A stretch of DNA of 64,000 nucleotides, from assembly GCF_010586825.1 (NCBI RefSeq), contig NZ_JAAAGB010000004.1, forward strand, positions 124,001 to 188,000, written 5' to 3'. Shown here in pieces: positions 1-64,000 of this stretch. Within the stretch, counting starts at the first letter, position 1, and every line of letters begins with the position of its first letter. The notes beneath the pieces were generated by a model. That model did not search any database, was not told the origin of the DNA, and saw nothing but the letters and a program-made list of their open reading frames with translations. Source of the stretch: Draconibacterium mangrovi (GTDB lineage Bacteria; Bacteroidota; Bacteroidia; Bacteroidales; Prolixibacteraceae). The translations under genes and the position numbers were made by a program.

Positions 1-1110
1 GCTTATGTCTTCACTATAAGATTCGCTGTAATAATCCTCTGGTTTCAAGGTGATTGATGCCGTATATTTTCCGTAGGTAGTATCTCCAACAGTTATTACC
101 TCATTCATGTATGCTCTCAATCCGGTTATTGTTAGTTCAGACGCTGAGGCAGTGCCCGATCCGGTGAGAAAATAAACATTGTTCAATCCCATCTTTACAG
201 GAACCTGATTGTTAAAATACACTTCAACCTGGCTCATAATCTGTCTGTCTATAAAATAATCCTGGTACTTATTATTCCATTTAAAAGTAACGAGGATACT
301 GTTTTCGTTAACAATATTAACAGGAGCAATACACGAGCATAAATGTTGGGCCGCTGCAATGGATCCGCCCGGATTATAGCGAAGATCAACTACAAGATCT
401 GTAGCTCCCAGATTTACCAGATTTGAAAAAGCATTGTCAAGTGCGCTGTTAAAGTCCGGAATGTATTGAGCATAAAAAATATAGCCAATCTTTCTTCCAT
501 CATGTTCTACAATATTGGTAGTTAATACCGGATTAAGCGTTAATACCGACGATGTCAGGCTAAGCGTAGTATCGTGAGCAATTCCCTCCTGGGTTAATAC
601 CCCTAGTGTAATATTCATATTGTCGCTATATAACAGGTCAGTGTAGTTGGCGTCCGTAATATCAGCATTGTTCATCATCACAATTAAATCGCCACGTTCT
701 ATTCCGGCTGCAGAAGCTGGTGTTTCCGGGTAAACAAACTCAACAATAGCAAAAATGTTACCGGTGTTCGAGAAACGTCCAAATGCCAGCGACCAGCCGT
801 ATGTTTTTTCTGTACCTTCAAAACTGGCTTCAAGTGCATCAACATCATCTGTAATGTATGACCACTTGTCATCTGTATAAAGCAGTTTCTCGAAATAGGC
901 TTTTGAATCGGTTTCGTAGTTGTAGTCAATATCGGGCAATTTATCGTACCAGAAATAAACATCATTCATTGCCTCGTAAATGAATTTGTTTACCTTTTTT
1001 GTATATTCCGATGCCTCCGGCCCTTCGGGAGTCGGATCATCTTTTGAGCAGGCTGTAAAAACAGCCACAGCTACAAATAACAGTAATGTTGTTTTTGCTA
1101 AATTTTTCAT
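1..1110 (-). CDS. S41-family (C-terminal processing) peptidase lipoprotein, 3' end cut by the window
   Basis: The frame is open from the ATG at 1110 to the window edge (370 codons), so the C-terminus is missing. The N-terminus is a lipoprotein signal (hydrophobic run, then TAC with the lipidated Cys at residue 21). An S41 N-terminal region is followed by a PDZ-like part (about 120-180, with PASAAGIERGD) and the S41 core. The core shows VVDLRYNPGG (240-249) and the nucleophile region GTASASEL (319-326), then TTYGK with the general-base Lys at 348, as in CtpA/Prc enzymes. The protein should cut exported proteins near their C-termini on the periplasmic or outer face. The substrate is unknown. 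It lies 75 bp downstream of pgpH in the same direction. Confidence 0.88.
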   Translation of the reverse strand, partial: MKNLAKTTLLLFVAVAVFTACSKDDPTPEGPEASEYTKKVNKFIYEAMNDVYFWYDKLPDIDYNYETDSKAYFEKLLYTDDKWSYITDDVDALEASFEGTEKTYGWSLAFGRFSNTGNIFAIVEFVYPETPASAAGIERGDLIVMMNNADITDANYTDLLYSDNMNITLGVLTQEGIAHDTTLSLTSSVLTLNPVLTTNIVEHDGRKIGYIFYAQYIPDFNSALDNAFSNLVNLGATDLVVDLRYNPGGSIAAAQHLCSCIAPVNIVNENSILVTFKWNNKYQDYFIDRQIMSQVEVYFNNQVPVKMGLNNVYFLTGSGTASASELTITGLRAYMNEVITVGDTTYGKYTASITLKPEDYYSESYSEDIS

Positions 1111-1185
1111 AATGTATTCTCTTACGTCCATAATTTCTTTACAATCATTCTTATTTAACGCAGTAAGGGTTGTTTTCGTTTATTT

Positions 1186-3270
1186 CTACTGCTTTTTTCT
1201 CTTTTTTTCGTCGGGATATTCAATTCTGATATGGTAAATATTTATCAGTTTTTCTAAAAGTGTACGTTTAATTGTATTGATATCACTGAACGTCAGGTCT
1301 GAGTCATCCAGCTGTTTATCTTCAATTTTCTTGTCGATCATACTGTCGATAAGTGCCTTAAGGTTTTCGTGTGTTTTTTCTTTCATACTGCGCGATGCAG
1401 CTTCAATACCGTCAACCAGCATAACAACCGCAGCTTCTTTAGAGCGTGGAAGAGGACCGGGATAAGCAAACGCATTTTCATCAACTTCCTTATCCGGATT
1501 TTGTTCCTGGTGTTTCAGATAGAAATATTTTGCTTTTGTTGTTCCGTGATGTGTGGCAATAAACTCGATTATAACCGCCGGAAGTTTATGTTTCTGTGCC
1601 ATTTTAACCCCGTTTTTAACGTGGTCGATAATTACTTCGGCACTTTTTAAATGACTAATCCTGTCATGAGGATTCATTCCCATGGCCTGGTTTTCAATAA
1701 AGAAGTTGGGGCGTCCTATTTTGCCAATATCGTGGTAAAGTGCGCCAGCGCGAACCAAAAACGGATTTCCTCCAATACGCAGAATAACCTCTTCGGCAAG
1801 GTTGGCAATTTGCATTGAGTGCTGAAATGTTCCGGGCGCCTGCTCGGCCAGTTTTCGCAATAATGGCTGGTTACTATCCGATATTTCGATTAAGGTTACA
1901 TCCGAAACAAATCCAAAAAGTTTTTCGAAAATATATACCAGCGGATAAACCAACAGAATAAGAACACTGCTAATGGCGAACCATTTTAGCATCGAATAAT
2001 CGTAGGATATAAATGTTCCTTCGTGAATAAGATTTAGCGCCGTAAAGACAATTATGTAGGTTAAAAATACCCATAAGGCTGCCAATACCAGGTGAACGCG
2101 GCGATGCATTTTATTCAGGCTAAAAACCGCAATAAGGCCTGCCGACACTTGCAGCAGTATAAATTCGTAATTATTTGGTGCATAAAATCCCATTAACAGG
2201 GTGGTGATAATGAGCGTGAAAATGGCCGTTCGTGAATCGAAAAATGTTCGGATCATAATCGGGAACACCGCAAACGGAACCATGTAAATGTGCAGATTCG
2301 GGAAGGTGTTTATAAAGTTCGACAGCAAAATAGTTCCTGCCATAAGCATAAGCATAAAACTTAATTTATTCAGTTGCTGCAGAATATCGCGCCGGTACAG
2401 CAAAAGAAATACAAAAATGAAACTAAGAAGAACCGAAATTAGCAGGACTTTACCTATGGAAACCATGTAGCGGTTTACATCGTTACCACGTTCTTTTTCA
2501 TAACTGGCTTTTAACGATTCCAGCATTTGGTATTTCTCAGCATCCACAATTTCGCCTTCCAGTACAATTCGTTGCCCTTGTTTTACCATTCCACGGGTAA
2601 CCGATATGGATTGTGTTATTTCATCAATTTCTTTCCGACTGGTTTCGTTATCGTACGATAGGTTTGCTGTTATGTACCGTTCAAGATTAAGATTAGCCAG
2701 CCACGGGAAATTATTACCCTCGCTAACCAGGGATTGTCTGGTGTTTTGAAGTGCGTTATAAGCCGATTTTTCGGAATACAGCCGGTCAACATCTTCTTTC
2801 TGAACAATATTTCCGGTACGTTTATTAATCTCTTCTTTTCCCTTTAGCTCGTCATAAATATCCACAGAAAAGAGCAGTATACCGTTGCTGTATAATTCAT
2901 CGAGTTTTGTTGATAAAGTATCAAATATTTTTTTCTTAGTGGTATTTGTGGGGTCAATATCAAGTTCCATATCCTGACGGAGACGTGCTATACTTTCATT
3001 CTTTTGGGTAGTATCGTTAAAAAAATAGGGGACAAGTGAATTGATCTGCTCCGCTTTTTCGTCATCCAGTTCGTTTGCCGTTTTTAAAATGGCAAAGTCG
3101 AAAGGTGCCACAAGGTTCTCGTGGCGCCACGGAAACCCTCTCTGGTACTCGTATTTAAACTTTGGTTCTCCGGGCAAAATTAAATACAAAGCCACTGCCG
3201 TAAGTACAAATAACGATAACTGTAATAACAGTCGGGTGTAGCTTTTTAGTTTTCGCATTAATTTCTTCAT
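1186..3270 (-). CDS. pgpH: 7TM-HD cyclic-di-AMP phosphodiesterase, PgpH-like
   Basis: This 694-residue protein has the PgpH/YqfF layout: one N-terminal membrane segment (about 13-33), a large extracytoplasmic 7TMR-HDED domain (about 50-270), a bundle of membrane helices (about 270-460) and a C-terminal HD domain. The HD domain starts near 480 (GTFQHS), carries the metal-binding HD pair at 513-514 in LYHDIGK, and has a later THHGT. Characterised relatives hydrolyse c-di-AMP to pApA, linking the nucleotide to osmolyte balance and envelope stress. The assignment is by architecture; the c-di-AMP specificity is inferred. It is divergent from the C40 peptidase at 3462. Confidence 0.9.
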   Translation of the reverse strand: MKKLMRKLKSYTRLLLQLSLFVLTAVALYLILPGEPKFKYEYQRGFPWRHENLVAPFDFAILKTANELDDEKAEQINSLVPYFFNDTTQKNESIARLRQDMELDIDPTNTTKKKIFDTLSTKLDELYSNGILLFSVDIYDELKGKEEINKRTGNIVQKEDVDRLYSEKSAYNALQNTRQSLVSEGNNFPWLANLNLERYITANLSYDNETSRKEIDEITQSISVTRGMVKQGQRIVLEGEIVDAEKYQMLESLKASYEKERGNDVNRYMVSIGKVLLISVLLSFIFVFLLLYRRDILQQLNKLSFMLMLMAGTILLSNFINTFPNLHIYMVPFAVFPIMIRTFFDSRTAIFTLIITTLLMGFYAPNNYEFILLQVSAGLIAVFSLNKMHRRVHLVLAALWVFLTYIIVFTALNLIHEGTFISYDYSMLKWFAISSVLILLVYPLVYIFEKLFGFVSDVTLIEISDSNQPLLRKLAEQAPGTFQHSMQIANLAEEVILRIGGNPFLVRAGALYHDIGKIGRPNFFIENQAMGMNPHDRISHLKSAEVIIDHVKNGVKMAQKHKLPAVIIEFIATHHGTTKAKYFYLKHQEQNPDKEVDENAFAYPGPLPRSKEAAVVMLVDGIEAASRSMKEKTHENLKALIDSMIDKKIEDKQLDDSDLTFSDINTIKRTLLEKLINIYHIRIEYPDEKKRKKQ

Positions 3271-3393
3271 ATACCGAATATCGAAATTTTGATTTAAAAT
3301 ACCATCACTCTCATCTGCTTCTTTTTAAACTAACTCTTAATATCTAGTTGACAAATAAGGATTGCAGATAAGTTCGTAAAGCCCATTTTTTCT

Positions 3394-3401
3394 TAGTTTT
3401 G
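3394..3401 (+). promoter_or_regulatory. possible -7 element for the C40 peptidase
   Basis: TAGTTTTG fits the Bacteroidota -7 consensus TAnnTTTG and lies 60 bp before the ATG. No good TTG is seen 19 bp upstream, so support is weak. Confidence 0.3.
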
Positions 3402-3461
3402 TGTTAAACGCTTCAAACAGGTGCTATTCCTGTTTTACAAAATAAAATTAAGAAAATATTG

Positions 3462-4247
3462 ATGAACTACGGCATTTCCAATTTAAGTATTATTCCTGTT
3501 CGGCTCGAGCCTTCCGAAAAAAGCGAAATGGTTACACAGATTCTTTTTGGCGAACACTTTGAAATGCGCGAGCAAATGGTGGGCTGGACGAACGTTAAGC
3601 TGGCCTACGACGGTTACGAAGGCTGGGTTGATACGAAAATGATTACGCCGATATCAGTTCGTACATTAAACAAAATTGAAAATAGCCCAACTGCGGTTAC
3701 TTCCGATATTATTACCATTGTGCCGGTTAACGAAGAGCAAAACCTTATGCTGGCCGCCGGAAGTACATTGCCGGTTTGGCGGCCTTATCTAAAACAGTTT
3801 TCGGTAATACAAGACACATACCTGGCAACCGGAGATGTGATTTATGGTAAGCTGAAAAATGCACGTGAGATTGCTATTCAGCAAGCTTTGAAATATTTTA
3901 ATGCGCCGTATTTGTGGGGAGGAAGAACACCATTTGGAGTTGATTGCAGTGGCTTTACCCAAATTATTTACAAAATGATTGGCATTAAATTACCACGCGA
4001 TGCCAGCGAGCAGGTAAAAATTGGAACGGCCATGAGTTTTGTTGACGAGGCTGAGCCTGGCGATTTGGCTTTTTTCGATGACGAGGAAGGAAATATTGTT
4101 CATGTGGGAATTATCTGGAAACGAAATAAAATCATTCATGCATCGGGACAGGTGCGTATCGATAATGTTGATCAGTTTGGGATTTTTAATATTGATACGC
4201 AACGTTATACCCATAAAATGCGTGTAATGAAAAAAATAATTGAATAA
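3462..4247 (+). CDS. SH3-domain NlpC/P60 (C40) peptidase
   Basis: The 261-residue product has SH3b-like segments (about 1-125) and a C-terminal NlpC/P60 domain. Catalytic residues are visible: Cys162 in VDCSGFTQ, His214 in IVHVG and probably His226 in IIHASG. Such enzymes cleave gamma-D-glutamyl bonds in murein peptides. No signal peptide is seen, so it may act in the cytoplasm on recycled muropeptides, as YkfC-type enzymes do (inference). A TTG one codon upstream (3459) would add only one Met; the ATG at 3462 is preferred. A tiny membrane peptide gene follows after one base. Confidence 0.9.
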   Translation: MNYGISNLSIIPVRLEPSEKSEMVTQILFGEHFEMREQMVGWTNVKLAYDGYEGWVDTKMITPISVRTLNKIENSPTAVTSDIITIVPVNEEQNLMLAAGSTLPVWRPYLKQFSVIQDTYLATGDVIYGKLKNAREIAIQQALKYFNAPYLWGGRTPFGVDCSGFTQIIYKMIGIKLPRDASEQVKIGTAMSFVDEAEPGDLAFFDDEEGNIVHVGIIWKRNKIIHASGQVRIDNVDQFGIFNIDTQRYTHKMRVMKKIIE

Positions 4248-4248
4248 A

Positions 4249-4341
4249 ATGGAACACATTGAGTTTGTTATTTATGTTGCCCTTTTTGTAGCCGCCGTTT
4301 ACCTGGTAGTAAAACACTGGAAAACAGGTCGCAAAAAGTAA
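4249..4341 (+). CDS. possible 30-residue single-span membrane peptide
   Basis: An ATG one base after the stop codon of the C40 peptidase opens a 30-codon frame ending in TAA. The product has an acidic start (MEHIEF), a hydrophobic span (VIYVALFVAAVYLVV) and a basic tail (KHWKTGRKK). That is a plausible single transmembrane helix with its C-terminus in the cytoplasm by the positive-inside rule. Tight spacing suggests translational coupling. No family is recognised and it may be chance. Confidence 0.4.
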   Translation: MEHIEFVIYVALFVAAVYLVVKHWKTGRKK

Positions 4342-4483
4342 CTGATGAATAAATGGTTAATCTGAATCAGATTGAAAAGGTTGGTGTAGATTTGATTAAT
4401 GCTATGCCTGAATTCTGATGACTTTCTAGGTTCTACACTATTTCCTTATTTTAATCCTTCGCAATTATCCTTAATCCTTTAAA

Positions 4484-4900
4484 ATGTATACCTATAAATA
4501 TCCACGCGCAGCCCTTACCGTTGATGCCATAGTTTATGTAAAATCCGAACCAACAACTTTCGTTTTGCTGATTGAGAGGGGGAGGGAGCCCTACAAAAAC
4601 AAATGGGCACTGCCCGGCGGTTTTGTTGATTTGGACGAGACACTGGAAAAAGCATGTATTCGTGAGTTGGAAGAAGAAACCGGTTTGCAGGTGGAAAAGA
4701 TGCAGCAGTTCAGGGCTTATGATGCCATCAACCGCGATCCGCGTCATCGGACTATTTCTGTGGTTTATTCGGTGGAAATAGAAGACCAGAAGCCGGTAAT
4801 AGGCAGCGATGATGCTGCACAGGCAAAGTGGTTCCCAATTAATGATTTACCCAAACTGGCATTTGATCACGCTGAGATTTTAGCCGATTTCTTTAAGTAA
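4484..4900 (+). CDS. Nudix hydrolase
   Basis: The 138-residue protein is a single Nudix domain. The Nudix box runs from GGFVDLDETLEKAC into RELEEETGL, matching GX5EX7REUXEEXGU with all metal-binding glutamates present. The start (PRAALTVDAIVY) and the ending (WFPINDLPKLAFDHAEIL) resemble ADP-ribose or 8-oxo-dGTP pyrophosphatase-type enzymes. The substrate cannot be told from sequence. A strong hairpin follows the stop codon, and the next gene is convergent. Confidence 0.9.
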   Translation: MYTYKYPRAALTVDAIVYVKSEPTTFVLLIERGREPYKNKWALPGGFVDLDETLEKACIRELEEETGLQVEKMQQFRAYDAINRDPRHRTISVVYSVEIEDQKPVIGSDDAAQAKWFPINDLPKLAFDHAEILADFFK

Positions 4901-4940
4901 AAATAGCGGTAAAGAATTGTGAAATCTATACCGCTATTTC
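4899..4940. terminator. bidirectional terminator between Nudix gene and dipeptidase
   Basis: Perfect 11-bp arms AAATAGCGGTA and TACCGCTATTT enclose an AT-rich loop between two convergent genes. T-rich sequence follows on the + side and A-rich sequence on the other, so it can serve both. Confidence 0.7.
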
Positions 4941-4962
4941 GTTTTCTATAATTAGAATGCTT

Positions 4963-6573
4963 CTAAAACTTCCAACGCATATCAACCCAGAGTTTGTCGC
5001 CAAGTTCCCACCAGCGGTTTATTGTCGAGCGTAACGAAGCATTACTGTAACCGGTCAAATATTCGCGGCACAATTGTGTAGGATTACCATTTGCTGCATT
5101 TTCCTTGTCTTTTTTCAGCAATTCCATGGCGCGACTTTCAACAAATTCAGTTTCATTCAGTACCTGGTTTTCAAAGGCTGCAACTTCCGGCTCAACTAGC
5201 TCTTTTCCGGTGCCCCAGTTTACCAAAGCCAAACGGTTGGCGCGGGTAAATGCCCACATGGCCGACTGGCGACTAAAATGTTTATGTCCGCAATAGTTGT
5301 AAGCATCGGGTAAACTCAGGTTGCCACAATAAATGGGCACACGTGGCGATAAACGCGGAATGTCGAGGCTAAACCACACTTTGCCACCAATTTCGTCAGG
5401 CAGATCATCGCGTAGTTGTGCAATCCACGAATACGAACAATACTGTACCGAAATGGGGCGATGCCGATAAACTGAATTCTCTTCCAGGGCATTCATTAAA
5501 TCACGCTTGTCTTTTGCCAGCCATGGGTGTGCCGCCGGACTGATAATCGTATCGGTTACTTCTTCGCCATCGTCGTTCTTCGTTTTGTGCGCAACTTTCA
5601 GCTTACGGATCATTTCGTATTCGGTACCGTCATAGGTTTGTTTGTACAGCGCAATCACATCGCTGATATTAACTTTTTTCTCTACTTTCACCGAGAACGG
5701 CAATTCATCGGCATCGAATTTCAAATTCAAACCGGGGGCCATCGAACTCAACACAAAATACTCGCGAATATCAAATGGTTTTTCTCCGCTGTAGGCCTTC
5801 CAGAATTTAAATGTTTCCTTTCCATCCCAGTATCCCAGCTCTTTGGCTACCTCAAAAACATTGTCGGAAGCCATATAATAATCCGGATTATCAAGATTGA
5901 GTTCGCCTATTCTTGGAATATTTGCGGATATTCCCACATGGTCATCCGGAATACGTTGAGCAGCCCAAACGCCACCAATTTTATCCGGGCCTTCGCCAAA
6001 AATCTCCAGCTGCCAAACCTCTTTTGTGTCGGCGATGGTTATACATTCGCCGTAGTCGGCAAAACCATACTCTTTAATCAGTTCGCCAATAAGTTTTATG
6101 GCATCGCGTGCTTTTGTGCAACGCTGCAGCGCAATACGTTCCAGTTCTTCAATCAGAAAAAGACCGTTTTCATTATGCAATTCTTTGCGACCGGTAATTG
6201 TTGTTTCGCCAATGGCCAGTTGTTTTTCGTTGATACAAGGATACGCGGTGTTCAAATACGCGTAGGTTTCGCGTACCTCGGGAATTTCACCTTTTAGTTC
6301 CATTCCGTCCATACTCCATGCGGTGTGCGTGTGCATGGTTCCCCAATAAACTTTGTGAGTTGTGTCGCGGTCGAATTTTTGAGCCGGCACAAAATTTACC
6401 CAGGTGCGGTAATAGGCGTCGCAGGTGTGTGCCGTAATCACCGAACCGTCGTCGGTGGCATCTTTCCCAAACATGATGCTGGTGCAGCTTTCGTTCCTGT
6501 TATCGTCGGGTTGGGCAAACAAAAATGATGCTGATGACAGTACCAGCATCACGAGTAAAGATATTCGTAACAT
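4963..6573 (-). CDS. C69-family dipeptidase (PepD-like), exported
   Basis: The 536-residue protein begins with a signal peptide (1-20, ending FLFA before QPDD). It then shows the U34/C69 signature CTSIMFGKDAT with the catalytic Cys at residue 30. In this Ntn-hydrolase family that Cys becomes the N-terminal nucleophile after propeptide removal. Further family features are GSVITAHTCD, the FADYGECITIADTKEVWQLE segment and a C-terminal FENQVLNE region. It should cleave dipeptides in the periplasm or outside. Monocistronic: convergent with the Nudix gene and carrying its own promoter. Confidence 0.9.
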   Translation of the reverse strand: MLRISLLVMLVLSSASFLFAQPDDNRNESCTSIMFGKDATDDGSVITAHTCDAYYRTWVNFVPAQKFDRDTTHKVYWGTMHTHTAWSMDGMELKGEIPEVRETYAYLNTAYPCINEKQLAIGETTITGRKELHNENGLFLIEELERIALQRCTKARDAIKLIGELIKEYGFADYGECITIADTKEVWQLEIFGEGPDKIGGVWAAQRIPDDHVGISANIPRIGELNLDNPDYYMASDNVFEVAKELGYWDGKETFKFWKAYSGEKPFDIREYFVLSSMAPGLNLKFDADELPFSVKVEKKVNISDVIALYKQTYDGTEYEMIRKLKVAHKTKNDDGEEVTDTIISPAAHPWLAKDKRDLMNALEENSVYRHRPISVQYCSYSWIAQLRDDLPDEIGGKVWFSLDIPRLSPRVPIYCGNLSLPDAYNYCGHKHFSRQSAMWAFTRANRLALVNWGTGKELVEPEVAAFENQVLNETEFVESRAMELLKKDKENAANGNPTQLCREYLTGYSNASLRSTINRWWELGDKLWVDMRWKF

Positions 6574-6589
6574 AGTGCAAAGTTTTGCC

Positions 6590-6619
6590 CAAATTTAATA
6601 GAATTGGCAGGCGGAGCAA
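6590..6619 (-). promoter_or_regulatory. Bacteroidota-type promoter of the C69 dipeptidase
   Basis: Read on the minus strand: TTG (6619-6617), 19 bp, then TAAATTTG (6597-6590), an exact TAnnTTTG -7 box. Transcription would start near 6583, giving about a 10-nt leader before the ATG at 6573. Confidence 0.7.
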
Positions 6620-6677
6620 ATTATTTTGACATTATGTGAAGAATTTTGTTGAAAGATTGACAAAATTATTGCGGTTG

Positions 6678-7616
6678 TTAATGCCCGTCAATTCCGTGAA
6701 GCATCAGAAACGAATGCATCAGAATTTTATGAATTTCGGTTAAATATTCGTTTACGGCTTTAGTACTGCCCGGCAACGAAAATACCAGTGTTTTGTTTTT
6801 AACTCCGGCAATTGAACGGCTAAGTAGTGCGTTAGGTTTTTCCGCGCCATATTTCAACCGGATGTGATCCATAATTCCCGGAATTTCCAAATCGATAAAG
6901 TTTTGGATGATAACCGGAGCAATATCGCGCGGTCCGATTCCAGTGCTTCCGGTGGTATAAATAATATCGTATCCGTCGTTAACAGCATTTTGTAGTTCGG
7001 CTTCCAATAACTCTTTTTCGTCAGGAATTACAGTGCGCGAAGTTTCGCACAGGTATGTTTTTGATACAAAAAAGTCTTTACTAAGTTTCTCGAGAAGTGG
7101 TCCGCTTTTGTCTTTGTAAATGCCTTGGTAAGCGCGGTCGCTAAGAGTAATGACTTTTATACGGAATGTTTTTGGGATGTATACCAACTCATCGTATTCA
7201 GAAAGTGTTCCCGGTTTTATTACCCGGCAAAAGATCCCTTCTTTGGGCATCACACATTTTCCTGCCAGTTGAAAAATTTCACAGTTATCGCCGTGGCATT
7301 TTTTCCCGATTTGCGTTACTTCCAACTCCACGCTGCCTGCCCTGAACCGATCAAAAGGCATGGCTTTATGCACAGCAATTCCTTCCGTGGTAATGTTTTC
7401 GGCAAACTCGCCAAATTTGATTTCGCGGCCCAGTTCTCCTTCAAAACTTTTAATGCTTTCTGCAGCCAGTAAACTTATTTGTCGGTGCCATTTCCCGGCG
7501 TGCGCATCACCTTCAATGCCATCAAGGTTTAGTTTTAATTCTTTGCGCGGAGTTTTGATCGTGCCTTTTTTCTCCGAAATATTTAGTGATTTTATTTTAC
7601 AGGTTTGTGCTTCCAT
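6678..7616 (-). CDS. MOSC domain - MogA/MoaB fusion, molybdenum cofactor handling
   Basis: This 312-residue fusion has an N-terminal MOSC domain (about 1-150) and a C-terminal MogA/MoaB-type domain (about 152-312). The MOSC part shows GIEGDAHAGKWHRQISLL and a Cys-rich stretch with KCHGDNC. The second part shows ITLSDRAYQG, TTGSTGIGPRDIAP and a late SLPGSTKAV. MogA/MoaB domains adenylylate molybdopterin before metal insertion; MOSC domains bind Moco or sulfur-carrying cysteines. It is the last gene of the Moco operon, 8 nt after moaC. The pairing suggests coupled processing or sulfur handling of the cofactor, which is inference. Confidence 0.9.
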   Translation of the reverse strand: MEAQTCKIKSLNISEKKGTIKTPRKELKLNLDGIEGDAHAGKWHRQISLLAAESIKSFEGELGREIKFGEFAENITTEGIAVHKAMPFDRFRAGSVELEVTQIGKKCHGDNCEIFQLAGKCVMPKEGIFCRVIKPGTLSEYDELVYIPKTFRIKVITLSDRAYQGIYKDKSGPLLEKLSKDFFVSKTYLCETSRTVIPDEKELLEAELQNAVNDGYDIIYTTGSTGIGPRDIAPVIIQNFIDLEIPGIMDHIRLKYGAEKPNALLSRSIAGVKNKTLVFSLPGSTKAVNEYLTEIHKILMHSFLMLHGIDGH

Positions 7617-7624
7617 TTCTGTAG

Positions 7625-8071
7625 TTATATTTTCTCCTTAAAGTCAAGTTTTACGTCTCCCATTACCATGTTTTTGTCAACAGCTTTACACATGTCGTAA
7701 ATGGTCAGCAATGCAACATTCACGGCAGTTAATGCCTCCATTTCAACGCCGGTTTGCCCGATACATTTGGTCAAACTTTTTACCAAAACGCCATTTTCCT
7801 GAACTTCAGCTTTTACCTCAACTTTGGTAAGCTGCAGTGGGTGACAAAGCGGAATCAGCCTTGATGTTTCTTTTGCGGCCTGAATTCCGGCGATTTCCGC
7901 AATGGTGATTACATCGCCTTTTTTTATCAGGCTTTCGTTAATCAGCCGAATGGTTTCGGGTTGTAAGGCAATAAACCCCGATGCTTTGGCGGTGCGTACC
8001 TGTTGCGGTTTGTGGCCCACATCCACCATATTGGCTTTTCCTTCGTCGTTGATATGTGATAATTGGCTCAT
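7625..8071 (-). CDS. moaC: cyclic pyranopterin monophosphate synthase MoaC
   Basis: The 148-residue product is colinear with MoaC: MVDVGHKPQQVRTAKASG near the N-terminus, LIPLCHPLQLTKVEV in the middle, and TGVEMEALTAVNVALLTIYDMCKA carrying the active-site helix and conserved Asp. MoaC rearranges the MoaA product 3',8-cyclo-GTP into cyclic pyranopterin monophosphate, the second step of the pathway. It lies 3 nt after moaA and 8 nt before the MOSC-MogA gene, so cotranscription is very likely. Confidence 0.96.
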   Translation of the reverse strand: MSQLSHINDEGKANMVDVGHKPQQVRTAKASGFIALQPETIRLINESLIKKGDVITIAEIAGIQAAKETSRLIPLCHPLQLTKVEVKAEVQENGVLVKSLTKCIGQTGVEMEALTAVNVALLTIYDMCKAVDKNMVMGDVKLDFKEKI

Positions 8072-8074
8072 ATT

Positions 8075-8887
8075 TTATCCTCCAATATTTGAAAAATCGT
8101 GTGATTCTGTTCCTACTCCTTTTTCCGGTTTGTTTTCCAGGGCCTGGTTGTATGCTTCTTCAATGCCCAATTCGCGGGTGCTATATCGTTGTCCAGAATG
8201 CAGGCACGGAACGATAAATCCGTCGGCAGTTAAACGCAGGCGGTTACATATTGTGCAAATGCCACCTAAACCGCCGTCAACGGCATAAAACTCGCCGGTG
8301 CGTAAATCCATTTGGCGAATGAAACGCAACTTCAGTCCATTCTTTTGGCAGAACTCCCGTACTTCCTGTTCGTCCACTTCATTCTCACCCGGAATACGTA
8401 CAAAGTTTATTTTCACCGGAAGAAGTCCGGCTTCGGTTGCTGCGTCTATTCCGCGCAGAACATCATCAAGCTCTCCAATCCGGGTAATTTTTTTGAATTT
8501 TTCAGGATTCATGGTATCCAGACTGATGTTCACCCGTTTTAACCCGGCAGCCTTTAAAGCTTTGGCATAGCGCGGCAAAAGAACACCATTAGTTGTCATT
8601 CCAATATCATCAATCTCCGGAATGGCTGAAAGCATACTGATCAGCTCCGGAAGATCTTTGCGTACCAATGGTTCGCCTCCGGTAATTCGGAGTTTGCGAA
8701 TGCCAAGTTTAACTCCTGCCTTAACGATATCGGTAATTTCGTCAAACGAAAGAATATCCTCATGTTTTTTTAAAGGCAAACCTTCGGCCGGCATACAGTA
8801 TTCGCACCGGAAATTACAACGATCGGTAACCGAAATACGCAGGTAGTTGATATGTCTGTTAAAGCGGTCGTACATATGCAAGTTCAT
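8075..8887 (-). CDS. moaA: GTP 3',8-cyclase MoaA, short form
   Basis: Radical SAM enzyme for the first Moco step. The N-terminal cluster motif is CNFRCEYC (CX3CX2C), and the C-terminal cluster motif CTIC-X13-C encloses NRLRL, whose two Arg residues bind GTP in known structures. The protein ends in GG, as functional MoaA must. A frame open to 8950 would add 21 residues translated from inside moeA; the ATG at 8887 (MNLHMYDRF) or at 8875 is preferred, overlapping the moeA end by 17-29 bp. With about 270 residues it is about 50 shorter than E. coli MoaA: the segment between FIRQM and the C-terminal cluster is much reduced. Confidence 0.93.
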   Translation of the reverse strand: MNLHMYDRFNRHINYLRISVTDRCNFRCEYCMPAEGLPLKKHEDILSFDEITDIVKAGVKLGIRKLRITGGEPLVRKDLPELISMLSAIPEIDDIGMTTNGVLLPRYAKALKAAGLKRVNISLDTMNPEKFKKITRIGELDDVLRGIDAATEAGLLPVKINFVRIPGENEVDEQEVREFCQKNGLKLRFIRQMDLRTGEFYAVDGGLGGICTICNRLRLTADGFIVPCLHSGQRYSTRELGIEEAYNQALENKPEKGVGTESHDFSNIGG

Positions 8888-10034
8888 CAGTATGAATACA
8901 TGAAACTCCCAGTGGTACCTCCAACAGCGCATTGGCGTAGGAGAGTGCATTTATATGCGCTGATCCATGAAACGGAATTTCCGAAATTGCTCCATTTTCA
9001 TCGATAACTACCGGAATTATTGCCAGTCGATTGGCTTTTTTTCGTTGATAAGTAAAGTTCATCGGGGCTTTAATACGCAATGGTGCGTAGTTGGCTCCGA
9101 GTAGTTTGTAGATAACCGGTTTGGCAATCAACTCAAACTGTACGAATGACGAAACCGGATTTCCGGAAAGTCCAAAAACGAACTTGCCATCCTTTTCTGA
9201 AAAAGTCATTGGGTTACCCGGCTTAATGCCCGTGTGATCCCAGTATATTTGAAAACCTTGTTCTTTCAATATCTCCGGAATAAAATCGAAATCTCCGACT
9301 GATGCTCCGCCAGTAAATACGACAAAATCGTTCAATTCCAGTGCTTTGTTAAAACTTTCCGTGAGCAATTTATAGTCGTCAACCAGCATGAGTTCGGCCA
9401 CAATTTCAAGATTCATTTTCCTGAGCTGGGTGATCACCTGGCTGGAATTGCTGTTTCGAATCTGACCTGGTTTTGGCGTTTCTGATGGGGAAACCAATTC
9501 ACTTCCGGTGGCAATTACGGTTACTTTCGGGCGTTTTGAAACTAACACCTCAGCATAACCTGCACCGGCAAGAACTGCCATTTGTGGAACATTAATCAGC
9601 TTACCTTTTTTTAGCAGTACATCGCCTTTTTTATAATCTTCACCCAGGTAACAAATATTCTTTTTCGTTTTAGGATTTGTGCAACGCACCTTGTTTTCAG
9701 AAAGTTCCTCAGTATCTTCAACCATAAAAACGCAATCGCATTCAGGCGGAACAGCAGCGCCGGTCATAATTTTTACACACTGGTTTTTCCCAATTTTAAC
9801 AGAGGCAATTTTACCGGCATTAATTACTTCCAATATTTCCAATTCATTGGCAATATCTTCAAGTCGACACGCATAACCGTCCATTGCCGATTTATTGAAC
9901 GGAGGCATATCTAAATCAGCAACCACATTTTCCTGTAGTACCCGGTTATATGCATCTTCCAGCTGTACCTTTTCAGTCGGTAGAACCGGTGACAAACTGC
10001 CGATCAGCTGTTGTATTTTTTCGAATTGGTTCAT
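8859..10034 (-). CDS. moeA: molybdopterin molybdenumtransferase MoeA
   Basis: The 391-residue protein matches MoeA throughout. PPFNKSAMDGYA lies near residues 44-55, CVKIMTGAAVPP at about 105-118, the GEDYKKGD region follows, and the catalytic domain carries VIATGSELV, NSNS, FTGGASVGDFDFIPEIL and GLSGNPVSSFVQF. MoeA inserts molybdate into adenylylated molybdopterin. Its start overlaps the upstream MobB-like gene by 4 nt (ATGA), and its 3' end overlaps moaA. Confidence 0.95.
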   Translation of the reverse strand: MNQFEKIQQLIGSLSPVLPTEKVQLEDAYNRVLQENVVADLDMPPFNKSAMDGYACRLEDIANELEILEVINAGKIASVKIGKNQCVKIMTGAAVPPECDCVFMVEDTEELSENKVRCTNPKTKKNICYLGEDYKKGDVLLKKGKLINVPQMAVLAGAGYAEVLVSKRPKVTVIATGSELVSPSETPKPGQIRNSNSSQVITQLRKMNLEIVAELMLVDDYKLLTESFNKALELNDFVVFTGGASVGDFDFIPEILKEQGFQIYWDHTGIKPGNPMTFSEKDGKFVFGLSGNPVSSFVQFELIAKPVIYKLLGANYAPLRIKAPMNFTYQRKKANRLAIIPVVIDENGAISEIPFHGSAHINALSYANALLEVPLGVSCIHTDELAYVRPL

Positions 10035-10579
10035 GAAACAAATGAAAATTTATTGTTGATGAGCTGAATTTTAGTGTAATCAAATTTAAGCTTTTCTCCG
10101 TCATTATTCACAATTATCGGGTTGTGTATCAGGTGATGAGGTTTTCTTACCACAGTTCCGGTTGATTGAATAAAAAAGAACAAACCCGGATTAATAATTT
10201 CATGTAAGCCGCCCGATTCGCACACGATGGGAGTTTCAGGTAAAAATGTCGATAGTTTTTCAAAAGCTTCCGGAAGGTACTCCGGCCTGGCCATGACAAA
10301 GAAAACCTGTTTGGCACCCGCTTGTAACATCAGCGAACTGTCTTTTCCTGTAATCTGCTTTTCCTGCAAAATAACGTAGTGCTCATCTTTTATAAGTACA
10401 TCTTCGCTGTTGTGCTCGTGAATATGCGAGGTGATTTTAAGTCCGGTAATGGGAGCTTGTTCGGATAATGACTCTATTACGCGACAGGCAAAGTAGGTTT
10501 TTCCCACATTTCTCCCGTTACCTGCAATCAATAGCAAGTTCGGATAATCGATTTTGGTATCTCTTTGTAATTGTGTCAT
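10031..10579 (-). CDS. MobB-like P-loop GTPase, first gene of the Moco operon
   Basis: The 182-residue product has a Walker A loop GNGRNVGKT near residues 20-28, and ITGLKITSHIHEHN, resembling the MobB fold. MobB binds GTP and helps the guanylation of Moco. The middle and C-terminal parts (VCESGGLHEIINPG, then a proposed strand-rich end) are not closely matched, so the exact role is open. It is the first gene after the riboswitch and overlaps moeA by ATGA. Its position, rather than its sequence alone, supports a cofactor role. Confidence 0.75.
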   Translation of the reverse strand: MTQLQRDTKIDYPNLLLIAGNGRNVGKTYFACRVIESLSEQAPITGLKITSHIHEHNSEDVLIKDEHYVILQEKQITGKDSSLMLQAGAKQVFFVMARPEYLPEAFEKLSTFLPETPIVCESGGLHEIINPGLFFFIQSTGTVVRKPHHLIHNPIIVNNDGEKLKFDYTKIQLINNKFSFVS

Positions 10580-10593
10580 TTAATATGTTTCAG

Positions 10594-10750
10594 GGAAGGA
10601 GAGGAACTTCATTTCGCCCAATGCAAAATGTGCTCTTTCTCCTTTCCAATTTACCCCGACCTTGCCGGGATGCGGGAGGACAACCTGTTTCCGGGTAATC
10701 CCATCGGCCAAAATTCCCTGGTTCACACTTTAGGAAGATTGGCTCGGAGC
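10594..10750 (-). promoter_or_regulatory. probable molybdenum-cofactor (Moco) riboswitch leading the Moco operon
   Basis: The RNA read leftwards from about 10750 contains, in order, CTCCGAGCC, ACCAGGG, TTTTGGCCGATGGGATTACC, GGAAACAGGTTG, CCTCCCGCA, a GC-rich hairpin (TCCCGGCAAGGTCGGGG) and TTGGAAAGGAG. The blocks TTTGGCCG, GATTnCC, CCTCCCG and TGGAAAGG occur in the same order in the E. coli moaA leader, the type Moco riboswitch (recalled from knowledge, not aligned by software). The 3' core GGAAAGGAGA (10647-10638) can instead pair with TCTCCTTCC (10602-10594) just before the mobB-like start, a plausible switching helix. Exact boundaries are approximate. Confidence 0.72.
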
Positions 10751-10755
10751 CGGGA

Positions 10756-10763
10756 CAAATATA
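10756..10763 (-). promoter_or_regulatory. -7 element upstream of the Moco riboswitch
   Basis: Minus-strand TATATTTG is an exact TAnnTTTG box and would start the RNA near 10750, right at the beginning of the aptamer. No TTG is present 19-20 bp further upstream, so the -33 element is poor. Confidence 0.45.
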
Positions 10764-10924
10764 GTAAAGAATCTAGATGTATGGATGTGATTGTTTGAAA
10801 AGTGCTGAAAAGCATTTTGTTTTTCGATAAGTATGCGAGGCATTTATCCTGGATAGTTTTAAGTTTTGAAATCCATCAGGAGTAAACGCGATTTATTATA
10901 TTTAAACCGTTTAAGATTTATTTT

Positions 10925-12418
10925 ATGGTTCAAAAAACAATAGTACTTCTGTTACTAAATTTGGCGGTTTTTATTTTGTATGCACATGAAATGCAGGATG
11001 ACTTTGGTAAAGTTGATTCCGCGAGTGTTTATGAATACCGTTTGTCGAAGGATATAATTACCAGCCATATCAAAAATAATGCAGTAGTTCTGCAAACCAA
11101 AGATCATCTTTCAAAAACGAATTTTCTGCATCAGTTCAAATTACCCATCAAAAGTGGAGATGCGAATTCTGCAAACCTTTGGACTTTAGACAGTATAGTG
11201 GCACGTGAAATGAATGAAATATCCGGACAAACAGAGAATGTGAGCCGGCAAACTTTATCCACTTCAAATAACGGACAAACGCTGATCACAAAAGATTATA
11301 AATGGAAAAATGACGATGGACACTGGTTGATCAGTAGTGCAAACTATTATTTTTTCGGGAATGAAGGGCGTTTGGATTCTGTGGAATTTCAGGAATACGT
11401 AACCATTAACTATCGAATGTTCACCAAAAAGTACTACACATACGAAGGCGGTTTGCTTGCAACAGAATGGAGTAAAGAAAAATTTGATGAATATGATGAT
11501 TGGGAGAAGGTTTCGCGCCTGCAGTATAGCTATGATTCGTTGAACAGTCTTAAACAGGTGAATACAATGAAATGGGATCAGTTTTATGATCGCTGGTCGA
11601 CATTTGAAATATTAGAATACAATTATGATTCGCTGGGTAATATTTCTGAGGAGATAGCTTATGATTACGATAGCTACGAAATGGTAAAATCCAAAAAATA
11701 TGAAATTGTATACGCTTATAATGAGCAAAACCTTTTGTCTGATATAACCGAATATGTTGAAGGGTGGGGAGAAGATAATTTTATTCCAGATCGTAAATTA
11801 AGCTATGATTATGATGGATTGATGAACCTAACTACCGAAACACTTTACAGCTGGGATTACGACCTTGATAATTGGTTGGAAGTTACCTGTAAACGGCATT
11901 TCGATCAAATTAGTGAAACTCTTGTTCATGAAGTACAGGTTCAAAACTGGGATAATGAGTGGATTGATGCAAACAATACGAAATACTTTTCGGAAAACGC
12001 TATTGCTCCTGGTGAGTTGGAAAATCGGGAATTCATTATGTCGTTTTTACCAATGTTAGTTTACAACACCCAAGTGGTTGATAAACTGGAATCTACTTCT
12101 TTTTCAGGAGGAGAATGGCTGGAAAGCGGAGATGTTACCTATCATTTCAGTCAAAGTATTCAGGTAGGCATCAATAATGAAACTCTGGCAGAATTAAAAT
12201 TATTTCCTAATCCGGCTGCTGATTATATCCGGGTTCAAACTCCAGGATTACATCAATTTGAGTGTATTGTATACGACATTTGGGGAAGAAGTTTGATTCA
12301 TGAGAATATTAGTGCAGAGATGAAACTGAATGTATCGGATTTAAAACCAGGTTACTATTTGATTGAAATACTTGAATCAGGGAAAAAAATAAGCAAGGGC
12401 AAATTTATTAAATACTAA
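10925..12418 (+). CDS. secreted protein with T9SS C-terminal sorting domain
   Basis: The 497-residue product has a signal peptide (MVQKTIVLLLLNLAVFILYA). A central region (about 125-390) repeats aromatic, Asp-rich units such as YSYDSLNSLKQV, YNYDSLGNISEE and YDYDGLMNLTTE, reminiscent of YD/RHS-type beta repeats. A C-terminal type A sorting domain starts near 424 (LKLFPNPAADYI, ending KISKGKFIKY). Such domains direct export through the type IX system and cell-surface attachment. No enzyme motif was found. Its last codons form one arm of the terminator shared with ccsBA. Confidence 0.88.
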   Translation: MVQKTIVLLLLNLAVFILYAHEMQDDFGKVDSASVYEYRLSKDIITSHIKNNAVVLQTKDHLSKTNFLHQFKLPIKSGDANSANLWTLDSIVAREMNEISGQTENVSRQTLSTSNNGQTLITKDYKWKNDDGHWLISSANYYFFGNEGRLDSVEFQEYVTINYRMFTKKYYTYEGGLLATEWSKEKFDEYDDWEKVSRLQYSYDSLNSLKQVNTMKWDQFYDRWSTFEILEYNYDSLGNISEEIAYDYDSYEMVKSKKYEIVYAYNEQNLLSDITEYVEGWGEDNFIPDRKLSYDYDGLMNLTTETLYSWDYDLDNWLEVTCKRHFDQISETLVHEVQVQNWDNEWIDANNTKYFSENAIAPGELENREFIMSFLPMLVYNTQVVDKLESTSFSGGEWLESGDVTYHFSQSIQVGINNETLAELKLFPNPAADYIRVQTPGLHQFECIVYDIWGRSLIHENISAEMKLNVSDLKPGYYLIEILESGKKISKGKFIKY

Positions 12419-12438
12419 TCTGCCCTTGCTTATTTTTT
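12384..12438. terminator. bidirectional terminator embedded in the coding ends
   Basis: An 18-bp perfect stem: the left arm 12384-12401 lies inside the last codons of the T9SS gene (core AAGCAAGGGCA), and the right arm 12421-12438 reaches the ccsBA stop codon. A runs and T runs at the ends serve both directions. Confidence 0.8.
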
Positions 12439-15400
12439 ATTCCTCGGAATGTTCTACCTCTTCTACAATCGGATTTGTTTTTTCAGCGAAATAGGCCGAA
12501 ACAATTACCAGTGCTACAACTGCCACTGCAATATAAACACCTGAAGGAATTGGAGCTGCTTCGCCTTGTGCATACGAATGTAACCCAGATAGGTAATAAT
12601 TTACTCCAAAATAGGTCATTAACACCGAACTGATACCCAAAACAGCAGCCACACTCATGGCAAAACTACCGCGCATTCCGGGAATGCGGTGCATGTGCGT
12701 GATGAATGTATACACTAAAATTGTAACCAGCGCCCAGGTTTCTTTCGGATCCCAGCCCCAGTAGCGCCCCCAGCTTTCGTTAGCCCAAACGCCACCTAAA
12801 AAGGAACCGAGCGTAACCATTAACAAGCCAATTATCAGTGCAATCTGGATGATATTCACGAGTTCTTTTATTGTGTGATTGATCCTGTCCGAATTGCGTT
12901 TGTTTCTGAAAATCATTAAAATGAGGTTTAGGAAACCAAGCAATGCACTAATACCCAAAAAGCCGTAACTGGCTGTAATAATTGCTACGTGAACAATTAA
13001 CCAATACGATTTTAAAACCGGTACCAGGTTGGTAATTTCCGGGCTCATCCAGCTCATTCCGGCCACCATCAGTGTTAATCCGGCCAAAACCGATGTTAAT
13101 GACAGCGTAATTTCCGAACGTTTGGCAAAGATTAAACCGCCAAGTGCAGTTGCCCAGCTAATAAATACCATCGACTCGTAACCGTTACTCCATGGCGCAT
13201 GACCTGAGATGTACCAGCGAATTGCCAGTCCTGCAGTTTCGGCTAGAAACAGTACGAGAATAAAGTAAAAGGCAAAACTTTTCAGGAAGCGTAATTTAAA
13301 ATTCGGATTAAACAAGGTGAGCAATTGTAACATCAGAAGAATCAGCCCTGTAAACATGAAAATTTTGGATAACTTCCCAAAAATGTTCAGGTTATTATAC
13401 AGTACTTCCATTTTTACTTTTGTTGCAGATGGAATGATCTTCGCTCCAATGGTTTCCTGGTTTTGTTTCAGGTTATTCAGCAATTGGTTGGCTGTTGCCC
13501 AATCGCGTTTTTGTACCGATTGCAGATATGACGAAACCGTTTGCCTTGCGAAATCAGCATTTTGGGCAGGAAGTTCCTTTGCTTCGTTAATTGATACCCA
13601 TTTATGATTATCATCGTTTGGAACGGGGAATATAGTCAGAAAATCGCCGGTAAAAATGGCCATAAGAATATTAACGCGTTCGTCAACATTCATAATTTCT
13701 TTGTCGAATTTATTACGGTGGTTACTCTCTTTTGCATAAGCGGCCTGAACATCTGAGCTAAGTATATAACCACCCATTTCGCGTGGTCGAACAATTGAAT
13801 TAAATGAGGCATATTTTCCTGTAATTCCTATCGTTCGGCGTATTTCGGGATTGGCAACTTTTATAATGGCAATGTTTTTCCAAAGCTCAGGATTTGCCTG
13901 CATACCAAGAAAAACTTCGGTTGGCGACATACCTTCCCAGCTGGTTTTTTTAGCCACTTTTCGAAGTATTTCCGATGCCAGTGTAGAAACGGGCTCTACG
14001 CGGCCTTTTCTATCCTGAATAAGCAAACTCTCGAACGATTCGGCGTGGTCGCTGTTAAGTGGTGCGGGTGTTGCAACTTGTGCCTGTGCGCTAATACTCA
14101 ACAATACGCCCGTTACCAAAACAGCAAACAGTTTTTTGCGTTTTTCGCGTAGTCGTGCCGATGCTTTCAGCAGGGTTTTAAACCGACTGTTTCGGTTAAA
14201 CAAAGTCAGTACCATCCCGATGGCCATAATCAGGTAACCAAAATAAGTTACCGATGTTCCTGTTGAGTCGTGGTTTACCGAAAGAATTGTGCCGCGCTCA
14301 TCCGTATCGTACGACGATTGGAAGAAACGATATCCTTTGTATTTCAGAATGTTGTTCATGAAAATGCGGAATGGCATTTCGGTTGCACCGTCTGTTAAAA
14401 CCACTTCGCTGGCATATGATGACGGACTCATTGAACCCGGGTAACGTTCGAGCTGGAAATCGTTAAGCTGAATAGCAAACGGAAGCTTTATTATTCGCGA
14501 ACCGTATGAAACTGACACAGTCATTCCATCGATGGATGTAGTGAAAAAATCGCCAACTTCTCTAGTCCTTCCATAAACAATCAACTCCTTACTTTCTTCA
14601 CCAGTTGAAATCGCAGCTTTAAAAGCATCCGGAGGACTCATTTCCTGTGATGGTTTTTGGTAAACCAATTGAACCGAAGCAGTTGGAAGAAACTGTTTAA
14701 TGGCAAACGTGAGGTTTTTATACGTATAGGCCTTTTGCGTATCTACCAGTTTTTCAGTACCAGGAGCTATCAACTCACTGTTGTCGCTCATCATTCCTGA
14801 TACCTGAATGGTATCGTTAGCAGAAAGATACAGGTTTCCATCCTTTAAACTCAGTTTAATATCAGTAGTTAAATTGTTGCCGAAACCCAGCGTTAAACCA
14901 TTTAATGTTTTTGTGTTATCGTTTCTTAGCGTAAAGTCTTTTCGCGACGCACCATTTTCAACCGTAATCAGCGAAACAATGGGTTCACCATTCGGATCGA
15001 GAACGACGTTTTCCACCGCCGATGGCATAAATTGCTGATTGCTGATGTGTATTGTTTTTCCTTTAAAATGTATTTTTTCTGAGAAACGGTTGGCGGTGTA
15101 TGGCGAGAATTTAACTTCGCTCGATTCTTCTATTGTTTCGGTACCATCAGTAACCTTAACCGTAACAAACGATGCTTCGGAAACGATATAATCCGACGAA
15201 CTGTTTTCGCGAATATGCATGCTGCCTTCATAACCGTAATAACGTGTAATCATTGCACCTACACCAATAACGATAAAGGAGATATGAAAAAGTAGAATTG
15301 TCCATTTTTTCCGTGCAATGAGTTTGTATTTAAAAACACTGCCAACGATGTTAATGCAGAGTATAAACAACAAGATCTCGAACCACCTGGAATTATAAAT

Positions 15401-15529
15401 GAGAATTTTTGCAGTAATGGTACCATAATCGTTTTCGATAAAGGTGGCGTAACCAATTGCTATTGCAAAAATTACCACAAGAATTCCGGTAAAAAACATG
15501 GAAAAAAGGAATGAACTTAGCTTCTTCAT
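12437..15529 (-). CDS. ccsBA: fused cytochrome c biogenesis protein CcsBA (ResB-ResC type)
   Basis: This 1030-residue membrane protein joins a ResB/CcsB-like half and a CcsA half. The first half has N-terminal helices and a large extracytoplasmic domain (about 80-430); the C-terminal CcsA domain starts near 720. The tryptophan-rich haem-handling motif WGRYWGWDPKETWALV lies around 920-935, followed by conserved FITHMHR and GLHSYA histidines. System II synthases export haem and attach it to CXXCH motifs of apocytochromes. Placement directly after the multihaem genes fits this job. A hairpin separates it from the tetrahaem gene. Confidence 0.93.
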   Translation of the reverse strand: MKKLSSFLFSMFFTGILVVIFAIAIGYATFIENDYGTITAKILIYNSRWFEILLFILCINIVGSVFKYKLIARKKWTILLFHISFIVIGVGAMITRYYGYEGSMHIRENSSSDYIVSEASFVTVKVTDGTETIEESSEVKFSPYTANRFSEKIHFKGKTIHISNQQFMPSAVENVVLDPNGEPIVSLITVENGASRKDFTLRNDNTKTLNGLTLGFGNNLTTDIKLSLKDGNLYLSANDTIQVSGMMSDNSELIAPGTEKLVDTQKAYTYKNLTFAIKQFLPTASVQLVYQKPSQEMSPPDAFKAAISTGEESKELIVYGRTREVGDFFTTSIDGMTVSVSYGSRIIKLPFAIQLNDFQLERYPGSMSPSSYASEVVLTDGATEMPFRIFMNNILKYKGYRFFQSSYDTDERGTILSVNHDSTGTSVTYFGYLIMAIGMVLTLFNRNSRFKTLLKASARLREKRKKLFAVLVTGVLLSISAQAQVATPAPLNSDHAESFESLLIQDRKGRVEPVSTLASEILRKVAKKTSWEGMSPTEVFLGMQANPELWKNIAIIKVANPEIRRTIGITGKYASFNSIVRPREMGGYILSSDVQAAYAKESNHRNKFDKEIMNVDERVNILMAIFTGDFLTIFPVPNDDNHKWVSINEAKELPAQNADFARQTVSSYLQSVQKRDWATANQLLNNLKQNQETIGAKIIPSATKVKMEVLYNNLNIFGKLSKIFMFTGLILLMLQLLTLFNPNFKLRFLKSFAFYFILVLFLAETAGLAIRWYISGHAPWSNGYESMVFISWATALGGLIFAKRSEITLSLTSVLAGLTLMVAGMSWMSPEITNLVPVLKSYWLIVHVAIITASYGFLGISALLGFLNLILMIFRNKRNSDRINHTIKELVNIIQIALIIGLLMVTLGSFLGGVWANESWGRYWGWDPKETWALVTILVYTFITHMHRIPGMRGSFAMSVAAVLGISSVLMTYFGVNYYLSGLHSYAQGEAAPIPSGVYIAVAVVALVIVSAYFAEKTNPIVEEVEHSEE

Positions 15530-15555
15530 AATTAGTAGTTGTCTGAATAAAACAC

Positions 15556-15594
15556 TAAAAAAATTCCTTTGTTTGAAAAAACAAAGGAATTTTT
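15556..15594 (-). terminator. terminator after the tetrahaem cytochrome gene
   Basis: Stem AAAAATTCCTTTGTTT paired with its exact complement around a short A/T loop, ending in a T run on the minus strand. It lies between the tetrahaem gene and ccsBA, so ccsBA may need readthrough or its own promoter. Confidence 0.75.
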
Positions 15595-15617
15595 CACAAA
15601 ATAAAAGTTTTTAGAAA

Positions 15618-16124
15618 TTAGTTGGTTGTAGGATCGTCGTGAGCAATTACTTTCACAAATTCAGCATAATTCCATGCTTTTTTAGGAGCCACATGGCCTT
15701 CTGGTTTTTCACCAAGGTGACAAGCCTTACAGGTTTCTTCGGTAGGATCAGTCATTCCTTTTGAAAGAGCCATTGTTTTGTTCTTCATAATTGCAGCCGA
15801 TTTATAGTGGCTACCAGGTCCGTGGCATGATTCGCACGAAACTCCTTCGTCAGCTTTAAGACCGGCAAGTAAACCGCTGTCAACAGATCCGGCAGTTGAG
15901 TGGCATTTTAAACAGGTTGCATTGGTTTTATCGGCACCTTCCAAAGCATCCATTGCTTTGGCGTGTGGGCCTGCCTGCCAAACGTCAAACTGTTTGCCTT
16001 TTTCGGGCTTGTTATGGCACATCTTACATTTTGCAGCACCAATGTACTTGTAAGTTTGAGCGGTGGCTGCAGTACTAAATAAAACTGCAAGGCCTAAAAG
16101 AAAAATTAATTTTTTGAGTCTCAT
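15618..16124 (-). CDS. periplasmic tetrahaem cytochrome c, c554-like
   Basis: The 168-residue protein has a signal peptide (1-22, ending TAAT-AQ) and four haem motifs: CKMCH (33-37), CLKCH (71-75), CESCH (97-101) and CKACH (132-136). The arrangement YIGAAKCKMCH, then W and H residues, then VSCESCHGPGSHY is typical of the cytochrome c554/c' family. It is probably a soluble periplasmic electron shuttle or a small oxidoreductase. It is the last cytochrome gene of the cluster, 75 bp after the NapC-like gene, and is followed by a terminator. Confidence 0.9.
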   Translation of the reverse strand: MRLKKLIFLLGLAVLFSTAATAQTYKYIGAAKCKMCHNKPEKGKQFDVWQAGPHAKAMDALEGADKTNATCLKCHSTAGSVDSGLLAGLKADEGVSCESCHGPGSHYKSAAIMKNKTMALSKGMTDPTEETCKACHLGEKPEGHVAPKKAWNYAEFVKVIAHDDPTTN

Positions 16125-16199
16125 AATCGTGTATTTAAAATTTATATTACTTGTTTTCTGAAAAGTCTATTATAAGAATAATAAATATTGTGCCAAAAT

Positions 16200-17702
16200 T
16201 TAATACAATGCTGTATGACACATTGAGCACATTTCACTTCTCCAGGCTTCGGCAATGTCAACCGGGTGTTGGAAATCCAAAGCTTCGAAAGCGGTTGAAT
16301 ATTGCATGCTATCCCGGGTGCCCTGTGCTATAATGTTGTGGCACAACGAACAGTCTTTTGAAATCGTCTTGTTTTCTGTTGTTGCATGGCGGTCGTTATG
16401 GCAACGGTAACATCCGTCTGATTCCATATGACCAATGTTATTTGGATATTCTTTCCAGTTGGCTTTCATAAACGGGAAAATGTTATTGGAATAATCTTCC
16501 TGGATCGCAGCTATTGCCTGGTCGATTTCCGTTTTTTTAGTTTCGTAAACATCCGGGTAGCCACTTTCAAACCAGTCTTTGATCTGGTTTTCGATAGCAA
16601 TCATTGCTGTGTCTTTATTTGGATAATCCTGGTAAAGGGCCATCATGGCGGCCAGTTTTATGGCAGGCAATTCGGTTGAAATTTTGCCCTCAGCCATCGA
16701 CTGATCGATAAAGTTTTGCGGAGCATTGTAATTGTGCGATGGCCTGTTATGGCAATCTAAACAATCCATTACCCGTGTTTCCAACGAATCGAGCTCTGCT
16801 TCTGTAACCATGCTCATTTCATCGGTATAAATGTATTCTTCTCCGGTTTTTGTATTTGTATATTTTACCCACGGAATAATCTGACGTTTTTCGTCAAGTG
16901 CTTTGTATTCAATTTTTACCTCGGGGCTAATGTGCTGGTGTATACCTTTTATCACTCCCTGTGGAGTTACCTGTGTACTTGTTTTCACCTGCAAATGAAC
17001 AATATGTTCGGTGTTTTCTTCATCAGTTAAAAATGAATGTTTTACCCTCATTTTATTATCGTAGAATTTCTCCGGCCAGTGACATTCTTCGCAGGTTTCG
17101 CGTGCCGGACGCAGATTGGCAATTGGGGTAGGGATAGGTTGTGGATATTTGTTTGCCAAAACAGAGTATACCTGGTATAAACCCGAAAGTTTACTTTTTA
17201 CATACCAGCTGGCTCCCGAACCAACGTGGCACTCCACACAAGCAACACGCTCGTGCGACGAACCGTGATAGGTTACGTATTCCGGCTCCATAACCTCGTG
17301 ACATAACTTTCCGCAAAATTCTACCGATTCGGTGTAATGAAAAGCTTCGTAACTTCCTACGGATGAAATAATAAGCAGGAAAATTGTTCCAACGATAAAA
17401 ATTGTGCTGGCATTGCGGGTAGCCAGATTATTAAAATCTAAGATTGGCCAGTTTAAACGTTTGCCTTCTTTTTCAGCCAACCGCGCTTTCTTTCGGTAGA
17501 TTCGCATCCCCAGCGGGATCATGAGTAATCCTACGATCAAAAATACCGGAAGGATGATGAAAATGAATAAACCAATATATTGACCACCAAATCCGAAAGC
17601 TACATTCAAAAGAAATAAAGCGAGGATGCTGGCCAGGTTGAAAACAGCTAAAACTGCTCCTGTAATCGATACCCAGTTTCTTATGGAAGACGGTAATTTC
17701 AT
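16200..17702 (-). CDS. membrane NapC/NirT-like multihaem cytochrome c (seven haem motifs)
   Basis: The 500-residue protein has three N-terminal membrane segments (about 12-33, 42-66, 100-117) and then a periplasmic multihaem domain. Motifs are CGKLCH (130-135, a CX3CH site), CVECH (155-159), CEECH (204-208), then CLDCH, CYRCH, CSLCH and CSMCH, the last near the C-terminus. FCGKLCHEVMEPEY and VACVECHVGSGA are the hallmark of NapC/NirT quinol dehydrogenases. It should oxidise membrane quinol and pass electrons to periplasmic partners. Compared with tetrahaem NapC it has extra C-terminal haems and two more membrane helices. Confidence 0.9.
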   Translation of the reverse strand: MKLPSSIRNWVSITGAVLAVFNLASILALFLLNVAFGFGGQYIGLFIFIILPVFLIVGLLMIPLGMRIYRKKARLAEKEGKRLNWPILDFNNLATRNASTIFIVGTIFLLIISSVGSYEAFHYTESVEFCGKLCHEVMEPEYVTYHGSSHERVACVECHVGSGASWYVKSKLSGLYQVYSVLANKYPQPIPTPIANLRPARETCEECHWPEKFYDNKMRVKHSFLTDEENTEHIVHLQVKTSTQVTPQGVIKGIHQHISPEVKIEYKALDEKRQIIPWVKYTNTKTGEEYIYTDEMSMVTEAELDSLETRVMDCLDCHNRPSHNYNAPQNFIDQSMAEGKISTELPAIKLAAMMALYQDYPNKDTAMIAIENQIKDWFESGYPDVYETKKTEIDQAIAAIQEDYSNNIFPFMKANWKEYPNNIGHMESDGCYRCHNDRHATTENKTISKDCSLCHNIIAQGTRDSMQYSTAFEALDFQHPVDIAEAWRSEMCSMCHTALY

Positions 17703-17954
17703 AATTTTTCGTTTATTGGTTTGATGTAAAATCTACTGATCCAAGATTATAATTTTCCTTTAATTATTCAAGGTCAGATACTTATTTATAAATTGTCTAT
17801 ATACGCAATGTTAATTTGAAACTATGTTCTGAACATGAAGTTTTAATGTTTCTTTAGATTTATATACTTGTCATGTTTACTGTTTGTTATACTACTAATC
17901 CACTAGGGTTAAGTATTAAAAATTGTATTTTCATTCTTTTCGTTTTTTCGCCTA

Positions 17955-20786
17955 TTAATGGAAAATTAAAGAGTAAATTATCAGTATTATCATCATTACA
18001 CCGGCGAAAAGTGCAGTGAATCCAAAGATTTTTATCGTTCTCATCCTCTCTTTCGTAAACTCTTTTTCAACGCGAACTTCATTTATTTTCCCTGATTTTA
18101 CCAGTTGCTCATATTCGTGTGGTCGATCTTTTTTGTATTCTTCCTCCAGGACATATCCCGTGAAAATTACAGTATCCATCGGGAAGGATTCGGGGCGCAG
18201 GTGTGTATTAAAAAAGTGAATGGTAAAAATAAATCCAACAGCAAGTAAAGCCTCGTCGCTGTGTATAATCTGAGCCACATTAATGAGCCAGCCGGGCAGG
18301 AATTTGGTGAAGAATTCGGGGAACCATAGCATTAATCCGGTTGAGCCAATTACAAGCACTCCCCAGAATACGGCGAAGTAGTCGAATTTTTCCCAATAAG
18401 TCCATCTTCCATAGTTTGGCCGTGGACCAATTCCTATAAACCATTTAATTGATGCCCAAAAGTCGCGAATGTCTTTCCGGTTAAACATCAGTGAGTTACT
18501 GCTGAAAATGAATTTGCTGACTTTTATTCCATGTTTAAACTTAACTTTTAATAGCGCTACCACATGGAATATAAAATATCCGAAAGTGACCAGGGCAGCC
18601 GTTCGATGAATAAAACCGGCAATATGGGCACCGCCAATGGCTTCGGCCAAAAACTGGGCCCAGGGCATGTAGGCAAATTTCAAAATCATTCCGGTAAGGG
18701 CAAGCAGTATGAAACTTACTATTACAAAAATGTGGGTTATCCTGTTTTTCTTCTGGAAACGCCTGATATACATTTGTTTGCCCAACGGTTTTGGTTCCTT
18801 TCGTTTTTTTATCATGGCACCAAGCGACCGGGGTATCCACAATAAGGTGTGCAGGCCGAAAAAGGCAAACACGCTTAACAGTAATCCGGTCATTGCCCAG
18901 AATGTGTAATAGAGCCATGGAAAATTGCTTTTATCATAGTGAGTGGCATGTGTCAGGTAACCGGTAAATTTCATATTGGCATCAGTATGACATTTCGAGC
19001 AGGTGGCAACAATATTTCGTGGACTGATCGTTGATTTTGGATTGTCCATCCGATAGATATTGTGAGCACCATGGCAGTCGGAACAACGTGCAGCCTCAAG
19101 GTAACCCAATTGATACACTTTCCCATGATAGGTTTCGAGGTAAGTTTCTGCCAGTTCCTGGTGGCACTGTCCGCACTGAGAGCTGATTTCCGACATAAAT
19201 TTGCTTTCATGCACTTCGGAAATATTGTGGGCCGAGTGGCAGGTTTCGCAGGTAGGGAATTTCAACTCTTCGGTGTTGGCACCAATACCGTGTTCGCTTT
19301 CAATATACTGGTCGTAAATTCCTTTGTGACAATTTCCACAAGTTTTGGCGAGGTTGGCCGGATTCACCGACGATCGTTCATCATCTTCTTTTAACATGAA
19401 GTGTGTGGTGTGGCAATCGGTACAAATAGCGGCCGACAACAGTCCTTTTTCCTCCAGACTTTTTCCGTGCACACTTGTTGAATAATCATAATAGGCATCG
19501 GTTTCCTTCAGGTTGGTACCGGCAACTGCCTGGCCATTTTCTTTATGGCATTCGCCACAAAGTTTTGGTACTGCAGAGCGGAAAGTAGGCGAATTTTCAT
19601 TCTCGGAAGGAACAACAAGGTGCGACCCGTGGCAATCGGTACAATATGGTGCATTTTCGTGTTTGGCAAAATAAGCCTCTCCATGGCCGCTTTGGAAATA
19701 GATCTCGGATTCCTCTGCATGGCAACTCGAACAATCGACTTTATCCGCAGTTTCACACGGACGGGCAATATTTGCGGTAACATCCGAGTGGCATTTAACA
19801 CAGGTAATATTATTGTGAGCCGAATTAACAAATTCATTTACATCAACATGAAGAGAAACCTGCCTGTCGTCAATTACTTTATGAATTTCGGGTTGTTCGT
19901 GGCATTTTAAGCAGGTTTTATCTGAAATGTTTTCAATAATATTTTTCAACTCAACTTTGTGTGGAGGATGGCAATCGGTGCAGGCCGGAATTGCCCCCGG
20001 GCTTTTCTCCCAAAGTTCCTTGTTGATTATTTTTATGTGTACATCTTCAATTCGTGCATGGCATTGCATACAGGTTGCTGCAATGTTTTTCTCCGAAATG
20101 CTGGAGTTCATGTTGGTGTGGGGGAGAATAAGGTGGTTTCCGTGGCAGTTGTTGCAGGTGGCAGTTACCACCAAACCACTGCTAAATAATCCTTTTCCGT
20201 GAATGCCCTGTGTGTAATTTTCAACAATGTTGTGCTCGCCAATATTGTAGGCCCGTGCAACCGGCGCACCTTCACGGTGGCAGGTTCCGCACAAAACCGG
20301 AATATTCATTTTATAGGTGCGCGATTGCGGATCGGCTGAGCTCAGTATCCTGTGTGTTCCGTGGCATTCGGCACAGTTGGGTGCATTGCGTGAGCCTTTT
20401 TCAAAAGCCATTCCATGAACACCATCCATGAACTTTGTCATGGCTTCGTCATGGCAATCGCCACAATTTACTGGTTGCAGTTTATCGGCATGTGGAAATT
20501 CTTCAACGTCAGCATCCGTGTGGCACGAAATACATTCGAGATAACTGTGTACTGAATTTTCGAGAATACCGGCAGGAATATACCTTGAAACTTCCCGGCC
20601 GTTTACAATGGTAAATAGTTCCGGGTCGTCGTGGCACATGGCACAATCATCATTGGATTGTGCCATCAATTTAAATCCGGACATCAGAAGCAAACCGACG
20701 ATTAAAAAGATTTTAACCAGTCCTGAATTTGCTTCGGTGCATACATCGAACAGATTGTTAGTTAAAGTTTTGCTCAAGTACTTCAT
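17955..20786 (-). CDS. 19-haem cytochrome c fused to a membrane cytochrome b domain
   Basis: The 943-residue protein has a signal/anchor (about 22-43), 19 CXXCH motifs between 48 and 600, a membrane helix (about 625-650), and a C-terminal four-helix cytochrome b domain (about 680-943, with membrane histidines in THIF, IHRT and FHVV). The haem region is internally repeated: motifs 1-7 (48-243) and 9-15 (292-487) align with shared text such as NAPxCxxCHGxH and CGxCH, and motifs 16-19 form a partial third copy. The likely job is to move electrons between the quinone pool and periplasmic or outer carriers. No close characterised homologue is recalled. Confidence 0.9.
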   Translation of the reverse strand: MKYLSKTLTNNLFDVCTEANSGLVKIFLIVGLLLMSGFKLMAQSNDDCAMCHDDPELFTIVNGREVSRYIPAGILENSVHSYLECISCHTDADVEEFPHADKLQPVNCGDCHDEAMTKFMDGVHGMAFEKGSRNAPNCAECHGTHRILSSADPQSRTYKMNIPVLCGTCHREGAPVARAYNIGEHNIVENYTQGIHGKGLFSSGLVVTATCNNCHGNHLILPHTNMNSSISEKNIAATCMQCHARIEDVHIKIINKELWEKSPGAIPACTDCHPPHKVELKNIIENISDKTCLKCHEQPEIHKVIDDRQVSLHVDVNEFVNSAHNNITCVKCHSDVTANIARPCETADKVDCSSCHAEESEIYFQSGHGEAYFAKHENAPYCTDCHGSHLVVPSENENSPTFRSAVPKLCGECHKENGQAVAGTNLKETDAYYDYSTSVHGKSLEEKGLLSAAICTDCHTTHFMLKEDDERSSVNPANLAKTCGNCHKGIYDQYIESEHGIGANTEELKFPTCETCHSAHNISEVHESKFMSEISSQCGQCHQELAETYLETYHGKVYQLGYLEAARCSDCHGAHNIYRMDNPKSTISPRNIVATCSKCHTDANMKFTGYLTHATHYDKSNFPWLYYTFWAMTGLLLSVFAFFGLHTLLWIPRSLGAMIKKRKEPKPLGKQMYIRRFQKKNRITHIFVIVSFILLALTGMILKFAYMPWAQFLAEAIGGAHIAGFIHRTAALVTFGYFIFHVVALLKVKFKHGIKVSKFIFSSNSLMFNRKDIRDFWASIKWFIGIGPRPNYGRWTYWEKFDYFAVFWGVLVIGSTGLMLWFPEFFTKFLPGWLINVAQIIHSDEALLAVGFIFTIHFFNTHLRPESFPMDTVIFTGYVLEEEYKKDRPHEYEQLVKSGKINEVRVEKEFTKERMRTIKIFGFTALFAGVMMIILIIYSLIFH

Positions 20787-20948
20787 GCTAAGCCGTCTTT
20801 AATATAATTACTAAATCCCTTATCTCAGCCTACCTTGCGAGCCAACCATGCATTATTTGTGTGCCGCTATTTCTGTCCTGTTTTCTTTCTTCGCCCTCTT
20901 TCCTGTCGTTTTATTGTTTATTTATGACTTACTTTTCTCTTGTTAAAA

Positions 20949-21566
20949 TTATACGTGGTGCCAACCGTTTACAATACTTCTGAAATTATCAAGCGGCGAC
21001 TTGCCAATTGATGCAATGTAAAGGTGAATAATCAGGAATATGGAAATAAAGAATCCCATAGCCGAATGTGTTACGGCAGTGATAAGAACACCGCTGATAT
21101 TGTATATTTTATTAAAAATCAGCTCGGGAAACATTAATCCGATACCAGAAATTATCACCAATGGAACAATAATGTACATTACGATTAGGTAAGTATATTT
21201 TTGCAAAGGATTGAATTTACGTTTTTCAGAAAGTGGGTAAGGAGCTTTCATTCCGTGAAACATTCCCCACGCGTAATAGTATGCCTGTTTCATTGGGCGT
21301 TTCAAAAAGTTCTTTGGTTTTACAATGTAAAACTTTTTATTTGAGGTTACCATGTTACCTATTAAAAACAAAAGATAGTTTAAGGAAACTATTACTCCGG
21401 CATAATTATGCACGGTAATAATAAGTTTAAAGCTGATAACGGATTCCTCAAAACCCGAGTTCATGCTTATTCCGGTAATAATAAGTAGAATAATACCCAG
21501 GGCGTTTATCCCATGCCAAATACGTAACCAAAGTGGGTAGAAGTATATTTTGTTTTCTGAGCTCAT
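20949..21566 (-). CDS. membrane cytochrome b subunit (b561 / FdnI-like)
   Basis: The 205-residue protein has four hydrophobic segments (about 17-35, 50-70, 125-145, 165-190). It carries histidines placed for b-haem ligation: WLRIWHGINA in helix 1, VHNYAG in helix 2 and VTHSAMG then LIIHLYIA in the last helix. This is the pattern of cytochrome b561/formate dehydrogenase gamma proteins, which oxidise or reduce quinone. Its start lies 2 nt after the seven-haem gene, so the two are surely a pair, equivalent to the fused 19-haem protein downstream. Confidence 0.87.
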   Translation of the reverse strand: MSSENKIYFYPLWLRIWHGINALGIILLIITGISMNSGFEESVISFKLIITVHNYAGVIVSLNYLLFLIGNMVTSNKKFYIVKPKNFLKRPMKQAYYYAWGMFHGMKAPYPLSEKRKFNPLQKYTYLIVMYIIVPLVIISGIGLMFPELIFNKIYNISGVLITAVTHSAMGFFISIFLIIHLYIASIGKSPLDNFRSIVNGWHHV

Positions 21567-21568
21567 TG

Positions 21569-22507
21569 TTATTTCTTTTTGATGATAATTCTAAATATTA
21601 CGTGAATGATAATTCCAGCCATAGCTGCGAAAAAGATGATTAAACTAATCGTTCTTAAAATTGGAATCTGGTGCGATCCAATCACGTAATTTTCATTCGA
21701 AAGTACACCAAGTGCAGATCCGTCTTCGGCTCTTTCCTGCAGGTTTTGGTATTTGTATAACGATGCTTTTAACAACGAGTTGGCCGAGTGGCATTCGGCA
21801 CAACGGCGCACAGCATCTTCTTTTGCAAGAATGTTGTGCGAAACCATTAAATCGTCTTCAACCGCAGTATGACATTCAATACAACGTACATGTTTAAAAT
21901 GGAGCTCCTGATTTGGCAGCCAGTCGTGAATATCAACAACGGCAGATTTAAGATCGCCGGATACCAGGCTAAACCTTTTCATATCGTTATGACACGATAA
22001 ACACATGTCGTTACTGTTTTCAACAATCTCAACAATACTGCTACTTGTGCGTGCAGTGGTAGAGTAGTAGTGTTGATCGTGGCATTTTGAACAGGTAAAG
22101 TTATCGCCAAAACCCTGACGGTGTATACTCTTGTTAACTTCTTCGTCAATTTTATCAAACTCGTATTTTGCAAACGACTCGTCGCCGCCATGACAATCCA
22201 GGCATGTCATCATTGGCTCCAGCTTTAACGATGCTGCATGCGGATAGGTAGTGTAGTCGAATGAGTGGCAATCCGTGCAGTCGAAATTCTGATGAACACC
22301 TGTACGTAATCTTAAGGTATCGATTATCAGGTACGGATTCATCAGACGTTTCTCCTCCGTATCCATCATGTCGTTATGGAATGAATAGGTTTGCTGGGAG
22401 TGACACTTTAAACAATCGTGACTTGCGGGATCGTCGTAAAATTGCCCGAAACTTTTTAACGTGATTGTCAAAAGCATCAGGATTTGTAATGGAATGAAAT
22501 ATTTCAT
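21569..22507 (-). CDS. membrane-anchored heptahaem cytochrome c
   Basis: The 312-residue protein has a signal peptide (1-21), seven CXXCH motifs (CLKCH at 32-36, then CTDCH, CLDCH, CSKCH, CLSCH, CIECH and CAECH) and a C-terminal membrane helix (about 285-305, then IIKKK). The haem region is about as long as one repeat of the 19-haem protein and carries the same number of motifs. It should sit in the periplasm, held to the inner membrane, and take electrons from the cytochrome b encoded next to it. Confidence 0.88.
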   Translation of the reverse strand: MKYFIPLQILMLLTITLKSFGQFYDDPASHDCLKCHSQQTYSFHNDMMDTEEKRLMNPYLIIDTLRLRTGVHQNFDCTDCHSFDYTTYPHAASLKLEPMMTCLDCHGGDESFAKYEFDKIDEEVNKSIHRQGFGDNFTCSKCHDQHYYSTTARTSSSIVEIVENSNDMCLSCHNDMKRFSLVSGDLKSAVVDIHDWLPNQELHFKHVRCIECHTAVEDDLMVSHNILAKEDAVRRCAECHSANSLLKASLYKYQNLQERAEDGSALGVLSNENYVIGSHQIPILRTISLIIFFAAMAGIIIHVIFRIIIKKK

Positions 22508-22558
22508 GGGTTAATTCGTGTAAATAGATCTGAAGTATTGCAATAACTTTATGGAATG

Positions 22559-22598
22559 AAAAATGGTAATATCGTTTTTATCGGATATTACCATCTTT
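22559..22598 (-). terminator. terminator after the DUF5777 gene
   Basis: Eleven-bp arms ATGGTAATATC and GATATTACCAT are followed on the minus strand by a T run. It separates the barrel/monohaem pair from the heptahaem/cytochrome b genes. Confidence 0.7.
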
Positions 22599-22620
22599 AT
22601 CATTTATACTTTTTAATCGA

Positions 22621-23517
22621 TTAGAACATCCAGATACGGGTTATGGTAAAACCAAGGGCTAAACCTTTATTGGTCCAGTCATTTTGGTTAAACATCATCA
22701 TATCCTGTGGGAGAATACCTTGTGCTGTTCCAACATAAATCTGGAATGCGTGGGTAAAGGTAAAGAATTCAACACCAAACGACAGGTTTTCTTTAGCATG
22801 AGTATCCCAGGTGTATTGCTCTGAAATATCTTTGATCTTTAGAGGCTTGTCGTAGTTGAAAATAAATGATCCTTGTGGAGAAAATTTAATTTTTCCACTA
22901 AAATGAAGCCCAACAACATCATGGTTGTAATCCCAATCTGACATATTATAGTGCGTAAAACTTGCGGCGGCTTGCAATGAAGCCCAATCGCCGAATTTAC
23001 GCGTTACCATAGCTTGTGAGAAATACGATAATCTGTCGTTCAAATCGATATAATTAGGCATTGTCTGGCCTTTTGTATCTACAGTTTTACCAGTTCCAAT
23101 CGATTCGGAATTTCTTCCATCAATAGCAACATTACCAAATAAGGTGAACGATATTGGCATACCGCTTGTTTTTTGCTGAAGTACTTTCCACTTCGCATTA
23201 AGATCGGTATACATGAATTTTTTGGTAATACCTGCTCCGATTTGAAAATTTTTGACAGGAACATAATTTAGTCCTAATCTTACATTAGAACCCGGAGCAT
23301 AAATTCCCCACAGATCGGATCTCCCGTTTTCAAGTGTTCCAAATTTGTGTTGAATAACAAATTCCAGTGTTCGTGCATCAGGAATAAAAGATGTTTGTGC
23401 ATCAATCAGAATACCACTGTTAAAAGCGTAAACCGGATCGGCTGCCTCTTCCTGAGCAAATGAACTGGAAAAAGTAACTCCTAAAATAATTAGAATCAAT
23501 ATGTATTTTTTCATCAT
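22621..23517 (-). CDS. DUF5777-type outer-membrane beta-barrel protein
   Basis: The 298-residue protein has a signal peptide (1-21), then alternating amphipathic strands ending in an aromatic residue (RIWMF), as outer-membrane barrels do. The start DAQTSFIPDARTLEFVIQHKFG and the phrase SDLWGIYAPGSNVRLGLNY match DUF5777 as remembered. The function of the family is not established. Here it sits 15 nt after a monohaem lipoprotein and beside the hexahaem lipoprotein, so a role as barrel for an outer-membrane electron conduit is reasonable (inference). A second Met directly follows the first. Confidence 0.8.
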   Translation of the reverse strand: MMKKYILILIILGVTFSSSFAQEEAADPVYAFNSGILIDAQTSFIPDARTLEFVIQHKFGTLENGRSDLWGIYAPGSNVRLGLNYVPVKNFQIGAGITKKFMYTDLNAKWKVLQQKTSGMPISFTLFGNVAIDGRNSESIGTGKTVDTKGQTMPNYIDLNDRLSYFSQAMVTRKFGDWASLQAAASFTHYNMSDWDYNHDVVGLHFSGKIKFSPQGSFIFNYDKPLKIKDISEQYTWDTHAKENLSFGVEFFTFTHAFQIYVGTAQGILPQDMMMFNQNDWTNKGLALGFTITRIWMF

Positions 23518-23532
23518 TATCAGTTTAGGTTT

Positions 23533-23910
23533 TTAATTGTTTTTTGCTCCTTGCGTTATCCAGGTTAGCACCAATGCTGCCTCTGACTCCGAATATTTAA
23601 CGTGGCTTCCTGTTGGGCTTGGTTTGGTATAAATCAAACTTGATGCAGGATCAGAAGTATTAATATAACGGCTGCTGTTGAGCGAACTATAAGCATTTGA
23701 AGGAGTGAGATCTGGCATTTGATTACCAGTGGTATGGCATGATGTACACTTTGCAGAGAAAATAGGAGTGATCTCAGCTGAAAACGATACCTCAGGAGCA
23801 TCGGGATCGGTCGGATCGATTACTTCTTCTTCAACAATCCAATTGTACGCACAGCCACCAAAAATCAATCCTATAAGAAATATTGATAATATAATTTTTA
23901 GTGCTTTCAT
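23533..23910 (-). CDS. monohaem c-type cytochrome lipoprotein
   Basis: The 125-residue protein has a lipobox (LIFGGC, lipidated Cys at about 20), a short linker, and one haem motif CTSCH in ITPIFSAKCTSCHTTG. The sequence up to VLTWITQGAKNN resembles the small planctomycete-type cytochrome c domains on surface lipoproteins of Bacteroidota; a methionine ligand could come from NQMPDL. It probably passes electrons at the outer membrane next to the DUF5777 barrel. Confidence 0.85.
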   Translation of the reverse strand: MKALKIILSIFLIGLIFGGCAYNWIVEEEVIDPTDPDAPEVSFSAEITPIFSAKCTSCHTTGNQMPDLTPSNAYSSLNSSRYINTSDPASSLIYTKPSPTGSHVKYSESEAALVLTWITQGAKNN

Positions 23911-23923
23911 AATATTAAAGTTT

Positions 23924-23960
23924 GTGAAAAAAAAGACTTCCCGAGAGAAGTCTTTTCACT
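23924..23960 (-). terminator. terminator after the hexahaem lipoprotein gene
   Basis: Stem AAAAGACTTC / GAAGTCTTTT around a CCGAGA loop, with a run of eight T on the minus strand. It lies 13 bp past the hexahaem stop codon. Confidence 0.75.
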
Positions 23961-23973
23961 CTATTTCTTTTAA

Positions 23974-25038
23974 TTAATTAGCTGCCAAAGCGTTTAGTTC
24001 AGCTTCCATAGCCTCTATTGAGTTTCTCAATAACGCTTTTACGTATTTAGGATTGTGAACTCCTAAACTGCGGTCTTCTTCTAATCCAACCCAGTTAAAG
24101 AAAGCTTGAACCTGAACTGTTGGGAAAGTTCCTACATGTGGATGATAACCATCTTCGTCATTTCCTTCAACAACTCCTAAAGCAATAAGCTGATCTCTAA
24201 GTTCAACTAACATTTCGTGTACCTCTGTTTGAACACCACCGTAGTTGTAGTCATCCAAATCTGCATCGTGACATTCGTTACAAGCAGCAAGACTAGGAAT
24301 AAATGAGTGACCACCTTCTTCGTTTGTGAATTCGGCCATATGACAACCTACACAAGAAGCCTGGTTTAAGTGTTTTGAAGAACCTTGTTCAGGATAAGCA
24401 ACTGATCCGGGAATTTCGGCAAAACCCATACCTGCCACAACATTACCTTGTGCACCGTGGTGTGGTCCGTAGTGAGTACTTGTTATTTTGAATGTTTCTG
24501 GTAATTCTTCTAATCCGTAACCAGGTTCAGCTCTTCTTGACTGGTGACAATTAGCACACAGGTTGCTGTTACCACCCAGGTCCATAGTTAATGTATTGTC
24601 AAAAACAGGATTAACCGGGGCATGCAAACGCAATGCGTAATCTTGTCCTTCAAATGTTTCGTGAAGTCCGTGGCAAGTATTACATTCCCAGGCTGAAGGA
24701 TTGGAAATATCTCCAAGAACTTCGCCTAAAGTTGCAAACTGAACAAAACCCTCGTGAGAGTGGCATTGTGCACATGATTGACGTCCGCCGGCATAATCAA
24801 CTGCAATAGCACCTACAGCATGTTCCGACATCCAGAACTGTCCTTGTTTTGCTTCCATATTGGTTCCTGAGTGGCAAACTAAACAAGTAACTTGTCCGTC
24901 AACACCATCAGTGCCATCTGTTCCGTCAGCACCGTCAGCACCGCCAGGTCCCATTGGGCCTTCCTTTGTACATGAAGAAAACATGAATGCCAGAATGAAT
25001 CCTAGCATGAATAATTTTGAGATAGATTTGTAATTCAT
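23974..25038 (-). CDS. hexahaem cytochrome lipoprotein with collagen-like stalk
   Basis: The 354-residue protein has a lipoprotein signal with the lipidated Cys at 23, then seven uninterrupted Gly-X-Y triplets (27-47, for example GADGADGTDGTDGVDG). Six CXXCH motifs follow: CLVCH (52-56), CAQCH (89-93), CNTCH (119-123), CANCH (161-165), CVGCH and CNECH. A haem-free C-terminal part (about 265-354) resembles the end of ammonia-forming multihaem cytochromes. The stalk would hold the haem domain away from the membrane. A perfect FNR-type box lies 133 bp upstream of its start. Confidence 0.9.
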   Translation of the reverse strand: MNYKSISKLFMLGFILAFMFSSCTKEGPMGPGGADGADGTDGTDGVDGQVTCLVCHSGTNMEAKQGQFWMSEHAVGAIAVDYAGGRQSCAQCHSHEGFVQFATLGEVLGDISNPSAWECNTCHGLHETFEGQDYALRLHAPVNPVFDNTLTMDLGGNSNLCANCHQSRRAEPGYGLEELPETFKITSTHYGPHHGAQGNVVAGMGFAEIPGSVAYPEQGSSKHLNQASCVGCHMAEFTNEEGGHSFIPSLAACNECHDADLDDYNYGGVQTEVHEMLVELRDQLIALGVVEGNDEDGYHPHVGTFPTVQVQAFFNWVGLEEDRSLGVHNPKYVKALLRNSIEAMEAELNALAAN

Positions 25039-25170
25039 AACGTAGTATATTAGGTAATTTATATTTGTTATTATACTTTACGATATAAAAGTAGTAGGAT
25101 AACTATTAAGAAATCTAGGGGGGAGAATGATATAACTGAATGGCTAAATTGATAATAAACAAGCCAATAA

Positions 25171-25184
25171 TTGATGTATATCAA
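25171..25184. promoter_or_regulatory. FNR-type operator (TTGATGTATATCAA)
   Basis: TTGAT-GTAT-ATCAA matches the FNR consensus TTGAT-N4-ATCAA exactly. It starts directly behind the stop codon of the FNR-like regulator and upstream of the hexahaem gene on the same strand. A promoter about 40 bp further on would leave a leader of roughly 100 nt. Confidence 0.75.
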
Positions 25185-25916
25185 TTATCCGTTTTCGCTA
25201 ATAGAAACTAGTGAACTTTCGTCTAATATGCTTATTGTATTACCCTTGGTATTTATGTATTTGGAATCTTTAAATTGATGAAGTATTCTTACAAAGCTTT
25301 CTTTTGTCATGTTTGACATTTCGGCTAATTCCTGCCTCGTAAGCGGCACGGAAAACTCATTGGAATTGAAAATTTCGTTCTTTAAATACAGTAATGTGTC
25401 GGCTACCCGGCCCGGCATATATTTTTGTGTATGGTCGACCAGTTTTTTTAGCAGAAAATTATTTTGTTTGGTATGGTTGCGTAGTAATTTAATGGCAAAC
25501 TCGTTGTTTTTTCCAAAAATGCTGGTCAGATTCGCTGAATCGATCATACAACATTTAACCTTAGTTATTGCCGAAACACTAAAATGCTGAAAGTTTCCGT
25601 TGAAAAGACCTCCACCACTGATAAAGTCGCCGGCTTTGGCAATACGGACTATTACATTTTTACCGTTCGCACTTTCAACATAAAATTTAGCCAGACCTTC
25701 ATTAATACATATTACGGAAGTTGAAGCCGTATTTTGCTTGGTAATTGTTTCGCCAACATTATATACAATTTGCCTTTTTTTGTCAATTAGAAAGTCTATT
25801 TCTTCCTGGCTGAGGGGTGAAAAGATATTATTTCTATGCTCTTTGATACACGATTTGCAACCTTCTCCATGAAGCTTACCACTTTTGTTACAATTGTCGG
25901 TATTTATATGGGTCAT
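25185..25916 (-). CDS. Crp/Fnr-family regulator with FNR-like cysteines
   Basis: The 243-residue protein has a cyclic-nucleotide-type beta-roll (about 35-150), a long dimer helix and a C-terminal helix-turn-helix (about 190-225: PLTRQELAEMSNMTKESFVRIL). Cysteines 9, 20 and 23 at the N-terminus plus the 122-123 pair in KVKCCMI mirror the cluster ligands of E. coli FNR (20, 23, 29, 122). The N-terminal spacing differs (CX10CX2C). An oxygen-sensitive Fe-S cluster is therefore plausible but unproven. It is first in the cytochrome block and lies next to its probable operator. Confidence 0.88.
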   Translation of the reverse strand: MTHINTDNCNKSGKLHGEGCKSCIKEHRNNIFSPLSQEEIDFLIDKKRQIVYNVGETITKQNTASTSVICINEGLAKFYVESANGKNVIVRIAKAGDFISGGGLFNGNFQHFSVSAITKVKCCMIDSANLTSIFGKNNEFAIKLLRNHTKQNNFLLKKLVDHTQKYMPGRVADTLLYLKNEIFNSNEFSVPLTRQELAEMSNMTKESFVRILHQFKDSKYINTKGNTISILDESSLVSISENG

Positions 25917-26181
25917 TTTAAAGTTTTGGTATTTAGTTAATTATAGTTGTCAGGTTTGTCTTAATGTCATATTCAGCACTGTTCTGTTTTAGAACTTCAA
26001 CATAGTAAAATATTTCAATATTTAAAAGCGTACATTAATTCTATCATAGATATGAACTAATGTGAAAATTAGTAATTAAAAACGGGAAAGTATGAAAATG
26101 TGACGGAAAAACAGGGTAGAATTTTTCTGTTATCCAACAGCTAGGAGTTACCGTAAAAATGGGGGAGAGATGTAAAAAAAA

Positions 26182-26949
26182 TCAGGTGAGCCGCGTACCC
26201 CGCCCGGTTGCAATATTTTCGGGGTTGGTAATCAGAATTTCCTGTACGCCTTTTGCTTTTGCCCTGAAACCGTTATCCAGTTTTGGTATCATTCCTTCGC
26301 TAATAACACCTTCGGTTTTGTACTGATCGAATAATTTGTAATTGAGATCGTAAATTACAGATGACTCATCGTTTGGATCGGTTAAAACCCCACGTTTTTC
26401 GAAACAATAGAAAAGATAAACCTTAAAGTAATTTGATAATTCAATAGCTAATTCCGACGCAATGGTATCGGCATTGGTATTTAGCATCTGGCCTTTTGCA
26501 TCGTGGGTTAGTGGTGCAACAACAGGAATAACGTTTTCGTCAATAAGCATTCGTAGTTCGCGGGCATTTACGTCATCAACGTCGCCAACAAAACCGTAAT
26601 CCACATCTTGTACCGGGCGTTTGTGGGCTTTTATTAATCCGAGGTCGGCTCCGGTAAGGCCAATTGCGTTCATGTCTCGTGCCTGTAATCCGGCCACAAT
26701 TCTTTTATTTACCAAACCTCCGTACACCATGGTAACCACTTCAAGCATATCAGCATCAGTAATCCGGCGGCCATCAACCATTTTGGTCTCAATTCCCAAT
26801 CGTTTTGCAATTTCGGTAGCAGTACGTCCTCCACCGTGAACCAGTAATTTGTTTCCCGAAATTTTACGAAACTGATCGAGCAATGCTTCTAGTGATTCAG
26901 GTTCCTCAACTACTTTTCCTCCTACTTTAATGATTGTTAGCCTATCCAT
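26182..26949 (-). CDS. argB: acetylglutamate kinase ArgB (N-acetyl or N-succinyl type)
   Basis: The 255-residue protein has the amino-acid kinase fold: TIIKVGGKVVEE at the N-terminus, LLVHGGGRTATEIAKRLG (about 35-52), TGADLGLIKA and a C-terminal MIPKLDNGFRAKAKGV. It phosphorylates the acyl-glutamate in arginine synthesis. Some Bacteroides enzymes of this family use N-succinylglutamate, so the acyl group is uncertain. No other arg gene is in the window; it lies 93 bp downstream of hisH in the same direction. Confidence 0.92.
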   Translation of the reverse strand: MDRLTIIKVGGKVVEEPESLEALLDQFRKISGNKLLVHGGGRTATEIAKRLGIETKMVDGRRITDADMLEVVTMVYGGLVNKRIVAGLQARDMNAIGLTGADLGLIKAHKRPVQDVDYGFVGDVDDVNARELRMLIDENVIPVVAPLTHDAKGQMLNTNADTIASELAIELSNYFKVYLFYCFEKRGVLTDPNDESSVIYDLNYKLFDQYKTEGVISEGMIPKLDNGFRAKAKGVQEILITNPENIATGRGTRLT

Positions 26950-27042
26950 GATTTTGCTGATTACTTGTTGTTTTTTGCTTATTTCTATTGATGAACGTCA
27001 GTTTCAGTCTTTAATTGTAAGTGCAAAGTTACGTTAGTGTGC

Positions 27043-27642
27043 TTAGAGATTTAAAAAGTTCTCCAATATTTTTGCGCCAATGGTACCACTTTTTTCCGGG
27101 TGAAACTGTGTGGCATAAAAATTATCGCGGTGCAAAGCCGCACTAAACGGAAGAATATAATCGCAGGTGGCAATGGTATGCTCGCTTTTTTCGGCGTAAT
27201 ACGAGTGCACAAAATAAACATACTCATTTTCCATGTCGGCCGTAAAAAGGTCACTTTTCAAGTCTTTTATGGCATTCCAGCCCATATGCGGAACTTTGGT
27301 AATATATTCTTCGCCGGGATTTGGAATAAAACGTTTAACTCTCTCATCGAAAATACCCAGGCACTCGGTATCGTTTTCTTCCGAATGCGAGCACATTAAC
27401 TGAAGCCCGAGACAAATACCCAGAACCGGTTGCTTTAGCGATACGATCAGTTCATCGAGTTTGTTTTCGCGCAGATAGGCCATTGTTGTGCTGGCCTCGC
27501 CAACTCCCGGAAAGATAACTTTGTCGGCATTTCTGATCTTTTCGTGATCGGCCGTTATCTCTGCATTTACACCCAATCGGTTAAGCGCATTGTTTACCGA
27601 TTCGATGTTTCCGGCGTTATATTTTATTATTACAATGTTCAT
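27043..27642 (-). CDS. hisH: imidazole glycerol phosphate synthase glutaminase subunit HisH
   Basis: The 199-residue class I amidotransferase shows IIKYNAGNIESV at the start, nucleophile Cys in PVLGICLGLQLMC, the PHMGWN motif, and the His-Glu pair in FHPEKSG near the C-terminus. HisH supplies ammonia to HisF, which makes imidazole glycerol phosphate and AICAR. HisF itself, HisA and HisIE are not in this window, which is unusual because hisH normally sits beside hisA and hisF. Confidence 0.95.
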   Translation of the reverse strand: MNIVIIKYNAGNIESVNNALNRLGVNAEITADHEKIRNADKVIFPGVGEASTTMAYLRENKLDELIVSLKQPVLGICLGLQLMCSHSEENDTECLGIFDERVKRFIPNPGEEYITKVPHMGWNAIKDLKSDLFTADMENEYVYFVHSYYAEKSEHTIATCDYILPFSAALHRDNFYATQFHPEKSGTIGAKILENFLNL

Positions 27643-27654
27643 TTCTATTCGGGT

Positions 27655-28203
27655 TTATTCTTTCAGTAAAAGATCAATCACCTCAACCATTTCATTGAAT
27701 TCGTCTTCTTTAAAAAGCCGGGTTAAATAAACAATCTTGCCAGTTTTGTCGATAATTACATTTCGTGTAACACCGGCACCCTCAGCGGCAAAAGTGTAAA
27801 AGATTTCAGCGCCCGGATCAAGAGCCAACGGATAGGTAACTTTCATCGTTTCCTTAAAATCCTTAACCTTATCAAGCGGTTCGTCCATGTCAACACCGAT
27901 TAACACAAAATCATCATTATCCTTGTGTTTTTGCCAGATCTCTTTTTCAATATGTGGCATTTCTTTTCGGCATACCGAACACCAGCTGGCGGTAAATTGC
28001 AACATTGTTATTTTTCCTTTTAAATCGGCGGTTGAGACTTTGGTGCCGTCGGTAAGTTCCATTGTAATTTCAGGCATTTGCTGGCCAATTTTTACAATGT
28101 AACCGTAATCGGCAGGAATTTCTTTTTCCGGAATTGCACTTAGTTGCGCAAATGCAGACATTGCAAAGAATGTTATGCTGAGGATGGATAATAATCTTTT
28201 CAT
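27655..28203 (-). CDS. TlpA-type periplasmic thioredoxin
   Basis: The 182-residue protein has a signal peptide (1-19, ending SAFAQ) and a thioredoxin/AhpC-TSA domain with the redox motif WCSVC (in FTASWCSVCRKEMPHIEKE). It has the peroxiredoxin-like PLALDPGAEIFYTFA and the cis-Pro region GVTRNVIID. It probably reduces or oxidises thiols in the periplasm, for example keeping apocytochrome cysteines reduced (inference). It is placed between hisH and the four-helix gene. Confidence 0.88.
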   Translation of the reverse strand: MKRLLSILSITFFAMSAFAQLSAIPEKEIPADYGYIVKIGQQMPEITMELTDGTKVSTADLKGKITMLQFTASWCSVCRKEMPHIEKEIWQKHKDNDDFVLIGVDMDEPLDKVKDFKETMKVTYPLALDPGAEIFYTFAAEGAGVTRNVIIDKTGKIVYLTRLFKEDEFNEMVEVIDLLLKE

Positions 28204-28212
28204 ATTCTTTTT

Positions 28213-28246
28213 TGTTACTGGTTGCTTGTTTCAGGTTACTGGTTAA
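28213..28246. repeat. repeat at the 3' side of the four-helix gene
   Basis: Two copies of GTTACTGGTT, 21 bp apart, and one CAGGTTAC. The latter recurs in inverted orientation at 28651-28676 on the other side of the gene. Confidence 0.5.
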
Positions 28247-28614
28247 CTTTTTTCATTCCAGTGCCTTTCAACATATTCAATAAATTTATTGAGTTTTTTC
28301 CCTAAAAGTTCATAATCTGATATCAAATCGTTTAAGCCTTTTGAATCAAAGTGAAGTTCATTGATCATCGTTAACTGTGAGTTGGCTTCATCACACGAAG
28401 CCTGAGCATAAACCAGAAACCGGATAAAATCTTGTTTGTATCGGTTTCTTCCATAGCCCTCAACAATATTGTCTTTTATGCTTTTTGTTGAGCGTCTGAC
28501 CTGACTTCCTTGTTCATAGAGTTCGTAAGCAGGTAAAGTTAAGGTCATTTTATGAACTTTTATAGCTAGTTGATAGGCTGACTGATAAATTTCCAAATCT
28601 CTATAACTTTTCAT
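28243..28614 (-). CDS. S23-type four-helix bundle protein
   Basis: The 123-residue protein matches the IVS/S23 family: YRDLEIYQSAYQLAIKVHKM, then VRRSTKSIKDNIVEGYGR and FLVYAQASCDEANSQL. The family was first found in insertions of 23S rRNA genes and forms a pentameric four-helix bundle. Its function is not known. The gene is flanked by CAGGTTAC-type inverted sequences and interrupts the his operon, so it may have come in as a small mobile unit. Confidence 0.88.
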   Translation of the reverse strand: MKSYRDLEIYQSAYQLAIKVHKMTLTLPAYELYEQGSQVRRSTKSIKDNIVEGYGRNRYKQDFIRFLVYAQASCDEANSQLTMINELHFDSKGLNDLISDYELLGKKLNKFIEYVERHWNEKS

Positions 28615-28650
28615 GATCTATTATTTTAGTTAATTATTATGATTGACTAA

Positions 28651-28676
28651 AACCTGTAACTTGTAACCTGCAACTC
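28651..28676. repeat. repeat at the 5' side of the four-helix gene
   Basis: Contains CCTGTAAC and GTAACCTGCAAC, complementary to the CAGGTTAC-type sequence at the far end of the gene. Together they form imperfect inverted repeats around it. Confidence 0.5.
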
Positions 28677-28681
28677 GATTT

Positions 28682-29566
28682 TTAATTAAATACAACCGTT
28701 CTGTTCCTATAAACCAGTACTTTACGCTGAAGGTGTTTGTATACGGCCTGCGAAAGAACGATTTTCTCCAAATCGCGACCTTTGCGTATCAATTTTTGTA
28801 TCGTATCAACGTGGCTGCAACGGGTAACATCCTGTTCGATAATCGGCCCTGCATCCAGCTCGGAAGTAACATAATGACTTGTTGCACCAATAATTTTTAC
28901 TCCGCGCTCGTGGGCTGCATGATAAGGTTTTGCACCCGCAAATGCCGGTAAGAACGAATGGTGGATGTTGATTACCTTATTCGGATAATTTTTTACAAAA
29001 TCTTCCGACAGGATTTGCATGTAGCGCGCCAGCACCACAAAATCGATGTTGTTTTCCTTTAACAGTTTTAGCTCAGCTGCTTCCTGCTCGGCTTTGTTTT
29101 CTTTATTAATAGGGAAATAATGAAAATCAATATCGAAACGTTCGGCAACCGGACGCAGTGTTTCGTGGTTGCTAATAATCATTGGTATTTCCACATCCCA
29201 TTCGCCGGCTGTGTAACGTGCCAGGATATCGAACAAACAATGTGGCATTTTAGAAACAAACAGGGCCATTCGCGGAACTTCATTTGAAAAATAGATCTTC
29301 CAGTTCATTTGCAAGGGGCTGCCAATCAGGGTGTCAAAATATTCACCGATCTTATCGGCAGGAATGGCGAAATTCTCCAGTTCCCATTCAACCCGCATGT
29401 AAAAAATCTTTTCCTGACGATCAACATGCTGATCGAGGTAAATAATGTTGCCCTTATTTTTATTCAGAAATTCAGTTACTGTTGCAAGGATTCCTTGTTT
29501 GTCCGGACAGTGAATCAATAAGATCGCAGTGTCCTTTTTTTCGTTTAGTATTTTTATTGTCTTCAT
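28682..29566 (-). CDS. purU: formyltetrahydrofolate deformylase PurU
   Basis: The 294-residue protein has an N-terminal ACT domain (about 12-90: ILLIHCPDKQGILATVTEFL) and a formyl-transferase-type hydrolase domain. The latter shows VARYMQILS, VINIHHSFLPAFAGAKPYHAAHERGVKIIGATSHYVT and DAGPIIEQDV, which includes the catalytic His and Asp. It releases formate from 10-formyl-THF. Placement in the his operon links one-carbon supply with histidine and purine synthesis, which share AICAR. Confidence 0.93.
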   Translation of the reverse strand: MKTIKILNEKKDTAILLIHCPDKQGILATVTEFLNKNKGNIIYLDQHVDRQEKIFYMRVEWELENFAIPADKIGEYFDTLIGSPLQMNWKIYFSNEVPRMALFVSKMPHCLFDILARYTAGEWDVEIPMIISNHETLRPVAERFDIDFHYFPINKENKAEQEAAELKLLKENNIDFVVLARYMQILSEDFVKNYPNKVINIHHSFLPAFAGAKPYHAAHERGVKIIGATSHYVTSELDAGPIIEQDVTRCSHVDTIQKLIRKGRDLEKIVLSQAVYKHLQRKVLVYRNRTVVFN

Positions 29567-29572
29567 ATCTTT

Positions 29573-29603
29573 TAACCGCGGAGAGCACAGAGTTTTGCGG
29601 AGT
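29573..29603. repeat. short interspersed repeat-like sequence
   Basis: The stretch contains CGCGGAGAGCACAGAG and TTTTGCGGAGTC. It resembles the CGCGGAGANCRCAGAG family of short repeats seen between genes in several Bacteroidota genomes (from memory). Only one copy is in the window. Confidence 0.35.
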
Positions 29604-29610
29604 CTTAATT

Positions 29611-30732
29611 TTATAACATTCCTTTAGTTGATGGCAAATCGAAGTTAAATACATCGCGGCGAATTGCCATTTTTATTGATTTCGCCAATGCTTTAAAAAT
29701 CGCTTCTATTTTATGGTGTTCGTTGGCACCTTCAGCCTTAATATTCAGATTACACAATGCTGCATCGGAGAAGGATTTGAAGAAGTGCATAAACATTTCG
29801 GTAGGCATGTCGCCCACCATTTCGCGTTTAAAATCGGCCTCCCAAACCAACCACGGGCGTCCTCCAAAATCAATAGCAGCCATAACCAGACACTCATCCA
29901 TAGGCAGGCAAAAACCATAACGTTCCATGCCCAGTTTATTGCCAACAGCCTTTTTAAAAGCCTCGCCTAAAGCCAGCGCCGTATCTTCAATGGTATGATG
30001 TTCGTCAACTTCCAAATCGCCTTTTACCTGAATGTTGAGGTCAACGCCACTGTGGCGGCCAATTTGTTCCAGCATGTGATCGAAAAAGCCCAAACCGGTA
30101 GAAATATTGCATACTCCTGATCCATCAAGATTTAACGTAACAGAAATTGCCGTTTCTTTCGTGGTACGTTCAACTTTTGCTGTGCGTTGCGGTGAAGCCA
30201 CACACGCGTAAATATCGTCCCAGTCGTCGGAAATCAGAGCACAAACATCTGCCAGCCCTTCTTTTTCCAGTTCTTCAACCTGGTCGCCGTTATTAATAAA
30301 TATACCTTTTGCACCGAGATTTTTCGCCAGCATGATATCGGTTTTACGGTCGCCGATAACAAAACTGTTTGCCAAATCGTAATCGCCTTCCAGGTATTTT
30401 GTAAGCATTCCGGTTGCCGGTTTGCGGGTAGTAGAGTTATCTTCCGGAAAGTGGCGGTCGATACAAATATCGTCGAAAACAACACCTTCGTTTTCAAAAG
30501 CTTTCAGAATAAAATTATGCACTGGCCAAAACGTATCTTCCGGAAACGAATCGGTGCCCAAACCATCCTGGTTGGTAACCATTACCAACTCGTAATCAAG
30601 GTTTTTGCGGATGTAGTGCATATTGCGGAAAACCTTCGGCAGAAACTCCAGCTTCTCAAATGCATCAATTTGTTCGTCTGCAGTTTCGTAGTTTAAGGTT
30701 CCGTCGCGGTCTATAAATAGTACTTTCTTCAT
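29611..30732 (-). CDS. hisB: bifunctional histidinol-phosphatase / imidazoleglycerol-phosphate dehydratase HisB
   Basis: The 373-residue fusion has an N-terminal HAD phosphatase (about 1-165: [32 protein letters not shown]) and a C-terminal dehydratase (about 180-373: [47 protein letters not shown] with the manganese-binding His pairs). It catalyses two steps of histidine synthesis. It lies 5 nt after hisC. Confidence 0.96.
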
Positions 30733-30737
30733 CGTTT

Positions 30738-31769
30738 TTAAATTAGTTTTTTTAGCGCACTTAAAAGGCTTTCGTTTTCTTCCGAATTACCAATTGTTAT
30801 TCGCAAACTTTCGTTGCACAAATGTACTTTCGAGCGATCGCGAACAATTATTCCTTCCTCAACCAGGTAGTTGTAAATACCTCGGGCATCGTGCATTTTT
30901 ACCAACAGAAAGTTTGCCTCTGACGGATAAACTTTAATTACAAACGGAAATTCAGCCAACAGTTTTTCCATTTTATCGCGCTCGGCAATAAGCAGTTTTA
31001 CCCATTTCTGAACGGTTACTTTTTTGTCGAGCAGTAACATGGCTTTTTCCTGGGTAAGAATATTAAGGTTGTACGGGTACTTTATTTTGTTCAGAATACC
31101 AATTAATTCGGTGCTTCCGAATGCCATCCCCAAACGTATTCCGGCCATTCCCCAGGCTTTCGAAAAAGTTTGAAGAATTACCAGGTTGGGGTAGTGTTCC
31201 AGTTCCGGCATCAGGGTTTTCCCCGGCGCAAAGTCGATGTATGCTTCATCAATAATTACCAGCCCATGAAACTGGTTGGCCAGCTCCAACATCGCATCTT
31301 TATTCAAGCTGTTGCCGGTTGGATTGTTGGGCGAACATAAAAATACCAGTTTGGTATTTTTGTCGGTTTCGCCAAGTATATCATTAATGTTCAGCTGAAA
31401 ATCTTCGGTTAGCGACACTTTACGCAGTTCAACGCCTGAGATATCGGCTGCAACCTGGTACATGCCGTAGGTTGGGTCGATGGTAACCACATTGTCTTTT
31501 CCCGGCTCGCAGAAGGCACGGATCAGTAAATCTATCGGTTCATCGCTTCCGTTTCCAAGAAAAATATTTTCAGCATTTACTTTTTTTAATACCGCTATCT
31601 TTTCTTTTACCAAACGTTGTAGCGGATCGGGGTAGCGGTTGTAAGGTTCGTTAAAGGGGTTTTCGTTGGCATCGAGAAAAACCATCGCATCGCCACTATA
31701 CTCGTCTCTTGCCGACGAGTAGGGCTTCAGGTTTTTTATGTTTTCGCGGAGTAGATTATTTAGTTCCAT
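30738..31769 (-). CDS. hisC: histidinol-phosphate aminotransferase HisC
   Basis: The 343-residue PLP enzyme has [19 protein letters not shown] at the N-terminus, [35 protein letters not shown] and the PLP-binding Lys in [14 protein letters not shown]. It converts imidazole acetol phosphate to histidinol phosphate. The start overlaps the end of hisD by 14 bp, indicating translational coupling. Confidence 0.96.
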
Positions 31770-33054
31770 TTTTTTCGATCTGTTTAAGGCGTAAAGTTAC
31801 TGCATTTTTGTGCGCTTCAAGTTGTTCGGTAGCGGCCATTTTTTCAATAGCAGGGCCAATCGTTAAAAGTCCTTCTTCACTAATCTCCTGAAAGGTGATC
31901 TTTTTCAGAAAACTATCCAGGTTTACTCCGCTGTACGATCGTGCCCAGCCGTTTGTAGGCAATGTATGGTTGGTTCCCGAAGCGTAATCTCCTGCACTTT
32001 CAGGTGTAAATTCGCCCAAAAATACCGAACCTGCGTTAGTGATTTTCTCTGCCAGTTCCATATATTTTTTTGTGCTGATGATCAGGTGTTCCGGCGCGTA
32101 TTCGTTGATCAAATCCACTCGTTCGGTATCATCCGAAACCACAATTAATACGCTGTGCGATAGCGCTTTTTCGGCGAGTTCTTTTCTTGGCAGTTGAGCA
32201 ACTTGTGCTTCCACTTCAGCAACTACTTCTTTTAATGTATTTTCGTTATTGGTAACCAATACCACCTGGCTGTCGGCACCGTGTTCGGCCTGCGACAATA
32301 AATCGGAAGCCACAAAAGCGGGATTCGATGTTTCGTCGGCTACAACCAATACCTCAGAAGGACCGGCCGGCATATCGATCGAAACTTCATTCATGCTAAC
32401 CAGTTGTTTGGCAGCTGTTACGTATTGATTTCCCGGACCAAAAATTTTGTAGGTTTTCGGAACAGTTTCGGTACCGTAAGCCATTGCTCCGATGGCTTGA
32501 ACACCGCCCAGTTTGTAGATTTGTGTTACGCCTGCAACCTTAGCAGCGTACAAAATTGCCGGATGAATGTTGCCATTTTTATCGGGTGGCGAACAAAGAA
32601 CAATTTGTTTACAACCCGCAATTTTAGCCGGAAGTGCCAGCATTAATACGGTTGAAAAAAGTGGTGCTGTTCCGCCCGGAATGTACAACCCAACTTTCTC
32701 GATGGCCACCGGTTTTTGCCAGCAAATTACGCCGGGAGCAGTTTCCATCTTTCTGATTTCGGGCATTTGGGCACTGTGAAAAGCCTTTATGTTTTCAGCA
32801 GCTAAAGCAATCGCATCTTTTAAATCCTGGTCGATTGAGGCTTCTGCCCTGGTAATTTCTTCGGGCGAAACCTCAAAATTATCCAGTTTAACACCGTCAA
32901 AACGTTCGGTGTATTCGCGTAATTTTTCATCGCCCTGCTCACGAATTTCAGTCAGTATATTTTGTACACGTCCGTACAATTCCGAAACATCGAAAAGCGG
33001 GCGTTTTAAAATATCGGTCCAGGTATTTCTCCCCGGATTTATATAAGTCTTCAT
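31756..33054 (-). CDS. hisD: histidinol dehydrogenase HisD
   Basis: The 432-residue protein follows HisD throughout: VGLYIPGGTAPLFSTVLMLALPAKIAGC, QAIGAMAYGTETVP, the GPGNQYVTAAKQ motif, DMPAGPSEVLVVAD, SQAEHGADSQ with zinc ligands, and late YAPEHLII and FLGEFTPESAGDYASGTNHTLPT. It makes the last two oxidations to histidine. It overlaps the EamA gene by 4 nt and hisC by 14. Confidence 0.96.
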   Translation of the reverse strand: MKTYINPGRNTWTDILKRPLFDVSELYGRVQNILTEIREQGDEKLREYTERFDGVKLDNFEVSPEEITRAEASIDQDLKDAIALAAENIKAFHSAQMPEIRKMETAPGVICWQKPVAIEKVGLYIPGGTAPLFSTVLMLALPAKIAGCKQIVLCSPPDKNGNIHPAILYAAKVAGVTQIYKLGGVQAIGAMAYGTETVPKTYKIFGPGNQYVTAAKQLVSMNEVSIDMPAGPSEVLVVADETSNPAFVASDLLSQAEHGADSQVVLVTNNENTLKEVVAEVEAQVAQLPRKELAEKALSHSVLIVVSDDTERVDLINEYAPEHLIISTKKYMELAEKITNAGSVFLGEFTPESAGDYASGTNHTLPTNGWARSYSGVNLDSFLKKITFQEISEEGLLTIGPAIEKMAATEQLEAHKNAVTLRLKQIEKNGTK

Positions 33055-33944
33055 GTAACTGTTTTTTTTGTTTTAAACCGTAAAGCCAGAATGTTGCCCG
33101 AAAATAGCAAAAGTATTCCCAACGCTGCGAATACATCCCATCGGTAACCTTCAAAAAAAGTAGAAATTAACAAAGCGATAGCAGGAGTAATCAGTGCCAC
33201 GTATATCGAACGGTCGGGACCAATTTCACCAAGCAGTTTTAAATAGGTGGAAAAAGCTACTATCGATCCGAAAATTGAAAGGTACAATAACGAAACCGAA
33301 TAGTTCAGCGAAGCATCAAAACGAAGTGGTTTGCCAAGCAGCAATACCATTGCAAACATGGCCAATCCTCCATACAACATTCCGTAGGCATTGGCCTGCA
33401 AAACAGGTACGTTTTTCTTTTGCTTATACGCTGAAATAATGTTTCCTAATGAAGCGAAAGTCAGGCCTCCGAAACAAAGCAAAAAGATGATCCAGTTGCC
33501 GTTTCCTCCCTGAAACTTTACCAACTCGTTCTTAAACAACAACGCTGTTCCTCCAACTCCCAAAACTGCGGCCACTATAACATCGGGCTTTATTTTCCCT
33601 TTTAACAGCACTGCGTTGAAAAATATATTGAAGAAAATAATCAACGAAAATATCACTGCCACAATACCGCTTGTCAGGGTAGTTTCCACTTCGTAAACAA
33701 ACCAGTAGTTCATTCCGAAAAGACAAAGCCCCAGCAGAAGCATCATCAGGTGTTCGCGCAACGTAAATTTCATTTTTCGTCCTGTTACCAGGCAAAATAA
33801 AATGAGCAGAATACCGGCTGCCAAAAAGCGATAGGCAACCGATAACAGCGGATCAACTGTTCCCAGTTGAAACTTAATGGCATACCACGTCGATCCCCAA
33901 ATCAATGATGGAATGGCAAACAATATGTATTGTCTTGTAGTCAT
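33051..33944 (-). CDS. EamA/DMT-family transporter
   Basis: The 297-residue protein has ten hydrophobic helices in two EamA repeats. It starts FAIPSLIWGSTWYAIKFQLG, a signature of the drug/metabolite transporter group, and ends with a basic tail. It lies between hisG and hisD and overlaps hisD by 4 nt. Export of an amino acid or pathway metabolite is possible from context, but the substrate is not indicated by the sequence. Confidence 0.88.
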   Translation of the reverse strand: MTTRQYILFAIPSLIWGSTWYAIKFQLGTVDPLLSVAYRFLAAGILLILFCLVTGRKMKFTLREHLMMLLLGLCLFGMNYWFVYEVETTLTSGIVAVIFSLIIFFNIFFNAVLLKGKIKPDVIVAAVLGVGGTALLFKNELVKFQGGNGNWIIFLLCFGGLTFASLGNIISAYKQKKNVPVLQANAYGMLYGGLAMFAMVLLLGKPLRFDASLNYSVSLLYLSIFGSIVAFSTYLKLLGEIGPDRSIYVALITPAIALLISTFFEGYRWDVFAALGILLLFSGNILALRFKTKKTVT

Positions 33945-34004
33945 TTATTCATGAAACTGTTAACCCGATAGCTGCTTTTAAGAACGGCTTCATGGATCTA
34001 ATTT

Positions 34005-34862
34005 CTAGAAAATCATTTTCTCGATAGGAACAACTAAAATGCCTTCGGCACCGGCTTTTTTCAACTTGCCAATTACTTCCCAAAAATCATCTTCTTCAAT
34101 TACCGAGTGCAGCGAGCTCCAGCCTTCTTTTGCCAGCGGAACCAGTGTTGGCGATTTCATTCCCGGCAGCAGCGAAGTTATCTCTTCTATTTTTTCGTTT
34201 GGAACATTCAGAAGAATGTATTTTTTGCCTTCAGCACGTTGTACCGATTCGATTCTGAAAATCAGTTCATCAAGAATTTCCTGCTTTTTTGCCGAAAGGT
34301 TAGGATTAGCAATCAATACAGCTTCCGATTTCATTACCACTTCAACTTCTTTCAAACGGTTGCTCACCAGTGTAGATCCTGAACTTACGATATCGAAAAT
34401 AGCATCGGCCAAACCAATTCCCGGTGCAATTTCTACCGATCCGCTAATCACATGAATCTCAGCGTTGATATTATTCTCGTCCAGAAACTTTTTCAGAATA
34501 ACGGGGTAGGAGGTGGCAATTTTTTTGCCGTTGAAGAATTCAACACCCGGATAATCAAGTGACTTTGGAATAGCCAGCGACAGACGGCATTTCGAGAATC
34601 CAAGACGTTTGGCAATTACCACATTTTCGTCTTTCTCGGCCATTTCGTTTTCGCCAACAACACCAATGTCGGCAACACCGTCGGCAACGGTTTGCGGAAT
34701 ATCATCGTCGCGTAAAAACAAGGCATCCATTGGGAAATTTTTCGCTTCCGATACCAATTTACGCCTGCCAACGCTTAATCCGATGCCGGCCTCGTTTATC
34801 AGGCCCATTGAGTCTTCGTTTAACCTTCCTTTTGTTTGAATAGCAATCTTAAGTTTTTCCAT
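34005..34862 (-). CDS. hisG: ATP phosphoribosyltransferase HisG, long form
   Basis: The 285-residue enzyme starts at the ATG at 34862 (MEKLKIAIQTKGRLNEDS). The frame continues upstream to 34940, but that stretch would run through the attenuator, so the longer start is rejected. Visible are FLRDDDIPQTVADGVADIGVVGENE, GLADAIFDIVSSGSTLVSNRLKEV, and a C-terminal regulatory domain (about 215-285) as in hexameric, histidine-inhibited HisG. It performs the first, committed step of histidine synthesis and is the first structural gene of the operon. Confidence 0.95.
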   Translation of the reverse strand: MEKLKIAIQTKGRLNEDSMGLINEAGIGLSVGRRKLVSEAKNFPMDALFLRDDDIPQTVADGVADIGVVGENEMAEKDENVVIAKRLGFSKCRLSLAIPKSLDYPGVEFFNGKKIATSYPVILKKFLDENNINAEIHVISGSVEIAPGIGLADAIFDIVSSGSTLVSNRLKEVEVVMKSEAVLIANPNLSAKKQEILDELIFRIESVQRAEGKKYILLNVPNEKIEEITSLLPGMKSPTLVPLAKEGWSSLHSVIEEDDFWEVIGKLKKAGAEGILVVPIEKMIF

Positions 34863-34875
34863 GTCTGTTTTATAT

Positions 34876-34907
34876 AAAAAAAGGCCTGCCTTTAATGGCA
34901 AGCCTTT
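34876..34907 (-). terminator. his operon attenuator terminator
   Basis: Minus-strand stem AAAGGCTTGCC / GGCAGGCCTTT (11 bp, one G-U pair) followed by seven T, between the His leader peptide and hisG. Its 5' arm GGCTTGCC can alternatively pair with GGTAGGCT at 34952-34945. Confidence 0.88.
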
Positions 34908-34940
34908 ATGAATTAATATCGTTGAGTTTAAACAAAACAA

Positions 34941-35003
34941 TTACAGCCTACCCGATGGTTGGTTCTTCCAATGATGGCCGTGATGTAATGTTGTTACTGT
35001 CAT
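34941..35003 (-). CDS. hisL: histidine leader peptide (attenuation)
   Basis: A 20-codon frame encodes MTVTTLHHGHHWKNQPSGRL and ends in TAA just before the attenuator. Four His codons within five positions are the hallmark of his leader peptides. When charged tRNA-His is scarce, a ribosome stalled at these codons would let GGTAGGCT (34952-34945, overlapping the last codons) pair with the 5' arm of the terminator, freeing transcription of hisG. Promoter, peptide, antiterminator and terminator are all in the right order. Confidence 0.88.
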   Translation of the reverse strand: MTVTTLHHGHHWKNQPSGRL

Positions 35004-35019
35004 ATCAGTTATTTTGATG

Positions 35020-35049
35020 CAAGTATAGTTATAAAATTGTATTGAACAA
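35020..35049 (-). promoter_or_regulatory. his operon promoter
   Basis: Minus strand: TTG (35049-35047), 19 bp, TATACTTG (35027-35020; one mismatch to TAnnTTTG). The start point would be near 35013, about 10 nt before the leader peptide. Confidence 0.65.
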
Positions 35050-35152
35050 TACGTATTGGTGTTAATTTAAAATTAAAGTTAAGCCGTCAATAAACATAAG
35101 CACAATTTATGGTCTTTTGGGAATTTTCCTGATAAGAAATTGATAATGTATT

Positions 35153-35182
35153 TTGTAGATTGCAATCGATTGCATAGATTTG
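35153..35182 (+). promoter_or_regulatory. promoter of the GH105 gene
   Basis: TTG (35153-35155), exactly 19 bp, then TAGATTTG (35175-35182), a full match to the Bacteroidota consensus. The start point near 35189 leaves a leader of about 12 nt. Confidence 0.78.
35161..35174. promoter_or_regulatory. LacI-family-type operator inside the GH105 promoter
   Basis: TGCAATCGATTGCA is a perfect 14-bp palindrome with a central CG, fitting the TGNAANCGNTTNCA pattern of LacI/GalR-type sites. It fills the spacer between the -33 and -7 boxes, an ideal place for repression. No LacI gene is in the window. Confidence 0.65.
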
Positions 35183-35200
35183 CATCAAACTTAGATCAAC

Positions 35201-36304
35201 ATGAAGAAAACAATCATTCTTTTACTTGCCGCGATAGTTCTGGGAGGAACGGCGCAGGCACAAAAAGCGGGTAACGAAAAGCTTTTTAAAGACAGTTACA
35301 TTAAAAAAACGATGAAAAAGGCGTTGGACTGGCAGTTGGAGCATCCAAAACACGAATTGTACGATTGGACCAACGGTGCATTTTACGCCGGAGTTGTTGC
35401 AGCCTACGAAACAACGGGCTCGAAAAAGATTTGGAAGGCCATGTACGAAATGGGAGAGGCCAACGAATGGAAACCGGGGCCGCGTTTGCATCATGCCGAC
35501 GATCATGTGATTTGCCAAACTTACATTGATATGTACAGGGTTTCGGGCGATAAGAAAATGATTGAACCGTTTATTGCAACCATGGACGAGTTTATGAAAA
35601 CGCCTTACAAAGGCGATGGTATTCGTGAAAAGACATGGTGGTGGTGCGATGCCTTGTTTATGGCACCTCCGGCATTTGTAAAGCTGGGAATGACTTTAGA
35701 CGATGACAAATACCTGAAACTTTCGGATGAACTGTGGGAAGAAACCTACGACTTGCTTTGGGATAAAGAACATCATTTGTACGCACGAGATATGGGCTAC
35801 AAATGGAACGAACCCGGAATTGAAGAAAAGAAAGAAGCCAATGGCAAGAAAATTTTCTGGTCGAGAGGAAACGGCTGGGTAATGGGAGGTTTGGTTCGTG
35901 TGTTAAGCGAGCTTCCAAAAGATTATCCGAACCGTGATTTTTATTTTCAGAATTACAAAGAAATGGCGGCAAAAATTCTTTCTCTTCAACAGGAAGACGG
36001 TTTGTGGCGTTCAAGCCTGCTCGATCCTGAATCGTATCCGGGAGGAGAAGCCAGTGGATCAGGTTTTTACTGCTATGCTTTAGCCTGGGGAATCAATAAC
36101 GGCATTTTAGATAAGGCCACTTATTTGCCTGCGGTAGAAAAAGCATGGGTAGGATTAAATGGTTTAATTCAGCCCGACGGACATGTTGGCTGGTGTCAGC
36201 CAATTGGTGCCGATCCACGTAAAAACTTCGAAGCAGAGAGCTGGGAAGTATACGGAACGGGAGCCTTTTTGCTAGCCGGCAGCGAGGTGATTAAATTAGA
36301 TTAG
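35201..36304 (+). CDS. GH105 unsaturated rhamnogalacturonyl/glucuronyl hydrolase
   Basis: The 367-residue protein has a signal peptide (1-20, ending GTAQA) and a single (alpha/alpha)6-barrel domain of family GH105/GH88. Typical segments are WTNGAFYAGVVAAYE, LHHADDHVICQTY, WWWCDALFMAPPAFVKLG with the probable catalytic Asp, FWSRGNGWVMGGLVRVL and YGTGAFLLAGSEV. The family hydrates the unsaturated uronic acid left by polysaccharide lyases, releasing the sugar. It acts in the periplasm or outside. It stands alone rather than in a polysaccharide-utilisation locus; its promoter carries a LacI-type operator. Confidence 0.92.
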   Translation: MKKTIILLLAAIVLGGTAQAQKAGNEKLFKDSYIKKTMKKALDWQLEHPKHELYDWTNGAFYAGVVAAYETTGSKKIWKAMYEMGEANEWKPGPRLHHADDHVICQTYIDMYRVSGDKKMIEPFIATMDEFMKTPYKGDGIREKTWWWCDALFMAPPAFVKLGMTLDDDKYLKLSDELWEETYDLLWDKEHHLYARDMGYKWNEPGIEEKKEANGKKIFWSRGNGWVMGGLVRVLSELPKDYPNRDFYFQNYKEMAAKILSLQQEDGLWRSSLLDPESYPGGEASGSGFYCYALAWGINNGILDKATYLPAVEKAWVGLNGLIQPDGHVGWCQPIGADPRKNFEAESWEVYGTGAFLLAGSEVIKLD

Positions 36305-36325
36305 TCGATAAAATATTTAAACAAT

Positions 36326-36363
36326 AAAAAGGCCGCTGCAAATCATTTTGCAGCGGCCTTTTT
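36326..36363. terminator. bidirectional terminator
   Basis: AAAAAGGCCGCTGCAAA pairs with TTTTGCAGCGGCCTTTTT around a three-base loop, between convergent genes. Confidence 0.92.
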
Positions 36364-36379
36364 ACATATCGTTTAGTAA

Positions 36380-36751
36380 TTATTTCACCTTTTTGGCAGT
36401 AATCGGCATCTCTCCATCAGGGCTATTTACACTTCCTTTCATATTTTCTCCTTCAACGGTTACTTTAAGGGTAACGTAATTGTAGTCTACATAAAGACCA
36501 AATTTTAATACGCCTTCGCTGTAAGCAACATCTTTCAGATCGATCTTGTACCCATCTTCCAGTTTAACATGACCGGTCAGGTTGCCTTCCTTTTCTTCAA
36601 ATACAAGATTTCCGGCATTATAACCGTAAGGCGCACTCGGAACTTCATATTTCCATTCTCCAATTACTTCTTTATTGTTTGAAGAGTTGCTTGCATTAAC
36701 TGTAATCGTAGCAGCAAAAAGGATAAAAACAAAAAACATTAATTTTTTCAT
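36380..36751 (-). CDS. small exported protein of unknown function
   Basis: The 123-residue product starts at the ATG at 36751 (MKKLMFFVFILFAATITVNA), which gives a clean signal peptide; an upstream ATG at 36784 would bury it. The mature part is strand-rich and polar (IGEWKYEVPSAPYGYNAGNLVF, GNLTGHVKL, NMKGSVNSPDGEMPITAKKV). It reads like a small beta-barrel or lipocalin-type fold, but no family is recognised with confidence. Confidence 0.7.
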   Translation of the reverse strand: MKKLMFFVFILFAATITVNASNSSNNKEVIGEWKYEVPSAPYGYNAGNLVFEEKEGNLTGHVKLEDGYKIDLKDVAYSEGVLKFGLYVDYNYVTLKVTVEGENMKGSVNSPDGEMPITAKKVK

Positions 36752-36874
36752 TGTATAAAATTTAGGTGTGATTTTAAATTGCACTTGTTTAGTGTGTTAC
36801 AAAGATTGGTAGCAACATTTGTTTTTGCAAATTAAAGGGATGAAATTCGCTATTTAGGGATGAAATTTCGGTAG

Positions 36875-37702
36875 TCAGGATAAAACGGTTAAAAGCAGTG
36901 GCGAATATTTTTCGGATACCGGAATAGTTACTTCAGATGAATTCAGATGAAGACTTAGCTTTTTGTTTTCTTTCTGAACGAAGTCAACATTTTGGGTATT
37001 CACGATAAATGAACGATGACAACGCAGTATCGATTCGGACCCCAGCTGGCTCTCCATATTTTTCAATGTATTGCGCAAAAGTTTTCGTTGTAATTTCCCT
37101 TCCAATATAAAGTTTACGGTTACATAATTGTCGGTTGACTCAATGTAAAGAAAATCTTTGCTTCGAACCGAAAAACGAGGTTTACCTTTTTCATCAGTAA
37201 AAGTTAAAAGCTGGTTTTTGTCGGTTCCGGAAAGTTTGTTTTGTAGTTGTTCAATTTCTTCGATGTGTTTTTTGTAATAAATCAGAAGAAGCGCAAACGA
37301 GTATGGAATCATAATACCAAGCACGGTGTATTTTAACGAAAAAAGGAAATCGTTGATAAAGTTACCAATAGGATTGCCGTACAAAAAAATATAAACGAGG
37401 CTGATCAATACAATCTCAACAAGAATCCACAACAAGTAGCTTTTAAGTTTGAATGTTTGTTGATGGAAAATTCTACGAAGTGGAAATTGCGTGAACAATA
37501 ATACTAGCGACGAAATAAAACCATAGCTCGAAAGTCGGAGGAATTGAATTAGAGGCGAATCGGAATACCAACGACCAATATTCCAGGGTTTAAAAACATT
37601 GATAAAGAAAATGCTGAAAACCAGAACGGTAAGAACAAGAAAGTACCTGTCTTTTTTGCGGTCGAGCAAACGAAAGTTGTTATTTATAAATGATAGGTTC
37701 AA
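36875..37702 (-). CDS. membrane-bound LytTR-family transcription regulator
   Basis: The 275-residue protein has four membrane helices (about 20-38, 55-72, 85-108, 125-145), a short coiled segment, and a C-terminal LytTR DNA-binding domain (about 172-275). LytTR hallmarks are KDFLYIESTDNYVTVNF and ILRCHRSFIVN. It could sense a membrane or envelope signal and bind DNA directly; no histidine kinase is nearby. It is divergent from the propeller lipoprotein at 37874, a candidate target. Confidence 0.87.
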   Translation of the reverse strand: MNLSFINNNFRLLDRKKDRYFLVLTVLVFSIFFINVFKPWNIGRWYSDSPLIQFLRLSSYGFISSLVLLFTQFPLRRIFHQQTFKLKSYLLWILVEIVLISLVYIFLYGNPIGNFINDFLFSLKYTVLGIMIPYSFALLLIYYKKHIEEIEQLQNKLSGTDKNQLLTFTDEKGKPRFSVRSKDFLYIESTDNYVTVNFILEGKLQRKLLRNTLKNMESQLGSESILRCHRSFIVNTQNVDFVQKENKKLSLHLNSSEVTIPVSEKYSPLLLTVLS

Positions 37703-37721
37703 CGGATAGCTGTTTATTTGT

Positions 37722-37751
37722 CAATATTAAATGTTTGCTTCTTAATTTCAA
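37722..37751 (-). promoter_or_regulatory. probable promoter of the LytTR gene
   Basis: Minus strand: TTG (37751-37749), 19 bp, TAATATTG (37729-37722; one mismatch to TAnnTTTG), about 20 bp before the ATG. Confidence 0.5.
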
Positions 37752-37873
37752 AAAAACAATTTAATTATTCTTCCATAGTTGAATACTAAATAATATTTAT
37801 TGCTTTGTGCGCTCAAAGGCATGGTATTTGTCAGAATAGAACACCATAAAACAATTAGAGAAAGATTAAAGTC

Positions 37874-38986
37874 GTGAAACATTCAATTATAATTTTATTG
37901 TTCGTAACGCTGTTTGTTACCTCATGTACTGAAAAACCGGTTCAGAATATCGGTTTGCCGGAAATAGTACTGAAAAAATCGCAGGATATTTTACCAATTT
38001 CAAGTTTTGTTGATGATCTTAATTACCTGGAATTAAAAGTAAACGAAGCTAAAATTGAGTTTGGTGATATTTTAAACGTCAAAGAATTGGATGGCGATTT
38101 AGTCGTTCTTCAGCGCAGAGCACGCGAAATTAGTTTTATCCGCTTTACAAAAAAAGGTGATTTTATAAATACCATCGTGAGTAATAATGAGGGGAGTGGC
38201 AGAATTAAAAATCCATTGGATATTATTACTTATCAGAAAGATTTTGCAGTATTGGCCGGGGATGGAATTTACATTGTTGGGAAAGACGGAAAATACAAAA
38301 GCAAACTGGTTGCTGCGAAAATGCCCGGAACAAAATTCTTTGAATCGAAAAACCAGTTTTATGTGGTGAACGATGTGCCCGGTTATGGTTTATATACTGT
38401 GTATTCGCAAAAAAGTAAAGGAAAAAAAATCAACTTTCCTGAAGATCGTTTGAGAGATTTGGGACGTTCGAATCTGGCAGCTGTGGGGGCTGCAAACATT
38501 TCGTTGGTATCGTCGTACAGCGATACGGTTTTCGCCTATAATAATTCGGCTTTTCAACCAGAATATTTAATTGAAAGTGATGGTTATCCTTCGTTTGCAG
38601 AAATTTGGCGAAACACCGGCGACAAAGACGATGTTGAGACACTGAAATACATTCATAACACGCACCATTCGAAAATAAAAAGCTACTTTGAAAATAAGAA
38701 TTATATTTATCTAACCTACTGGTTGGGCTCTCACCAAACTACTGCACTGATTAAAAAGAAGGATTGGGAAGCCACGTATTTTACCGAAGCGGTGAATAAT
38801 ATAGACGGAGGTATTTGGGACAATCCCGAGTTTCTATCGCAGTCCGACGAGCTTTACATACCCATTACAGCCTACAAGGTTGGCGGACATAAAATTTCGG
38901 ATAAACGCCACAACGAATTTGAAAAAGTTCAGTTGCATATTGCGGCTACCGGAAATCCGGTATTAATGCGTTGCCAGCTGAAGTAG
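37874..38986 (+). CDS. 6-bladed beta-propeller lipoprotein
   Basis: The 370-residue product starts at a GTG-preceded ATG at 37874. It carries a lipobox (FVTSC, Cys at about 18), then IVLKKSQDILPISSFVDDLNYLELK and repeated strand patterns (LVVLQRRAREISFIRFTKKGDFI, FAVLAGDGIYIVGKDGKY). These fit the 6-bladed propeller lipoproteins common in Bacteroidota, whose function is unknown. It lies opposite the LytTR gene. Its stop codon is one base from the stop of the convergent Nudix gene. Confidence 0.82.
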   Translation: MKHSIIILLFVTLFVTSCTEKPVQNIGLPEIVLKKSQDILPISSFVDDLNYLELKVNEAKIEFGDILNVKELDGDLVVLQRRAREISFIRFTKKGDFINTIVSNNEGSGRIKNPLDIITYQKDFAVLAGDGIYIVGKDGKYKSKLVAAKMPGTKFFESKNQFYVVNDVPGYGLYTVYSQKSKGKKINFPEDRLRDLGRSNLAAVGAANISLVSSYSDTVFAYNNSAFQPEYLIESDGYPSFAEIWRNTGDKDDVETLKYIHNTHHSKIKSYFENKNYIYLTYWLGSHQTTALIKKKDWEATYFTEAVNNIDGGIWDNPEFLSQSDELYIPITAYKVGGHKISDKRHNEFEKVQLHIAATGNPVLMRCQLK

Positions 38987-38987
38987 G

Positions 38988-39608
38988 TTAATCAAAATAG
39001 GGATCTATCCGTTCTCCGCGTTTGTATTCATACATCATTTTTATTTGTGCTTCGTTGTTTCGCGGAAGTGAAAGTGGCGGAAGTTCGTTTTCGTTAAACC
39101 AGCCCACATCGCAGGTTTCGGATCCGATAGAAATGTTGTTAGTCTCTTTATCGCAAAGCAGAAAAATCTTATAAACATACTCGAATGCCGGTGGCATACT
39201 TTGTTTTTGTTTATCCATAATGGCCAAAAGACGTGTGGCTTTTACCTTTATGCCGGCTTCTTCCAGACATTCTTTCTCGGCAACTTCGCCGGGGCTGTAG
39301 GCAATGTCAGTCCAGCCACCGGGCAATGCCCAAAGTTTATCGGCTTTTTCCTGTACCAGTAAAATCTGGTCTTTTTCATTAAAAACAATGGCTCTTACAT
39401 CTACTTTTGGCGTTCGGTAACCGTTACGTTCTTCAATAACCGGAATAATATCGGCAACCGGTGTGCGGGTGATTTTCTCCAGCATTTCCAGGCAAATGTC
39501 TCGTATTTCCTGGTAACGTTCAACGTCGTAAGAAATAGTGTTGTATTCCAGCCCGATTTCGGCCAGTGCGTGCAGGCGTTTTATTTTCTCGAAATAGTAT
39601 TTGCTCAT
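38988..39608 (-). CDS. Nudix hydrolase with N-terminal Nudix_N domain
   Basis: The 206-residue protein has an N-terminal helical segment (about 1-60: KIKRLHALAEIGLEYNTISYDVERYQEI) typical of the Nudix_N_2 group and then a Nudix domain starting PKVDVRAIVFN. The box is GGWTDIAYSPGEVAEKECLEEAGI, with Lys in place of the usual Arg before Glu. Members often act on ADP-ribose, but the substrate here is not determined. It ends one base from the convergent propeller gene without a clear terminator. Confidence 0.88.
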   Translation of the reverse strand: MSKYYFEKIKRLHALAEIGLEYNTISYDVERYQEIRDICLEMLEKITRTPVADIIPVIEERNGYRTPKVDVRAIVFNEKDQILLVQEKADKLWALPGGWTDIAYSPGEVAEKECLEEAGIKVKATRLLAIMDKQKQSMPPAFEYVYKIFLLCDKETNNISIGSETCDVGWFNENELPPLSLPRNNEAQIKMMYEYKRGERIDPYFD

Positions 39609-39660
39609 ATTTATTATTGAATTGTTTTTGTGAGCTTGAGTTTATTTCGCCAGTTAAAAC

Positions 39661-40014
39661 CTACTGTTCTTTTTTTACCAGCATTAGTTTGTTGCCTTCC
39701 AGTTCAGAATAACCCTGGTCGTATACAAAGTAATAAACGCGGCCGGTTTTGGTGGTGTAAGTATTGGTAAAATAGGTAAAGTTAAAGCCGCGTTTTTTGA
39801 GTGTGCTTTTGTAGGTGGTAGTTTTTTCTTCCGGATTTAACTCTTCCAAAATCGAGTGATTGTTTTTCAGAATGCGGTTGATTTTTCGCATATAGTTGGT
39901 CGATCCACTGGCCTTTTTATTGTTGTAGGCATTACGGCAACTGTCGTTGCAAAACTTTTGGTCGGCTCGTCCTTTTAATGGTTCTCCACATTCGAGGCAG
40001 GTTCTTTTTTCCAT
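39661..40014 (-). CDS. zinc-ribbon protein of unknown function
   Basis: The 117-residue protein has an N-terminal Cys4 zinc ribbon (CLEC at about 6-9 and FCNDSCRNAYNNKK, CX2C...CX3C), followed by a helix (YMRKINRILKNNHSILEEL) and a strand-rich end (GFNFTYFTNTYTTKTGRVYYFVYDQGY). The family is widespread in Bacteroidota without assigned function. It is divergent from ssb and shares the region with the phased array. Confidence 0.75.
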   Translation of the reverse strand: MEKRTCLECGEPLKGRADQKFCNDSCRNAYNNKKASGSTNYMRKINRILKNNHSILEELNPEEKTTTYKSTLKKRGFNFTYFTNTYTTKTGRVYYFVYDQGYSELEGNKLMLVKKEQ

Positions 40015-40060
40015 TTTATTGCTTTTTGTCTGAGTTGCTAAAGTGCTAATATATAAAAAT

Positions 40061-40110
40061 ATATCCGTTTGTAAACGTTTGCAAACGCTTATTGTCGACT
40101 ACAAACGTTT
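40061..40110. promoter_or_regulatory. array of five 10-bp units with CG at every tenth base
   Basis: Consecutive blocks are ATATCCGTTT, GTAAACGTTT, GCAAACGCTT, ATTGTCGACT and ACAAACGTTT. Each has CG at positions 6-7, so five CG steps fall on one helix face. Two are full AAACGTTT palindromes, and TGTAAACGTTTGCA (40070-40083) also fits the LacI-type pattern TGNAANCGNTTNCA. It lies between the divergent zinc-ribbon and ssb genes. Confidence 0.6.
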
Positions 40111-40139
40111 AAAAACCGAATAAGCTTTACCTGCCAATC

Positions 40140-40147
40140 TACCTTTG
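40140..40147 (+). promoter_or_regulatory. possible -7 element of ssb
   Basis: TACCTTTG matches TAnnTTTG and lies 30 bp past the phased array. No TTG is found at the right distance upstream. Confidence 0.35.
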
Positions 40148-40216
40148 TTTCAACAATTGCGTTACAGGACTCGCATAAGACACAGTCCTAAATTATTAAC
40201 TAAAAAAAGAAATATC

Positions 40217-40558
40217 ATGAATGCATTAAGAAACAGCGTACGATTGTTAGGTCACCTTGGAGAAGATCCAAAAGTAAGAAGATTAGAGAGTGGAAAAGTA
40301 GTTGCCAATTTTAACATTGCCACCAACGAAATTTACCGCGACAGTAACGGAAACAAACAAACCGAAACTACCTGGCACCGTTTGGTAGCCTGGGGTAAAA
40401 ATGCCGAGGTTGCTGAAAAGTATTTGAAAAAAGGGAAAGAGATTGCCATTGAAGGAAAATTGACAAACCGCCAGTGGGAAGATAAAAACGGCGAGAAACA
40501 GTATATAACCGAGGTTGTAATTAACTCGCTGTTGATGTTAGACAAAGCATCGAATTAA
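40217..40558 (+). CDS. ssb: single-stranded DNA-binding protein
   Basis: The 113-residue protein is one OB fold starting MNALRNSVRLLGHLGEDP. It has the SSB pattern GKVVANFNIATNEIY, TTWHRLVAWGKNAEVAEKYLKKGKEIAIEGKL and ITEVVINSLLML. The ATG at 40217 is chosen over one at 40145 because family alignment starts here. It lacks the acidic C-terminal tail that main SSBs use to bind partner proteins, so it is probably a second, shorter SSB, perhaps for competence, repair or a mobile element. Confidence 0.92.
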   Translation: MNALRNSVRLLGHLGEDPKVRRLESGKVVANFNIATNEIYRDSNGNKQTETTWHRLVAWGKNAEVAEKYLKKGKEIAIEGKLTNRQWEDKNGEKQYITEVVINSLLMLDKASN

Positions 40559-40579
40559 CAGCCGCTAAAGTTAATCCAC

Positions 40580-40623
40580 AAAAAAAAACAGTAGTATTGA
40601 TGTAATGATGCTACTGTTTTTTT
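40580..40623. terminator. terminator between ssb and globin gene
   Basis: ACAGTAGTA pairs with TGCTACTGT (one G-U), with A and T runs outside. Bidirectional between convergent genes. Confidence 0.8.
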
Positions 40624-40642
40624 ATTTGCTTAGTTCCGAAGT

Positions 40643-41029
40643 TCAAACTCCGGCAATTTCGCCTTTTAATGAATAGGCAATTGCCAGCACATCTTTTTGC
40701 GTTTGCTCATCGATGTTATTCTTTGTCAGTGCTTTCATAATATCGTCGATAACATGCATGTATTCGCCCTGGCTAATGTTCATGCCTTTGTGCGACGAAA
40801 GCATGTCTTTTCCCGTGTATTCTTCCGGGCCGCCACTTCCGGCTGCCAGAAAGTTAATAAGGTGTTGCCGCACCTCGGCAAAATGTGCCGGATCGTCTTT
40901 TAAGGGTAAAAAACGTTTGTTAACTGCCGGATTGGTCATGTGATTTTCCACAATATCGTCAACAATCGACGTAATTCCTTCGATGCCTCCAAGTCGTTCG
41001 TAAAGGCTTTGTTCTACTGGTGTTTTCAT
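40643..41029 (-). CDS. group I truncated haemoglobin
   Basis: The 128-residue protein has SLYERLGGIEGITSIVDDIVENH, VNKRFLPLKDDPAHFAEVRQHLINFLAAGSGGPEEYTGKDM, and the proximal His at 80 in LSSHKGMNIS. These are the landmarks of truncated globins. Such proteins bind O2 or NO and often detoxify NO. The presence next to an anaerobic-type cytochrome region fits, but no neighbour shares its regulation visibly. Confidence 0.93.
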   Translation of the reverse strand: MKTPVEQSLYERLGGIEGITSIVDDIVENHMTNPAVNKRFLPLKDDPAHFAEVRQHLINFLAAGSGGPEEYTGKDMLSSHKGMNISQGEYMHVIDDIMKALTKNNIDEQTQKDVLAIAYSLKGEIAGV

Positions 41030-41133
41030 GTTGTTTTGATTAAATGTTCCTATACAAGTTAGTGATTTGCATATAAAAAGACAAACGGGTATTTTAAATT
41101 GCAGGCTATCAATGATTCATTTTGTGCGTAAAA

Positions 41134-41155
41134 TAAAATACTTATAAGTATTTTA
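41134..41155. promoter_or_regulatory. perfect 22-bp palindrome, candidate operator
   Basis: The half site TAAAATACTTA is followed directly by its reverse complement. It is about 50 bp before the lipoprotein start at 41203 and about 105 bp from the divergent globin gene, so it could control either. Confidence 0.5.
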
Positions 41156-41202
41156 AATTGATTTGTATTGTCGTAACTTGTTTCCACTCAAAATTATAAA
41201 TC

Positions 41203-42006
41203 ATGAAAAAAATTGATCAAAAACTTTGGATTTTACTGTTGGTGGTTGCGATTATTGGGTTGCAATCGTGCCAGAGAGCAGATGACTTTGACTCTGTTAA
41301 TGAAAACATTTCAGAGCTGAAGAAGGCTACAGTTAATAACTTTTACAGTTCAACTTTACCCGTTGGTAACGGGGTAGTACGGGCTTATGTTACTGAAAAC
41401 AGGGACGGCGACCCGGTGGAAGTAGGAATTAATCTCTCGGCTAAAGTTTTGGATAATCTTCCCGATGAACCAAAACAATATGTATTGGAATTACCTAAAA
41501 ATAAAGGAAATCGTTTTTATACCCATGTGTTGTTCGATTGGAATCCAATGGGACACGAACCTCCGGGAATTTATGATTTGCCGCATTTCGATATTCACTT
41601 TTACATTATTCCAAATGAAGAACGTTTAGCGATTCCGGGACTGTCGCCTCCTGATAAAGATGATGCGCCTGGAGACGATTACATTCCTGAATTTTACATG
41701 CAACTGGAAGGGCTTGTTCCCCAAATGGGTGCTCACTGGATAGATGTAAGATCACCCGAGTTAGGAGGAGAAACATTTACAAAAACATTTATCTGGGGAT
41801 CGTTCGATGCAGAATTTATCTTTTGGGAACCAATGATTACGAGAGATTATTTGATGACCATGCCCGACGAAATTATACCAATCCCGCAACCTATAGCCTA
41901 TCAGGAATCCGGTTGGTATCCAACAGATTATAAAATTTCGTATTCGCCTACCAAAAAGCAATATACGGTTGCTTTGGTAAATCTTATGTTTCATGATGGG
42001 GAATAA
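41203..42006 (+). CDS. lipoprotein, DUF5602-like
   Basis: The 267-residue product has a lipobox (GLQSC, Cys at 23). The mature part includes LPVGNGVVRAYVTENRDGDPVEVGINL and DLPHFDIHFYIIP, whose His-x-Asp-x-His spacing could bind a metal, and a late MGAHWIDVRSPEL. This pattern agrees with DUF5602 as remembered. No function is assigned. The gene stands alone; a perfect palindrome lies in its promoter region and a long inverted repeat follows it. Confidence 0.72.
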   Translation: MKKIDQKLWILLLVVAIIGLQSCQRADDFDSVNENISELKKATVNNFYSSTLPVGNGVVRAYVTENRDGDPVEVGINLSAKVLDNLPDEPKQYVLELPKNKGNRFYTHVLFDWNPMGHEPPGIYDLPHFDIHFYIIPNEERLAIPGLSPPDKDDAPGDDYIPEFYMQLEGLVPQMGAHWIDVRSPELGGETFTKTFIWGSFDAEFIFWEPMITRDYLMTMPDEIIPIPQPIAYQESGWYPTDYKISYSPTKKQYTVALVNLMFHDGE

Positions 42007-42348
42007 AAAGCCAGTTACAAAGAGGTATTGAATTTTACTTTTCAAAAGAATTATTAGCACTGACGTACATCTTTTTCGAGCTCCCAGAATGGAGCAGGAT
42101 TCATTTTTATAATTTCCTTCACTACTCGAAGCGTTTGTACGTTAGTGTTAATTCTTTTTTTTCAGAAAGTAGTGCTTTACCACGAGGCTAGAGAAAACAC
42201 CAACGCTTTTTACTCCAAATCTATTATTGGAATGAAGGTACATATATATAATTGGGAGTTAATTTTAAGCCGAAAATGTGTTTGAAAGCAAACTTGCTTA
42301 TTGCAAAGAGTAATAACGGAAAAAGAGTTTACTTTTCATCGCTGAGCT
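42007..42348. other. intergenic region 42.0-42.35 kb
   Basis: Apart from the inverted repeat (42044-42159), the 342 bp show no convincing gene or promoter; the right half is AT-rich. Confidence 0.6.
42044..42159. repeat. long imperfect inverted repeat
   Basis: Left arm 42044-42080 contains AAAAGAATT, TAGCACTGACGTAC and TTCGAG. Right arm 42125-42159 contains CTCGAA, GTACGTTAGTGTTA and AATTCTTTT, their near-exact complements. A small hairpin CTCC/GGAG lies in the loop. It could be a relic MITE or a folded RNA. Confidence 0.6.
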
Positions 42349-42792
42349 TTAATTGCTATTCTCTTGTTGACCAACCCAACGGTAGAGTTTCCAGCTCCCG
42401 TCATCATGCTTTTTGAAAATGGAGAAACCTCTTTGACCTTGCATTGAGGAAACCTCGAATGCCGTATCTCCAAATACTTTTACTTCTACCTGCTTAAAAT
42501 CGAATCCTCCTTCAGGGTAGTTACTCATAAAATCTGCAAGAAAAGCTTTGGTTTCCTCAAAACCATTTTGGGTTGAACCATAAAAAGGATAATTAATAAT
42601 ATCCTGTGTAAAATGAGACAATACTTTATCAATGTCTTTACTCAACATTGCTTCATTAAAATCATCCCAAATTTGCACGAGTTGTGCAGCAACTTCGTCA
42701 ACATTTTCGTTATCACTTACAATCTTTTGTTGGTTACAGCTTGATGTAAAAAACAAGCTGATTACGGCAAATAGAATAATAATATTTTTCAT
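42349..42792 (-). CDS. NTF2-like (SnoaL/DUF4440) lipoprotein
   Basis: The ATG at 42792 (MKNIIILFAVISLFFTSSC) gives a clean lipoprotein signal; the frame also opens nine codons upstream. The 147-residue product has an NTF2-like fold: AAQLVQIWDDFNEAMLSKDIDKVLSHFTQDIINYPF, then GFEETKAFLADFMSNYP, ending DGSWKLYRWVGQQ. Members are small binding proteins or enzymes with unknown substrate. A second NTF2-like gene lies 1 kb away. Confidence 0.78.
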   Translation of the reverse strand: MKNIIILFAVISLFFTSSCNQQKIVSDNENVDEVAAQLVQIWDDFNEAMLSKDIDKVLSHFTQDIINYPFYGSTQNGFEETKAFLADFMSNYPEGGFDFKQVEVKVFGDTAFEVSSMQGQRGFSIFKKHDDGSWKLYRWVGQQENSN

Positions 42793-42871
42793 CTTCTTTA
42801 CTTTTAAATCATTTTTCATAATTGATTATTGATACTAAACATTGTAGTTGTTAGATTCTCAAAACTGATGG

Positions 42872-43633
42872 TTATTTGACTTTAAGAGACCGACCTATTA
42901 CCGGAACATCTTCTTCCAAATCGCTTAGAATTGCATAAGTGAATGTATCGGCAACAATTGTTTGATTCATCCAGCTAAATTCTCCCCCAACTAGTTCCGG
43001 AGTGGTTGAGTAGAGATATTTGCAGGTAATGGTATCGTTGTGATTTTCATATGTTCCTGCGTTCGCACTCATTGTATTGTCTGCCTGTCCAAACAAATAA
43101 ATATAATACCCGGCAATATTTGCGGCTTGTCCTTGCAGTGGAGGCAAATATGTAAAGAAACCTTCTATATCAGTCATCTGACTTTTTAAGGCAGACGGGT
43201 ATACTTTTCTAATACTTTTTAGAGTTCGGTTAACGTTTCCTTCTTCATCAAATAGGGTTATTAGAAATGTGTCCTGTTCTAACAATTCTGCTTTCCATTC
43301 TTCTGTGTTACCAATTAAATTTGGATCGGTCGCATAACGAATTGTATTAACTACGGTTTCTCCGTTAATTTCATACGAACCCCCAAAACATGATATATTG
43401 CTTTCAGAATCTCCGCTTATTATCAGAAAATTATTATCAAGGTATATGGCATACCCTTGTAAAGGTGGCGGAAATTCGGAAATTCCACCAATCGTTTCAA
43501 TGGTGATTTCCGGGGCTGGATCTACAGAAACTGTTTTACTTTGGTTTTTGCTGCCTGAATTGCAGCTTAAGATAATCACAAAAAATCCAACAATTAGTGT
43601 CAGCGCTACTCTTGCAGTTATTTTTCTTTTCAT
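42872..43633 (-). CDS. lipoprotein with two internal repeats, unknown function
   Basis: The 253-residue product has a lipobox (VIILSC, Cys at about 24). The mature region has two related halves. The first has PPLQGYAIYLDNNFLIISGD and FGGSYEINGETVVNTIRYATDPNLIG; the second has PPLQGQAANIAGYYIYLFGQ and NAGTYENHNDTITCKYLYSTTPELVG. This duplication suggests a two-domain small-ligand or barrel-like protein. It lies 57 bp after the downstream-encoded NTF2-like gene in transcription order. Confidence 0.7.
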   Translation of the reverse strand: MKRKITARVALTLIVGFFVIILSCNSGSKNQSKTVSVDPAPEITIETIGGISEFPPPLQGYAIYLDNNFLIISGDSESNISCFGGSYEINGETVVNTIRYATDPNLIGNTEEWKAELLEQDTFLITLFDEEGNVNRTLKSIRKVYPSALKSQMTDIEGFFTYLPPLQGQAANIAGYYIYLFGQADNTMSANAGTYENHNDTITCKYLYSTTPELVGGEFSWMNQTIVADTFTYAILSDLEEDVPVIGRSLKVK

Positions 43634-43690
43634 GTTATTTTATTTTTGGTTTTTAAGTTTTATCAGAAAGTCGTGGGCTTTTTGCTCTTT

Positions 43691-44077
43691 CTATTCTTCA
43701 TTGCTGTTGTAAATGTTACGGTAAACGAGCCAGCTGCCATCAGGTTGTTGCTTGTATATGCCAATTGCCGCATTGTTGAAAGGAATTGGGATACTTCCGT
43801 TAACCGGATTCATCGATCCAACCCAGGTACCAACCGTATAGGCATAATTACCAAAAACGGTAATTTCGTCCAGGGTTTCGTTTACTTCGAAGGTGAAGGT
43901 TTTGAAAAAGTCGCTGTAGAAAGATTTTAAAGCGTCAATACCAACAATGGAGTTGGCTCCTTGCGGCAGTACAATCACATCCTGGTCCACGTGTTTTATG
44001 AATGCCTTATAATCGCATTCATTCCAGGCTTTAACAATAGCCTTTGAAACGTTCGAAATAACTTCGTTTTTGTCCAT
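43691..44077 (-). CDS. NTF2-like (SnoaL/DUF4440) protein
   Basis: The 128-residue protein lacks a signal peptide. It shows NVSKAIVKAWNECDYKAFIKHVDQDVIVLPQGANSIVGIDALKSFYSDFF and ends GIYKQQPDGSWLVYRNIYNS, the common DUF4440 layout. It is probably cytoplasmic, with unknown ligand. It starts the three-gene leftward run NTF2-like, repeat lipoprotein, NTF2-like lipoprotein. Confidence 0.8.
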   Translation of the reverse strand: MDKNEVISNVSKAIVKAWNECDYKAFIKHVDQDVIVLPQGANSIVGIDALKSFYSDFFKTFTFEVNETLDEITVFGNYAYTVGTWVGSMNPVNGSIPIPFNNAAIGIYKQQPDGSWLVYRNIYNSNEE

Positions 44078-44528
44078 GATTTTGATTTTTGGTTAATAAT
44101 CTGATTTTTGATTTAAGACAAAATCAACTACAAAGCTGTTTCCGAAAATTGAACTGTTAATTCGTGGCTCTAAACTAATTTTTGTTTGAGGAAAGTGTTT
44201 GGTAATGGTAAAGCTTACAGAAAGTTATGAAATATAATTCTAAAATCAAATAGTCACAAAGGCAACATGAGATTTAGAGACATTTTAATAACACTTGATT
44301 TTTTTAATAACAGATATACGAACCATTCACATTTTGAATCCTGTAAAAGTGGAGTTGGGGTGAATCAAATTAACATTCGGAAACTTGTTTGAAAACATAC
44401 GCATGGATTACCATATTCGAAAATTGTGATTTATTTTAGCATTGGTCTGGTAAGGGCATTGGGCCGAACCGGGCTACAGACTTTTTATAAAAGTGACAGA
44501 CTATTTTTAATTCATTAAACCAGAGGAT
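44078..44528. other. intergenic region 44.1-44.5 kb
   Basis: These 451 bp between divergent genes are AT-rich with short GATTTTTG-type repeats near 44080-44120. No convincing RNA, promoter match or gene was found. Confidence 0.5.
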
Positions 44529-44966
44529 ATGGCTAATCAACAAAATGATAGAATTTACCTTGACGGAGAGTTGTATGAGCTGTTATCAACACCTTTAAAA
44601 GTGTTTTTCGAAGCGCGTCCTGATATTCCTGAATTCAGAGGAAAAATACCGGAATGTAGAAGAGGTTATATGGCATCATGGCGGATCCGGAATAATGTAC
44701 TTTACCTAACGGGTTTTCAGCAGGTGAGTCCAACTGTTGTTATTAATCCCCGGGATGTGCTTACCGGCCCCAAAATGGTAGCCGATTGGTACGACGGAAC
44801 ACTTCGGATACCCATTGATTCTGACAAGTCAGGTGCGGATGGAGGCGATAATTCTCATGAAACCGAAATTCATATAACGGTGCAAGGTGGTGTTGTTTAC
44901 AACCACGAAATTGTTCAGAAGAAACATGTTCCTTCTAATAACTCTAAAAAGAATAACGTTTTATAA
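44529..44966 (+). CDS. hypothetical cytoplasmic protein
   Basis: The 145-residue protein has no signal peptide or membrane segment. It begins with a strand-rich part (DRIYLDGELYELLSTPLKVFFEARPDIPEF), continues CRRGYMASWRIRNNVLYLTGF and GPKMVADWYDGTLRIPI, and ends in a polar, Lys/Asn-rich tail. No family is recognised. It is convergent with the small gene at 45005 and has no obvious operon partner. Confidence 0.65.
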   Translation: MANQQNDRIYLDGELYELLSTPLKVFFEARPDIPEFRGKIPECRRGYMASWRIRNNVLYLTGFQQVSPTVVINPRDVLTGPKMVADWYDGTLRIPIDSDKSGADGGDNSHETEIHITVQGGVVYNHEIVQKKHVPSNNSKKNNVL

Positions 44967-45004
44967 ACGGGTATTAATTGGTTTAAGGAGTTGGGGGAAT
45001 AATT

Positions 45005-45340
45005 TTAGTCTGATGAAATCATTTTTACGGGTGCTGGTCCTGGTGGTGGAGCTGATATATCCATATCATGAAATTCCAGTACTTTTTCTTTAAAACTGTT
45101 TTCAAAAGAACCATCCGAGGCTGCCACACTTTGCAGAAAATTATCGGCTCCCGGGCCTTCATGTAACACAACTACAACCGGACCGTCGGGTGTTTCAGCC
45201 AACCATGCATCATGACGGGTTAGTCCGTGTTTTTTGTTGAATTCATTAAACGCCTGACTTTGTTCTCCACTAAACGATTTTGCCCAATCTTTCCAGGCAT
45301 TTACTTTTTCCTTCTTTAAAGGAGCAAGAATTAATCCCAT
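45005..45340 (-). CDS. small alpha/beta protein of unknown function
   Basis: The 111-residue protein starts MGLILAPLKKEKVNAWKDWAKSF and has HDAWLAETPDGPVVVVLHEG, a layout like ferredoxin-fold proteins of the ABM/DUF6176 kind. The C-terminus is Pro-rich (SAPPPGPAPV). There are no catalytic motifs that can be named. It is transcribed alone, convergent with the gene at 44529. Confidence 0.65.
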   Translation of the reverse strand: MGLILAPLKKEKVNAWKDWAKSFSGEQSQAFNEFNKKHGLTRHDAWLAETPDGPVVVVLHEGPGADNFLQSVAASDGSFENSFKEKVLEFHDMDISAPPPGPAPVKMISSD

Positions 45341-45501
45341 AACTTAAATGTTTAATAATGAATAATTTGAATAACTATTAAAATTAAGACAAATAAGTCT
45401 TTAATCAAAGGTCGTGAGGCGCTAATATTGCTGTGCTGTGTTAATAATTCTTAATCAACGGCGTATGGAGCTTTTTGAGGTAAGGGACTTATTGTCAATA
45501 C

Positions 45502-46674
45502 TTAGAATGCCCATTTTACACGCACATAAACTGCCTGTCCGTAATCGCCATATTCAGTACCTTCTCGTCCGAAGAATAACTGTCCATTCAGCATTAGTTC
45601 CCAGTTATCGCCCAACGAGTAGGTTAGGGCCGGACCAAGATATGAGGAACCATCGGTGGGATTTAACATGGTTGACAGGTTGGCTGAGAGCAGGGGAGTA
45701 AAAGGATAACTAATTTGGCCGAACAATTGGTATTTCCCCAATGAAAGCATTTTGGCAGAAATATCGGGAGAAAAGAAACTGCGACCGCCTGCATCGCCTG
45801 TTGTTCCGTAGCTGTTGAATAAGGTACCAAAATGCAGGTAAAAACTGTTGGGGAATGTATAATCTGCCGAAACTGATGCTACAAATGTTTCGAAGTTCTC
45901 TGGCTCTTCTTTGTCGCGCGGACGAAACCAGGTTGCTTCGCCCATAAATCCGGCACCTTTTATATCGCCGGCCCAACCGCCGCCTAAAAAGTAGTCTTTG
46001 CCAACCCAGCCACCTAAAAATTGTATGTCGTAATTAAATTTCGAAAACCGGTACATACCGGCAATGGCCGTTTCATCATTGTTGTGCCCGATTTTGTATA
46101 CCAGCTCTGCAGAAGAAGTAACACTGGTATAGTATTGCAACCGAATTCCGTCGGTGCCGGGGCGTTCTTCGTAATCAAAATCAAAGTAGGAAAAGGTGTT
46201 GAACACATCGTTAGGATTCCAAACCAGGTTGGTGCCCCAGTTAATACGTTGGCGTCCGAGTCTTACCTGCAATTTACCGTTTGTGTAATCAATCCATGCC
46301 CGGTCGAGCATCGTATGTAAAAACCAGCTGTCGGCAGAAAGCAACACGGTTCCCAATTCTAAATAACCGTTATCGGCATCAACAAAATCTTCGTAGTTGG
46401 GAAACTCACGGATCATTTGCCCCATGTAAATGCGGTTGCGGGCTTCCAACACAATGGTCAGTTTTTCCGATGCATACCACCTGAAATTTAAACGGTTGTG
46501 TATCTCATTCAGAAATAGGTAATCCAACGATTTGTCTGTTGATATTGGAATCGGCTCAACCGGATGATAATACATACCCAAATCTTTTATATAGCCGTTA
46601 AACGACAGTTTAGACTGCGCTTGTATTACAAGGCTAGAAAGTATAAGAGTTAGTATGAGTAAAGCTTTTTTCAT
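45502..46674 (-). CDS. outer-membrane beta-barrel (porin-like) protein
   Basis: The 390-residue protein has a signal peptide (1-19, ending VIQAQ), then repeated amphipathic strands rich in Tyr, Trp and Gly and a terminal Phe (VYVRVKWAF), as barrels need for assembly. Phrases such as LEARNRIYMG, RLGRQRINWGTNLVWNPNDVFNTFS resemble DUF1302/alginate-export-like porins that accompany LolA-like transport operons. It is the last gene of the leftward run that begins with the TetR gene. Confidence 0.85.
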   Translation of the reverse strand: MKKALLILTLILSSLVIQAQSKLSFNGYIKDLGMYYHPVEPIPISTDKSLDYLFLNEIHNRLNFRWYASEKLTIVLEARNRIYMGQMIREFPNYEDFVDADNGYLELGTVLLSADSWFLHTMLDRAWIDYTNGKLQVRLGRQRINWGTNLVWNPNDVFNTFSYFDFDYEERPGTDGIRLQYYTSVTSSAELVYKIGHNNDETAIAGMYRFSKFNYDIQFLGGWVGKDYFLGGGWAGDIKGAGFMGEATWFRPRDKEEPENFETFVASVSADYTFPNSFYLHFGTLFNSYGTTGDAGGRSFFSPDISAKMLSLGKYQLFGQISYPFTPLLSANLSTMLNPTDGSSYLGPALTYSLGDNWELMLNGQLFFGREGTEYGDYGQAVYVRVKWAF

Positions 46675-46831
46675 TTTTTGAATCCTGTTTTATCAGGTGT
46701 TTTCTATTTACTAAATCATATAAAATGTCGAATTTCGACAAACCACTTGAGATCCAAGATTGGAATAAACACAAACAAGCTATGTTAGCCTGTACTTCTT
46801 CAATCTTAATTCGTTAATCATTATTCATCAT

Positions 46832-47494
46832 TCATTGGTTTCCCATTCCTCCCGCAAAATCCATCACACACATGGTAGTGTAGCGCGGATGAGTTCCGCA
46901 GGCCACACCAATTTTTTTAAAATCAGCCTGAAGAAGATTGGCGCGGTGACCACGGTTTTTAACGCCATCATCGATTAATAGAAAAATTACGATTTGCCGT
47001 GCAGAGGTATTTCCATAGGCAATATTCTCCGCAATCCGAACCTGCCATTTGCCGTAACGTTCAATACGTACTTTCGAGTTTGAACGATCCTTTCCAATAT
47101 GTCCTGTTCTTCCTGTTTTTGCCTGATCTTTTTGATGATCATTGGCCGCTTTGGTCAACAATTTATCAGGATATACAATCGGAGCCGGAGCAGCATTTTT
47201 CAGAAAACGGACACATTCACGCAATGCGCTTACGCCTTCCTGTGTCATTATCGATTTATCGCCGGGGTAGTGCAAAATTTTTTTGTCGTAGTATTGGGCG
47301 AGGGGAGCAATATATTTCTCAGCGTACGCCGACGGATCAGAACGGAACAAGTTGACTTCGTAGATCACTTCTTTCTCCAGTTCCGACAAGTAATTGACAT
47401 CGGCAGCAGTGTTTAGCGTACGGTTTTTTGTTTCTCCTGTGGCTGAAACTGTAAGGGTCAATGCGATTAAAAATAGGACTATCCGGATTTTCAC
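46832..47494 (-). CDS. exported CAP-domain (SCP/PR-1) protein
   Basis: The 220-residue protein has a signal peptide (1-20) and one CAP domain: EVNLFRSDPSAYAEKY, DHQKDQAKTGRTGHIGKDRSN, RIAENIAYGN and NRGHRANLLQADFKKIGVA. These include the paired His and Glu residues of the CAP cavity. Bacterial CAP proteins are envelope proteins of mostly unknown job. It lies 41 bp after the ABC ATPase gene in the same direction. Confidence 0.88.
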   Translation of the reverse strand: MKIRIVLFLIALTLTVSATGETKNRTLNTAADVNYLSELEKEVIYEVNLFRSDPSAYAEKYIAPLAQYYDKKILHYPGDKSIMTQEGVSALRECVRFLKNAAPAPIVYPDKLLTKAANDHQKDQAKTGRTGHIGKDRSNSKVRIERYGKWQVRIAENIAYGNTSARQIVIFLLIDDGVKNRGHRANLLQADFKKIGVACGTHPRYTTMCVMDFAGGMGNQ

Positions 47495-47535
47495 TTTTAT
47501 ACTTGTTTTAATGGCATCTTCTTAAACAAAAGCTG

Positions 47536-48219
47536 TTATTTTCTGATGTCGCTGATTATCTTTCCATCTTCGATGGTAATTACACGCCGCGCTTTGTTTA
47601 CCACCCGCTGGTCGTGCGTTGAAAATATAAACGTTATTTTTTCCTCTTTATTAAGTTGCTCCATAATATCGAGCAGATTTTCGGTGGAGTGCGAATCGAG
47701 ATTGGCAGTAGGCTCATCCGCCAGAACGAATTTGGGTTTCGATGCCAGTGCTCGTGCAACAGCCACCCTTTGTTGTTGCCCGCCCGACAATTTCGAAGGT
47801 CGTCGATCCATCATCTCGCCCAGTCCAACCGCTTTTAACAGTTCGCTGGTACGTGCATCGCGGTCGGCTTTTTTGCTTCCCTGCAAATGCATAATAAATT
47901 CCACATTTTCTTTGGCCGTAAGAACAGGAATCAGGTTATAAGCCTGGAAGACAAAACCAATATTTTTCATTCTGAAATCAGTTAGTTTTCGTGATGAAAG
48001 TTCATTGATCTTAACGCCTTCAATTTCAACCGAGCCTTCAGTGGCGTCATCCAAACCGCCAATAATATTCAGCAAGGTTGTTTTTCCCGATCCCGACGGA
48101 CCAACGATGGCTGTAAATTCGCCCTCTTCAATCGACATATCTATTCCGTTAACCGCATGCACGGAAACGGAGCTGCCGTTATAAATTTTGTGCAGGTTTT
48201 TGATTTCTATTATTTTCAT
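47536..48219 (-). CDS. LolD/MacB-type ABC transporter ATPase
   Basis: The 227-residue ATPase has Walker A GPSGSGKTTLLN (about 40-51), Q-loop in FVFQAYNLIPVLTAKENV, signature LSGGQQQRVAVARAL and Walker B FVLADEPTANLD with the following H-loop STHDQRV. It matches the LolD/MacB/FtsE group that drives FtsX-like permeases. It is the energy subunit for the two permeases encoded just upstream. Confidence 0.93.
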   Translation of the reverse strand: MKIIEIKNLHKIYNGSSVSVHAVNGIDMSIEEGEFTAIVGPSGSGKTTLLNIIGGLDDATEGSVEIEGVKINELSSRKLTDFRMKNIGFVFQAYNLIPVLTAKENVEFIMHLQGSKKADRDARTSELLKAVGLGEMMDRRPSKLSGGQQQRVAVARALASKPKFVLADEPTANLDSHSTENLLDIMEQLNKEEKITFIFSTHDQRVVNKARRVITIEDGKIISDIRK

Positions 48220-48346
48220 AACAATGCTTTAATGATTCAATGCGAAAATGCTTTAATGCCAGAATTCTTAAATAACTTAAGTAGCATAGTAATTTTTAAT
48301 GTCTTTTTTATTCTAATATTCTAATCCTCCAATTTTCCAATATTCC

Positions 48347-49567
48347 TTATTCCGTTCTCGTGGCTTCAGCCGGATTTAACTTCAGCGCTTTTCGTGCCGG
48401 GTAAATCGCAGAGATCAGTCCGGTTAAAACTACCAGCGTAATTAATATTCCCAATGAGTGAGATGGAAAAACAGTTGAAATTTCGGTTGACATACCGTAT
48501 TGTTCCAATCCCTGGGCAAACGCAGAAAGGTTGATTGGATGTTGTTCGAAAATTCGTGAAATTCCGATTCCCAGCAGGATCCCGACTACGCCACCGGTGA
48601 GAGTGAGCATAATCGATTCCAGGATGATCATGTTAAAGATTTTCCGTTTATTCATTCCAATAGCCATCAACATTCCAATTTCTTTTACACGCTCCAGAAC
48701 TGCCATCAGCATGGTGTTGATAATGCCGAAACACAGTGCGATGAGGATGATCAGTATAAATATGTACATGTACTGGTCCATGGAATCGGTAATGAGTGAC
48801 ATTTCAGGACTTAATTCTTTCCAGGTTTGCACATCCATTCCGGGGGCAGTTTTTTGCACTGCCGGTTTTACCAATGGCGCATAACTGTTGTCTTTTAACA
48901 GAATGGCAATTTCGTGTACCGCATCGGGTTGAATGCCAATTTGCGATCGCAGATCGTTGATGTTGACGAACAAATGCATTTCATCGAAACCGGTGTTTAC
49001 TGTTTTATAAATGCCTGCAACCCGATAGCCTTTCGATGACAGATCACCATTAAAATCAACTAACTGTACATTTATTTTGGTACCAACTTTTAAGCGTAGT
49101 TTATCGGCCAGTTTTTTGCCCACCAGTACCGGCGGCATGCGGCTGGTTTTTTCAAGGTAAGTGCCATCAACCAGGTGTTCCCAAATATCAGTAACCTGTT
49201 TCTCTTTTTCCGGATCGATTCCTAACATTTTACCGCCGCCCGTTCCGTGAGCTGCCATTATAAAAGGCTCAGCAATCAGTCGGGGAGAGGCAGCCTCTAC
49301 CGAATCGAGCGCTGCAATTTGTTCGGCCAGTGCAAAACCATTTGGTATAAATAATTCCGATTCGGTGTTGTCCAAAAAATGAGGAGCGTGCACCTGTATG
49401 TGCGACAACTCCGATCGGGTGGCCGATTCAATACGCGAGTTGTACATTCCATTCATAAATGCCATCATGAATATGCCTGCAAAAAGGCCCAGCGCAATGG
49501 CCGCAATCATTACTAAACTGCGGGTTTTGCTTCGCCAAACGTTTCGCCATGCTATTGAAAGTATCAT
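48347..49567 (-). CDS. FtsX-like ABC permease (LolC/E or MacB type)
   Basis: The 406-residue protein has an N-terminal membrane helix (about 15-40, in AWRNVWRSKTRSLVMIAAIALG), a large periplasmic MacB-type domain (about 45-270) and three C-terminal helices (about 275-300, 325-350, 375-395). GIINTMLMAVLERVKEIGMLMAIGMNKRKIF is the FtsX coupling segment. It forms a heterodimer with the next permease. A role in moving lipoproteins or lipids out of the inner membrane is inferred. Confidence 0.9.
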   Translation of the reverse strand: MILSIAWRNVWRSKTRSLVMIAAIALGLFAGIFMMAFMNGMYNSRIESATRSELSHIQVHAPHFLDNTESELFIPNGFALAEQIAALDSVEAASPRLIAEPFIMAAHGTGGGKMLGIDPEKEKQVTDIWEHLVDGTYLEKTSRMPPVLVGKKLADKLRLKVGTKINVQLVDFNGDLSSKGYRVAGIYKTVNTGFDEMHLFVNINDLRSQIGIQPDAVHEIAILLKDNSYAPLVKPAVQKTAPGMDVQTWKELSPEMSLITDSMDQYMYIFILIILIALCFGIINTMLMAVLERVKEIGMLMAIGMNKRKIFNMIILESIMLTLTGGVVGILLGIGISRIFEQHPINLSAFAQGLEQYGMSTEISTVFPSHSLGILITLVVLTGLISAIYPARKALKLNPAEATRTE

Positions 49568-49602
49568 CGTTTTAGTTTTTTCGTGATTAATTGTTTTAAG
49601 GC

Positions 49603-50823
49603 TTAACTGCGCATTGCTTTCGTGATTTTTAACCTGCTAACATTTGTTATCGGGAAAATCGCTATAAACAGGCTGATGAGGAAAACCACAATGATCTGGT
49701 TGTAGAAGAGCGAGGCTTTCATCGAAACGAACATGTACGGTTCCATGCCATAAATTTCGGTGGCTTTTGCCATATCGCCGGTAAGCGGAATCGGATTGTA
49801 AAAGAAGTACAGACAGAAAAAGTAACTGATTATCAATCCTACTGCACATCCGATAAATCCAATAAAAAGAGTTTCGATAAAGACCAGCGATGCTAATTTT
49901 CTTTTTTGCATACCTACGGCGTGTGTCACTCCAAACTCGCGCTGGCGTTCTTTTACCATCATAATAACTACGCTAAACATACCGAAGGCAATAACCAGGT
50001 AGAGAATCCCAAGCATGATAATTCCACCGCCGCGGTCGCTTTGAATTATTTGCACCAGTTCAGGTGTCATTTCTGTCCAGGTCATTACCGTGTTCTTTTC
50101 CGGCAGAATTTGCTCTATTTCTTTTTTTATGTGATTAACGCTGTAGTGATCATCGGTCATTACAACCAGCGAAGTAGACAAACCATAAGCTGAATAAAAC
50201 TCACGGGCTGTTTCAATGTCCATGTACACCAGGCGTTTGTTAAACTCAGCATTGGGGTGTTTTATAATTCCTTTTATCGGAAATAAAGCACTGGCACTTA
50301 TTCCGTGATATCCCTGCGAGATCATTACCAGCGTATCGCCCACCTCCAGTTCAAGATATTTGGCCAGTCCTCCGCTGATCACTACCTCTTTATCGCCTGA
50401 CTTAATAAATTCTCCCGACAGCATTTTTTTCGAAAGGTTCGTAATCTGATCCTCTGCTTCGGGCTCAATTCCCATCACCATGGCCGGTTTACTTTTCATA
50501 TGGTCGGCAGCCAATGAAAACGATTCCAGCCGGTTGGAAACCAGCGAAACGTCTTTTATATTTTTAATCTGGTTTTGTAATTCTGCATCTACTTTGAAAC
50601 TATTGTCAAGCGTACGTTCGTCCCAGTAGGCGGTATCCTGCACCTGCAGATAACCGGTGTAGAACTTAACCGAATTGTCAATCATGCTGTCGTACGAACC
50701 TTCCTGCATCGACCGCATCCACGAGGCCAGCAGCACGCTGAACACGATAGAAGATATGGCAATGATTGTCCGGCGTTTGTTGCGCCAGAGGTTCCGCCAG
50801 GCGAGTTTTATGTTTGTTTTCAT
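49603..50823 (-). CDS. FtsX-like ABC permease (LolC/E or MacB type)
   Basis: The ATG at 50823 (MKTNIKLAWRNLWRNKRRTIIA) is the family start; the upstream ATG at 50859 lies inside a repeat element and is rejected. The 406-residue product has the same layout as its partner: one N-terminal helix, a periplasmic domain and three C-terminal helices. FSVVIMMVKERQREFGVTHAVGMQKRKLASL is the coupling segment. The LolA-like protein is encoded 113 bp upstream. Confidence 0.9.
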   Translation of the reverse strand: MKTNIKLAWRNLWRNKRRTIIAISSIVFSVLLASWMRSMQEGSYDSMIDNSVKFYTGYLQVQDTAYWDERTLDNSFKVDAELQNQIKNIKDVSLVSNRLESFSLAADHMKSKPAMVMGIEPEAEDQITNLSKKMLSGEFIKSGDKEVVISGGLAKYLELEVGDTLVMISQGYHGISASALFPIKGIIKHPNAEFNKRLVYMDIETAREFYSAYGLSTSLVVMTDDHYSVNHIKKEIEQILPEKNTVMTWTEMTPELVQIIQSDRGGGIIMLGILYLVIAFGMFSVVIMMVKERQREFGVTHAVGMQKRKLASLVFIETLFIGFIGCAVGLIISYFFCLYFFYNPIPLTGDMAKATEIYGMEPYMFVSMKASLFYNQIIVVFLISLFIAIFPITNVSRLKITKAMRS

Positions 50824-50853
50824 TGGATAAGGCTTGAATGTTCTTCTATTAGG

Positions 50854-50931
50854 TGTCATTTCGACGAGTTAGCGAGGAGAAATCTGTATCCTTGAAAGAG
50901 ATTTCTCAGTCATTCTTCCTTCGAAATGACA
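50854..50931. repeat. REP-like palindromic repeat element
   Basis: The outer arms TGTCATTTCGA (50854-50864) and TCGAAATGACA (50921-50931) are exact complements, and inner arms GAGAAATCT (50877-50885) and AGATTTCTC (50899-50907) pair too. This matches short interspersed hairpins common in Bacteroidota. A decayed related piece lies at 58154-58189. Confidence 0.8.
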
Positions 50932-50935
50932 GTCT

Positions 50936-51679
50936 TTATCGTATCCTTTTCATATTCTGCTGCGAAAAAAAGCTCTCCTTCAAATCAACATCAAACTCAA
51001 TTTTATCAAAGATCATAACCGTTTTGTTGCCTTCTTCGTCGGCCGGAATCATTTCCAAACGTGTTGGCATTTCGCGGTCGTCCATCATTTTTACATCCGT
51101 CAGAATTTCGGTATTCACGAGGTAGCCGTCTTCATCGTAAAACTCAGCTTTCAGCCAGTGCAATTCTTCTTTCGATATCCACATAATCACTTTTCCCCAA
51201 ACAACGGGCGCATCTTCGTGGGGTATCAGTTCAATTTTATAGCACGAATAGCCGTCAACTTCTTCTTCGCCAAGCAGTTTGTTCGAATAGTCTTTTGCCA
51301 TTTGCGATTCCTTAACCAAATTGTCGTTGGTAAAATCCGAGCCCATCCACGACTGCATCATCATCGACGGAGGAATTTTTATCATCCTTTCGATGTTGGG
51401 TACCCAGTTCCACATTTCTTTGTCACGTTTCAGAAAAACCTGGCCTTTTTCTTTAGCCGGTGCGGTAATGTATATCAGCGAGTAGTCGTTTCCCAGGGTC
51501 CAGTTTTTCATCGAAACGGTGCGGCTCCATCCCGGGCGTTCAATAATCATGGTCATTTCTCCACGGCTGGATTCGCCTCTGAATTTTTCGTCGGCTTGTT
51601 TTATAATTGCTGTCATATCCTGGGCCAGCACAAAAAGGCCCACAAGCACAAAAGTTAGTGTAAGTTGTATGCGTTTCAT
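50936..51679 (-). CDS. LolA-like outer-membrane lipoprotein-sorting protein
   Basis: The 247-residue protein has a signal peptide (1-19, ending VLAQ). The mature protein has a LolA/LolB-type half-barrel: RGEMTMIIERPGWSRTVSMKNWTLG, YSLIYITAPAKEKGQVFLKRDKEMWNWVPN, and a pair of phrases around MIKIPPSMMMQSWMGSDFTNDDL-like (here SDFTNDN). It is the COG2834 family found with MacB-like permeases. It probably carries a lipid or lipoprotein across the periplasm. The start codon overlaps the TetR stop as ATGA. Confidence 0.9.
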   Translation of the reverse strand: MKRIQLTLTFVLVGLFVLAQDMTAIIKQADEKFRGESSRGEMTMIIERPGWSRTVSMKNWTLGNDYSLIYITAPAKEKGQVFLKRDKEMWNWVPNIERMIKIPPSMMMQSWMGSDFTNDNLVKESQMAKDYSNKLLGEEEVDGYSCYKIELIPHEDAPVVWGKVIMWISKEELHWLKAEFYDEDGYLVNTEILTDVKMMDDREMPTRLEMIPADEEGNKTVMIFDKIEFDVDLKESFFSQQNMKRIR

Positions 51680-52278
51680 TTTGGTAATTGTTGATTGTTA
51701 ACGATTTTAAATGCTGCGGTAATTACGGCCTCTTCCAGTTTATCTATGGGGAAAACATCGGGGGCAGCCACACAATATAAAAAGGCGCCTTCTATTAATG
51801 AGGAAATGGCCATGAGGTCGCTTTCAGGATCTGTGCTGCCCTGATCTTTTATAAAACCATAAAATAGATTGAAAATGGGGGCCGCTTTTTCGGCATAGGT
51901 ATCAGCAAAAGTTTGTGAGATTTGTGGTTGCAGCAAGAGTGAAAAAAACAACTTCCAGTGCTGCATGTTATCGCGAAGGTGTTTAAAATTTTGCCGAATG
52001 AAATAGATAAATTCTTCCTGGGAGAGTATTCCGTCATGGTTAATATCCAGGTTGTCGTAGATTTCGTTAAAACCATGTTCCATCAGTTCATCAAGTATTT
52101 CTCTCTTGCTGCTGAAGTAGTTGTAGGTTAGTCCCTTGGAGATTTTTGCTTTAGCTGCAATCTGGCTAATTGAAGTGGCGTGATAACCATTTTCTGCAAA
52201 TAGTTCAAGAGCAGTTTCCATGATTAAATGTTTCTTCTGCTTTCTGATATCGTCGAATTGTTCCGGACTTCTTGGCAT
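51676..52278 (-). CDS. TetR/AcrR-family regulator with an EF-hand-like loop
   Basis: The 200-residue protein has an N-terminal helix-turn-helix (about 15-62: TALELFAENGYHATSISQIAAKAKISKGLTYNYFSSKREIL). The ligand domain carries an EF-hand-like loop at residues 78-89, DINHDGILSQEE, with Asp78, Asn80, Asp82, Gly83 and Glu89 in the calcium-ligand positions. It is the first gene of the envelope operon and overlaps the LolA-like start by 4 nt. Two TGACC-type palindromes lie upstream, one over its own start point. Confidence 0.88.
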   Translation of the reverse strand: MPRSPEQFDDIRKQKKHLIMETALELFAENGYHATSISQIAAKAKISKGLTYNYFSSKREILDELMEHGFNEIYDNLDINHDGILSQEEFIYFIRQNFKHLRDNMQHWKLFFSLLLQPQISQTFADTYAEKAAPIFNLFYGFIKDQGSTDPESDLMAISSLIEGAFLYCVAAPDVFPIDKLEEAVITAAFKIVNNQQLPK

Positions 52279-52295
52279 CTTTTTTATTTATTGAT

Positions 52296-52309
52296 TGAAC
52301 GGTCGGTCA
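52296..52309. promoter_or_regulatory. TetR-type operator 1
   Basis: TGAACGGTCGGTCA, an imperfect palindrome that overlaps the -7 box (52308-52315) and the predicted start point of the tetR operon. Its centre is 60 bp from that of operator 2. Confidence 0.65.
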
Positions 52310-52338
52310 AAGTTAAAAGATGTATTTTGAAATTCCAA
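52308..52338 (-). promoter_or_regulatory. promoter of the TetR operon
   Basis: Minus strand: TTG (52338-52336), 20 bp, TAACTTTG (52315-52308), an exact TAnnTTTG box, ending 30 bp before the ATG. Confidence 0.68.
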
Positions 52339-52355
52339 GAAAAAATTGGATTAAT

Positions 52356-52369
52356 TGACCGATTGGTCA
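52356..52369. promoter_or_regulatory. TetR-type operator 2
   Basis: TGACC-GATT-GGTCA is a perfect interrupted palindrome upstream of the -33 box. Confidence 0.6.
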
Positions 52370-52371
52370 TA

Positions 52372-52394
52372 CGTCTATAATTGAATTATAGACG
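52372..52394. repeat. perfect 23-bp inverted repeat
   Basis: CGTCTATAATT and AATTATAGACG flank one G. It sits 2 bp from TetR operator 2 and may be a further regulator site. No T run follows, so it is not a terminator. Confidence 0.55.
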
Positions 52395-52564
52395 AAAAAG
52401 TTCGAATTAAAAGTTTGTGATTGAAAATAAATAGGAAAATAATGGTCAATTTTGTCAATGCATCAATAGTTGCAAGCAAATGTAAAATAAGTTGCTTTCT
52501 TTGCGCCCAATTGATTTTAATTGAAACGGGGCGTAATTAACCCCGTCTTACATAATTTACGTAA

Positions 52565-54337
52565 ATGAAGATATTTGAAGGACATTCTTTCCATATACCC
52601 GTTCTGGGTGTAGGATATTCAATGGACACACCTGTTAATGTAGCACCTTTTGGAATTTCGTCGGTGATCTCGCTTGTTGATGATTCGCTGATGGAAACGA
52701 TACGCGAATTCTACTGTAAAAAGTTTGATTTGCCGTTTACAGCTATCTCAAAAAAGGTCGACGATCACAGAGCAAAACGCATAACATCGTACCTGAATAC
52801 GATGGAAGAGATTGTAAATAAGAAGGTTGATGGACTAAAAGCTTCTTTGTCGAATGTTGGTGGCGAGTTGGAAAAATATTACGACATGCTTCCCGAGGCA
52901 TCGGAATTGAAAAAGAAATTCAACAACCTTGGCTTTAAGAAATCGGTTACCGAAGAGCTTAAGAAATGGGTGAACGAAAAGTTGCCGGTGGGTTCGATTG
53001 ATGTAAACATCATGACAAAACTCGACCAGGTTAACAAAAAAGATGGCGAGGAACTTCCCATCGAGTATAACGATGCACATGCGGCATTGCGTGGTTTTGC
53101 CAACAGTAACCTGAGTTCGTCGTTGGTACTTTCGGCCGGAATGAGCCCGCGCTTGTACAGCTACATCGAAAATTTCAAAGACTTTTTCCCTGATATTAAA
53201 GGGAAGATCAAAAAGAATATTATTCTGAAAGTTAGTGATTTTCGATCGGCGCTTGTGCAGGGTAAAATGTTGGCTGCAAAAGGACTTTGGGTTTCGGAAT
53301 ACCGTATCGAATCGGGTGTAAACTGTGGAGGACACGCTTTCCCGACCAACGGTGTTTTGTTTGGGCCAATTTTGGATGAATTCAGACTGAACCGTCAGAA
53401 GTTATTCGATACTTGTGTTGAAGTTTATAAAACGGCTTTACAGAAAAAAGAGCTTTCGCAACCCGCTACCGAACCTGATATGAAAATTACCGCTCAGGGC
53501 GGCGTTGGTAACGTTGAAGAACATAACTTGCTGCTCGATCATTACAACATGGACAGTGTTGGCTGGGGATCGCCATTTATGTTGGTTCCTGAAGTTATCA
53601 GTATCGATACTGAAACCATGAACCTGTTGGCTGATGGTAAGGAAAAAGATTATTACTACAGTGGTTTGTCGCCGCTGGGTGTTCCGTTCAACAGTATTAA
53701 AGGGGCATCGATGAGTAATCTGCGTTTGGCAATGGCTGCCGATGGAAAGGCAGGAATGCCTTGTACAAAAGGATTTTTGAAGTATAACACTGAATACACT
53801 GAAAAACCGATCTGCACATCGTCGCGCCAGTACCAGAGTAAAAAGTTACAGGAACTGGAGGAACTGAATTTGCCGGAATCGAAATACAAAAAAGCTTACG
53901 ATAAAATTATCGAGCCGGAATGTTTGTGCATTGGGCTTGGAATTTCTATGCTGCAGTCGAAAGGTTTCGAAGTGAAAGAAAACGAGAAAGTAACTGTTTG
54001 TCCGGGACCAAACCTCGCATATTTTTCAAAAATCTCTTCTCTGAAAGAGATGGTTGACCATATTTACGGGCGCATCAATTTGTTGGATAAAGGTTATCGT
54101 CCTCATATGTTTTTGAAAGAACTAAGTATGTATCTTGATATTTTTAAAGAGCGTATCGAGGCTTTTCAGCAAAACACCGACGACGTAAAAGAAAAGCGTA
54201 ACCTGGTGAAATTCAAAAGTAACCTGCAGGAGGGAATCGAATACTACAAAAACCTTTTTGGTGAAAAGAAAAAGGATGTGGTGCTCGAACTGGAAAAACT
54301 TATTCAGAAATATTCAGTTCTGAACGTGGAGTTGTAA
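52565..54337 (+). CDS. unrecognised TIM-barrel-like, Cys-rich protein
   Basis: The 590-residue protein is soluble with no signal peptide. Segments such as MSPRLYSYIENF, ESGVNCGGHAFPTNGVLFGPIL (about 250-270), ITAQGGVGNVEEHNLLL (308-324) and DSVGWGSPFMLVPE look like strand ends of an FMN-type TIM barrel. Five cysteines in the C-terminal third (400, 417, 453, 455, 479) could hold an iron-sulfur cluster. A basic helical region (about 60-140) is inserted near the N-terminus. No named family can be given; a redox enzyme is the best guess. It is transcribed alone and has a good terminator. Confidence 0.72.
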   Translation: MKIFEGHSFHIPVLGVGYSMDTPVNVAPFGISSVISLVDDSLMETIREFYCKKFDLPFTAISKKVDDHRAKRITSYLNTMEEIVNKKVDGLKASLSNVGGELEKYYDMLPEASELKKKFNNLGFKKSVTEELKKWVNEKLPVGSIDVNIMTKLDQVNKKDGEELPIEYNDAHAALRGFANSNLSSSLVLSAGMSPRLYSYIENFKDFFPDIKGKIKKNIILKVSDFRSALVQGKMLAAKGLWVSEYRIESGVNCGGHAFPTNGVLFGPILDEFRLNRQKLFDTCVEVYKTALQKKELSQPATEPDMKITAQGGVGNVEEHNLLLDHYNMDSVGWGSPFMLVPEVISIDTETMNLLADGKEKDYYYSGLSPLGVPFNSIKGASMSNLRLAMAADGKAGMPCTKGFLKYNTEYTEKPICTSSRQYQSKKLQELEELNLPESKYKKAYDKIIEPECLCIGLGISMLQSKGFEVKENEKVTVCPGPNLAYFSKISSLKEMVDHIYGRINLLDKGYRPHMFLKELSMYLDIFKERIEAFQQNTDDVKEKRNLVKFKSNLQEGIEYYKNLFGEKKKDVVLELEKLIQKYSVLNVEL

Positions 54338-54358
54338 TTGTTTTCATAAAACTATATA

Positions 54359-54394
54359 AAGGCGGGATCCATTTAGTTGGGTTCCGCTTTTTTG
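54359..54394 (+). terminator. terminator of the TIM-barrel-like gene
   Basis: AAGGCGGGATCC pairs along 12 positions with GGGTTCCGCTTT (three G-U pairs), followed by TTTTT. Confidence 0.78.
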
Positions 54395-54491
54395 TTTTGT
54401 GAAATCTGAAGGTGTTAATGCAAAATGAAATTATTTGTAGGTAGTAATTGTAAATATGACAAAAAACAGCACCATGTGATGATAAACTGTT

Positions 54492-54499
54492 TATATTTG
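54492..54499 (+). promoter_or_regulatory. possible -7 element of the CocE-type hydrolase gene
   Basis: TATATTTG fits TAnnTTTG, 53 bp before the preferred ATG at 54552. No TTG is found at the usual distance. Confidence 0.33.
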
Positions 54500-54551
54500 G
54501 GCGAATTAAAAATCTGGTTGTCGTTCGATGCCACAAATTATTAGATCATTT

Positions 54552-56456
54552 ATGAAGCGTTGTCATTTATTCCTTTTGGTCTTCTCCCTGTTTCTTATTA
54601 GTGTAAATGTTAAAGCCGAAGATGCTGACTCGTTGTATGTTGCAACACATTACAACGAATCGGAATACTTCATTGAAATGCGCGACGGAGTAAAATTGTT
54701 TACGGTGGTTTACACGCCAAAAGACGAATCGAAAACTTACCCGATGTTGATGAACCGTACATGTTACAACGTAGACGGGACACGCAATAACAAACTCAGG
54801 GCGCCATCAGATTACCTGATTCGTGGCGGATATATTCTGGTTTATCAGGATGTTCGTGGTCGTTACATGTCGGGCGGAACTTTCGATAACATGCGCCCCA
54901 ATATTCCGGGTAACGATGTGAAAAACAAAAAAGACATTGATGAAAGTTCGGATACTTACGATACCATCGATTGGCTGATCAAGAATATAAAAGGCAACAA
55001 CGGCAAGGTAGGCATTTACGGTATTTCGTACCCCGGACATTACAGTGCAGCTGCTTTGCTTGATGCGCACCCGGCCTTAAAAGCATCTTCACCTCAGGCA
55101 CCGATTTCTGATTTCTTTTTCGACGATTTCCACCACCAGGGGGCATTTTTGCAATCGTACATGGCAGCTTTTCCGGTGTTTGGTTACCAGAAAGATTCGT
55201 TAACCAACAAAGCATGGTACGCCGATAAAATGATGCGTTTGTACAAAGATCGTCCTGCGGATGGTTATGAGTTTAACCTGGCGCTGGGGCCGCTGAAAAA
55301 CATTACTAAAAAATACCATTACGATAACTTTTTCTGGAATCAGGTGGTGGAGCATCCTAACTACGACGAGTTTTGGCAAAAGCGTTCAATCCTGCCACAT
55401 CTGAAAGACATAAATCCTGCGGTGTTGACTGTTGGTGGCTGGTTTGACGCCGAAGACCTGTTTGGGCCGATAAACATTTATAAAACCATTCAGCACAACG
55501 ACCCGGATGCAAAAAGTACGATTGTTATGGGGCCGTGGACACACGGTGGCTGGTCGCGCGAACGTGGACAGCAAACCATAAATCATATTTACTTTGGCGA
55601 CAGTATTTCAACTTTCTTTCAGCGCGAAATGGAAAAACCATTTTTCGATTACTACCTGAAAGATGAAGGAAAAATGACTTTGCCGGAAGCCTATATGTTC
55701 GATACCGGATTAAAAGCGTGGAAAAAATACGATGAATGGCCACCAAAAGATGTGGCTCCGGTTACTTTTTCGTTTGGCGAAAACGGCAAATTGCTGATGA
55801 ACGAGAATATCGACCCCAATGCTGAATTTAGCTATGTAAGCGACCCGGCAAAACCGGTGCCTTACCGTTCGGAGGTGGAAGGTTTAACGTTTACGCCACG
55901 CTTGTTTATGACCGATGATCAGCGCCATGCTTCGTACCGCCCGGATGTGTTGACCTTTAAAACCGAGATTCTGGACGAAAATGTAACTATTGCTGGCGAA
56001 ATTCTGGCTCAACTGGTGGTTTCAATGACCGGCACCGATGCCGATTTTGTGGTAAAACTGATCGATGTTTATCCGGATGATTTTCCAAATTACGAGCACA
56101 ATCCTAAAAATATTATAATGGGTAGTTACCAACAGCTGGTGCGTCATGAAGTATTTCGTGGCCGTTTCCGCGACAGTTACGCAGAGCCGAAACCTTTTGA
56201 GCCCGGAGTGCCAACCAATGTAACTGTTCCGTTACAGGATGTGTTGCATACGTTTAAAGAAGGTCACCGCATTATGATACAGATTCACAGTACGTGGTTT
56301 CCTTATATCGACCGTAACCCACAAAAATATGTCGATAACATTTACAAAGCGGATGAAGAAGATTTTATCAAATCTGAAATTACCATTCACGGTATGTCAA
56401 CCGTAAAAGCTGGTGGTGATTTACCAACAATTGAATTGCTGAAAAAGGTGGATTAA
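54552..56456 (+). CDS. exported CocE/NonD-family (S15-type) alpha/beta hydrolase
   Basis: The ATG at 54552 gives a typical signal peptide (MKRCHLFLLVFSLFLISVNVKA); the frame opens 8 codons earlier at 54528, which is also possible. The 634-residue product has an alpha/beta hydrolase domain with nucleophile in GISYPGH, the Asp in VGGWFDAEDLFG and the His in GPWTHGGW. A C-terminal jelly-roll follows (from about 400, with RSEVEGLTFTP and HRIMIQIHSTWFPYIDRN). Relatives are cocaine esterase, glutaryl-7-ACA acylase and X-Pro dipeptidyl-peptidases. The substrate is unknown. Confidence 0.9.
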   Translation: MKRCHLFLLVFSLFLISVNVKAEDADSLYVATHYNESEYFIEMRDGVKLFTVVYTPKDESKTYPMLMNRTCYNVDGTRNNKLRAPSDYLIRGGYILVYQDVRGRYMSGGTFDNMRPNIPGNDVKNKKDIDESSDTYDTIDWLIKNIKGNNGKVGIYGISYPGHYSAAALLDAHPALKASSPQAPISDFFFDDFHHQGAFLQSYMAAFPVFGYQKDSLTNKAWYADKMMRLYKDRPADGYEFNLALGPLKNITKKYHYDNFFWNQVVEHPNYDEFWQKRSILPHLKDINPAVLTVGGWFDAEDLFGPINIYKTIQHNDPDAKSTIVMGPWTHGGWSRERGQQTINHIYFGDSISTFFQREMEKPFFDYYLKDEGKMTLPEAYMFDTGLKAWKKYDEWPPKDVAPVTFSFGENGKLLMNENIDPNAEFSYVSDPAKPVPYRSEVEGLTFTPRLFMTDDQRHASYRPDVLTFKTEILDENVTIAGEILAQLVVSMTGTDADFVVKLIDVYPDDFPNYEHNPKNIIMGSYQQLVRHEVFRGRFRDSYAEPKPFEPGVPTNVTVPLQDVLHTFKEGHRIMIQIHSTWFPYIDRNPQKYVDNIYKADEEDFIKSEITIHGMSTVKAGGDLPTIELLKKVD

Positions 56457-56459
56457 TGA

Positions 56460-56478
56460 GAAGCGATTTAATCGCTTC
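56460..56478. terminator. short hairpin between convergent genes
   Basis: GAAGCGATT and AATCGCTTC flank one T. It lies between the CocE-type and sua5 stop codons. No T run follows, so terminator function is doubtful. Confidence 0.3.
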
Positions 56479-56481
56479 AGC

Positions 56482-57438
56482 TTATTTGTCCCGATACTGA
56501 TAAACGGCTTTTTTTAGCCTGTCCATAATTGCAATTCCGATACCGACTTCAGGTATCGGTTCTGCAATTATCAGGTCAACATCCGAATCTTCCAAACGAT
56601 GCAGTGCTTCAAAGAATTTTGCTGCAGCTTCGCCTAAATCTCCGTTGTCTGATAAACGCTCAATCAGGTGATACTTTTCTGGCTCTTGTACTTCAGAGAA
56701 TGCCAAAAAACCATATTTTTTGTTTTCCAGATGTTCCGGCTCATTGCCGAAAAGGTACATGGGTTTGCGGGGGCTGTAATGCGATTTTAAAAGCCCCGGC
56801 GATTTGATCGGCGAATTGGCTTCCGTGGTTTTACTTTGCGGAAGCACTTTCAGTAAATCCTGCTCTGTAATAAATCCGGGGCGCAGTATTTTAAATTCTC
56901 CCTGACACAGTTCGATAACTGTTGACTCGATACCTACTTTTGGGAGTTCGCCGTTGAGTATACATTTTAGCTCAGGAAGTTGTTTCTGAACGTGCTCAGG
57001 AGTGGTAGGACTTAACATTCCAAACCGGTTGGCACTGGGTGCTGCAATGCACTTTCCGGAAAGTTTTAACAGTTCCCGGGCTGTGTGGTTGGCCGGCATC
57101 CGAACGGCCACCGTATCCAATCCTGCGGAAACAATATCGGGTACCGATTTTTGCTTTTTGGCAACAATTGTTAATGGGCCCGGCCAGAAATGTTCTGCCA
57201 GTTTAAGTAGCGCATCATCAATTTCAACAAAAAGTTTTTCCAGCTCCGAAACCTCTCTAATATGCACAATAAGCGGATTAAATGTTGGTCGTTCTTTTGT
57301 TGCAAAAATTTGTGCAACCGCCTCGGCATTAAATGCATCTGCACCTAAACCATATACCGTTTCGGTAGGAAAAGCCACCAACTCACCATTTTCGATTAGT
57401 TTGGCTGCCAATTTTGTATCGTTGATAATCGAACTCAT
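56482..57438 (-). CDS. sua5: threonylcarbamoyl-AMP synthase, Sua5 type
   Basis: The 318-residue protein starts at the ATG at 57438 (MSSIINDTKLAAKLIENGELVAFPTETVYGLGADA); eight further codons upstream are unlikely. The YrdC domain (about 1-200) shows TFNPLIVHI, WPGPLTIV, VAVRMPANHTAREL and CIAAPSANRFGMLSPT. A linker with SPGLLKSHYSPRKPMYL leads to the C-terminal Sua5 domain, which distinguishes it from short TsaC. It makes threonylcarbamoyl-AMP for t6A37 in tRNAs reading ANN codons. Confidence 0.94.
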   Translation of the reverse strand: MSSIINDTKLAAKLIENGELVAFPTETVYGLGADAFNAEAVAQIFATKERPTFNPLIVHIREVSELEKLFVEIDDALLKLAEHFWPGPLTIVAKKQKSVPDIVSAGLDTVAVRMPANHTARELLKLSGKCIAAPSANRFGMLSPTTPEHVQKQLPELKCILNGELPKVGIESTVIELCQGEFKILRPGFITEQDLLKVLPQSKTTEANSPIKSPGLLKSHYSPRKPMYLFGNEPEHLENKKYGFLAFSEVQEPEKYHLIERLSDNGDLGEAAAKFFEALHRLEDSDVDLIIAEPIPEVGIGIAIMDRLKKAVYQYRDK

Positions 57439-57543
57439 TCTTTGCTTCAAATTTGTGGGCACAAATATCTAAAAAATAAGGGAGAGTTGTCAAAACAAAT
57501 CTCTCTTCATGATTAAAGTTTACATGAAATGCCGGTAAGTTAA

Positions 57544-58116
57544 TTATTTTCCTTTACGCAAACGGAAACGAGCCGAGGGAATAGGGAAGACACCTTCATT
57601 TACAAATTTGATATCTTCCACCGAATAGAATGCTTTTGGGTTGGTTGTTTTTACAATCGACTCTACTTTCTTAATCTCCGAACGTTTGATGATACTGTGA
57701 ATAATACTAACTTTTTCGTTTGCTCCTTGTGCATTATGATGGGTAATACCATATCCCGCCACTTTCAGATTTTCTATCAGTTTGCTGGCATCCTTTTTTG
57801 TAATAATCTGTAGTTTAACTATACCCAGCGCCAGTTTTTCTTCAATGAGTAAACCGATGTAATTTCCGGCAGCAAACCCCAAGCCATAGGCAATGTAACA
57901 AAGCCAGTTGTCGAGATTTTCTATAATTTTTGTAATGGCAATCAGCCAAATTAACACTTCGAAAAATCCCAGGATAGGAGCCCAAAGTTTGTGGCCTTTC
58001 GATACCATTACAATACGAATGGTTCCAATAGTTACGTCAGCGATTCGCGAAATAAAAATTAAGCCCGGAAGTAGCAGATAAATGAATAGACTACTGTCGT
58101 AAAAACTTGTATCCAT
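57544..58116 (-). CDS. UPF0316 membrane protein (DUF5698-DUF2179)
   Basis: The 190-residue protein has three N-terminal membrane helices (about 12-30, 44-62, 70-92). FISRIADVTIGTIRIVMVSKGHK is the DUF5698 signature. A cytoplasmic DUF2179 domain follows (about 100-180: LQIITKKDASKLIENLKVAGYGITHHNAQGANEKVSIIHSIIKRSEI). The function of the family is not known; DUF2179 resembles nucleotide-binding regulatory domains. It lies between prfC and sua5. Confidence 0.87.
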   Translation of the reverse strand: MDTSFYDSSLFIYLLLPGLIFISRIADVTIGTIRIVMVSKGHKLWAPILGFFEVLIWLIAITKIIENLDNWLCYIAYGLGFAAGNYIGLLIEEKLALGIVKLQIITKKDASKLIENLKVAGYGITHHNAQGANEKVSIIHSIIKRSEIKKVESIVKTTNPKAFYSVEDIKFVNEGVFPIPSARFRLRKGK

Positions 58117-58153
58117 AAAAGTTAATTATTGATTCTGTTTTTATTTCAAAGGT

Positions 58154-58189
58154 AGAGATTTCCCTCCGCTTGAAGAAGGAAATGACAGA
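58154..58189. repeat. decayed copy of the REP-like repeat
   Basis: AGAGATTTCCCTCCGCTTG followed by GAAATGACAGA resembles the right half of the hairpin element at 50854-50931 (AGAGATTTCTC...GAAATGACAG). Confidence 0.5.
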
Positions 58190-58193
58190 ACCA

Positions 58194-59768
58194 TTAAAAC
58201 TCCGAAGTAAAATGGAACTTAATGTCTTTGAATTCGTCTTGTGCCATTTGTAAAATGAAAGATGAATCGGCCATAAAAACGTCGCGACCCAGTTTATCTT
58301 TTGCCATTTTCTGGTGTTTGCGTTTCTTGAATTCAGTCAGAACTTTTTGGTCGTCACACTGAATCCAGCAAGCTTTGTGCATCGACAGCTGCTCGAACCG
58401 GCATTTTGCACCGTATTCATGTTCCAAACGATACTGAATAACTTCGAACTGAAGTTGTCCGACAGTACCAATAATTTTGCGTCCGTTAAAAACACTGGTG
58501 AAAAGCTGTGCAACACCTTCGTCCATCAACTGGTCAACTCCTTTTGCCAGCTGTTTTGATTTCATTGGGTCGGCATTTTCAACAAAACGGAACATCTCAG
58601 GCGAAAAGCTCGGCAGTCCTTTGAAGTGGATATCTTCTCCATCGGTAACAGTGTCGCCAATAATGTAGTTTCCGGTATCGGGCACACCGATAATATCGCC
58701 AGGGAAAGCTTCCTCAACAATTTCTTTTTGCGAAGCCATAAATGCGGTCGGGCTCGAAATACGGAACGATTTTCCCAGCCGAACATTTTTATACATTTTA
58801 TTTCTTTCGAATTTACCCGAGCAGATTTTTACAAAGGCAATCCGGCTGCGGTGGTTCGGATCGATGTTGGCATGTATTTTAAACACAAAACCGGTAAATC
58901 CTTTTTCTTCTGGTTTTACAACGCGTTCTTCCGTTTGGCTTGGTTGTGGCGTTGGTGCAATTTTTACAAAAGAATCAAGTAATTCCTGCACCCCAAAATT
59001 ATACAGTGCACTACCAAAAAATACTGGTGCCAGTTCTCCCGAAAGGTAGTCTTCGTTGTTAAACTCCGGGTAAATTCCTTCCACCAGTTCCAGTTCTTCG
59101 CGCAGTACATCGGCATCTTCGCCAATGTGGTCTTCCAAAGTCGGATCCGAAATATCTTCAAACCTTATACGCTCTTCAATTTCCTGAATATCGGGTGTAA
59201 AAAGTTTCAGGCTGCGATTAAATATGTTGTAAACACCTTTAAAGTCGGGACCATTGTTAATTGGCCAACTCAACGGCCGCACTTTAATTTTTAGCTGGTC
59301 TTCGATTTCGTCCATCAGGGTAAACGGATCTCCCGCCGGGCGGTCCATTTTATTTACAAAAACGATAACAGGCGTTTTGCGCATCCGGCAAACGTTCATC
59401 AGCTTTTCGGTTTGCGGCTCAACCCCTTTTGCTGCATCAATAACGATTATTACGCTGTCGACCGCGGTAAGCGTGCGGAAAGTATCTTCCTGGAAATCCT
59501 GGTGACCCGGGGTATCCAGAATGTTTACTTTGTATCCGTTGTATTCGAAACCCATTACCGAAGTAGCCACAGAAATACCACGCTGGCGCTCGATTTCCAT
59601 AAAATCGGAAGTGGCACCTTTTTTAATTTTGTTGCTTTTTACAGCACCTGCCACGCGAATTGCTCCACCAAAAAGAAGTAGTTTCTCGGTTAAGGTGGTT
59701 TTCCCGGCATCCGGGTGACTCACAATTCCAAAAGTGCGACGACGTTGTATTTCTTTAAAAAAACTCAT
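58194..59768 (-). CDS. prfC: peptide chain release factor 3
   Basis: The 524-residue GTPase has G1 [19 protein letters not shown], the switch region [17 protein letters not shown]3 DTPGHQDF, G4 VNKMDR and the RF3 C-terminal domains with [18 protein letters not shown]. Length and order match RF3, not EF-G or LepA. RF3 removes RF1/RF2 from the ribosome after peptide release. Confidence 0.96.
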
Positions 59769-59794
59769 TTGCTATCGTATATGTAATGCGGCCG

Positions 59795-59822
59795 CAAAAA
59801 TAGAAAAGATATTTTAAATCAA
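59795..59822 (-). promoter_or_regulatory. possible prfC promoter
   Basis: Minus strand: TTG (59822-59820), 17 bp, TATTTTTG (59802-59795), a full TAnnTTTG match. The spacer is 2 bp shorter than usual. Confidence 0.42.
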
Positions 59823-59882
59823 TCTTATAAAACAGAAAGAGCTGTTTGGTGTTAATTCTAAAACAGAAAAAGTAACAGCTAC

Positions 59883-60419
59883 ATGATATTTATAAATATC
59901 GATGAACTGAAATTTGAAGCCTATAAAAACGATCTGGTGAATTTATACATCGATTCATTTTCGGCAGGTAAAAGTTTTCAGTATCATTCTGAAGAAGAAA
60001 CTGCAGCATACCTTCAATCGATTTTTGATGTTGGATATGGGATTCTTGCCATGGAGAAAAATGAATTAGCCGGCGCAATTCTGTTAACACCTTTCAGTTT
60101 TGATGAACTGCTGCCCGAAGAAATTGCACACGATTTTGATGTGACACGTTCGGTTTATGTTGCTGAAATGATGGTTGAACAATCAAAACAAGGGCAGGGG
60201 ATAGGTAAAAGGTTACTGACCTTTTTTCTTGAAGAAGCAGATCGAAACAAGTTTGACCATTCTTTTATAAGGGTTTGGATAGAAAACAAAGCTGCTGTTG
60301 GTTTGTACAAAAAAATGGGTTTCGAGGTTTGTGCAACAATCGTTCAGCCCAAATTACTGGCCGATAAAAGTGGTACTTTCGATTTCCAGAAGATCTATCT
60401 TCATCAGCAACTCAGCTGA
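59883..60419 (+). CDS. GNAT-family N-acetyltransferase
   Basis: The 178-residue protein has one GNAT domain. It carries the acetyl-CoA loop SKQGQGIGKRLLTFFLEEA (about 100-118) preceded by VYVAEMMVEQ and followed by the strand-helix VWIENKAAVGLYKKMGFEV. The acceptor cannot be told from sequence. It is transcribed alone, divergent from prfC. Confidence 0.9.
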   Translation: MIFINIDELKFEAYKNDLVNLYIDSFSAGKSFQYHSEEETAAYLQSIFDVGYGILAMEKNELAGAILLTPFSFDELLPEEIAHDFDVTRSVYVAEMMVEQSKQGQGIGKRLLTFFLEEADRNKFDHSFIRVWIENKAAVGLYKKMGFEVCATIVQPKLLADKSGTFDFQKIYLHQQLS

Positions 60420-60531
60420 TTTTCCGACTCAATATTTATCAATAACTTAAACAATTATGATCGTTGATTTGCTATATGCTGATTATATTCGTTAATATTT
60501 TAAAACCCGATTCTCAAGGATATATTACATT

Positions 60532-62631
60532 ATGAACAATTTGATAACCCATACAACCGATTTGATTAACGGAGATGCCGAACAAAAAAAGGCAGAAATC
60601 CGCGATTACTTTTTGAAAACATATACGCTCGATGAAAAACTATACGAGTATTTAAAAACCGATGAAGCTTTTTATCGCAGGGCCGATCCGTTGCGACATC
60701 CGCTAATATTTTATTACGGACATACCGCTGTGTTTTTTATCAATAAACTGGTGCTGGCTAAAATTCTGGATCATCGAATTGACTCCCATTTCGAATCAGT
60801 TTTTGCCATTGGTGTTGACGAAATGAGTTGGGACGATTTAAACGAATCGAATTATGACTGGCCTACCGTAAAAGAGGTGTTTGAATACCGCATGAAAGTA
60901 AAAGAAGAGGTGTTAAAGGTAATCGACTCAACTCCGCTGACTTTACCCATTAACTGGGAAAATCCGTTTTGGATAATTATGATGGGAATTGAGCATGAGC
61001 GCATTCATATTGAAACTTCGTCGGTGCTGATACGGCAATTACCGCTGAAATATTTAAAACCAAATGTTTTCGATGCTCCATGTAAGGAGTCAGGAGATGC
61101 ACCTGAAAACCACATGTTAAACGTTGAAGGAGGAGAAGTGATTATCGGAAAACCATACGATCACCGATTTTACGGTTGGGATGTGGAATATGGGGAGCAT
61201 CAGGTAGAGGTTGATGCCTTTAAAGCGTCGGAGTATCTGGTCTCAAATGGTGAGTTTCTTGAGTTCGTTAATGACGGTGGTTATAAAACAAAAGAATACT
61301 GGACTGAGGAAGGCTGGAACTGGTGCCAATACAAAAAAGCTGAATTTCCATTGTTTTGGCGAAAAGATGCTGATAAATATTTTTTGCGGCTTTTTGATCA
61401 GGAAATTGAAATGCCCTGGAACTGGCCGGTTGAGCTGAATTATCTGGAAGCAAAATCATTTGCCAACTGGAAAACAAAACAAACAGGTAAAACTTATCGT
61501 TTGCCAACCGAAGCGGAATGGTATCGACTGGCGGAACAAAACGGCATAAACGATGCTAATTTTGCAACTGTTGCGGCAAATATTGGTTTGGAGAAGTTTG
61601 TGTCGCCATGCCCGGTAAATCAATTTAAACAAGGTGATTTTTATGATATCATCGGAAATGTTTGGCAATGGACGGAAACGCCGGTTACAGGTTATCCGGG
61701 ATTTAAAGTGCACCCTTTGTACGACGATTTTTCAACGCCAACTTTCGATGGCAAACACAACATGATAAGAGGTGGTTCGTGGATTTCAACCGGAAACGAA
61801 GCTACCTGGCATGCCCGTTATGCCTTTCGCCGTCATTTTTATCAGCATGCCGGATTTCGTTTGGTAGAATCGGAAAATCCATTGATTATCCGTAATGACT
61901 CGTACGAGACTGACTCGGAAGTGGCACAATCGTGTGAATTTAATTATGGAAAGCCGGTTTTGGGCTTCGATAATTTTCCTAAAAGTATTGCCGAAATCTG
62001 TAAACAATATGCTAGTGATCAAAAGTCGCTGAAAATGATCGATTTGAATTGCGATACCGGACGAACAGCTTTTGAATTGTCCGATTCTTTTAAACAGATA
62101 ACAGCAATTGATTTTTCGGCACGTTTTATACGAATGGCGATTCATTTGCAGGAGCAGGGTTTTGTTCGCTACATTACAAAAGATGAAGGTGAATTGGTGC
62201 ATTATAACGATGTGCAATTGTCAGAACTTGGGTTGAATGCGAAAGATAACCTGCAATTTATGCAGGCTGATGCCAACAATCTAAAACCAATTTACAGTGG
62301 CTACGATGTAATTTTAGCCATAAACTTATTGGAAGAATTATATAATCCGAAACATTTTTTGACACGCATTCACGAACGATTAAATGCCGGAGGAATTTTT
62401 ATTTTGGGTTCAGGCTACGACTGGGAAAAGAACAATATAAAACGCGAAAACTGGCCGGGAGCGTTTAAGCAGGATGGAGAGCCGGTAACATCCTTTGAAG
62501 GCATAAAAGCTTTGCTGCAAGATAATTTTGAATTGGTGAACGAGCCAATTAACCTGACCGCGGCAAAAGCAATATCATCCCGTAATATTGAGATTTCGGT
62601 GGTTGAAATCTCAGTTTGGCAGAAGCTATAA
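60532..62631 (+). CDS. ovoA: 5-histidylcysteine sulfoxide synthase OvoA (ovothiol synthesis)
   Basis: The 699-residue protein has the OvoA order. A DinB-like helical domain (about 20-170) carries the iron-binding HX3HXE motif as His155, His159 and Glu161 (EHERIHIET). An FGE-sulfatase-type domain follows (about 190-450: GEVIIGKPYDHRFYGWDVEYG, RLPTEAEWYRLAE, IIGNVWQWTETP, IRGGSWIST). A C-terminal SAM-methyltransferase domain is about 480-699 (MIDLNCDTGRTAFEL). It joins the sulfur of Cys to histidine and methylates the product. OvoB, the lyase, is not visible nearby. Confidence 0.92.
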   Translation: MNNLITHTTDLINGDAEQKKAEIRDYFLKTYTLDEKLYEYLKTDEAFYRRADPLRHPLIFYYGHTAVFFINKLVLAKILDHRIDSHFESVFAIGVDEMSWDDLNESNYDWPTVKEVFEYRMKVKEEVLKVIDSTPLTLPINWENPFWIIMMGIEHERIHIETSSVLIRQLPLKYLKPNVFDAPCKESGDAPENHMLNVEGGEVIIGKPYDHRFYGWDVEYGEHQVEVDAFKASEYLVSNGEFLEFVNDGGYKTKEYWTEEGWNWCQYKKAEFPLFWRKDADKYFLRLFDQEIEMPWNWPVELNYLEAKSFANWKTKQTGKTYRLPTEAEWYRLAEQNGINDANFATVAANIGLEKFVSPCPVNQFKQGDFYDIIGNVWQWTETPVTGYPGFKVHPLYDDFSTPTFDGKHNMIRGGSWISTGNEATWHARYAFRRHFYQHAGFRLVESENPLIIRNDSYETDSEVAQSCEFNYGKPVLGFDNFPKSIAEICKQYASDQKSLKMIDLNCDTGRTAFELSDSFKQITAIDFSARFIRMAIHLQEQGFVRYITKDEGELVHYNDVQLSELGLNAKDNLQFMQADANNLKPIYSGYDVILAINLLEELYNPKHFLTRIHERLNAGGIFILGSGYDWEKNNIKRENWPGAFKQDGEPVTSFEGIKALLQDNFELVNEPINLTAAKAISSRNIEISVVEISVWQKL

Positions 62632-62641
62632 AGAGTCGGGG

Positions 62642-62692
62642 AAAAGAGAAGCCCGGAGTTGATGTAAATTCAAACTCCGGGCTTCTCTTTTT
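62642..62692. terminator. bidirectional terminator
   Basis: AAAAGAGAAGCCCGGAGTT pairs perfectly with AACTCCGGGCTTCTCTTTT, between convergent genes. Confidence 0.93.
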
Positions 62693-62727
62693 CAGCCAAT
62701 CGGCATGTTCGTATTTTGTTGAAACCC

Positions 62728-63846
62728 TCAACGCAATTTCGACTTTTTTACGTCTTTAAACGATTCGGAAATATGTTTCCAGTAATCTTTATGAAATTTC
62801 ACATCTGATTTTCCAAGGATATCATGATAGGTTTTTGGCTCATCATCCGGATGAAAAATCTTTAGTCCCATGTCCTCGTATAAAGCCGATACTTCAGGAT
62901 GAAACTGAACGGCAAATACATGTGGGTAAGTGCTGTGCGCAACTCCTTCAATAATTTTACCATCGGTCGATAAACAGGTTACTTCCAAACCTTTTCCCAG
63001 CTTTTCAATGGCCTGGTGGTGACTGCTGTAAATGCGTGGAGTAGCTTTCTTTGACATTTTTATGGTTTCTCCAAAAAACGGGTTGTCAGTAAATTGAATG
63101 GTGTGCAGGTTGATACCCATAAAAAGCGAATCTTCCTCGATTAACTGCCAGTAGTTGCGGTGCATGTTGGCACGGCCTATTGCAACGGTTTCTTCGGGCG
63201 TTTCGGCATTATAAACCTCAGCAGGAATGTCCTGGATCAATGTCCCGCCGGTACCCACATTCATGGTTTGCATGCCCAGGCAAAAACCGGTTACCACATA
63301 ATCCGGCCGCTCGGCAAGGAAGGGTTTAAATGATTCGTTCTGGTAGCCTCCCAACAAGTGAAACATAAAAGTGGCTTCGTAATAATGACGGGCAGGAGTG
63401 AACACATCGGATTTTGTATTTTCCTCGCCATAAATGGCCGGAGGAATATCGGCACCACCAAAAAAGATAATTCCGATCGAATTGTCAAATACCTTTTTTA
63501 GCTGGGCTGTAACATCGTTTTCCTCGTACAAATTTGTCTCGTTAAGCTCGCCCGTAATTTCGTGCAGATAAAAATTATGGAGCCTGTTTTCGTTGATGTA
63601 TTCTTGTGTTTTTGTGTAATCGGTTTTTTGCCCTTCGTAATAAACGCCAACAAATTTCACCTTGTTTTTATTTACCTGCATAATGTTATTATCCGTAAGG
63701 TATTGAATGGTTTTTATACGATTAACCGTGGGGTCGCAAAGAATGATGTATTTCTTGCGGGTATTAAAATCAGTATCGAAAAAATGTTGCGCGAACGAGG
63801 TGCTAACCACCAGGAACGCAATCGTTAGTAAAAGCAGCCTTTTCAT
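62728..63846 (-). CDS. exported class I glutamine amidotransferase-like (C26) hydrolase
   Basis: The 372-residue protein has a signal peptide (1-19, ending TSFAQ). It then shows a gamma-glutamyl hydrolase/PuuD-type domain: the nucleophile Cys in VTGFCLGMQTMN, the family phrase YSSHHQAIEKLGKGLEV and the His-Glu pair in FAVQFHPEVSALYE. Such enzymes hydrolyse gamma-glutamyl amide bonds; export to the periplasm is unusual for PuuD-like enzymes but known for gamma-glutamyl hydrolases. The substrate is unknown. Confidence 0.88.
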   Translation of the reverse strand: MKRLLLLTIAFLVVSTSFAQHFFDTDFNTRKKYIILCDPTVNRIKTIQYLTDNNIMQVNKNKVKFVGVYYEGQKTDYTKTQEYINENRLHNFYLHEITGELNETNLYEENDVTAQLKKVFDNSIGIIFFGGADIPPAIYGEENTKSDVFTPARHYYEATFMFHLLGGYQNESFKPFLAERPDYVVTGFCLGMQTMNVGTGGTLIQDIPAEVYNAETPEETVAIGRANMHRNYWQLIEEDSLFMGINLHTIQFTDNPFFGETIKMSKKATPRIYSSHHQAIEKLGKGLEVTCLSTDGKIIEGVAHSTYPHVFAVQFHPEVSALYEDMGLKIFHPDDEPKTYHDILGKSDVKFHKDYWKHISESFKDVKKSKLR

Positions 63847-64000
63847 TTTTTATATTTTCATTTTTTTTTGACCAGAGTTTTCATCATCAAAATTAAAAGA
63901 ATAGCGCTTTCAACAATGCTATCTGCGAAGTATTTAAATAAAACATAATTTAGGCAACACACATTCTATAAACTTTGTACATTTGCCTAATCATATAAAA

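Follow-up and report, generated by a model that had tools for sequence, protein, structure and literature searches.

Outer-membrane electron conduits of the MtrCAB type are built on a barrel that has 26 strands in MtrB (PMC12133095), and 28 strands have been predicted for an MtrB-type barrel (PMC7096707). At the inner membrane, ImcH homologues are described as having three N-terminal transmembrane (TM) segments, an atypical CX3CH motif beside the TM domain, and 5 to 9 CX2CH motifs (PMC6295460). From the Bacteroidota, an unnamed seven-gene cluster encoding six multihaem cytochromes and a barrel has been reported from a Bacteroidetes MAG in an anode enrichment (PMC8258643), and the related Labilibaculum reduces Fe(III) and Mn(IV) (PMC5760507) while Prolixibacter corrodes iron (PMC4767289), in both cases without genes assigned in those reports.

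The window analyzed here is a 64-kb stretch of Draconibacterium DNA, for part of which the original prediction had proposed a conduit from the quinone pool to the cell surface. To our knowledge, extracellular electron transfer (EET) has not been tested in Draconibacterium. On balance, we read the genes in question as an anaerobically controlled chain from menaquinol to the outer membrane that exports respiratory electrons, probably to extracellular acceptors. The conserved cytochrome chain, the ImcH, CbcL, and CbcBA architectures, and an OcwA-related lipoprotein speak for the proposed conduit, whereas the analogy to barrel-cytochrome pairs on which it also drew was not supported.

A conserved ten-gene cytochrome block

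Six-frame open reading frames place ten genes, all on the minus strand, at 12437-25916 (Table 1; TM segments were called with a simple hydropathy window). Six of them carry c-haem motifs (p2, 4; p3, six CX2CH and one CX3CH; p4, 19; p6, 7; p8, 1; p9, 6), and this recount agrees with the 43 CXXCH and one CX3CH previously counted in six genes. On the coding strand, the DNA pattern TGYN6TGYCAY has 43 matches inside the block and 3 in the other ~50 kb, which excludes a chance origin of the motif cluster; the plus strand has one match in the block and one outside. The b-type modules, barrel, haem lyase, and FNR-like regulator expected from the original prediction were all recovered by Pfam (Ni_hydr_CYTB, DUF5777, Cytochrom_C_asm with ResB, and cNMP with Crp HTH, respectively), and lipoboxes are present in the two supposed cytochrome lipoproteins, p8 and p9. 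Within the domain and family searches run, the block indeed encodes no known terminal reductase. Another contig of the same genome encodes NrfA (PF02335, E = 6e-179), next to a gene judged by eye to be NrfH-like, and a second ResB-bearing frame, near p1 in length, lies at about 840.5-841.5 kb of contig G000:C11.

Table 1. Features of the cytochrome block, with positions in the window
Feature	Position	Strand	Basis
p10, Crp/FNR-family regulator with FNR-like cysteines	25185..25916	-	Pfam cNMP_binding and HTH_Crp_2
FNR-type palindrome TTGAT-N4-ATCAA	25171..25184		Start 146 bp ahead of p9 start codon
p9, hexahaem lipoprotein with collagen-like Gly-X-Y stretch, OcwA/NrfA-related	23974..25038	-	Lipobox, 6 CXXCH, profile, Foldseek
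p8, monohaem cytochrome c lipoprotein	23533..23910	-	Lipobox, 1 CXXCH
p7, DUF5777 outer-membrane beta-barrel, 12 strands in model	22621..23517	-	PF19089 E = 7e-65; AlphaFold2
p6, heptahaem cytochrome c with C-terminal membrane anchor (CbcA-like)	21569..22507	-	7 CXXCH, TM 280-311
p5, b-type cytochrome (CbcB-like)	20949..21566	-	Ni_hydr_CYTB PF01292 E = 4e-24
p4, 19 c-haem motifs and C-terminal b-type cytochrome domain, CbcL-like architecture	17955..20786	-	Motifs, Pfam
p3, ImcH-type heptahaem quinol-oxidase candidate	16200..17702	-	3 N-terminal TM, CX3CH and 6 CX2CH
p2, c554-family tetrahaem cytochrome, signal-like N-terminus	15618..16124	-	PF13435 E = 1e-11
p1, CcsBA-type cytochrome c haem lyase (ResB and CcsB fusion)	12437..15529	-	Pfam Cytochrom_C_asm and ResB

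Of 80 loci retained from the genome scan, 8 hold all ten genes with order and strand unchanged, and the flanking genes vary between loci except among the closest relatives; therefore, the block is a real unit. Of 295 Bacteroidales genomes, 65 have both p7 and p9, 10 have p7 without p9, 7 have p9 without p7, and 213 have neither (p7 cut-off near 1e-25, picked by eye from the match list; the Fisher P value on these counts takes no account of relatedness). Conserved order and co-occurrence thus both agree with the earlier expectation that the genes are conserved together. A link to the adjacent Mo-cofactor genes was rejected, as only L033, L034, and L042, among loci of the window's type, have these genes next to the cluster.

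Falling identity from the inner- to the outer-membrane proteins is a point in favor of electron export, but the gradient is not clean. For loci of the window's type (13 in all), the median identities are 69% for p3, 68% for both p4 and p5, 60.5% for p6, 58% for p7, and 57% for p2, with p8 (48%) and p9 (39.5%) lowest of the electron-transfer proteins; these medians rest on 8 to 12 loci per gene, with L042 left out, and a probably spurious p9 row (L037, 21%) is included, without which the p9 median would be 41%. However, p1 (50%) and p10 (47%) are likewise low though neither faces outwards, and in nine rearranged loci the medians of p5 (45%), p7 (44%), and p6 (40%) are not above that of p8 (45%).

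Inner-membrane candidates and anaerobic control

The inner-membrane half of the block appears to combine the architectures of Geobacter ImcH (p3), CbcL (p4), and CbcBA (p5/p6), a likeness drawn from published descriptions. In p3, three N-terminal TM segments (9-41, 34-69, and 93-112 by simple hydropathy) precede a CX3CH at 130 and then the six CX2CH motifs; the CX3CH is kept in 35 of the 35 orthologues listed, of which 32 also have the six CX2CH and two of the remainder are cut by contig ends. Its N-terminal region matches NapC in Pfam; the NapC-type label given originally is better read as ImcH-type. Matches 35 to 43% identical to p3 were found in 22 of 198 genomes from the phylum of a Desulfarculales locus (L107).

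The C-terminal b-type domain of p4 matches Ni_hydr_CYTB above the cut-off (E = 9e-9) and formate dehydrogenase gamma below that family's cut-off (E = 2e-9). The protein has the arrangement by which CbcL/MtrH/MtoC are recognized, 3 to 23 c-haem motifs followed by a C-terminal HydC/FdnI-like b-type domain, although simple hydropathy gives five C-terminal TM segments versus six helices in CbcL/MtrH/MtoC; in several other genomes, its counterpart is split into two adjacent frames. The p5 gene begins 2 bp after p6, and its product scores 155 bits against NF011582 (PhsC-like), under the curated cut-off of 204. All seven CXXCH of p6 are invariant in 17 aligned sequences. CbcA, to which p6 is likened, is a heptahaem cytochrome. 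Pairs built like p6/p5 were also found in L187 and L192, the L192 pair being 26% and 32% identical to p6 and p5.

We propose that p3, p4, and p5/p6 would be three kinds of candidate menaquinol oxidase, whose electrons would pass to periplasmic haems, including those of the large p4 c-domain and of tetrahaem p2, a candidate periplasmic carrier with four motifs invariant in 17 aligned sequences. Haem attachment would fall to p1.

The hallmark of FNR is a set of conserved cysteines near the N-terminus together with a single central one. Among 16 aligned p10 sequences, C20 is kept in 16, and C23 and C123 in 15 each; the positions of the remaining N-terminal cysteines are less fixed (C9 in 10, C12 in 9, C19 in 9). 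The exact palindrome TTGAT-N4-ATCAA listed in Table 1 is the only one in the window, and a site with at most one mismatch lies ahead of p9 in 11 of 16 loci (dinucleotide-shuffle mean 0.91, maximum 4 in 200). A relaxed form, TTGAYN4RTCAA, written after the sequences had been looked at, occurs ahead of p9 in 16 of 16 loci (shuffle mean 1.6, maximum 5). Since matches with at most two mismatches are at chance level across the window (70 versus 70 expected), the weight lies only on the exact site and its conservation. Judging from the cysteines and the site, the cluster is probably under FNR-type (anaerobic) control, with p10 predicted to hold an oxygen-labile Fe-S cluster, to bind the site, and, without oxygen, to turn on p9 and perhaps genes beyond.

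In the promoter and terminator scans, sigma-70-like matches were no commoner than in shuffles (41 versus 38.1, sd 5.7) and terminator-like matches were commoner (23 versus 13.5, sd 3.7). The ten genes may be cotranscribed; a single operon is not established for the block, because the gap between p2 and p1 contains a strong hairpin with a T-rich tail, oriented as the genes are transcribed (15558-15595), and p4 is set off from its neighbors by 162 and 252 bp.

The outer-membrane proteins and the direction of electron flow

OcwA is the top match of p9 both in the profile search (E = 2.5e-13) and in the Foldseek structure search (E = 5e-4; TM-score by query 0.48, rmsd 6.9), where the S-layer cytochrome 6qvm and then NrfA follow; confidence in the p9 model is middling (pLDDT 74.8). 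The protein scores 32.9 bits against the MtrC/MtrF domain II/IV family of Pfam, above the cut-off of 30, but among solved structures OcwA and NrfA match better than MtrC (E = 4e-4 by profile). Its C-terminal region aligns with NrfA, and the profile search also relates it to octahaem nitrite reductases. These results indicate a fold of the NrfA/OcwA type. For its six haems, p9 has five non-motif His that are invariant and one that is nearly so (16 aligned sequences, L105 left out), which suggests mostly bis-His haems; OcwA has enough His for all its haems and yet has two open ones (PMC6703420). A nitrite-reductase role was judged unlikely, since p9 lacks CXXCK and the genome encodes a separate NrfA.

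The kinship with NrfA and octahaem nitrite reductases would also suit a periplasmic respiration, in which p9 faces the periplasm and, as NrfA relatives do, reduces a soluble substrate entering through a p7 channel, so that no electrons leave the cell. Such an arrangement, in our judgment unlikely, would fit the resemblance of p7 to small channels such as OmpG, the COG4313 channel, and NanC. It would also fit the lipoprotein export signals: the acidic signal seen in the genome's own SusD proteins is absent in p8 and partial in p9, with 0 and 1 acidic residues, respectively, at +2 to +6 versus at least 2 in 22 of the 25 SusD proteins with a readable lipobox (30 of 56 SusD matches fetched). These signals also count against an electron export that depends on surface-exposed lipoproteins. 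Against it stand the missing CXXCK, the NrfA and NrfH-like neighbor elsewhere in the genome, the top rank of OcwA by profile and fold, and the suggested bis-His haems, though the last argument is weakened by the two open haems that OcwA keeps despite enough His (PMC6703420).

For electron export, we suggest that monohaem p8, the p7 barrel, and OcwA-like p9 would contact one another as an outer-membrane unit that receives electrons from the periplasm and carries them across, with p8 and p9 putatively surface exposed. The most likely terminal reductase would be p9, and the acceptors may be oxidized metals, humics, electrodes, or a partner cell. The same proteins might instead run inwards, with Fe(0), Fe(II), or a partner cell supplying electrons that enter at p9 and reduce menaquinone. 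Homologues of CymA and CbcL/MtrH/MtoC occur in both Fe(III) reducers and Fe(II) oxidizers (PMC6295460), a reverse CbcBA has been proposed in Seep-SRB2 (PMC10553843), and iron acts as the electron donor for a Prolixibacter strain (PMC4767289). Still, we regard uptake as rather improbable, given that ImcH has so far been implicated in quinol oxidation only (PMC6295460), and that FNR-type control, though compatible with uptake, suits electron disposal.

In a single-chain AlphaFold2 model (mean pLDDT 87.9), p7 has 12 strands, and its Foldseek matches are ordinary barrels with modest TM-scores (best 0.61 by target among the matches listed) and name no function. The p8 gene adjoins p7 in 30 of 30 best-scoring, not randomly chosen, p7 loci, the window's own included. 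Because DUF5777 barrels adjoin monohaem lipoproteins also in clusters without multihaem proteins (ten further DUF5777 loci were hand-picked from weaker matches), p7 and p8 are not specific to electron export. An MtrCAB/PCC-type conduit, with the p7 barrel sheathing a multihaem cytochrome, would suit the encoding of a barrel with soluble-looking and lipoprotein cytochromes in one block but is very improbable, as the 12 modelled strands, versus 26 (PMC12133095) or a predicted 28 (PMC7096707), led us to reject an MtrB-like role and do not support the original analogy to barrel-cytochrome pairs of other phyla, and as p7's constant neighbor is a monohaem lipoprotein. The modelled barrel is too small for an MtrAB-type haem wire.

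Significance and comparison with known systems

The outer-membrane module is unlike the well-known ones, and we found no description of it; the original suggestion that the block is perhaps undescribed is likely, not certainly, right, given the Bacteroidetes cluster of cytochromes and a barrel in PMC8258643. We tentatively suggest, as a possibility that we would still call doubtful, a class of outer-membrane electron transfer of the Bacteroidota's own, without a haem wire in a large porin: a 12-strand DUF5777 barrel with a monohaem lipoprotein, to which this cluster adds an OcwA-like hexahaem lipoprotein with a collagen stalk, held by the barrel at the surface or threaded to it. The block would provide conserved gene candidates for the Fe(III)/Mn(IV) reduction (PMC5760507) and iron corrosion (PMC4767289) reported for related Bacteroidota, with the expected switch, the absence of oxygen, and a module distinct from MtrCAB. 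If true, electron export would be widened to common sediment Bacteroidota, raising the issue of how electrons get across a barrel that has no room for a haem wire.

Compared with Geobacter sulfurreducens, p3 shares the three N-terminal TM segments, CX3CH, and six CX2CH of ImcH; p4 has a c-domain and a C-terminal b-domain as in CbcL, but 19 haem motifs versus nine c-haems (PMC9129911); and p6/p5, like CbcBA, pair a b-cytochrome gene with one for a heptahaem cytochrome. Unlike in G. sulfurreducens, all three types are joined in one cluster. From NrfHA, the ammonia-forming nitrite reductase whose NrfA aligns with the p9 C-terminal region, p9 differs in lacking CXXCK, and this genome has a separate NrfA. 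With OcwA, the surface terminal reductase of Thermincola potens (PDB 6i5b), p9 has in common a C-terminal region ending D-x-S-x-G-x-H-N; however, OcwA has nine haems versus six, and p9, unlike OcwA, has a lipid anchor with a collagen-like stretch and a Gram-negative host. The Bacteroidetes_1 anode-biofilm cluster, also from Bacteroidota, resembles the block in its six multihaem cytochromes, single barrel, and proposed EET, with seven genes versus ten here, a likeness drawn from the published description (PMC8258643). MtrCAB, PCC, and OetABI share the supposed function, a barrel and a cytochrome lipoprotein for electron crossing of the outer membrane, yet their barrel has 26 strands, whereas p7 is modelled as a 12-strand DUF5777 barrel, whose constant neighbor is a monohaem lipoprotein.

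Conservation and organization of the cluster

The ten genes form one real, conserved unit. In a GTDB scan with p4, relatives turned out to be encoded at no fewer than 584 places, of which the best 80 loci were retained (L numbers denote loci fetched from other genomes or from the organism's own genome; C1, C11, and C21 are contigs of the latter). A cluster of the window type is present in 13 of these 80 loci, and gene order in relatives, a check proposed with the original prediction, held up: all ten genes occur in the same order and on the same strand in 8 of the 13 (L033, L034, L035, L039, L040, L042, L080, and L084, with L035 counted although its contig end cuts p1). The p4 of Draconibacterium sediminis (L042) is 99% identical. 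L037 and L041 have the same arrangement for as much as their contigs cover, L038 is without p10, L036 is without p2 and p1, and L043, cut at p8, is without p1. Homologues of the window's flanking genes adjoin the cluster in L033, L034, L042, and L035 (in L035 on one side only, as the contig holds), and none was found beside it in the other nine window-type loci (three cut on the p10 side); the edges are therefore placed at p10 and p1. Genes for Mo-cofactor synthesis (moaC/moaA/moeA/mobB-like by eye; window positions 6678-10579) adjoin the cluster and, among the cluster loci compared, lie beside it only in L033, L034, and L042.

Rearranged subsets occur in nine further loci (L045, L046, L057, L061, L062, L063, L069, L079, and L108), titled Bacteroidetes, Bacteroidales, Marinilabiliales, or Chlorobiota. 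In total, 22 of the best 80 p4 loci were found to have p7. The other 58 span many phyla and frequently sit on short contigs; they carry p4 with or without p3 and p2, p7 being seen there in L050 and L070 alone. Whole-genome searches, with the own genome counted, gave p4 matches in 49 of 140 family genomes (E ≤ 1e-100) and in 46 of 296 phylum genomes at E ≤ 1e-20, a threshold that lets in more distant multihaem-b proteins. The predicted motif counts for the ten-gene block, 43 CXXCH and one CX3CH, were exact; as a DNA pattern on the coding strand, CXXCH occurs 43 times inside the block and 3 times across the rest of the window.

Genes of the cytochrome cluster in order of transcription
Gene	Position	Strand	Product
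Cluster p10 to p1	25916 to 12437	minus	ten genes
p10	first	minus	Crp/FNR
p9	after p10	minus	hexahaem lipoprotein
p8	after p9	minus	monohaem lipoprotein
p7	after p8	minus	barrel
p6	after p7	minus	heptahaem, C-terminal anchor
p5	after p6	minus	b-cytochrome
p4	after p5	minus	19-haem + b-domain
p3	after p4	minus	heptahaem, three N-terminal TM
p2	after p3	minus	tetrahaem
p1	last	minus	CcsBA

Control and inner-membrane modules

The cysteines of p10 are kept at C20 (16/16), C23 (15/16), and C123 (15/16), matching the cysteine pattern of FNR-type Fe-S sensors such as Escherichia coli FNR. The sole exact TTGATN4ATCAA in the window (25171-25184) lies 146 bp ahead of p9. In the 350 bp preceding the p9 gene and with at most one mismatch, this site was found in 11 of 16 loci (dinucleotide shuffles, mean 0.91, maximum 4), and TTGAYN4RTCAA, a form relaxed after the sequences were inspected, was found in 16 of 16 (mean 1.6, maximum 5). 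In the window, a further near-match (one mismatch) lies 120 bp before p7, and sites before the remaining cluster genes have three or more mismatches. In the gap that separates p2 and p1, a minus-strand hairpin of 17 pairs followed by a T-rich tail (15558-15595) may end the transcript ahead of p1, separating p1 from the rest.

The inner half of the cluster is of known kinds. Homologues of ImcH, a Geobacter inner-membrane quinol oxidase, are described as having three TM segments in the N-terminal part and, besides an atypical CX3CH, five to nine CX2CH motifs (PMC6295460), and p3 matches these features; among the orthologues listed, CX3CH is present in 35/35 and six CX2CH in 32/35. The build of p4, a c-domain joined to a b-domain, is that of the CbcL/MtrH/MtoC family, reported with 3 to 23 haem motifs in 15 phyla (PMC6295460); several other Bacteroidota genomes encode the two parts of p4 in separate, neighbouring frames. 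Heptahaem p6 and b-cytochrome p5 form a pair. In the phylum of the Desulfarculales locus L107, p3 has matches at 35 to 43% identity in 22 of 198 genomes and the p6 profile in 9 of 198; loci of the latter include pairs built like p6/p5 (L187 and L192) and CbcL-like single proteins that combine seven haem motifs with six or seven TM segments (L184 and L185), with a p2-like tetrahaem gene (34% identity) adjoining that of L184. For the window's own modules, menaquinol oxidation is inferred from their architecture. Genes at L114:8750-16846 (C1) resemble, by eye, alternative complex III, which suggests an aerobic chain in the organism as well.

The barrel and the lipoproteins

The barrel p7 belongs to DUF5777 (PF19089), of which no mention by name was found in the literature searched. 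Its model (49 aligned homologues; mean pLDDT, 87.9) has twelve strands, and its PDB matches are ordinary barrels with modest TM-scores, OmpG first and a COG4313 channel second; NanC and FapF also rank in the top 20. MtrB has 26 strands (PMC12133095), and p7 with its twelve modelled strands is therefore not an MtrB-like sheath. Of the order's p7 loci, the best 30 (the own one among them) have p8 adjacent in every case, with p6 and p9 lying within 1.5 kb in 27 and 24, respectively. A count over 295 genomes of the order gave 65 with both p7 and p9, 10 with p7 alone, and 7 with p9 alone; of the 30 best p7 genomes other than the own one, 29 have the two within 10 kb of each other on a shared contig.

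A second DUF5777 subfamily, sampled at ten hand-picked loci of the order (L205 to L214), has a monohaem lipoprotein nearby in 10/10 (nine recognized by BLASTP to p8, the one at L210 from its motif and location) and a YceI-like gene in 9/10 (by eye), with an additional three-CXXCH neighbour at L208; it is possibly a separate outer-membrane redox unit. Since this subfamily also has the lipoprotein, barrel and monohaem lipoprotein look like a general Bacteroidota pair, here coupled to a long chain. Counting against such generality, no cytochrome was seen beside the own genome's second DUF5777 gene (L113:8206-10323; C11, ~1.504-1.506 Mb), which directly follows a cupredoxin-like gene. The cupredoxin-like protein is secreted, with what looks by eye like a type IX sorting domain at its end. 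Near the second subfamily there is usually also a gene for a small membrane protein (~145 residues).

All 16 aligned p9 sequences share a lipobox cysteine and (K-)E-G-P start, Gly-X-Y triplets of varying number, six haem sites (one of them CX4CH in 6 of the 16), and six extra histidines, five of them invariant and the sixth nearly so. Against solved structures, the p9 profile ranked OcwA first (E = 2.5e-13), followed by NrfA and octahaem nitrite reductases, with a weak match to MtrC (E = 4e-4) behind them. Foldseek with the p9 model (pLDDT, 74.8) likewise placed OcwA first (E = 5e-4; TM by query, 0.48; rmsd, 6.9) and the S-layer cytochrome 6qvm second. OcwA is described as the terminal reductase at the surface of an electroactive Gram-positive bacterium, with relatives among cytochromes of the N and S cycles (PMC6703420). 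p9 also exceeds Pfam cut-offs for Cytochrome_C7, MtrC/MtrF domain II/IV, and Cytochrom_C552, haem-motif profiles that overlap, the MtrC/MtrF cut-off being passed by p2 and p4 too. No CXXCK is present in p9; an NrfA bearing it (by eye), with an NrfH-like gene, is encoded on a different contig (L180:7314-9422; C21). Elsewhere in the genome, the 797-residue product of L148:457-2850 (C11, ~0.70 Mb) is multihaem in its N-terminal part and repeat-rich (by eye, TPR-like) towards the C-terminus, with one stretch matching Cytochrom_C552; the 699-residue protein encoded at window positions 60532-62631 looks by eye like a fusion of sulfoxide synthase and methyltransferase (ovothiol/ergothioneine type).

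By medians, p9 is the cluster's most variable protein; despite the 99% identical p4, the L042 protein (5725-6813) has 362 residues versus 354 in the window (23974-25038) and carries a C-terminal-half insertion. Identity in window-type loci declines from p3, p4, and p5 toward p8 and p9, as might be expected of an outward chain, which it weakly favours; p1 and p10 identities are low as well, and in the nine rearranged loci p8 is conserved no less than p5, p6, and p7. The described lipoprotein export signal is C-X-K-(D/E)2-X in Capnocytophaga; in other organisms it consists of a serine and acidic residues (PMC5080379). The own genome has 56 SusD matches; of the 30 retrieved, 25 could be read at the lipobox, and 22 of these carry two or more acidic residues at +2 to +6. 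p9 has one, following a lysine at +3, and p8 has zero. The signal is thus partial in p9 and negative in p8, and surface exposure of the two is putative.

Proposed route and known systems

The cluster is real, conserved, and probably anaerobic respiratory; the extracellular reading is the most likely one, albeit unproven. Without oxygen, p10 would switch on p9 and perhaps downstream genes; modules of the ImcH, CbcL, and CbcBA types would pass menaquinol electrons to periplasmic haems, and these would pass them to p8/p7 and p9. The outer membrane might be crossed through a p8 haem at the mouth of the barrel or by way of a p9 stalk, either held in place by the barrel or passing through it.

In Geobacter sulfurreducens, ImcH, CbcL, and CbcBA are each reported to serve different potentials (PMC12307469, PMC9129911), and Zhong and Shi count five CbcL-family homologues and one ImcH homologue for Bacteroidetes (PMC6295460). 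In the literature searched, outside which lay most subscription papers and all preprints, no description of the ten-gene cluster was found, and its outer half is a variant likewise without a description there. The nearest is an unnamed cluster of seven genes, six encoding multihaem cytochromes and one a barrel, described from an anode-enriched Bacteroidetes MAG (PMC8258643).
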